Below, one piece after another: positions 1-26,660 of a DNA stretch of 26,660 nucleotides. Position 1 is the stretch's first letter, and every line of letters begins with the position of its first letter. Origin of the DNA: Victivallales bacterium (GTDB lineage Bacteria; Verrucomicrobiota; Lentisphaeria; Oligosphaerales; Oligosphaeraceae); contig JAGCSE010000070.1 of NCBI GenBank assembly GCA_017964325.1, positions 1-26,660 of the forward strand, written 5' to 3'. A program made the position numbers and the translations under genes. The notes beneath the pieces were generated by a model. That model made no database searches and had not been told where the DNA came from. It saw only the letters and a list, made by a program, of their open reading frames with translations.

Positions 1-153
1 GCGATCCACGCGGATCTATCGTCATACGACGCATTCTGCATCCTTGGTGGTGGCATCGTCATCGATCCACGGCTGCGCGAACGCATTGAAGCGGAATGCG
101 CACGCGGCAAAAAGTGTTTCACCGAAGCGCTCGGCAGTTGGAACGGACTCTAG
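1..153 (+). CDS. 3' fragment of an upstream reading frame, possibly the N-terminal half of the next gene
   Basis: The frame is open from the first base of the window to a TAG at 151-153, giving 50 residues. It contains a hydrophobic strand ending in CILGGG and then a charged helix (DPRLRERIEAEC). This strand-helix pattern resembles the end of a class I glutamine-amidotransferase-like or ThuA-like Rossmann domain; that is an inference, since no catalytic residue is visible. The next gene starts in the same frame three bases after the stop. Its first 120 residues look like the continuation of such a domain (see the finding on the TAG). Alternatives are a separate upstream gene with a natural stop, or the 5' half of a gene broken by a nonsense mutation. 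Confidence 0.5.
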   Translation, partial: AIHADLSSYDAFCILGGGIVIDPRLRERIEAECARGKKCFTEALGSWNGL

Positions 154-156
154 TCC

Positions 157-1794
157 GTGCCGCCAACCGACACCACACGCAAAAGACTGGTCGTCGTGCC
201 CGAAGCGGACAGCGGCATTCCGGGGCTCTCCGTCGGTGATCTTCTCGACGACGGCAGCAACCGGATGGTCAAACCATACTACAATATACCGGGAATGAAG
301 GTCCTTCTTGCATATCGCGATCATATCATCGCCCACCGCCACTGGAACGCAAGCAAAGACGACATCATGAAAGGCTCGGCTCCAGGCTTATGGACGGTTG
401 GCGAGAATCTCATGATGACCTCCTTCGAGTTCCACAACTACAACCGCGCGAGATTCGCCCCGCGGGAATCATGGCGTCGGCTCATCGTCTTCATCGCCAA
501 ATGGATCACAGGCAGCGAACCTGCCAGCCTCCCGGAGCCACTTGTCCAATACGGCATCAACGCCGATCTCACAGATGATGCCGTTTTCGAAAAGTACCGC
601 AAGGATGCCGTCGAACATGGAATCAAATGGCTGGAGCGATATCTCGTGGACGAAGGCCGTGGCGGAATCCTTGAAGGCCTGCGCCACGATATCAATCCCG
701 ACGGTGTGCAGAGCACGGCGGACAGCGTTCGCACGGATTGCTCCGGCGAAGCGGCAGGCGCGTTCCGCTTTTACGGGATACTGAACAGCGACAATCATGC
801 GCGGAAAATCGCGCAGAATCTCAGTGGTTTTGTCTTCGGCCCCATGCAGGTGAAAGGCGGCCTTTTCGACGGAATGCTTCGCTGGACCGACACGGCCTGG
901 CAGGTCTGCTATCAGGACGACGCGGCCCGCGCCATGCTTCCGGCTCTCTATAACTGCCTGTATCTCGGCGACAAAAGCGAATTTCCCGCCGTCTGCCGCG
1001 CACTTGATTTTCTCGTGAAGACCACCGCGAAGGACGGATGCCGTGTCGCCCGCACAGACGCACCGAATCTAAACGAAAACGGCATCCGCGCACTTGCCGA
1101 GGCGGAACACGGTCTTGCCTCCGCGCACTACAACGCCTATTACCACGCCGCGCTCCTTCTCGCCTATCTCGTCGGCGGAAACAAGACCTATCTCGACATG
1201 GCCCGCCGTGGCCTCGAGACCATCATGTCCCTCTATCCCGACACGAAGCGTGAACAAAGCGAGACGGAGGAACAATGCCGTCTGATCCTGCCCCTTGCCC
1301 TCCTCTATCAGGCGACTGGCGAAAAAGCGCATCGGGACATGCTGTATCGCGTGACAGACGATCTTCTGACGCATCGCCATCCATCAGGCGGCATCGCGGA
1401 ATGGGATACAGGCTACAAGGCGAACTGTTCCCGCGAATCACGCGGCGAATGCTCGCTATTGACGGAGAACGGCGATCCGATCGCCGACCTTCTCTATTCG
1501 ACAAATTGGCTGCCCGTCGGTTTTGCTGTCGCCTATCATGTCACAAACGATGAAAAGTACTACAAACTCTGGCGGGATATCGCCGTGTTCTGCCTGAAAT
1601 CGCAGATCCATTCAAACGATCCCAAGACCGATGGATCATGGTGCCGCGCGTTCGACATGGAGCTCGGCGAAGCATACGGCTGTCCGCATGATGTCGGCTG
1701 GGCCGTTCGTTGCAGCGAATCCGGCTGGACAGACGCGGAGATCCTCATGGGACTCATGATGCCCGATATCCTCGCCCGCACGAAAAAACGGTAG
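157..1794 (+). CDS. Six-hairpin-glycosidase-like protein (alpha/alpha toroid), substrate unknown
   Basis: This 545-residue protein has no signal peptide and no membrane segment. Residues 1-120 look like the tail of an alpha/beta domain, ending in a W-x-x-L-I-x-F-I-A helix near residues 106-114. From about residue 150 to the end it has repeated helical hairpins with aromatic and acidic loops (GGIAEWDTGY, STNWLP, DVGWAVRCSESGW), typical of (alpha/alpha)6 toroid sugar-processing enzymes. I cannot assign a glycoside hydrolase family or point to a catalytic pair. The GTG at 157 is the first start after the in-frame TAG, with a weak GGA nine bases upstream; internal ATGs at 265 and 295 are alternatives. 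The gene ends in tandem stops, TAG TAA. Its GC content is clearly higher than that of the next gene. Confidence 0.6.
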   Translation: MPPTDTTRKRLVVVPEADSGIPGLSVGDLLDDGSNRMVKPYYNIPGMKVLLAYRDHIIAHRHWNASKDDIMKGSAPGLWTVGENLMMTSFEFHNYNRARFAPRESWRRLIVFIAKWITGSEPASLPEPLVQYGINADLTDDAVFEKYRKDAVEHGIKWLERYLVDEGRGGILEGLRHDINPDGVQSTADSVRTDCSGEAAGAFRFYGILNSDNHARKIAQNLSGFVFGPMQVKGGLFDGMLRWTDTAWQVCYQDDAARAMLPALYNCLYLGDKSEFPAVCRALDFLVKTTAKDGCRVARTDAPNLNENGIRALAEAEHGLASAHYNAYYHAALLLAYLVGGNKTYLDMARRGLETIMSLYPDTKREQSETEEQCRLILPLALLYQATGEKAHRDMLYRVTDDLLTHRHPSGGIAEWDTGYKANCSRESRGECSLLTENGDPIADLLYSTNWLPVGFAVAYHVTNDEKYYKLWRDIAVFCLKSQIHSNDPKTDGSWCRAFDMELGEAYGCPHDVGWAVRCSESGWTDAEILMGLMMPDILARTKKR

Positions 1795-1849
1795 TAAGCA
1801 GAGTGTCACTCCTAAATGATAGTTTTCAAATATCAGGAAAAACACATTC

Positions 1850-2350
1850 ATGAAAAGGATAACACTTTTTTATTCATCTTTGATGATGGGAATACTCGTT
1901 TTTTTTATAAACGGATGTGACTTTTTGATCAAATCTGAATATGTTTCGTACGAGTATAAAAAGCTTGGAATGGAATTATTTGGCTGGGAAAGAGATAAGA
2001 CAATATCCAAGATTATTTTTTATAAAAACAAATCCAATAACATTGATTTAGGAATAATTCAAAATAATGAAATGATTCCATTCGGTGATAAAGACTCTGA
2101 AACCTTAAAACAGTTTGGTTTTCTTCCTGATGAAAGGAAAAATAATGTATTCTATCTTACGAAGAATAAGAATGTTCTGATGATTAATCTGAATGAAGAT
2201 GAATCAATTTTGTATATGTTGACTATTTCAGAAGACAGCCCTTTTGTGATTCTTTATAATAACAACACAATTACAAATCCAATCGAGCAAGACAAAATAC
2301 AACTTTTGTTTGGTAATGATTTAATTAGATCTTCATATCCATATAAATAA
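1850..2350 (+). CDS. Small lipoprotein of unknown function
   Basis: The 166-residue product starts with a basic N-terminus (MKR), a hydrophobic core and a lipobox I-N-G-C with Cys23, so it should be lipidated and cleaved by signal peptidase II. Asp24 follows the cysteine; in enterobacteria an Asp at +2 retains lipoproteins in the inner membrane, but whether that rule holds here is unknown. The mature part is charged and Asn/Lys-rich, with several beta-like segments and no recognised domain. An AGGA lies 11 bases before the ATG. Base composition is strikingly AT-rich compared with the gene upstream and the dehydrogenase downstream, which suggests a different origin. It stands alone between two unrelated genes on the same strand. 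Confidence 0.75.
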   Translation: MKRITLFYSSLMMGILVFFINGCDFLIKSEYVSYEYKKLGMELFGWERDKTISKIIFYKNKSNNIDLGIIQNNEMIPFGDKDSETLKQFGFLPDERKNNVFYLTKNKNVLMINLNEDESILYMLTISEDSPFVILYNNNTITNPIEQDKIQLLFGNDLIRSSYPYK

Positions 2351-2449
2351 AACAGTTATTGATGATTTGCATCTTTGTTGGTGAAGAATACGTTTTTCAC
2401 ACAGCAACCCTGCCCTTCAAAAATCATCACCTATTCGTTCTATAAATAT

Positions 2450-2477
2450 TTGTCAAAAATAAAAACGATGCTAAACT
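2450..2477 (+). promoter_or_regulatory. Candidate sigma-70-type promoter of the alcohol dehydrogenase
   Basis: TTGTCA at 2450-2455 (5 of 6 to the -35 consensus) and TAAACT at 2472-2477 (4 of 6 to the -10 consensus) are separated by 16 bases. They lie 45 bases before the ATG at 2523 in an AT-rich gap. This is pattern matching only. Confidence 0.35.
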
Positions 2478-2522
2478 AAAACGTTGTTTTTCAAAAATAA
2501 GCCCCAAAAAGGAGACCATTTC

Positions 2523-3701
2523 ATGGAAAATTTTATCTACGAGACACCTACAAAAGTCTATTTTGGAAAAGGCGAGGAATTGAAAGTCGGTAAAATCATC
2601 AAGGAATACAATCCGAAAAAGGTCCTTTTGCATTATGGCGGGAAATCGGCCCAGGCAAGCGGACTTCTTGATCGTGTTCGCAAATGCCTCCGTGATGAAG
2701 GAATACCATTTGTGGAGCTTGGCGGCGTCGTGGCCAATCCCGAACTGCCTCTTGTGCGCAAGGGAATCGAACTCTGCCTGAAGGAAGGCGTGGACTTTGT
2801 TCTGGCCGTAGGCGGCGGTTCCGTGCTGGATTCCTCAAAGGATATCGCCAACGGCACGGCCAATCCGGACGTGGATGTATGGGATTTTTCACTTGGTAAG
2901 GCGACGCCCAGCAAGACACTTCGGAAAGGCGCCATCTTGACGCTGGCGGCGGCCGGCTCCGAAATGTCGAATTCCTGCGTCATCACCAATCCAGAGACAA
3001 AGGAAAAGCGTGGTTACGGATGTACGTGCAACAGAATGGATTTCGCCATCGAGAATCCGGAACTTACGTTTACGGTCAACGCATACCAGACGGCATGCGG
3101 CATCGTCGATATCGGCATGCACACCATCGAACGCTATTTCTGCCCCGGCCATGACACTGCCTTGACCGATGCCATTGCCGAGGCTGTCATCAAGACGATC
3201 TTCAAGGCCGGCAAGGATTGTCTGGCCAATCCATGCGATTACGAAGCAAGAGCGAATATGATGTGGGCTTCCTCGTTGGCCCACAATGGCCTGACTCAAT
3301 GCGGCCGCAACACTCAATTGGCTGTTCATCAGTTTGAGCATGAAGTATCCGGCATATATCCGAAAGTCGCCCATGGCGCGGGACTCGCCGCCCTCTGGTG
3401 CAGCTGGGCAAGATATGTCTATAAGGCAAACATCATGCGATGGCTCCAATATGCCTCGCATGTCTGGAATGTGGACATAGATTTTGAACATCCGGAAAAG
3501 ACCATCGAGAAGGCCATCAATTTGCAGGAAGAATATTATGCTTCCATCGGCATGCCCATTAATCTGCGTTCCTTGGGCGTGAAGCAGGAAGATCTGGAGC
3601 CCATGGCTTTGGGGTGCTCCAGGAACAAGACCCGCAAGTTGGTCGGTGACAAACCACTGGGCTATGAGGAGATGCTCGCTATCTTTAAAATGGCATTCTG
3701 A
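2523..3701 (+). CDS. Iron-containing alcohol dehydrogenase (YqhD/BdhA-like)
   Basis: This 392-residue cytoplasmic NAD(P)H-dependent oxidoreductase belongs to the iron-containing (group III) alcohol dehydrogenases, which reduce aldehydes to alcohols. The N-terminal nucleotide-binding domain shows GGGS at 97-100 and L-A-A-A-G-S-E at 141-147. The C-terminal metal domain shows the expected ligands: Asp196 and His200 in DIGMH, His269 in VHQFEHE, and His284 in AHGAGLA. The spacing matches YqhD-type enzymes, whose usual length is about 385-390 residues. The ATG at 2523 is preferred because AAGGAG sits 8 bases upstream at 2509-2514; a TTG at 2484 in the same frame has no such site. It is monocistronic. 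A role in fermentative redox balance or aldehyde detoxification is plausible; the substrate cannot be read from the sequence. Confidence 0.93.
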   Translation: MENFIYETPTKVYFGKGEELKVGKIIKEYNPKKVLLHYGGKSAQASGLLDRVRKCLRDEGIPFVELGGVVANPELPLVRKGIELCLKEGVDFVLAVGGGSVLDSSKDIANGTANPDVDVWDFSLGKATPSKTLRKGAILTLAAAGSEMSNSCVITNPETKEKRGYGCTCNRMDFAIENPELTFTVNAYQTACGIVDIGMHTIERYFCPGHDTALTDAIAEAVIKTIFKAGKDCLANPCDYEARANMMWASSLAHNGLTQCGRNTQLAVHQFEHEVSGIYPKVAHGAGLAALWCSWARYVYKANIMRWLQYASHVWNVDIDFEHPEKTIEKAINLQEEYYASIGMPINLRSLGVKQEDLEPMALGCSRNKTRKLVGDKPLGYEEMLAIFKMAF

Positions 3702-3743
3702 TAATACAGCCCAGCCCGCATGGGCGATAACAACAGCAATCGC

Positions 3744-3773
3744 CGGCTGCGCGATTTTCAAATCGTGCAGCCG
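3744..3773 (+). terminator. Hairpin downstream of the alcohol dehydrogenase
   Basis: CGGCTGC-G-CGATTT pairs with AAATCG-T-GCAGCCG (one G.U position), 43 bases after the stop codon. No T-run follows, so it is either a weak or factor-dependent terminator or an mRNA-protecting hairpin. Confidence 0.4.
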
Positions 3774-3986
3774 ACAGTGTATCTGCCCCTGCAATTACCC
3801 CGCAAAGGTGACACAACTCATTTCCAAGAGCCCCTGTTTAAAATTTTCAACATCTGATTATAAACTAATATGTTATATTATATCGACTAAAATATAATAG
3901 CCATAATTAATGATTTTTCATGTACTTGTTTTTATGAATCTCGTCTTCAAATGACTTTTTTTTCAAAAAAAAATAAGATTATTGGC

Positions 3987-4014
3987 TTGCAATTTGTTTT
4001 TATTGTGGTAAAGT
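3987..4014 (+). promoter_or_regulatory. Candidate promoter of the first sorting-substrate gene
   Basis: TTGCAA at 3987-3992 and TAAAGT at 4009-4014 are separated by 16 bases, about 65 bases before the ATG at 4080. The match to consensus is moderate (4 of 6 in each box). An alternative -10, TATAAA at 4014-4019, would make the spacer too long. Confidence 0.3.
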
Positions 4015-4079
4015 ATAAATAGTAAGTTTTTAATTAAATTTCTCAGTCTGGTTATTCCAGTTGATGAAAGTTTTGGATT

Positions 4080-4529
4080 ATGAAAGCAAGATTGTTCATT
4101 TTAGTATGTTTGTTGCTGGCTCTCCACTCCAGCCTCAAGGCTGGAGAGGATGCTATGCGCGCTGACGACGCGACATTGTCACGTTCGTCAGAAAAATTCG
4201 CATACGACATCCTCAACGTGACAGAAAGCGACAACTTTGAAAGCGAATGCAAGGATAACGATGAAGATAAGCCATTCGGTTTATCTGACGAGTGCCTCAG
4301 AAAGGTCGGGCAGCCCACACCGGGAATCATGCTTACCTTGCTTATGGCTGGAGGCCTTGTTCGTCTCATGCTTCGCCTGAGACGTCGCATCACAAAGAGA
4401 TTGGAATGGCTGTTTGCCAACGCCCTTTCTTTCATGTTCGCAAATGAAAACAACTACGCTTTGTCTTTATACAATTTATTTATAGAAATTTGCTGGTTAA
4501 AATGGCAACGGGTTGAACTTCGATTATGA
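4080..4529 (+). CDS. Small secreted protein with a GQPTPG sorting-type motif
   Basis: The 149-residue protein begins with a signal peptide (basic start, hydrophobic core to about residue 21, A-G cleavage region). Residues 22-76 are hydrophilic and acidic with two cysteines and resemble nothing I know. GQPTPG at 77-82 is followed by a hydrophobic stretch with GG (83-95) and a basic cluster, RLRRR-ITKR, at 99-107. This is the same tag as at the C-termini of the two following genes. Unlike theirs, the protein continues for about 42 residues, including a second hydrophobic segment near 127-141. No strong ribosome-binding site is visible. A short hairpin (4542-4556) follows the stop. I infer it is a substrate or accessory of the exosortase encoded at 9138. 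Confidence 0.65.
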   Translation: MKARLFILVCLLLALHSSLKAGEDAMRADDATLSRSSEKFAYDILNVTESDNFESECKDNDEDKPFGLSDECLRKVGQPTPGIMLTLLMAGGLVRLMLRLRRRITKRLEWLFANALSFMFANENNYALSLYNLFIEICWLKWQRVELRL

Positions 4530-4668
4530 CCCGTTCGACGCCTGCGGTAGCCGCAGAGCGTCTCTGTTGTTTTGTCGAAACATTTCGGCAATCCCGAAAC
4601 TATCATTTACAGTATTCGGGGAAATCAATATATTTAAGGTTTAAGAAATTTAAATTGAGAGATTTACA

Positions 4669-5580
4669 ATGAAAAAATATATTTTGACTGCTTTTATTAT
4701 TATTGTATGCGTGCTGAATGTGCAAGCACAAACAATTAAACCAGGCAATGCATGGCCATCGAAGAATGGGAGAACATCTACTAATCCCGATGAAGTTGCT
4801 GGGCAATTGTATCACGCGGTAGGCGCTGAAAAAATTGATGGAACAGGTAATGTAACAGGTAATGTAGAATTTAATTATACATGGTCAGCAGGCCGCAATG
4901 CTCCAGAGAACCAAATGTGGTCATACGAACGCACTGACATTGACGCAGGATGGAGATACGAAGGTGGCACGTTCGAATTCACGTCAGACTATGTCTGGAC
5001 GGATTTTGGAACTAGACTGGATGATCATAAAGGTGATCCGGGCACCATTACCGAATTTGGTTATTATAAAATCAACACTGATGGAACGATCGGTGTTCCC
5101 ACAGCAATGATGGAATTGGATGCTGATGGAAACAAGATTGTGAATAATTCCGTGATTTTCAAAGAAGGCGATAAAATAGGTTTTTATATGGAAATCGCTG
5201 AAACAAACGGTAACAATGTCATTTTCACGTCCACTGAAAATGCCATTGAGGGTGCGGCAAAAGCCGCTCCGAATGTCGATACTGATTCCAGAGGCGATGA
5301 AAAACAGTATTTCTGTCTTTTCGATGCTAGACCTGGCAAACCAGGAATTGCTAGTGCCAGTCATTACGAATACTTTCTGGATGGATTTCTCGCCAAAAAA
5401 GATGATCAGACCTATGAGCAATTCATTGATGAGGTTATAGAACAGAATGGAGGAAACACCAACATTACGGATAGCGATGGCAATGCAGTCGGCGGCCAGC
5501 CGCTTCCTGGGCTTTTGCTGACGATGGTCATCGGCGGTACTGCGGTCGCAGGAATTGCCAAGAAGCGCAAGAAAGCATGA
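4669..5580 (+). CDS. Secreted exosortase substrate with C-terminal GGQPLPG signal
   Basis: This 303-residue protein has a clear signal peptide with likely cleavage after VQA (residue 20). Its C-terminus has the three parts of an exosortase sorting signal: motif GGQPLPG (275-281), a hydrophobic segment (about 281-296), and the basic tail KKRKK (298-302). The middle (about 95-240) is beta-rich and aligns with the next protein over conserved blocks: TSDYVWTDF, EFGYYKI, EGDKIGFY, a Thr-rich strand followed by AIEGA, and YEYFLDG. A low-complexity linker rich in N, G and D precedes the tag. It should be exported by Sec and processed at the tag by the exosortase. The function of the folded domain is unknown. 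Only a weak Shine-Dalgarno (GAGAG) precedes the ATG. Confidence 0.85.
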   Translation: MKKYILTAFIIIVCVLNVQAQTIKPGNAWPSKNGRTSTNPDEVAGQLYHAVGAEKIDGTGNVTGNVEFNYTWSAGRNAPENQMWSYERTDIDAGWRYEGGTFEFTSDYVWTDFGTRLDDHKGDPGTITEFGYYKINTDGTIGVPTAMMELDADGNKIVNNSVIFKEGDKIGFYMEIAETNGNNVIFTSTENAIEGAAKAAPNVDTDSRGDEKQYFCLFDARPGKPGIASASHYEYFLDGFLAKKDDQTYEQFIDEVIEQNGGNTNITDSDGNAVGGQPLPGLLLTMVIGGTAVAGIAKKRKKA

Positions 5581-5713
5581 TGGTGATTCGGTATTCTTGG
5601 GAGTTTCATTTAGAAATCGATTGACGCAATTATCGAGATTATCGAGCATTTTGTTTTGTTGATCGCTGTCAACGATTTCAGAGTCAAGATTCCCAAGAAA
5701 AAAAAATTGTTAA

Positions 5714-5733
5714 CCACCGCCAAAAGGCGGTGG
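5714..5733. terminator. Perfect 8-bp hairpin between the two paralogous substrate genes
   Basis: CCACCGCC and GGCGGTGG flank an AAAA loop, 134 bases after the stop at 5580. An A-run precedes it, so as an intrinsic terminator it would work best for leftward transcription. For rightward transcription only a weak T-rich tail follows. Confidence 0.5.
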
Positions 5734-5859
5734 ATTGATTGTTCCGCTTTGTGCGGCGAACATTCAGCCCCCTTCGTTCAATATGTTTTCTGTAACTGCC
5801 AATCTTTGACAGTTTCTTCAACAAAGTTCTAGTTTTATCCATAGGAAATTAAGATAATT

Positions 5860-6549
5860 ATGAAAAAGTCTTTTTATTTTTTATTTTTTGTATTTTCTCT
5901 TTTGTCGGCATCCGTAATGGCTCAAGCCCATTATGAAAATGATTTATTTGAATTTAGTCAAGGTGCCTTCACTTTCAAAACCGACTATGTATTGACGGAT
6001 TTTGCGGTAAGGGTTGCTTCTATGCAAAATGAAAACATTTTAGACATCAACAATCTGTCTGAAATTGGTTTTTATAAAATTTCATCTATGTCTGGCCACT
6101 CGACAACATTGGATGGAGAGCCTGTGTGGATGCGCAGAAATGATGGCGAAAATATTACGACCAATGAGCAAGTAACTTTCCATCAAGGGGATAAAATTGG
6201 TATCTATGTAAAAACAAGCACCTATGTACAAAAAGAGAACGGTAAATTCGAACTCGTAAAGGATGCACAGACATTTACTACTACAGATGGTGCTATAGAC
6301 GGCGCGAACTCCTTCAAAAATAACCAAAGACCAGAGAATGAAGATGGATTAGTGTATTTCTCCCTTTATCTCGATAACAATGACATTAAGCAGCCAACTT
6401 ACCAATATGCCTTGAATGGAGAAGCCAGCAGCGGTGGGGATGGAGGAACCTTCGGTGGTCAACCACTTCCGGGTATTTTGCTGACCTTGGCGATTGGTGG
6501 CACGGCGATTGCAGGTGTGACTAAAAGGCGGAAAAAATCAAAAGCATGA
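5860..6549 (+). CDS. Second secreted exosortase substrate with C-terminal GGQPLPG signal
   Basis: The 229-residue protein has a signal peptide with likely cleavage near VMA-QA (residue 21). Its C-terminal tag is almost identical to that of the previous gene: GGQPLPG (199-205), a hydrophobic segment with GG (205-220), and the tail KRRKKSK (222-228). The body (about 36-187) is a shorter version of the same domain, with TDYVLTDF, EIGFYKI, QGDKIGIY, TTDGAIDGA and YQYALNG. A Gly/Ser-rich linker (about 188-198) joins body and tag. The two genes are therefore a tandem duplication that diverged in the body more than in the tag, consistent with selection for recognition by one processing enzyme. A weak AGGAAA lies upstream of the ATG. 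Confidence 0.85.
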   Translation: MKKSFYFLFFVFSLLSASVMAQAHYENDLFEFSQGAFTFKTDYVLTDFAVRVASMQNENILDINNLSEIGFYKISSMSGHSTTLDGEPVWMRRNDGENITTNEQVTFHQGDKIGIYVKTSTYVQKENGKFELVKDAQTFTTTDGAIDGANSFKNNQRPENEDGLVYFSLYLDNNDIKQPTYQYALNGEASSGGDGGTFGGQPLPGILLTLAIGGTAIAGVTKRRKKSKA

Positions 6550-6867
6550 TAGTATAATTATAACGCTCTGTTCTACAAGCGGATAGGTTACGGAAACCAC
6601 AGAACGGCATTGCACGGAGTGCGAAACCATGCCTCCCCTCAGGCAAGAGTCCGCAAGGATGCGCAACCTGCACCGGGATGGTTGCCATGAATCGCTCCGC
6701 AAGGGTGCCACTTATAAAGGATGACCGAACATAGCCTTATAGGGAATAGAGCGAATTATAATATAATGTGCAAAATAAATAGCCTCAGTGTGTGCAAAAC
6801 AATATCTGAGGCTATTTATTAATTATATACGGCTGACAATTAGCATTTGAACAACAAAGGAGTGGAG
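6550..6867. other. Gene-free stretch with potential RNA structure before the exosortase operon
   Basis: There is no convincing coding region. Between 6600 and 6720 there are several short complementary blocks (AACCAT near 6625 with ATGGTT at 6678-6683; TGCCT at 6630 with AGGCA at 6641). The motif TCCGCAAGG occurs twice, at 6650-6658 and 6696-6704. The end of the stretch holds a long perfect hairpin, listed separately. It could be a structured 3' UTR, a leader or a small RNA; I recognise no family. Confidence 0.4.
6774..6820. terminator. 15-bp perfect inverted repeat ahead of the TPR-exosortase operon
   Basis: AATAAATAGCCTCAG at 6774-6788 and its exact complement at 6806-6820 flank a 17-base loop. 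The right arm ends in TATTTATT with more A/T after it, so it can act as a bidirectional terminator closing the substrate genes. It sits 48 bases before the ATG of the TPR gene, so an operator role is also possible. Confidence 0.55.
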
Positions 6868-9141
6868 ATGGAAAAGAACCGAAGACAAAGAATTCTGATA
6901 CTGATTTTGCTCTTTCTTGTGCTTCTGGGGGTTGGGGTGTCAGTCGCTTATTATATTGTGAGGGCACGGGAGAATGTTACGGCCATGCAGAATGCCCTTA
7001 ATGCCTATGAGAACAAGGATTTTGACAAAGCTATAGAGCTCTTCAACAAGGTTCTATCGAAGGATGCGGACAACGAGGCGGCAGTTACCAAACTAGCGGA
7101 AATATATTGTGCTATTGGAAACTGGCCCAAAAGTTCTGCATATTGGATGCAGGCCTGCCGCTTGAACAATCTGAACAATGATTATGAACGGAATTTTGTC
7201 AATATGGCCATGCGGGCGAGATCCTTTGCCAGAGTGGCATCCCTTTATACTGACAGCAGACATAAAAATCTTGATCTTGATGAACAGCTTGTTCTTGATT
7301 TCTGCCAACTGATGTCCAATGAGCCTCAAAAAGGCATTGAACTTTGGAATAAAATTATCCAGGAAAATCCCAAAGCGCTTGAAAGACCATATGGGAAATT
7401 GATCAAGGTAACGCATTTTGCAGCGGATCAGACATTTGAGTGGGTTTTTAAAGAGCTGGGTGAACTTGCATCTTCAGAGGACGCGAACATTGCTCAGGAG
7501 GCAATAATAGCGCGAGCAAATCTTAACAGGAGGCTTCGTCAGTATGCAAGCGAACTAGAGGATCTTACGAAACTTGCAGATATCAATTTCTTTGTCGGCG
7601 CGCCAATGCTCGGTGAGTTCTACAGCAACCATTTAAAGTTTGTGGAAGCCATTGATGTATTTGAAAAATACAATCAAAAGTATGTCAATAGCAATATAGC
7701 GATAATCTTGAGCGAGCTGTTGCTCTTCACCAATCAGAATGAGAAACTTGAAAAACTAACCAAAGATTGGAAGCGTCTGTCAGGAAAGAACAACATTATG
7801 ACGGCATATTACCTTGAGTCAGTTTATGCACTTGCCAAGAAAGATTTCAATGCCCTAGCCAAAGCCTACAAACCAGTGCAAACGCAAGGTCAAGTGAACA
7901 CGGTTCTAGCTGCGTTTATTTCAATACTGGTTGATGTCCATAACAATGACACCATCAGCCTTGAGAAGGATCTGCTCCACTTCCAAAACTTTCCCCCGTT
8001 CTTAGACTTTCGCACCAAAATACATACGCTTGTCGTGCTCTACCTTCAAGATAGGATAAAGGCTGGAGTGCCTGCAAAGGAATTAATCAGTCTTGCTGAC
8101 GCCCTTCTCAATGCAAAGCTAACTGATGATCCCACCGCCATGCCGATACTTGTCAGCCTAATTGGCAAACTCCAGAATTTCTCATTGACGGACTGGGAGC
8201 TAGAGTCGAACATGAAATTGCTTCCAAACGATCCAACTTACCTGGAAGTGGCTGTTGTTTTCAACTACACAAGGAAAAACATAGCGGAGGCAATCAAATA
8301 TCTTAATCAACTTGAGAAGATAGAGAAAAATGGAATTTCTCTTAACATGAAGAAGCTTGCAGTCGATTTATATATCGCTCAAGGAAACCTTGACGAGGCC
8401 GCCGCAAGATTCATGCAGGTTCTTGATTCTGAAAGAACTATCAGTTCTTTCTCAAAATTCTTCCTGTTCTGCTTTGGCAATAAACGCAAGGACGATATTA
8501 AGAAGCTTGCCGAAAAGACAGGAGACGACAAAGAACTAGAGCCAGTAAAGCTTTTCTGCAAGGCAGGGCTTGAACTGTTGGATGGTTCCAAGGATGCTGC
8601 GCTTGATATGATTGAAAAAATAGACACGGATGATGACGACTTGCTTTGTTTTGCCGGAGTGGAATTGGATGCCAACGGACGAAAAGACAAGGCTGTTGAA
8701 AAGTTCGAAAAGGTTTCACAGAACTTTGCAGGATATCCTCAGGTGCTTATGAAATTGTCCAGTTTGTATATGGATAAAGGCGATAATGCCAAGGCAAAAT
8801 CGTTTGCTGAAAAGGCATTAAGACTTGTGCCTGATGCAGGAATGCCCAAAAAGATTCTCGCTTCGTGCTTCCACACCGAAGGCAATTGGCAGCAAGCTCT
8901 TGATTATTCCGAACCCGCGCTCTGGGAGAAAAACGGAGATGTTGATTTGAAAAAAATCTGGATTTGGGCTATGGAGAAGAACATTGCTTTTGAATTTGAC
9001 GCAAAACGCTATCCTTCTTCAATGAATCTCTGCAATGCGCTCTTAAAATATGACAAAGCCAACGAGGTGGCGACAGATTATTCGGCGAAGCTTAAAAGTG
9101 TGATGCCGCCACAAGAAGAAGACAAGCCGGAGGCAGAATGA
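6868..9141 (+). CDS. Membrane-anchored TPR protein, first gene of the exosortase operon
   Basis: This 757-residue protein has a basic N-terminus (MEKNRRQR) and one membrane segment (about residues 9-31). A long helical region with tetratricopeptide-type repeats follows, clear at about 37-95 (ALNAYENKDFDKAIELFNKVL, then a W-P-K-S-S helix) and again at 600-690. It ends in an acidic tail. TPR proteins such as PrsT accompany exosortases in PEP-CTERM systems, where they are thought to help substrate handling or export; assigning that role here rests on the operon. The ATG at 6868 is chosen for AAAGGAG five bases upstream; TTG at 6847 and GTG at 6862 are weaker options. Its stop overlaps the exosortase start (ATGA at 9138-9141), indicating coupled translation. 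Confidence 0.85.
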   Translation: MEKNRRQRILILILLFLVLLGVGVSVAYYIVRARENVTAMQNALNAYENKDFDKAIELFNKVLSKDADNEAAVTKLAEIYCAIGNWPKSSAYWMQACRLNNLNNDYERNFVNMAMRARSFARVASLYTDSRHKNLDLDEQLVLDFCQLMSNEPQKGIELWNKIIQENPKALERPYGKLIKVTHFAADQTFEWVFKELGELASSEDANIAQEAIIARANLNRRLRQYASELEDLTKLADINFFVGAPMLGEFYSNHLKFVEAIDVFEKYNQKYVNSNIAIILSELLLFTNQNEKLEKLTKDWKRLSGKNNIMTAYYLESVYALAKKDFNALAKAYKPVQTQGQVNTVLAAFISILVDVHNNDTISLEKDLLHFQNFPPFLDFRTKIHTLVVLYLQDRIKAGVPAKELISLADALLNAKLTDDPTAMPILVSLIGKLQNFSLTDWELESNMKLLPNDPTYLEVAVVFNYTRKNIAEAIKYLNQLEKIEKNGISLNMKKLAVDLYIAQGNLDEAAARFMQVLDSERTISSFSKFFLFCFGNKRKDDIKKLAEKTGDDKELEPVKLFCKAGLELLDGSKDAALDMIEKIDTDDDDLLCFAGVELDANGRKDKAVEKFEKVSQNFAGYPQVLMKLSSLYMDKGDNAKAKSFAEKALRLVPDAGMPKKILASCFHTEGNWQQALDYSEPALWEKNGDVDLKKIWIWAMEKNIAFEFDAKRYPSSMNLCNALLKYDKANEVATDYSAKLKSVMPPQEEDKPEAE

Positions 9142-10010
9142 GTGTCTCCATGCCAGTCTCTGCGAGATTGAGGTTTAGCATTGCGACTTATATTGCGCTT
9201 GCTATTGCCTTCACATTCTCGCTGCGCACGACTTGGAATGAAATCTTCTCGCGCGAATGGGAAACGCCTGTCGTTTTTTTCATTCTTGGGTTATGGCTCT
9301 CATACGACGTATGCCACAAGATATATGTCCGCCCTTCTGGACCGCGTGGCGTACAAGATTCAGTCGCCGCATGGAGCGTGCTGATTCTGTTTTTTCTAAT
9401 GGCGCTTGCACCATTGAACATCGACGTCACCTGGTGCCAATGCTGGTGCCTATGGCTCTTATTGATAGCCCCGCTGTGGTTTTCATCAGGGCACAGAGTG
9501 ACATTGTTTGCAACGATACCGCTTTTCGTATTCTGTGTATTGATTCCAATGCACAACGAGATATTGCTTGCGGTTAGTCATCCTCTAAGGATGATTGCGA
9601 CCGCAACCTCTGGATTGATTCTAAAGTTGTTTGGATTCAATGTTTCAACCACGTTGACTGTACTGAAACTGAAAAACGTGGATTTGGCTGTGACGGACGC
9701 ATGCAGCGGCATACAGCAGTTTGAAGCACTGCTTTTACTCGGTTACATCCTTGCCAAACACCAGCAGAAGCATCTCGTATGGCGCATCGTGCATTATTCA
9801 TTTTGCATACCTTCGGTCATATTGGCAAATACAATCAGGCTAGTTTTGGTAGTGATGCTGTTCCACTGGCCAGTTGGCGAAGCCGTACTGTACTCTGGCT
9901 GGCATGAAGGCCTAGGCTATTTCCAAGTACTGTTAGCGGTAATGATAATGTGGGCCGCCGGTGCGCTCCTGACATACGCCAGCAAACCATTGAGAGAGAA
10001 GGAAAAATGA
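9138..10010 (+). CDS. Exosortase (transpeptidase-like sorting enzyme)
   Basis: This 290-residue polytopic inner-membrane protein has about eight hydrophobic segments. The three catalytic residues of the exosortase/archaeosortase family are in order and in their usual contexts: Cys189 in TDACSGIQQ, Arg234 in NTIRL, and His256 in WHEGLGY. The cysteine attacks the sorting motif of C-terminally tagged proteins and releases or transfers them at the periplasmic face. The length matches exosortases without a fused EpsI domain, and such a domain is supplied by the next gene, which overlaps by four bases. The three proteins with GQPxPG tags encoded upstream are the obvious substrates. I cannot assign it to a named exosortase subtype. 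Confidence 0.93.
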   Translation: MSVSMPVSARLRFSIATYIALAIAFTFSLRTTWNEIFSREWETPVVFFILGLWLSYDVCHKIYVRPSGPRGVQDSVAAWSVLILFFLMALAPLNIDVTWCQCWCLWLLLIAPLWFSSGHRVTLFATIPLFVFCVLIPMHNEILLAVSHPLRMIATATSGLILKLFGFNVSTTLTVLKLKNVDLAVTDACSGIQQFEALLLLGYILAKHQQKHLVWRIVHYSFCIPSVILANTIRLVLVVMLFHWPVGEAVLYSGWHEGLGYFQVLLAVMIMWAAGALLTYASKPLREKEK

Positions 10011-11101
10011 AGGATAAAAAATTTCTTCTTTATATCTTTGCATTTCTTGGTTGCATTCCGCTTGTGTTGTGCGTGCCATACATTCTTAACGCATGGCGTT
10101 TTTCCCCAATGGACAAGCGAGATTTTGTATTCGCCATAGCCTTCTTGCTGTCTGCACTAGTAGCCCTTGTCTTTACAGGACATTCAACGCCTGTCTTCCA
10201 AAAGCGAATACTCCTTGCAGATATTTGTTTTCTATGCGGATATGTTTTTTGTCGTGTAATAAGCTTAAATTCAGGAGCGGTTATATGCGCGATAATGTTC
10301 TGGTGGGTTCACATTTGGATGCTGCGCGGAATCAGGCTCGCTTTCAATCTCCTGCCCTCGTTTATTATACTTCTTCTATCAGTCGTAAGCAGCGTTTACT
10401 GGATGTGCGTTTTTTGGGGGATTACTCCGACAACTGCATTCTGGTTAAAGATTTTTGTAATGGTTCTTCTTCTAGTTTCTGAAATTCTTATACTGCGCTA
10501 CGCTTGGCTACCCAAAATAGGCATCATTATATTCAGCATGGGAATGACCGCTGCCACGGCAGTAATGTTCATGCTTGGAAATATAACGAAAACCTATGCA
10601 TCCTGCAAGGTGGCTTTCCAGCCAGTGGTGGGAAAATACATGGGTATAGAAATGGACAAGAACAAGAGTTTTGAGCGCTTCTTCAAGTATAGCGAAGCGC
10701 ATCATTACAAATACTCAATGGATACTGCTGATTTCACGTTGTTGACCGTAGATTGTCATGATAATATACACGAGATACATCCAGCCTCTCATTGCCTAAG
10801 GTCATCAGGATGGGCAATTGAGTCCGAAAAATCAATTCAAATCACAATCGACGAAAAGATACTCAACGTCACTGAGGTCAAGGCATCACGGCATAACTCG
10901 AAAATACTCCTCTGGGTCTGGTATAGCAATCATAATATCTCGACAGGCAATTTCATTTGTTTCCGCCGTTTATGGAAGAACCGCGAAATGTGGTCGTCTT
11001 ATCAGCTTGGCATATTGGACAAACAAGATTTAGATGAGAGCCGAAGCCTACTTAAGGATATATTGACCACATTAATGGTAAAACAGTCTTCCCCTGAATG
11101 A
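10007..11101 (+). CDS. Exosortase-associated membrane protein with EpsI-like C-terminal domain
   Basis: The 364-residue protein has about six hydrophobic segments in the first 190 residues and a soluble C-terminal domain (about 195-364). That domain carries HPASHCLRSSGW at 258-269, which corresponds to the H-x-P...C-L...G-W signature of the EpsI/exosortase C-terminal domain (DUF3485 type). In other systems EpsI is either fused to the exosortase or encoded beside it. Here it is fused to its own membrane region, so the exosortase and EpsI functions form two membrane proteins. The start is set by the ATGA overlap with the exosortase gene; an upstream in-frame extension to 9950 would lie inside the exosortase and is unlikely. 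It is the last gene of the operon. Confidence 0.82.
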   Translation: MKDKKFLLYIFAFLGCIPLVLCVPYILNAWRFSPMDKRDFVFAIAFLLSALVALVFTGHSTPVFQKRILLADICFLCGYVFCRVISLNSGAVICAIMFWWVHIWMLRGIRLAFNLLPSFIILLLSVVSSVYWMCVFWGITPTTAFWLKIFVMVLLLVSEILILRYAWLPKIGIIIFSMGMTAATAVMFMLGNITKTYASCKVAFQPVVGKYMGIEMDKNKSFERFFKYSEAHHYKYSMDTADFTLLTVDCHDNIHEIHPASHCLRSSGWAIESEKSIQITIDEKILNVTEVKASRHNSKILLWVWYSNHNISTGNFICFRRLWKNREMWSSYQLGILDKQDLDESRSLLKDILTTLMVKQSSPE

Positions 11102-11445
11102 TAGCTTTTAGTTCCACGAAGAGAGGGGCGTACTCTGTGCGACCGTTTGCGCCACGCACAAACTCAGCCCTATCATTCATTTTCTTGTTTTTCGTAAAGA
11201 AATCCCCCCACCGCAAAGCGGATGAAAAACGCCGAGTTGCCGGAGACCAATCCAATTCACGGAACTATAAGATAAAGCAAATACAAAATACTTCGAAGCC
11301 AAGCCTACGGCAACGAGGCAACCTGTTTAATCTGTGTTGTCAGTGTTTCTAAGATATTGAAAATTCATGCCTTTTGTGGTTCCCAATCAGCAAATTGGTT
11401 GCGGCTTGATCGCTCTATGCGTTTTGTACCTTTCGTAGTTCCTCA
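11102..11445. other. Convergent gene-free stretch with a degenerate direct repeat
   Basis: This lies between the end of the exosortase operon and the end of the minus-strand hydrolase. It holds an imperfect direct repeat (11370-11398 and 11429-11456) whose second copy overlaps the hydrolase stop, a weak hairpin CCAAT/ATTGG (11383-11398), and an AATCTGTGT-type string near 11330 that recurs near 12250. No coding region is supported. Confidence 0.5.
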
Positions 11446-12213
11446 TCAACAATTGGGAGGCAGCGCTTTGAGAAATTTCAAGATGGCCTCCTCCAGTTCG
11501 GGAACAAGCCGATGAGGAGTGATCCCCAACCGCCAGATTCGGTGTCCAGTTCCAATACCATCATATTCGTAAAACATCGTCTGGCATTCCATGGAACAGG
11601 CCTTTTCCAAGAAAAGACGTGGACTTTCAATGGGCACGACGTCATCCAAGCGGGAATGTGAAATGAAAACTGATGGAGACGCAGGCGAAAGAAGGCGGGC
11701 AGGATCGATATCAGCCAGATCGTTATGTGTCGCAGGATGCCCAAAGAGCAACCGATACCGTTCGGGATGGGTCACTATATCAGGATAGGGAATGGCGATG
11801 GGGCTGATGGCAATGATGCCAGCCACGCATTCTGGCGGCAGGGATAGTCCAGTAAACAGGGCAAGATGACCTCCGGAGGAGGCACCAACCACCAGCAGTC
11901 GTTTTGGGGTGGCATGACCTACCAAGGCACGGATGTTGTCCAAAAGGTATCGTGCGGCGGTCTGGCAATCTTCTGCGCAGGCAGGCCAAACTGCGTTCCT
12001 GCTGAGCCGATAATTGGCATTTAGCACGGGATAACCGTTTTCTGCAAGGAATTCAGCAATGCCAATGACATCCTGTTTGTCCATGGACGCCCAACCGCCT
12101 CCATGCAGCAGAAGAACAGGAAATTTGTCATTTTGAATTTCATCGGGAAGAAGCAAATCTGCTTCCCCTGCCCCGTTCGGCAGTTCGGCATAGGTTAATG
12201 AAAGTTTTTTCAT
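11446..12213 (-). CDS. Alpha/beta-hydrolase, carboxylesterase of the HGG type
   Basis: The 255-residue cytoplasmic hydrolase belongs to the esterase/lipase branch with an oxyanion HGGGW motif (37-41). The nucleophile elbow is G-A-S-S-G at 110-114 with Ser112, the acid is Asp190 in SRLDD, and the histidine is His224 in GTGHRIW. The triad is complete and the length is usual for small BD-FAE or hormone-sensitive-lipase-like esterases, which deacylate sugars or small esters. There is no signal peptide, so an imported substrate is likely. The ATG at 12213 has no evident Shine-Dalgarno. The gene runs against the flanking plus-strand genes and stands alone. The precise ester cannot be deduced. Confidence 0.88.
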   Translation of the reverse strand: MKKLSLTYAELPNGAGEADLLLPDEIQNDKFPVLLLHGGGWASMDKQDVIGIAEFLAENGYPVLNANYRLSRNAVWPACAEDCQTAARYLLDNIRALVGHATPKRLLVVGASSGGHLALFTGLSLPPECVAGIIAISPIAIPYPDIVTHPERYRLLFGHPATHNDLADIDPARLLSPASPSVFISHSRLDDVVPIESPRLFLEKACSMECQTMFYEYDGIGTGHRIWRLGITPHRLVPELEEAILKFLKALPPNC

Positions 12214-12643
12214 GGTGTCAGCTGTAAAGCGTTCTGTAAAAAATCTGTGTAATCTGTACTACTATCGTTCATTCTTTTGTTTTTACAACAACTTCACCCT
12301 GTCTCATTGTCTAACGTCTTGTCATCTATCGTCTCAGCTCGTCTCACGTCTCTCGTCTCACGTCCCACAAAAGCAATCAACGATTGCTTTTCCCTCCCCC
12401 CTGTAGGAGGGTGTAATGACGTCGCCATTACACGTTTTGACATGAGACGAGAAACGTAAGATTACAAGACAAAAAGACCCAATTGATTATTTGACTGCAG
12501 TTGCGGAAACCATATCTTGCAGTATGTCGTCTGATGCAATCAGGCAATACCAGAAAAAAGCCCAAGAAATATTTGAAAATCTGCGTTCGCGTTATAGATT
12601 TCAATGATCATCTTGATACATCTTGATACATCACTGAACTGAA
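12214..12643. other. Divergent intergenic region with nested inverted repeats and a possible gene remnant
   Basis: This is the divergent spacer between the hydrolase and the PHP-domain gene. It contains a GTCTC-rich large inverted repeat (listed separately), then an open frame at 12446-12607 encoding 53 residues that read like genuine helical protein but lack a convincing start, and a tandem CTTGATACAT duplication at 12611-12630. Confidence 0.5.
12316..12470. repeat. Large imperfect inverted repeat enclosing three back-to-back hairpins
   Basis: The left arm (12316-12350, with a second partial copy ending at 12364) is rich in GTCTC and is nearly complementary to the right arm (12439-12470). 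Over 12346-12364 versus 12439-12457, 17 of 19 positions pair. Between the arms lie three adjacent hairpins: AAAAGCAATC/GATTGCTTTT (12369-12391, perfect, loop AAC), CCCTCC/GGAGGG (12392-12411), and GTGTAATG/CATTACAC (12411-12433, perfect). The arrangement looks like a compact folded element, not a simple terminator. Confidence 0.6.
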
Positions 12644-13726
12644 ATGAATATGAAGGTTAACATGAATCACGTTGCAACAGAAAACGAGAAGCAACAGCTT
12701 GAAGCCGCTTACAAGGGAAGAAAGGTTTTTCACGGCGAGCTGCATGATCACTCCAATTCAGGCGGCACCAGCGATGGCCACTGCACGCTGGATGTCTGGA
12801 AAAAAGAAATGGCGGAACTGAAGATGGATTTTGCCGCCATTCTGGATCATCGTCAGGTGCGGCACATGTATCTGCCGGAATGGGATGATACGCTATTCAT
12901 TTGCGGAACGGAACCCGGAACGTCGATCACGGACAGCCATGCCAGCAAGAAGAGTCTCCACTACAACATGCTTTTTCCAAACTCCGCGGCATTGGAGAAA
13001 GTCTTGGCGGCTTTTCCGGAATATAATTTCGAGGGTGGGCCGGAAGGACATTTCAAGTATCCGCCCTTTACACGTGAGCGCTTCGGCGAATTGATGGATG
13101 CGGTACGTGACAACGGCGGTTTCTTTGTGATTCCCCATCCCAGGCAGATCATGGAGACAGAGGATGTCATGGACTTCTGGTATCGGGATCATTCCGGCAT
13201 AGAAGTGTTCTACATGGATCTGGACGACAAGGCGTCACTGGACAATTATCCGGTCTGGGAAGAACTGCTTCAGCGCGGTAAAAAGGTATGGGTCTGCGCT
13301 GGCGGCGATAAACACGAGCATCCGAAAACAGGGGCGCTGACAACGATTTATGCCGAAGAGCAACGTGGATCCGCCTATATTCCGCATTTGCGGTGTGGTG
13401 ATTTCACAAGCGGCAATGCAGGAATTCGGATGGTTCTCGGAGATATGCTGATGGGAGGCGAAACGCCGTTCGTCAAAGACGAAAAACTGCTTCTCGCCAT
13501 TGGAGATTTCCATGAAAGCGTCTGCTTTGCCGGACATGAATACAGCATGATGTTGTTGGATGACAAAGGAGTTGTCTTCAAAAGCGCAGTCTCGCCGGAT
13601 GCCATGCAGTATTTCTCCTTCCCCGTCTCCGAAACGGCACGCTGGATGCGGGCGGAAATCTTCGATGAAACCCGCAAGCTGCGCATTGCCATCGGGAATC
13701 CAATCTGGAACAGTCGCCTCCCGTAA
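12644..13726 (+). CDS. PHP-domain metallohydrolase
   Basis: The 360-residue protein shows the polymerase-and-histidinol-phosphatase (PHP) metal-site pattern. The first motif is H-x-H in GELHDHS (His34, His36), followed by TSDGH. Others are DH at 68-69 (AAILDH), a glutamate in GTEPG (Glu90), His107, HP in FVIPHP (His165), and DKH in GGDKHEH (Asp222, His224). PHP proteins are usually phosphoesterases with two or three metals. The C-terminal third (about 260-360) is beta-rich, an accessory domain I cannot name. ATGs at 12644, 12650 and 12662 are all possible; 12662 has AAGG a few bases before it. There is no signal peptide, so it acts in the cytoplasm. Neighbours give no pathway. Confidence 0.82.
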   Translation: MNMKVNMNHVATENEKQQLEAAYKGRKVFHGELHDHSNSGGTSDGHCTLDVWKKEMAELKMDFAAILDHRQVRHMYLPEWDDTLFICGTEPGTSITDSHASKKSLHYNMLFPNSAALEKVLAAFPEYNFEGGPEGHFKYPPFTRERFGELMDAVRDNGGFFVIPHPRQIMETEDVMDFWYRDHSGIEVFYMDLDDKASLDNYPVWEELLQRGKKVWVCAGGDKHEHPKTGALTTIYAEEQRGSAYIPHLRCGDFTSGNAGIRMVLGDMLMGGETPFVKDEKLLLAIGDFHESVCFAGHEYSMMLLDDKGVVFKSAVSPDAMQYFSFPVSETARWMRAEIFDETRKLRIAIGNPIWNSRLP

Positions 13727-13737
13727 GGTTGTCGTGA

Positions 13738-13784
13738 GGAGAGGACAAGACAATAGCGTAAAGCCTTTTCTCACAGTCCTCTCC
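13738..13784 (+). terminator. Inverted repeat after the PHP-domain gene
   Basis: GGAGAGGAC (13738-13746) and GTCCTCTCC (13776-13784) form a perfect 9-bp stem with a 29-base loop, starting 11 bases after the stop. There is no T-run, so terminator function is uncertain. Confidence 0.35.
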
Positions 13785-13957
13785 AATCCTCTTCCAACCA
13801 TGTTTTTCATTAAGCACTTATTAAAATAGGGAGTCTATGCAATGCCTGTCAACCTAGTACTTTATTGATTAAGGCAAATGATATGCTACCCTTTTGGGGA
13901 GGCTCTCTTAATAACGATTTTTCATCAAGAATATTATACAGACAAGGAATCAAAACC

Positions 13958-16900
13958 ATGGCCGTCGACCTATCCAAAGTCAACATTTCCCTTGACCAGT
14001 TCCAGAACATCGCATCCGGCAAATACAATGCAGGCGAAGTGTCGCTCACCAGCGAAACCACCCTCGGCAAAATCAACCACCACGTTCACAAGGTTCGTGC
14101 CAATACGAAGTCACTCACCCATGAGGAGGTACTCGCCATCAAGAACGCGCTTGTGAAGGCGCTTTCAGAACACGGTGTGCAGCAAGAGGAAATCAACCGC
14201 ATCCGACGCGAACTCGGACTCGGGGCGGATACCGGCATCGACAAGACGCTCCACGAGCGTAGCCTCAAGCCGCTCACGCGTCAGCAGGTGCGCCAGATTC
14301 TTGACCGAAACGCAGCAACGATAAATTCGTTCAAGGGGAACAATGCGGACAGAGTGTACATCACCACGTCATCCTTGCTTTACGGCGCGAATGGAATGGA
14401 CGCTGAACACGCCGAAAGGCGCGACGAGATCAACGCCGCGCTCGCAGGTTCGCGCAAGACGGAGGCACACCAGGGGCTGGCCGTAGCAGAGGCCATCATC
14501 GCGGGCGATGTGGATTTCCACTCAGCAGAGAAAAACAAGGAGATTCTCGCCCATGTCAAAAACATGCACAAAAGACTGCTTGACGAGACGAACGGCAATC
14601 CCAGTGCGGAGCGCGAGGCGGTGGTCCATTTCCGCATGAAAGATAGCGGCCAGGAGATGAGCATCTCCACTGGCATGAGCGAGCTGGCATTCATCCGCAA
14701 GCTTGAAGGAATCATCATACGTCTTTCCGAAGACAAGAATGCGGATGCACGGAGCGTCGATGTCCGCACGGCGTTCAGCGCGCTCAGTACCCCTGCGGCA
14801 CGCCTTGATTGGCTCAACAGCCTTGCGGGCACGCCCGACGCAGGCTTCAAGGTTCGCACAGCCTTCATCCAGATGCTGACGGAAGCGGGAATAGACGACT
14901 GGGAAACCCTCTCCGTGATCAACCGTGTCAACGACGAGGACGCGCTTGCCGCCGCCCGAAGCCTTGTAGCGCTCAACGGGCGGCTCAGAGGCGATGCGCT
15001 GCGGCAAGACCATATGCTGGTGGCGCTTTCGCATCTGGCCGAGAACGCAGTTGATGTTCCCGAAAACTCACGCGCCCTTGTCCCCGCCACCTCTCCATAC
15101 CAGTGGAACAAGACGATAAGGGACGCCTTCAGAAGCGGCGCAATCGAAAAGCTCCCAAATGAGTTCAAGGTGCTACTGGACACTGTCCCTGCCCATCTCA
15201 GAGAGATGTTCGGAACTGAGATTGTCGGGAAAAATGCCAAGGCCATAGATTTTATCGTCTTCTCCGGCACCGCCGATGCCCTTCTGCCTGACCTCAACGC
15301 GGCACCTGCGACGGCGGAAAGCCTCCGTGCATCCTTGATGACCGCTATGGAACGCTACACAGCTCAAAGATGCGCCTGCAACCATCTCGAAAATAAGCTG
15401 ATGGCCGCGGGAGTTGGCGAGGGGTTCAGCACCATGCTCTGGACCGCCTGGGACACCACCCGTCCGCAACTAAAGGAACGCCTTCTTGCATCGCGTTCCG
15501 CTGCGGAAACCGCCCAAATCCTCGCCGAGGTTCGCAAAGACGTCGAGGGTGACGTAAAACGCCTCGTGACCGCCGAACGTTGCTCCAACAAGGTCACCGC
15601 CCTCTACAAGGAGACGCTCGCACGGGAACTGGGCGTGCCTTCTTCATGTTTTACGGGTGGCAAGCCTGATATGACCATCATTTCCCTCAAGGCAAGCAAT
15701 ATGGTTTCCGCTATCCTCAAAGGGGAGATTGCGGTTTCCACCGAGGCAGACATCGAGGCTGTCTTCCGAAACTACGCACTGGACACAGCCAAGAAACGTG
15801 CCGAGGTCATCCGTACCGTGGATAAGATGGGACTGCCTGAAGCGCTCAGCATGGACTTAAAGACCAAGCTCTTCAAGATGACCCGCGTGGACAAGCTTGA
15901 TGTCCCCAAGACCCTTGAGGCCGCCCGCAACGCCTTCAGCGCGAAAATCGATGCCCTGTACGCCGCGCTCAAGCCAAACGCCTCCAAGGAAGCAGTCTAT
16001 GCAGCAATGCATCAAATCACGGGGCCTTTGGGAGAGGTCGTGCAAAGCCTGCTTCCAGAAGGAGCCGAAATGGGCGTTGAAGAAACAGACGCTCAAGGCG
16101 ACATAATGATGTCATTTATCGTATATTCCAAAGAGGGGTTGCGTGAGAAACTCCTATCCTTCTTCAATCGTGCAGACGTCAAGGCTGACACATACTACGA
16201 CCCCCAATCCCCCGCCTACGTTTCCGCTCCCATAATCGTTAAACTGAATGAACAGCTTACCAATGAAGCCATAGTCTCCACGCTTGGAAAGCCCCAAATG
16301 CCCCCCTTCCATGCAAAGGCTTTGATGCAGGCGTTCGAGGATGCGGGGCTCGGTGCAAAGTCCCTCGCCGAAAAGATGGCAATCCTGCGTCCGACTCACC
16401 CGGCGGGCATGATGCTTTCCTCCTCCATTCGCGCCCAGTCAGAGGGCATCTCGCCGAGCAAACTGCGTGAAATCGCCGAGCCTATCCTCATGGCGTTCGG
16501 CAATGCGGACGCCGAACGCAGCGAGGAGGACACCGAACGGATGAACGCGCTCCTCGCCAAATACAACGGCGGCCTCTCCGAGGCAGAACGCGCCCGCCTC
16601 CACGAGTTCGCCGAGGAACTCGACTTCTCCGAAGAAGCCGCGCCTGCCAGCGAAAAGGTTCTCGCAGAGCGGCTGGACGAAATCTGCGGCGGCGGCGGCT
16701 TCAACAACCCTGCCTCGTCCGTCTCACGCCGTGCGCTGGCTTCGGGCTTCAAGCTCGCCGACCTGCCTGCGCTCGCCCGCATGGAAGAAATACTCGACTT
16801 CCATGAAAACGACCCCGCCGAGGCCATCCTCGACCCGCAGAGCGAGTTCCGTCGCAACTGGGACGCATGCATGCTTCGCTACGCTGGCACCCGCGCGAAC

Positions 16901-18562
16901 CTGGACCGTGTCCCTGAAAGCGTGAAAATCGCCATCACCAAAGCCCTCACCGCCTGCAAGCATGATGCCGAACTCCTCACCCTCGTCACAAATGGAATCA
17001 ATCGCATAGTCAGAAACGGGGCAAATGCGCTTCGGAACGAGGACGACATCAAGGAAGCCGTTGAGCGCGTCCGCGCCAACCTCCAGGAACTTCGCGAAGC
17101 CACGGCGGACAATCCCGCGCTCTTAGCTGCCGGCCAGGAAATGCTCCTTGGCCTTGAAGCGCGCCGTGTGCCAAATGGCTTCATAAAGCACCTGATTGAC
17201 ACCGTGAAGCAAATCCAACTCAACGCCGTCCTGAAGCTGCGCGCACGCTCATCTGCAAAGGATATCCATGCCGCGCTCATGCAAATCTACGAAAACGTTT
17301 CCGCAATCCTCGTAAGCGGCAACTCCGAAGGGCTATTTGAAGGTGATGACGAAGTGGCCCCCTGCCGCAATTTCCTTGTCAAGGCAATGGTCTCGCGCCT
17401 CGACCAGAGGACACGCGGCCGTATCCGCGATGCCCTTGCATCGGAAAATTCCTCAAAACTCATGGCGTTCTATTACATGATTGAGAATGGAAAACTTGAG
17501 CTCGAAACACTCCCGGAGGGCGTCAAGGGGAATTTGGAGGGCCTCAGTGCCAAACTATCCACCTACGCCGATCACCTCAATGAGGCTGTTCACCAGGCAC
17601 TTGGCGAAGAAAACGCGATCATCCCCAAATTCAATGGAGTATTCGACCTCAATATATACAATGAAATTAAGGGACCAGACATCCTTGGGGAAATCAAAAC
17701 AACCGCTCGCACCGAATGCGATAAAGCCTGCGACAACTTCCTGAAGAAGAATTTCCCTGGCAATTCTCCAGTAGCCACCGCGCTACGCAACCTCTACAGC
17801 GCCAAACTCACCATCACCAAACCGTTCGCACCTGACGTACAACTCTCCCAAGACTACTCATTTGCCACCAAGCATTTCCTCAACCTCAACATTGTCCGCA
17901 GCATGAAGTGGCTTGAGACGACAGGGCTGGAACAATCGCAGTTCGCAAAGGACCGTGACCGCGGCTTTGACGTTTTCCTGCCTAATGGACAACTACTATC
18001 CCAAGACCCCGCCACCGCGGCAGATGAGCTTTCACGCTTCGTCACTGGACGAGAAGATGCGACCTATGCGGCACTTGGGAAGGCGGAGAAGACCAAGGTC
18101 CACTTCGTGATGTCGATCCTCACGCAGGAAGCGAACACGGCAACAATCACTGGTGCAGGTTTCGCACTAGATCCACAAGGCAAGAACCAGATGTTCGAGT
18201 ACGGAGGCAACGGGCAAGGGGTTTCACGCTCTTTCCATCTGTCCAAGCTTTCTGGACAAGGCGACATTGCAATCGACTTTGAGACAACGCTCAGGCCGAA
18301 CATCCTGATTGTCAACGGTGACCTCATTCCATTCCAAGGCAACGAAATCAAAGGCGACTTCAACCTGATTCTCTCCCCTGAGTTTCTCGACGATATCAGC
18401 AATCTGGACTTCGCACAATGCGACAATACCGCCTCCAATGAGATCTACAACCGCCAGCAGCCTGTTGAGAACAAACTCAAATCCAGCGTGGGGGCCCTCC
18501 CCCTCCCCTTCCAGCTCAATATCAGGCCCCAAACATCGTTCGCCTTTAACTTGAACCAGTAA
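13958..18562 (+). CDS. Giant helical protein, putative type III secreted effector
   Basis: This 1534-residue protein has no signal peptide, membrane segment or recognisable enzyme motif. The N-terminus (MAVDLSKVNISLDQFQ) is polar, amphipathic and rich in S, N, D and K, as in many type III secretion signals. Residues 40 to about 1300 are predominantly helical and rich in Ala, Glu, Arg and Leu. An internal repeat is suggested by KIDALYAAL...ASKEAVYAAMHQ (about 663-690) and LNAVLKL...SSAKDIHAALMQ (about 1088-1113). The last 160 residues switch to a Gly/Asn/Phe-rich, beta-like domain. ATG 13958 is preferred because AAGGA precedes it by nine bases; a TTG at 13865 would add 31 residues without a ribosome-binding site. 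The effector call is inferred from the similarly sized, chaperone-flanked protein on the other strand; no chaperone adjoins this gene. Confidence 0.6.
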   Translation: MAVDLSKVNISLDQFQNIASGKYNAGEVSLTSETTLGKINHHVHKVRANTKSLTHEEVLAIKNALVKALSEHGVQQEEINRIRRELGLGADTGIDKTLHERSLKPLTRQQVRQILDRNAATINSFKGNNADRVYITTSSLLYGANGMDAEHAERRDEINAALAGSRKTEAHQGLAVAEAIIAGDVDFHSAEKNKEILAHVKNMHKRLLDETNGNPSAEREAVVHFRMKDSGQEMSISTGMSELAFIRKLEGIIIRLSEDKNADARSVDVRTAFSALSTPAARLDWLNSLAGTPDAGFKVRTAFIQMLTEAGIDDWETLSVINRVNDEDALAAARSLVALNGRLRGDALRQDHMLVALSHLAENAVDVPENSRALVPATSPYQWNKTIRDAFRSGAIEKLPNEFKVLLDTVPAHLREMFGTEIVGKNAKAIDFIVFSGTADALLPDLNAAPATAESLRASLMTAMERYTAQRCACNHLENKLMAAGVGEGFSTMLWTAWDTTRPQLKERLLASRSAAETAQILAEVRKDVEGDVKRLVTAERCSNKVTALYKETLARELGVPSSCFTGGKPDMTIISLKASNMVSAILKGEIAVSTEADIEAVFRNYALDTAKKRAEVIRTVDKMGLPEALSMDLKTKLFKMTRVDKLDVPKTLEAARNAFSAKIDALYAALKPNASKEAVYAAMHQITGPLGEVVQSLLPEGAEMGVEETDAQGDIMMSFIVYSKEGLREKLLSFFNRADVKADTYYDPQSPAYVSAPIIVKLNEQLTNEAIVSTLGKPQMPPFHAKALMQAFEDAGLGAKSLAEKMAILRPTHPAGMMLSSSIRAQSEGISPSKLREIAEPILMAFGNADAERSEEDTERMNALLAKYNGGLSEAERARLHEFAEELDFSEEAAPASEKVLAERLDEICGGGGFNNPASSVSRRALASGFKLADLPALARMEEILDFHENDPAEAILDPQSEFRRNWDACMLRYAGTRANLDRVPESVKIAITKALTACKHDAELLTLVTNGINRIVRNGANALRNEDDIKEAVERVRANLQELREATADNPALLAAGQEMLLGLEARRVPNGFIKHLIDTVKQIQLNAVLKLRARSSAKDIHAALMQIYENVSAILVSGNSEGLFEGDDEVAPCRNFLVKAMVSRLDQRTRGRIRDALASENSSKLMAFYYMIENGKLELETLPEGVKGNLEGLSAKLSTYADHLNEAVHQALGEENAIIPKFNGVFDLNIYNEIKGPDILGEIKTTARTECDKACDNFLKKNFPGNSPVATALRNLYSAKLTITKPFAPDVQLSQDYSFATKHFLNLNIVRSMKWLETTGLEQSQFAKDRDRGFDVFLPNGQLLSQDPATAADELSRFVTGREDATYAALGKAEKTKVHFVMSILTQEANTATITGAGFALDPQGKNQMFEYGGNGQGVSRSFHLSKLSGQGDIAIDFETTLRPNILIVNGDLIPFQGNEIKGDFNLILSPEFLDDISNLDFAQCDNTASNEIYNRQQPVENKLKSSVGALPLPFQLNIRPQTSFAFNLNQ

Positions 18563-18581
18563 TTTCTCACTTACCGAGGCA

Positions 18582-18618
18582 GCTTCACACCTATCGCATT
18601 TCGCGCCAGGTGTGAAGC
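18582..18618 (+). terminator. 11-bp hairpin after the giant plus-strand gene
   Basis: GCTTCACACCT (18582-18592) and AGGTGTGAAGC (18608-18618) are perfectly complementary with a 15-base loop, 20 bases after the stop. There is no T-run, but position and stability fit a transcript end. Confidence 0.5.
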
Positions 18619-18775
18619 CACCTCTGCAGCAAGAAAAACCAACGATATAATTCAAAGACTATATTGAATAATTGCCTGCCTAAAAGCCGTGAGCCCCAAA
18701 AGAGACGGTACCGTTCCCAAAGCGAAACTCTACCTTCTGCTCGACCTCGAACACCGAATTGATGTTCAGCGACCT

Positions 18776-18808
18776 ATAGCGGTTATGTTGATTCAACATA
18801 ACCGCTAT
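18776..18808. repeat. 15-bp perfect palindrome overlapping the dif-like site
   Basis: ATAGCGGTTATGTTG (18776-18790) is followed by ATT and then by its exact complement (18794-18808). The right arm supplies the XerC-side half and the central bases of the dif-like site. Confidence 0.7.
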
Positions 18809-18818
18809 TATGTTAAAC
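18791..18818 (+). other. dif: dif-like XerC/XerD recombination site
   Basis: The 28 bases divide as a dif site should: XerC-side half ATTCAACATAA (18791-18801), six-base centre CCGCTA (18802-18807), and XerD-side half TTATGTTAAAC (18808-18818). The XerD half differs from E. coli TTATGTTAAAT only at the last base, and the XerC half has the conserved CATAA. Genes on the left run mostly rightwards and all genes on the right run leftwards, so transcription converges here as expected at a replication terminus. The centre is unlike the E. coli TGTATA. Alternatives are an attachment site of an element that exploits Xer recombinases, or chance similarity. Confidence 0.55.
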
Positions 18819-19009
18819 TGTAGAATATGTTGAGTTCAATCCCCGATTCGGAAAACTTACCATTTCCGAGAGAGGATATCAATTATTTCAAAACTAGCCG
18901 GAATGCGCTGAAAGGCGGGCGGCAAAATTCACTCTTTTAGCGACGCCTTTGCATTGTCCGATTTGTTCATGCCGATGTGCATTTCTCAACAGTTTTGAAA
19001 TGTCCTCTG

Positions 19010-19420
19010 TCATTGCTTGTCGTTGAGGATTATGCACTTTGTGTTAACAATATGACATTTCATAATGATCAAGCTCCAATCATCTTTTTCCGACACTTGA
19101 AGATGGGCTATGCGATGCGATCCCACGCGATCCAGAGCGTGCTTCAGCGAGACAAAGTTGTTTTCCATCGTAGCCTCGTCGGCAAACAGATGGACGTCGA
19201 AATCGTACTTGATATCTTCGTCACCGCTCGTCCAAGGGCGACCAGTGGAAATCGGAATAAAGCCAAAAAGCTGGCAGGAGACATTCTGCGTTACGAAAGT
19301 CGCGAGCGGAACCTCACCGTTGTTAACCGTGACAGGCGAATTCCAGCGTGCTATTTCGCTATATGAGCTGCATCCAACAAGCAGCAAGGCTGCCATTGCG
19401 AAGATAAATGCCATTTTCAT
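19010..19420 (-). CDS. Small lipoprotein, second gene of a lipoprotein pair
   Basis: The 136-residue product has a signal peptide with lipobox L-V-G-C (Cys17 followed by SS), so it is predicted to be a lipoprotein, probably outer-membrane directed. The mature part has an FGFIPISTGRPW segment, reminiscent of the WAVPIFSGN segment of its partner gene, then a mixed alpha/beta region (about 65-130) with two cysteines. Its function is unknown. AAGGAG lies eight bases before the ATG. It starts 15 bases after the stop of the gene at 19436-19897, so the two are almost certainly cotranscribed. It ends facing the giant plus-strand gene across the dif-like site. Confidence 0.75.
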   Translation of the reverse strand: MKMAFIFAMAALLLVGCSSYSEIARWNSPVTVNNGEVPLATFVTQNVSCQLFGFIPISTGRPWTSGDEDIKYDFDVHLFADEATMENNFVSLKHALDRVGSHRIAHLQVSEKDDWSLIIMKCHIVNTKCIILNDKQ

Positions 19421-19435
19421 GATTGTATCTCCTTG

Positions 19436-19897
19436 TTACTTGCCTTCTTTGTCACTGGTTCTCGGTACTAGCACAGCCGAAACGTTCATCGTCGAGGAGC
19501 CGAATAAAGCTCCGACGAGACCGGTGGCGCTTGCTTCCGCATAGGATGCATTCGTATCATTGTAGACGACGTCAACTAGATCGCAGTTGCGGCTGTCGGC
19601 GTAATTTGTAATGGCATTTTGCAGATATGTGAGGCTTATATTGTCCTTGAAAAACGATACTCCGCCTTCTATGGTCTTTTTCTCGCTGTTCCACTTGATG
19701 TTTCCAGAGAAAATCGGGACTGCCCATAATATGTAGAAGCCCGTGCTTTCTATAAAGACCACCTCAGACGGTTTTCTGTCTGTTCCATTGAGTTTGACAC
19801 CGTCCAGCGTGTCATAGGAGGTTGATGTTATTGTTGCGCATCCCGTGATCAACACGGCGAAGGCAACGCATAAAATCGACTTAAAAATGTTTCTCAT
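19436..19897 (-). CDS. Small lipoprotein, first gene of a lipoprotein pair
   Basis: The 153-residue protein has a signal peptide ending in lipobox I-T-G-C (Cys20, then Ala). The mature part includes a short W-A-V-P-I-F-S-G motif near residues 58-65, a helix near 88-102, a DLVDVVYNDTNASY strand-loop near 106-119, and a Gly/Ala-rich segment. The pattern (strand, P-I-x-S/T-G, helix, strand) resembles small lipoproteins of unknown function seen in many Gram-negative bacteria. AGGAAAGGG precedes the ATG, and a promoter candidate lies about 85 bases further upstream. I cannot give a function. Confidence 0.75.
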   Translation of the reverse strand: MRNIFKSILCVAFAVLITGCATITSTSYDTLDGVKLNGTDRKPSEVVFIESTGFYILWAVPIFSGNIKWNSEKKTIEGGVSFFKDNISLTYLQNAITNYADSRNCDLVDVVYNDTNASYAEASATGLVGALFGSSTMNVSAVLVPRTSDKEGK

Positions 19898-19988
19898 GTT
19901 ACCCTTTCCTTGAACCGGAATGAAATCTCTCTACAATTCCTGCCACAATTTTCCAACTACGACAGTCAGAAACGCTGGAATCGTATCT

Positions 19989-20016
19989 ATTATAGCAGTC
20001 ATCATCATATTTGCAA
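19989..20016 (-). promoter_or_regulatory. Promoter of the lipoprotein pair
   Basis: On the minus strand, TTGCAA (20011-20016) and a perfect TATAAT (19989-19994) are separated by 16 bases. The start of transcription would be near 19982, giving a leader of about 85 bases before the ATG at 19897. Confidence 0.55.
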
Positions 20017-20181
20017 TCTCAATACTTCTTTTTCCCTGCTGACTTTTACGCCCCCCCCCATGAAACGCTTCATTTTGCAATGCAAAGGCTGTTCGAGAAA
20101 GAGGAGGCCAGATGTATGCAGCAATCTGACAAATATCAGCAAATTAACTATGAACAGAACAATAAGAATGCCGCAACCTTC

Positions 20182-20571
20182 TCAGACGGACAATTTTTCC
20201 CTCAAGGAAAGAAGTGCCGTCATGAATGCCTCAAGTCTGGAGACGAGGATTTCCGCCGTCAGCAAATCAAGGGGCAGATACATTGAGAGCGCCAGGGAGT
20301 TCTCCTCTTCATCCAGCGAAATGGTGGCTCCATTCGTGGCTTCCAGATGATGGTTTGCCTCCAGGGCGGCAACAAGCACATTCCCGTCGTCTGAAGGCAA
20401 ATCCATGATCTTTGCCGTAATGAGCACCATCTCTCCTGCATCAGGGCAGTACAAGAGCGAGACTTCCGCTTCTTCGGATGCGATAACGCAAGCCCCCTCG
20501 GCATCTGGCTCGAAGCCCTCGATGCCGAGGAGTTTTCCCGTCTCTGATATGATGTCAGTGAATGATAGCAT
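20182..20571 (-). CDS. CesT-like type III secretion chaperone, downstream of the giant gene
   Basis: The 129-residue acidic protein has the layout of class I (CesT/Tir family) chaperones. It has an N-terminal helix (LSFTDIISETGKLLGI), strands with SLLYCPDAGEMVLITAKI at 38-55, a helix LVAALEANHHLEA at 66-78, the hallmark TNGATISLDEEE at 79-90, a strand LALSMYLPLDLL, and a long C-terminal helix ending in LREKL. Such chaperones bind the N-terminal part of an effector as dimers and keep it export-competent. The ATG at 20571 is 10 bases past the stop of the giant gene, so they are cotranscribed; a TTG at 20580 is an alternative start. It probably serves the adjacent giant protein. Confidence 0.8.
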   Translation of the reverse strand: MLSFTDIISETGKLLGIEGFEPDAEGACVIASEEAEVSLLYCPDAGEMVLITAKIMDLPSDDGNVLVAALEANHHLEATNGATISLDEEENSLALSMYLPLDLLTAEILVSRLEAFMTALLSLREKLSV

Positions 20572-20581
20572 CTTGAGCAAT

Positions 20582-23500
20582 TCAAATATTCTTTTCTAAG
20601 GATTTCAAAACAGGCAGCACATTTGCCTTCCAGCCCTTGTCCGCATTGACCTCGTCAATGAAATCAATCGTGACCTTTTGGAAGGTGTTGTGCAGCGCCT
20701 CAGGCGTGGCATTGTGCTGGCGACAATTGGAAAGACACATGCCGAGTGCCACTTTGTAGCAGTCGGAAATACGGTTCAGCTCTTTGTTCAATGCCTCGCG
20801 CTTCTTTTCAGGCACCTTCTCGTGCGACATCACATCAATGAAACCATTCTTGAAATATTCGTTTGCCTTCGCTTCGCTAATGACGCTCTTGATGAGATGG
20901 CGCTCCAGCGTATGGGTGAAATCGGCCACCAAGGTGGGGCTTTCCTTCTCCAGATTATAGCGGTTTATGCAATCCTCCACGGCTATCAGCGTATCAACGA
21001 TGATCTTCATGCGGACGGTCTCTTCATCCAGCCCCTTGATGGCCTGCTTCAAGTTATCCAGGCCGTCCTTGGTATCGTAGTCGCCCAACACGCTCGAAAT
21101 CTTGAGGGAAATGGCGCTTTCCAGATCTTTGTAATTCTTTTTGACCGTCTCCTGCAGGTAGGTTGGCAAAGTGGCGAACCTGGGGTCTTTCGGATTGAAC
21201 ATGATGGCCTCGTCCTTGGCGGCAAGTTCATCAAGCATGGCATTCAGAAACTTGGTCTTGACCTCAGCGAGAAGCATCTCCGTTCCCTCCTTGTCAATGA
21301 GATAATCAATTTCTTTGATGAACGCAGGCGTGAGGATGGGCTCGTTTTCGCCTCCCTTGAGTGCATTCTCCTGCAGAATCTTGACACGTTCGTCGAATTT
21401 CGCCATTATGCGCTCTTCCGCGGTGGTTTTGCGATAGTCCTCGAATCTGGAGAGGCCGTGCGAATCCAGCCATTTGCTGAAAGCCGTGCGCACTTCGCCC
21501 ACCTTCTCGTTGTCGAAGACGGAATAGAGCAACTGTGCAGTATGCCCTCTGAGCAGGTCGCGGGCAGCAAAGCGGAAATCAGCCACAGCATTGCGAGGTC
21601 CATTGGGCTTGCTAGGTCCAATGGGTGCAAAGTCTTCGGGATGCTCCTTCAAGGCAGGACCATATTCCATGATTTGGTCAAGCATCGCCTTTTCCGCCTC
21701 GGCGCGCAGCTTGTGGCCTTCGGGCGATTTAAGCCAGGTCTTGAGGTCATTCATAGCGGCTTCCGTCTCGACCTTGTCCTCCAGCAGCACATCCGCGCCT
21801 GCCTGCTTGATCAAGCCAACCAGAGCTTTCGGCAAATGATAATCGGTTGCGTTGAACACATTCTGCGTCACATAGACGAAGTTAAGCATAAGCTCCTTGT
21901 CCCGCGCATCCAGCTTGTCCTCCGTGAAATTGTCCGGATTCTGGTAGATCTGGTATTCGATGCGCTGCTTCATCTTCGGGATGATGACATCCTCCATATA
22001 TTTCTGCGCTTCAGGGGTGGCAGAGAGGCCAATCGCTTTCTTGGCTATATCAAGGGTATCTCCCAACTCTTCCATGGCGTTTTCATAGACGGCAGTGACC
22101 TTCGTCATATATTCGTCGAATTTGGTCTTGGCGTTGCTGATTTTGCCGTCCAGATGATCCTGCAGAAGCTTATGGTAGTAGCCCAGCGCCACCTTCATAT
22201 CCAGCTCGTTGAAATCCTTGCGGTTGGCAAGTTCAACCAGTGCCCACTGGCGGGCGTCCTCAAGGGTCTTGACACCAAGGCTGGAGAAGTCAGCGTCAAT
22301 CGGGCCGGTCTGACGTATGAAATCCGTGCGGAATTTCGCCCATTTCTTGGCAAAGCTCTGCGCCGCCTTGTCCACCTCTTCGGCAAGGCGCTTCACAAGG
22401 GCCTCCTTGTCGCCTGTGGCATAGATCAGAGGCATCTTCTTGACGCGCTCGATGACAGTGTTAGTTGCCTTTGAAATCAGGATTTCCCCCTCTGAATAGG
22501 GGCCCTTATAGACATTCTCCAAAACGCCTCCCTTGCCAAACACCTTGCCTTCAAGGACAGACTGCTTGATCTTGTCCAGACTATTCTTGTCGGCCAGGAA
22601 GTCCTTGACCATCTGCTCACGGTCATCCGCCACAATGCCGATGACAAGGGTGGTTTTCTCGGGGCCATCGTCACGAATGGTCAAGGTGCCCAAGTTCTCA
22701 ATGGCTTTCTTGTCGAAGCTACCAGGGGCGTCCAGTATCTCCAGGATGTTTGACTTGAGCTGAGAGGCCTTGGCGCGCAAGACCTCGTCAGTCAGCTCCT
22801 TCGCCAGCTTTTTCGTCTCGCTCTCAGTGATGGGCTTGTCGCCTTCATTGTATCCCCTGAATGAGCCGCGGCCCCCTTCGATATTGGTAGTCAACATATT
22901 GTTGAGCTGATCGTTGCACTGCTTTATGTAGTTCTCCTCATGTTGGGCGATCTTCTTCACAAGGGACATGACCTTGGAGTTGAACTCTTCCTTCACCTTT
23001 TTCACAAAATCTTCCGTGACGGTGAGATGTCCATCCACCTTGGGGAGCTTCTTCAGCATGGTGGCCAGTGTCGTGGAGTAGAGGCGTTTCAGTTCGCCAG
23101 CCTGCAGCGTGGCCCTGGCGTCTTTCTCGGTGATGATGCCATCCACGCCGAGTTTCACTTGATTCATGCCCGGCTGTGACATTGCCTCGTGGACGAGCCC
23201 CATGACATCCCTTAGGACGCCTTTTTCCTGTACGCCTATGGCTCTGCCAAGGGAATTGAGCGCCAGGTCATTGTTGAGTTCGGAGATTGCCTCCTGAAGC
23301 TGCCCCTTGAAGATGCGGTCCAGAAGCTTCTTGCCTTCATTGGCGTCTGCAATGGGGGACTTCAGGAAGAAGCCCTTGAGAACCTCCTTGTGCGACTGGG
23401 CGAACTTGGAGTTTGCGTTCAGAATCATCGTCTCGCACGTATTTTGATCAATCAGCCCTTTCTTGAACTGGGTGCGCACCAGCTTCTCAAATCCCGTTTT

Positions 23501-25222
23501 CGCCTTGTTGATCGCCTTGCCCACATTCTTCTCGAATGAGAAATAGGCTTCAGCCGTGGCCCGAAGCAGTTCCTTGTCCTTTTCCTCGCTGGCCTTGTCT
23601 AGCTTCAGGTCCACCCCGAGATGATTCGCCACAATCGCCACCTTGCGGTTCGTCAGGTTGGCCATCGTGAAGGACATCAGCTTTGAGACCAACGTCATGT
23701 CCAGGCCGTCCTTGCCAGCCGCAATCTCGTTGATGGCATTTTCCATGTCATGGACATAGCCTTTCATGCCTTCGTCAACCTGCTCCTTCTTGCCAGTCTG
23801 GGGATTCTTCTTGACGGTGCCGTTCTGGATCTTAATGCCAAGGCCCAGCATATGTGTGTCCTTGTAAATGGCCTCCATGGTGTTGTGGTAGGCGTCGCCA
23901 AGCAGCTTGTTGTCCGCAACGGCTTCACCGATGCCGCGCTCCGCCAGGAAGTTCTTGGTGAAGGTGCCCAGAAGCCCCTCCGCCACGTATGCCTCCCTGG
24001 CCCCCTGGAGATCATCGTATATTCTCTTGCCTTCCTCCTGGGAGATGTTGGCATTTTCAATGAGTTTCACCGAATCCTTCTGCATGGCGCTAGTAATCGC
24101 TGTTTGGCGGGCTCCATTGACCATTTCCCTGCCATTCGCCACAACCTTGTCAAGCATAGCATCTCCTGTGCTCTTGATCTCATCTTTCGGCGGATTGTCA
24201 ATGAACTGCCTGGCACCTTTCATAAACTTCTCCGCCTCCTCCATGATGGCCTCGAAGGAGAAGTTGGCCTCCATCTGCAAGTTCATGTCGCCATTCTCGC
24301 CGTTGGACCATTCACGTATGTTCTCCACATTCTGCTTGAACAAAGCTGGCAGAACATCCTTCATGAACTTCTCGAAAACCATGCCGCCAGTGCCGACCAC
24401 ACCGCCTTCGCCCTGCTGGGGCACAAGTCCCTTGAGTATAAGGAAATGGAGGAGCGCACCGCGCAGCTGGCCCGTCTCCTCCTGCGAAAGGTGCAGGCCG
24501 AAGGTGTTGTCCAGGGCTTTTGGTCCCGTATAGAGATCAGCCTTGCCCTTCATCAGGTTCTCAATCTCAGCCCGTTTGACCGCCTCATCGCAAAGTTTTT
24601 CCAACTCGATCAGATAGGTCTTGAATGTCAGCTCGTCCATCTTGGGGACAAGGCTTGTCTTGTCGGGGTCATTTTCCCAAAGCTTGCTCAGGTCGCCCAG
24701 CTCTGGTGGAATTATCAAGTATTTTTTCTTCAAGACCTTGACGCAATCCTCCGTGCCATTCAGTTTGCAGCGTTCCGCCGTTTTCCTGAGCAGATTTTCC
24801 ACCATATTCATGCGTCCGATTGGGGTGTTCATCATCTTGTCGTATTCCTTGAAGGCCTTTTGCAGTTCCTTGCGCGAAAGGGCGTCCGTCCGCTTGCCTT
24901 CTGGATTTTTGGGAACATTGGTGATGCTGTCAACCAGTTTCTCGACAGTCTTAGGGTCTGCCCACCTCAAATCGTTGGCCATCGCCATGGCGAACTTCTC
25001 GCGCATGGTACGGTTGTTGGCCGCATTGATATTTGAACGCCATGATATGTTGAAATCAATATTGTTGTTGACCTTCGCAATCTTCACGCCGCCTTTGCCG
25101 TCTGGTACGAAGCGGACATAGCCTTTGTTCTTCGGATTCACTGTATTGACCGCCTTGCGAAAATCATCTATGCCGATATTTGCATACTTGGCCTGTTCAT
25201 TCGTTACTTTGCCTGTTGACAT
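20582..25222 (-). CDS. Giant helical protein flanked by two chaperones, putative type III effector
   Basis: This 1546-residue protein has no signal peptide and no membrane helix. It is almost entirely helical, rich in Lys, Glu, Ala, Leu and Asn, with no catalytic motif I recognise. The N-terminus (MSTGKVTNEQAKYANIG) is polar and disorder-prone, as in type III secretion signals, and residues 30-85 contain short strand-like segments that could bind a chaperone. A CesT-like gene ends 149 bases upstream and another begins just downstream, all on the same strand. The start at 25222 is supported by GGAG seven bases upstream. Effector identity is inferred from its neighbours, size and lack of another export signal. 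A structural (scaffold or fibre-like) protein is the main alternative. Confidence 0.72.
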   Translation of the reverse strand: MSTGKVTNEQAKYANIGIDDFRKAVNTVNPKNKGYVRFVPDGKGGVKIAKVNNNIDFNISWRSNINAANNRTMREKFAMAMANDLRWADPKTVEKLVDSITNVPKNPEGKRTDALSRKELQKAFKEYDKMMNTPIGRMNMVENLLRKTAERCKLNGTEDCVKVLKKKYLIIPPELGDLSKLWENDPDKTSLVPKMDELTFKTYLIELEKLCDEAVKRAEIENLMKGKADLYTGPKALDNTFGLHLSQEETGQLRGALLHFLILKGLVPQQGEGGVVGTGGMVFEKFMKDVLPALFKQNVENIREWSNGENGDMNLQMEANFSFEAIMEEAEKFMKGARQFIDNPPKDEIKSTGDAMLDKVVANGREMVNGARQTAITSAMQKDSVKLIENANISQEEGKRIYDDLQGAREAYVAEGLLGTFTKNFLAERGIGEAVADNKLLGDAYHNTMEAIYKDTHMLGLGIKIQNGTVKKNPQTGKKEQVDEGMKGYVHDMENAINEIAAGKDGLDMTLVSKLMSFTMANLTNRKVAIVANHLGVDLKLDKASEEKDKELLRATAEAYFSFEKNVGKAINKAKTGFEKLVRTQFKKGLIDQNTCETMILNANSKFAQSHKEVLKGFFLKSPIADANEGKKLLDRIFKGQLQEAISELNNDLALNSLGRAIGVQEKGVLRDVMGLVHEAMSQPGMNQVKLGVDGIITEKDARATLQAGELKRLYSTTLATMLKKLPKVDGHLTVTEDFVKKVKEEFNSKVMSLVKKIAQHEENYIKQCNDQLNNMLTTNIEGGRGSFRGYNEGDKPITESETKKLAKELTDEVLRAKASQLKSNILEILDAPGSFDKKAIENLGTLTIRDDGPEKTTLVIGIVADDREQMVKDFLADKNSLDKIKQSVLEGKVFGKGGVLENVYKGPYSEGEILISKATNTVIERVKKMPLIYATGDKEALVKRLAEEVDKAAQSFAKKWAKFRTDFIRQTGPIDADFSSLGVKTLEDARQWALVELANRKDFNELDMKVALGYYHKLLQDHLDGKISNAKTKFDEYMTKVTAVYENAMEELGDTLDIAKKAIGLSATPEAQKYMEDVIIPKMKQRIEYQIYQNPDNFTEDKLDARDKELMLNFVYVTQNVFNATDYHLPKALVGLIKQAGADVLLEDKVETEAAMNDLKTWLKSPEGHKLRAEAEKAMLDQIMEYGPALKEHPEDFAPIGPSKPNGPRNAVADFRFAARDLLRGHTAQLLYSVFDNEKVGEVRTAFSKWLDSHGLSRFEDYRKTTAEERIMAKFDERVKILQENALKGGENEPILTPAFIKEIDYLIDKEGTEMLLAEVKTKFLNAMLDELAAKDEAIMFNPKDPRFATLPTYLQETVKKNYKDLESAISLKISSVLGDYDTKDGLDNLKQAIKGLDEETVRMKIIVDTLIAVEDCINRYNLEKESPTLVADFTHTLERHLIKSVISEAKANEYFKNGFIDVMSHEKVPEKKREALNKELNRISDCYKVALGMCLSNCRQHNATPEALHNTFQKVTIDFIDEVNADKGWKANVLPVLKSLEKNI

Positions 25223-25371
25223 TGCAATACTCCGTCTATTTTTTGTTTTAGTGGATAAAATCTTCTTGACCGATCCTGCATTATCGCCTCATCCCGAATT
25301 CAATTGCGAAGCTCTTTCGCAAAACAGATCAAGGAACTGACGACATTGATTACACATTTCCCGTCCAACGG

Positions 25372-25812
25372 TCACACGCGCAGGAGAAATGTGCGTCCAG
25401 AAAGCAAATCCTCCGCAGACAGTTCATTCGAAGCTGATTTCCCCGAAAATGGTTCATCTGCATTGCCGCCTAAAAGACGCGTCTTCCATTCCTCTGCTTT
25501 CTGCATCAGAATAGCCAGATGATTGAGAAAGGCCTCCTCGCTTTGTTCAGACAGCCAGTACCGTCTTTGCAGGAACGCATGACGAGTGCCAGGCTTCAGG
25601 GACAGTGTCGCGCCTGCCGTGTCCTGGAACAGGTGGTTCGCTCTCATCATTTCGCGGCTAAGCGTCGAGAGCGTTTCATCAGGAAGCTCCCCCAGATAAA
25701 TCGCAGCCAGAACACCTCCATCGGCGGTCGTCGTCAATTTCACTTGAACTTCATCTACGTCAAGTGTCACTTCCTCGTCCTTCACGGTATCTAACAATTC
25801 ATCAAAAGTCAT
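25372..25812 (-). CDS. CesT-like type III secretion chaperone, upstream of the giant gene
   Basis: The 146-residue protein has the CesT-family order. Strands come first (VTLDVDEVQVKLTT, GVLAAIYLGEL), then a helix ending in MMRANHLFQD (about 54-63), the signature TAGATLSLKPGT (about 64-75), a strand with FLQRRYWL, and a long helix FLNHLAILMQKAEEW. A Ser/Glu-rich tail of about 35 residues extends past the usual fold. It differs strongly in sequence from the chaperone downstream of the giant gene, so the two are not a recent duplication and may bind different sites or proteins. GGGAG lies nine bases before the ATG. It is the first gene of the chaperone-giant-chaperone group. Confidence 0.75.
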   Translation of the reverse strand: MTFDELLDTVKDEEVTLDVDEVQVKLTTTADGGVLAAIYLGELPDETLSTLSREMMRANHLFQDTAGATLSLKPGTRHAFLQRRYWLSEQSEEAFLNHLAILMQKAEEWKTRLLGGNADEPFSGKSASNELSAEDLLSGRTFLLRV

Positions 25813-25843
25813 TCAAATGTGCTCCCATACGGTATATGGTTTC

Positions 25844-25865
25844 ATGTTATAGGAAAATATAACAT
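25844..25865. repeat. 8-bp hairpin in the leader of the chaperone-effector operon
   Basis: ATGTTATA and TATAACAT flank a six-base loop. If the promoter at 25876-25905 is real, this hairpin forms at the very 5' end of the mRNA. Confidence 0.45.
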
Positions 25866-25875
25866 TTGTATTCGC

Positions 25876-25905
25876 ATTATGCAAGTAATGGCATTTTGCA
25901 ATCAA
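25876..25905 (-). promoter_or_regulatory. Candidate promoter of the chaperone-effector operon
   Basis: On the minus strand, TTGATT (25900-25905) and CATAAT (25876-25881; 5 of 6 to the -10 consensus) are 18 bases apart. Transcription would begin near 25869, about 57 bases before the chaperone ATG. Confidence 0.4.
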
Positions 25906-26167
25906 AAACACACCTGATAAAAAAATGAACGCCTTAGTACACTCCCCTGTATGAATATTGATGACTTTAAGGCTTAAAAATACTCACATAAGAAAACATA
26001 ACTTTTCCCCAAAAAGAATCAATCGCACTTCCAGCATCAGCAGGACCGCGCCGCTTGCTCCGCAATCCAGAATTCGACATGAAATTTCTGCACAAGAGCT
26101 TCCGAAGGCATCCCTTGTGTTCTGTCCTCGGAGGCGGGACAGTATGCGGCCGGCACATCCCATTCGA

Positions 26168-26660
26168 TCAGGACTTCGGCTCGGCAGGTTGCCCCTCTTT
26201 TCCACGATAAAACGGATTTTCCAAGTGGTCGAAGCGGAATGCACCGCCCACGACATCGACTTGATTGCCGACTGCCTGATAGATGTCGCTGCATTCCTGG
26301 AAAACGCGCAAGCGGAAACTCGGCAGGACCGCCAGCAAATGTTCAATGATGTCCGATTGGACTCTTTCAAATTGGACCCATCTTACTTCCTTTGAAAAAC
26401 AATATATTTCCAACGGCACACCGGACTTGGTGGGCGTCAATTCCCGAACCATCAGCGTCATATCGTTGCGAATAATCGGATATTTTTCCAGATATCGTTG
26501 CGCATAGATACGGAATGTACCGAGATTGGTGAGATAACGGGTGTTGAAGCTAGAACGACCGGTGTTGTATGTGGAGATCTCCGTCTCCTTGCTCTCCAGA
26601 TAATCTTTCAAAATGTCAAAACCTTTGAGCATTTCCAACTCTTCCATGTTCAAAAAGCGA
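26168..26660 (-). CDS. ybdG: YbdG-type mechanosensitive channel, C-terminal part
   Basis: The frame is open to the window end, so the gene is truncated and only about the last 164 codons are visible. The cytoplasmic C-terminal domain of the YbdG (MscM) branch of MscS-like channels is recognisable from TNLGTFRIYAQRYLE, then IRNDMTLMVRELTPT, GVPLEIYCFS, and the QSDIIEHLLAVLP helix followed by LRVFQ. Before these, RFLNMEELEMLKGF and ILKDYLESKE match the linker preceding this domain. These inner-membrane channels open under tension and protect against osmotic downshock. TTG at 26653 and ATG at 26647 lie inside the domain and are not real starts. The channel is probably unrelated to the chaperone-effector group, from which it is separated by 355 bases. 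Confidence 0.88.
   Translation of the reverse strand, partial: RFLNMEELEMLKGFDILKDYLESKETEISTYNTGRSSFNTRYLTNLGTFRIYAQRYLEKYPIIRNDMTLMVRELTPTKSGVPLEIYCFSKEVRWVQFERVQSDIIEHLLAVLPSFRLRVFQECSDIYQAVGNQVDVVGGAFRFDHLENPFYRGKEGQPAEPKS

Follow-up and report, generated by a model that had tools for sequence, protein, structure and literature searches.

The closest described systems are those of PEP-CTERM and exosortase (EpsH; XrtA and relatives), in which the tag is a short motif followed by a helix and a basic cluster. Cleavage at such tags is generally attributed to archaeosortases and exosortases. The enzyme is a multi-pass protein of one Pfam family with Cys, Arg and His residues, and is accompanied by a TPR protein and a DUF3485/EpsI domain. 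PEP-CTERM, EpsH, EpsI and PrsT are described in PMC1569441, and the DUF3485 partner of the known kind is encoded separately or fused to the enzyme. A locus in a Victivallales bacterium (contig JAGCSE010000070.1; the 26,660 nt stretch analyzed is termed the window) shares this architecture, with the DUF3485 partner as a separate gene. It differs in that the tag core is GQPxPG and the TPR gene is directly upstream of the enzyme gene. Very likely the locus is a single representative of a distinct exosortase/tag system found in the Lentisphaeria.

Three neighboring open reading frames encode proteins with a GQPxPG motif, then a hydrophobic helix, then a basic cluster, and were found where the initial annotation had placed them. 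The first (positions 4080–4526, + strand) displays a hydrophobic N-terminus, a short linker, a GQPTPG tag (VGQPTPGIMLTLLMAGG), the hydrophobic helix, an Arg cluster and a 47-residue tail. The second (4669–5577, + strand) has a predicted, mostly beta-strand domain and a GGQPLPG tag at its C-terminal end, GGQPLPGLLLTMVIGGTAVAGIAKKRKKA. The third (5860–6546, + strand) is a shorter homologue of the second (69–70 bits by phmmer) and also ends in a GGQPLPG tag, GGQPLPGILLTLAIGGTAIAGVTKRRKKSKA. Judging from their hydrophobic N-termini, all three would be secreted. The GQPxPG pattern is present within the final 80 residues of 3 of the 67 window open reading frames (stop-to-stop, at least 100 aa), whereas 2000 residue shuffles gave a mean count of 0.0015 and none reached three or more. 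The tag is retained in 30 of 32 homologues of the second protein, that protein itself included. Two predicted hairpins at and immediately past the stop codon of the first tagged gene (4508–4562, + strand) are a possible terminator or leader element; an Rfam search with them gave no match.

The tag of the first protein is internal rather than C-terminal. The distance from GQP to the end is 73 residues, of which 47 lie past the first 26. Unexpectedly, this tail is conserved: a post-tag tail of 47–48 residues is present in all 12 tailed proteins found (window, L001–L003 and eight rumen-type loci), and nonsynonymous change is below synonymous change in 28/28 pairs among the tailed proteins of the eight rumen-type loci. 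The tail is expected to be on the cytoplasmic side. A speculative and rather unlikely reading is that this protein is a reporter substrate and not cargo; cleavage at GQPxPG would free a helix-tail fragment that signals working sorting and couples cargo production to exosortase activity. If this were so, the tailed protein would be a possible link of regulation to sorting.

The operon at 6847–11098 has the gene order TPR, exosortase, DUF3485. An exosortase operon a few hundred bases downstream of the tagged genes had been proposed, and the operon does begin about 300 bases past the third tagged gene; however its first gene is the TPR gene, and the exosortase gene itself is about 2.6 kb downstream. 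The TPR protein (6847–9138, + strand) is 764 residues long with a hydrophobic N-terminal stretch and displays a weak likeness to PrsT (TIGR02917), at 70.5 of the 312.2 bits of the cut-off. Its stop codon overlaps the start codon of the exosortase gene (ATGA), and the exosortase stop codon likewise overlaps the ATG of the partner gene.

The exosortase (9138–10007, + strand) matches PF09721 at 96.2 bits (cut-off 25.7) and TIGR04178 at 42.9 bits (cut-off 23). Its Cys/Arg/His triad is intact, as initially reported, and consists of Cys189, Arg234 and His256, which we take to be the catalytic residues. Among 84 aligned exosortases Cys189 is kept in 83, Arg234 in 82 and His256 in 83, and both deviating rows come from PEP-CTERM genomes: L177 has gaps there and L183 is divergent. 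The partner (10007–11098, + strand) has an N-terminal helical part with nine predicted helices, about eight of which are read as membrane-spanning, and a DUF3485/EpsI domain with conserved His and Cys in NIHEIHPASHCLRSSGW. It scores 29.9 bits with PF11984 (cut-off 26.1) and 24.2 bits with TIGR02914 (cut-off 42.8).

The lack of a named subtype was borne out, as the window enzyme is below the cut-off of every named NCBIfam exosortase subtype. The best named match is XrtV (NF035943), at 72.1 bits over near full length (cut-off 313), and XrtA (TIGR03109) gives 60.7 bits (cut-off 208). The VPLPA-CTERM consensus contains the letters P-L-P, and this core is shared with the tags here. VPLPA-CTERM is a named tag family, and replacement of the acidic residue is thus not unique to this locus. 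The XrtD profile matches 26/26 scanned members of the window enzyme's clade at E ≤ 0.001; however for the window enzyme the XrtD score is 56.7 bits, where the cut-off is 400 (TIGR03370/TIGR04152 for VPLPA-CTERM/XrtD), and the VPLPA-CTERM model matches 1 of 28 tag peptides (E-value = 0.0048). The XrtD model is also longer (486 positions) and weakly matches the separate partner here (E-value = 0.047).

The survey sample was 148 genomes from the class of the window's nearest relative, for which completeness values are not given. The tag is present in 43 of these. A PF09721 exosortase is found in 41 of the 43 tag-positive genomes as against 34 of the 105 tag-negative ones (Fisher p = 2e-13, ancestry ignored), and the expected co-occurrence of tag and enzyme in related genomes thus holds. 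Tags in genomes where no exosortase was found, which would speak against the pairing, occur in 2 of the 43, G295 and G318, and in G181 by a second tag model; the three opened contigs with a tag but without the enzyme are 3.6 to 8.9 kb. Of the 75 exosortase-positive genomes, 34 have no match to the A2 tag model and 15 of those 34 are PEP-CTERM-positive. Overall 16/148 genomes are PEP-CTERM-positive, with no overlap with the 43. The tag core is looser than GQPxPG, with the variants GKPLPG, GTPLPG, GAPLPG, GEPLPG, GGPLP, GAPLPAP and EPLPAP. The GQPLPG tag/exosortase system is class-wide in the Lentisphaeria and apart from the PEP-CTERM version, its function being predicted throughout.

In a tree of the 84 exosortases, 62 form a GQP clade (SH-aLRT 100), of which 52 are from tag-positive genomes, 10 from genomes with neither tag and none from PEP-CTERM genomes, the labels being per genome and not per enzyme. 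The GQP versus PEP label changes once on the tree when neither-tag rows are excluded; with tag-less rows as a state there are 9 changes versus a shuffled mean of 25.2. Of the 10 tag-less members, 8 are still tag-less at E ≤ 0.01 with a wider model and two give weak matches. At the 62 clade loci the TPR gene is directly upstream in 44, the DUF3485 partner is downstream in 59, and 24 of them have a same-strand tag no more than 6 kb away.

Two kinds of genomes carry more than one enzyme. G024, which is outside the 148-genome sample and is the only apparent exception to the separation of GQP from PEP-CTERM, has a second exosortase of the GQP kind (243 bits) that shares a contig with a GQPLPG tag and a TPR gene, together with one PEP-CTERM match and a PEP-side exosortase. 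G001 and G002, the two nearest relatives of the window, have two exosortases each. The initial annotation had considered that another exosortase with PEP-CTERM substrates could account for the tagged proteins; a second enzyme is indeed present here, yet both belong to the GQP clade and a PF07589 search of G001 and G002 for PEP-CTERM gave no match. For ten of the 11 tags in G001 and G002, the most similar tags come from genomes with the enzyme type that was expected, and therefore sub-specificity by tag flavor between two enzymes of one genome is plausible. For the eleventh, the most similar tag comes from G181, where the enzyme was not found, and the next most similar ones fit. Part of the tag likeness tracks whole-protein homology. 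The initial view of a small dedicated system does not stand as a private pair, the tag being present in 43/148 genomes, in Victivallis vadensis DSM 14823 and with several exosortase lineages, but pairing by tag flavor is retained.

From these sequence features, the enzyme system probably cuts and relocates secreted proteins that carry the GQPLPG tail tag. The N-terminal signals would direct secretion, and the tag helix and basic cluster would retain the protein in the inner membrane with its N-terminal domain outside. The Cys/Arg/His exosortase would then recognize and cleave G-Q-P-x-P-G at the outer face, and the cleaved protein would probably be joined to an envelope component. Gene overlap and synteny link both the TPR protein and the DUF3485/EpsI partner to the enzyme, and these two may be its cofactors or scaffold. 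Residues past PG probably confer sub-specificity, because enzyme clade and tag are co-distributed and the two-enzyme genomes have two tag flavors.

The locus could instead be an ordinary, slightly drifted PEP-CTERM/exosortase system without a distinct specificity. The matches to PF09721, TIGR04178 and DUF3485 fit this, as do the variants GEPLPG and EPLPAP and the TIGR02595 PEP-CTERM model, which weakly matches 10 of 28 single tag peptides (best E-value = 0.0039, bits not shown); because of these weak matches the two tags may be of common origin. However the three whole tagged proteins have no CTERM family match at E ≤ 1 with NCBIfam and Pfam profiles, the genomes with GQP and PEP-CTERM tags are disjoint among the 148, the enzymes part in the tree, and in G024 both tags persist alongside two enzymes, so that drift alone appears improbable. 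Still less probable are plain C-terminal membrane anchors held by the TPR and DUF3485 proteins and left uncleaved by the exosortase homologue. A helix with a basic cluster would suffice for anchoring, and processing is itself predicted, but the G, Q and both P are conserved ahead of the helix (partly owing to selection of the pattern), the active site is conserved and the tag is co-distributed with the enzyme. A distinct exosortase/tag system is therefore the preferred reading.

Polysaccharide genes had been reported absent, and none is named in the window by family scans. They are however beside the enzyme in relatives L003, L015 and L131, the three likely-looking loci scanned from six whose open reading frames were listed (L001, L019 and L112 were left out).

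The finding adds to the exosortase superfamily a predicted class-wide sorting system that comprises both the tag and its enzyme. To our knowledge the specificity rules of this superfamily are largely unknown, and G001 and G002, with two clade lineages each, and G024, with GQP and PEP enzymes, are natural specificity experiments. The cultured strain Victivallis vadensis DSM 14823 has two recognized tags and one exosortase match, so that it may lend itself to a clean test by deletion.

The three genes for GQPxPG-tagged proteins, i.e. tagged protein 1 (4080–4526), tagged protein 2 (4669–5577) and tagged protein 3 (5860–6546), precede on the + strand a TPR protein gene (6847–9138, +), the exosortase gene (9138–10007, +) and a DUF3485/EpsI-domain partner gene (10007–11098, +; a start at 10007 is preferred over the GTG at 9950). 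The three neighbouring proteins carry tags in excess of chance expectation. ATGA overlaps are found at both the TPR/exosortase and exosortase/partner junctions, thus the three genes probably form a translationally coupled unit. The partner's helical region (also in L016 and its relatives) resembles the N-terminal half of the exosortase itself, giving it the look of a pseudo-exosortase with EpsI fused on. The window exosortase has 84% identity to that of locus L001 (a Victivallales bacterium MAG) and 74% to that of L002 (a Lentisphaeria bacterium MAG). In one contig scan of 21 related loci, the 15 with a named taxon are all Lentisphaeria, Lentisphaerae, Victivallales, Victivallaceae or Victivallis and the remaining six are titled "uncultured bacterium".

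By profile the window enzyme is assigned to the exosortase superfamily (PF09721, 96.2 bits), and the Cys/Arg/His triad read from its sequence is conserved among aligned exosortases. All matching NCBIfam subtypes score far under their cut-offs, i.e. XrtV (72.1 bits, cut-off 313), XrtA (60.7, cut-off 208), XrtD (56.7, cut-off 400) and XrtB (47.8, cut-off 275). The enzyme thus reaches the cut-off of no named NCBIfam subtype. Many named profiles match simultaneously in members of its tree clade (26 diverse members scanned). The locus resembles a PEP-CTERM/exosortase system, and the window enzyme belongs by profile to that superfamily; the tag failed the tests made here for PEP-CTERM identity.

A profile of 12 tags (A2), searched in six frames, matches 16 of the 20 genomes behind related loci (best E ≤ 7e-6 in each of the 16). 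The class survey covers 148 genomes from the class to which G001, the genome of L001, belongs; the class name, Lentisphaeria, was read from record titles, and the tag, exosortase and PEP-CTERM surveys are treated as being of the same 148 genomes, their handles agreeing. The A2 tag is present in 43 genomes (E ≤ 0.01) and PF09721 in 75 (E ≤ 0.001). The proposed co-occurrence is borne out: 41 of 43 tag-positive vs 34 of 105 tag-negative genomes are exosortase-positive (Fisher p 2.1e-13, shared ancestry ignored). PEP-CTERM (PF07589) is detected in 16 of the 148 genomes, none of them tag-positive. Among the 75 exosortase-positive genomes 41 have the GQP tag, 15 have PEP and none has both (p 8e-7, shared ancestry ignored).

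A wider profile of 28 tags (A5) matches 48 of 288 genomes of the phylum at E ≤ 0.01, with a best E of ≤ 1e-5 in 35 and of 4e-4 to 0.009 in the other 13. Because A2 and A5 were seeded from genomes of the same kinds, matches to them arise partly by construction. Tags in genomes lacking an exosortase had been named beforehand as evidence against the pairing. An exosortase in or matching the clade is found in 33 of the 35 strong A5 genomes, that of G277 having a very long branch; in the other two, G181 and G295, no exosortase was found. The core is exactly GQPLPG in 74 of 84 distinct tagged ORFs, the collecting pattern itself having fixed G, Q, P and P, and 79 of the 84 display a hydrophobic N-terminal stretch. 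Profile matches beyond the pattern have looser cores, i.e. GKPLPG, GTPLPG, GAPLPG, GEPLPG, GGPLP, GAPLPAP and EPLPAP.

The exosortase tree comprises the window enzyme and 83 others, leaving out some of the PF09721 matches in the 148 genomes. Labels were assigned per genome (53 GQP, 14 PEP, 17 neither), ten genomes being labelled GQP from other tag searches beyond the class survey's 43. One branch with SH-aLRT 100 separates a clade of 62 rows, including the window enzyme (52 GQP, 10 neither, no PEP), from 14 PEP, seven neither and a single GQP row, that of genome G024. The family placement called for by the initial annotation sets the window enzyme in a clade without PEP rows. Ten clade members lack a tag by label; for two of them a weak tag match (E 0.0024 and 0.0094) lies on the same contig as the exosortase, and the other eight still show no tag at E ≤ 0.01.

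The clade's own profile detects a second exosortase in G024 (243 bits; the match crosses one stop and the open frame is 312 residues), which shares a contig with a GQPLPG tag and a TPR gene. G024 also has one PEP-CTERM protein (PF07589, E 3e-4), thus this genome carries both tags and both enzyme types. The tree was rerun with this enzyme added, the PEP-side G024 enzyme relabelled and two long rows removed. The second enzyme has clade rows as its closest neighbours (identity to L004, 45%), and it falls in no well-supported small set. With tag-less rows excluded, GQP/PEP requires one change in either tree. When tag-less rows count as a state, GQP changes 9 times in the first tree and 7 in the rerun (shuffled means about 25). 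Both trees are quick ones, without bootstrap and with several long branches.

Another exosortase in the genome, with these proteins among its PEP-CTERM substrates, had also been named beforehand as evidence against the pairing. The two nearest relatives, G001 and G002, do have two enzymes each; both belong to the clade. The 32 homologues of tagged protein 2 (itself counted) display two tag sets, PG-T-L/M-A-T (n = 16) and PG with three bulky hydrophobic residues and then S/T (n = 14, window included), and the tag is missing from two. The two G001 tags beside the window-type enzyme most resemble those of the window, and its other five most resemble tags of G016, where PF09721 detected the second enzyme type only. 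The two G002 tags beside the window-type enzyme most resemble those of G001 and the window. The third most resembles tags of G317 and G332, which hold a relative of the second G002 enzyme, and the fourth has its nearest match in a tag of G181, a genome that yielded no enzyme, and its next in those of G332 and G317. Thus 10 of the 11 tags fit the expected enzyme type (18 residues after the core compared). Cargo genes inherited as a whole could give the same pattern and cannot be told apart from it here, so this supports, but does not prove, a match of tag flavour with enzyme type.

A TPR gene is directly upstream of the exosortase in 44 of the 62 clade loci, the partner is downstream in 59, and 24 have a same-strand tagged gene no more than 6 kb away. 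Contigs end nearby in several loci missing one of these, and at L005 a partner match is present but was skipped by the script's frame rule. Eleven rumen-type loci have the enzyme and a partner match with no adjoining TPR gene; in several of these genomes, tagged genes lie close to TPR-protein genes elsewhere, on different contigs. The family scans of the window name no polysaccharide gene, as first described. The loci of six relatives were listed and three likely-looking ones scanned for families; these carry four glycosyltransferase genes (L003), a glycosyltransferase with a Polysacc_synt_3 protein (L015) and a bacterial sugar transferase (L131). The absence from the window thus does not hold across the family.

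Elsewhere in the window, two CesT-type chaperones (PF05932, E 9e-16 and 5e-13; 20182–20580, −, and 25372–25812, −) adjoin a 1546-residue protein (20582–25222, −), and a second giant of 1565 residues is nearby (13865–18562, +). Neither giant has a Pfam match at E ≤ 0.01. The chaperones and giants look like type III secretion chaperone/substrate pairs.

Tagged protein 1 and its relatives at L001, L002 and L003 have 73 residues from GQP to the end, the last 47 lying beyond the first 26, and terminate in W-Q-x-x-x-L-R-L. A protein of the same build in eight rumen-type loci (73–74 residues) ends in PGPDLFC-x-RE, and the two tail types may be homologous. The conserved end in L055–L061 and L068 is PGPDLFCQRE (PGPDLFCLRE in L055); some of these genes adjoin TPR-protein genes, on contigs other than the exosortase's. 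In the last 38 codons of the eight rumen-type tails, nonsynonymous change is below synonymous change in 28 of 28 pairs. The window and L001 differ by one synonymous change in the last 14 codons; the difference from L002 is larger. Window/L001 DNA conservation extends beyond the stop codon of tagged gene 1 into a hairpin, so part of the conservation there may reflect selection at the RNA or DNA level. Hairpins are predicted at and after this stop (4508–4562), and also in L001 and L002; z-scores are −2.3 (window), −2.5 (L001), −4.2 (L002) and +0.7 (L003), and the window hairpins have no Rfam match.

No description of a GQPxPG tag was found in the literature searched, most subscription papers being outside its coverage. 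Anatomy, conservation, co-distribution and synteny are the observed basis of the scheme put forward here. Cleavage, membrane topology and a role in the envelope are inferred by analogy with the exosortase family, in part as described in PMC1569441 and PMC12188702. GQPxPG proteins would probably be exported and then held by the tag helix, and the Cys/Arg/His enzyme, with the TPR and DUF3485 proteins as its partners, would recognise and cleave GQPxPG, after which the protein would be attached or released.
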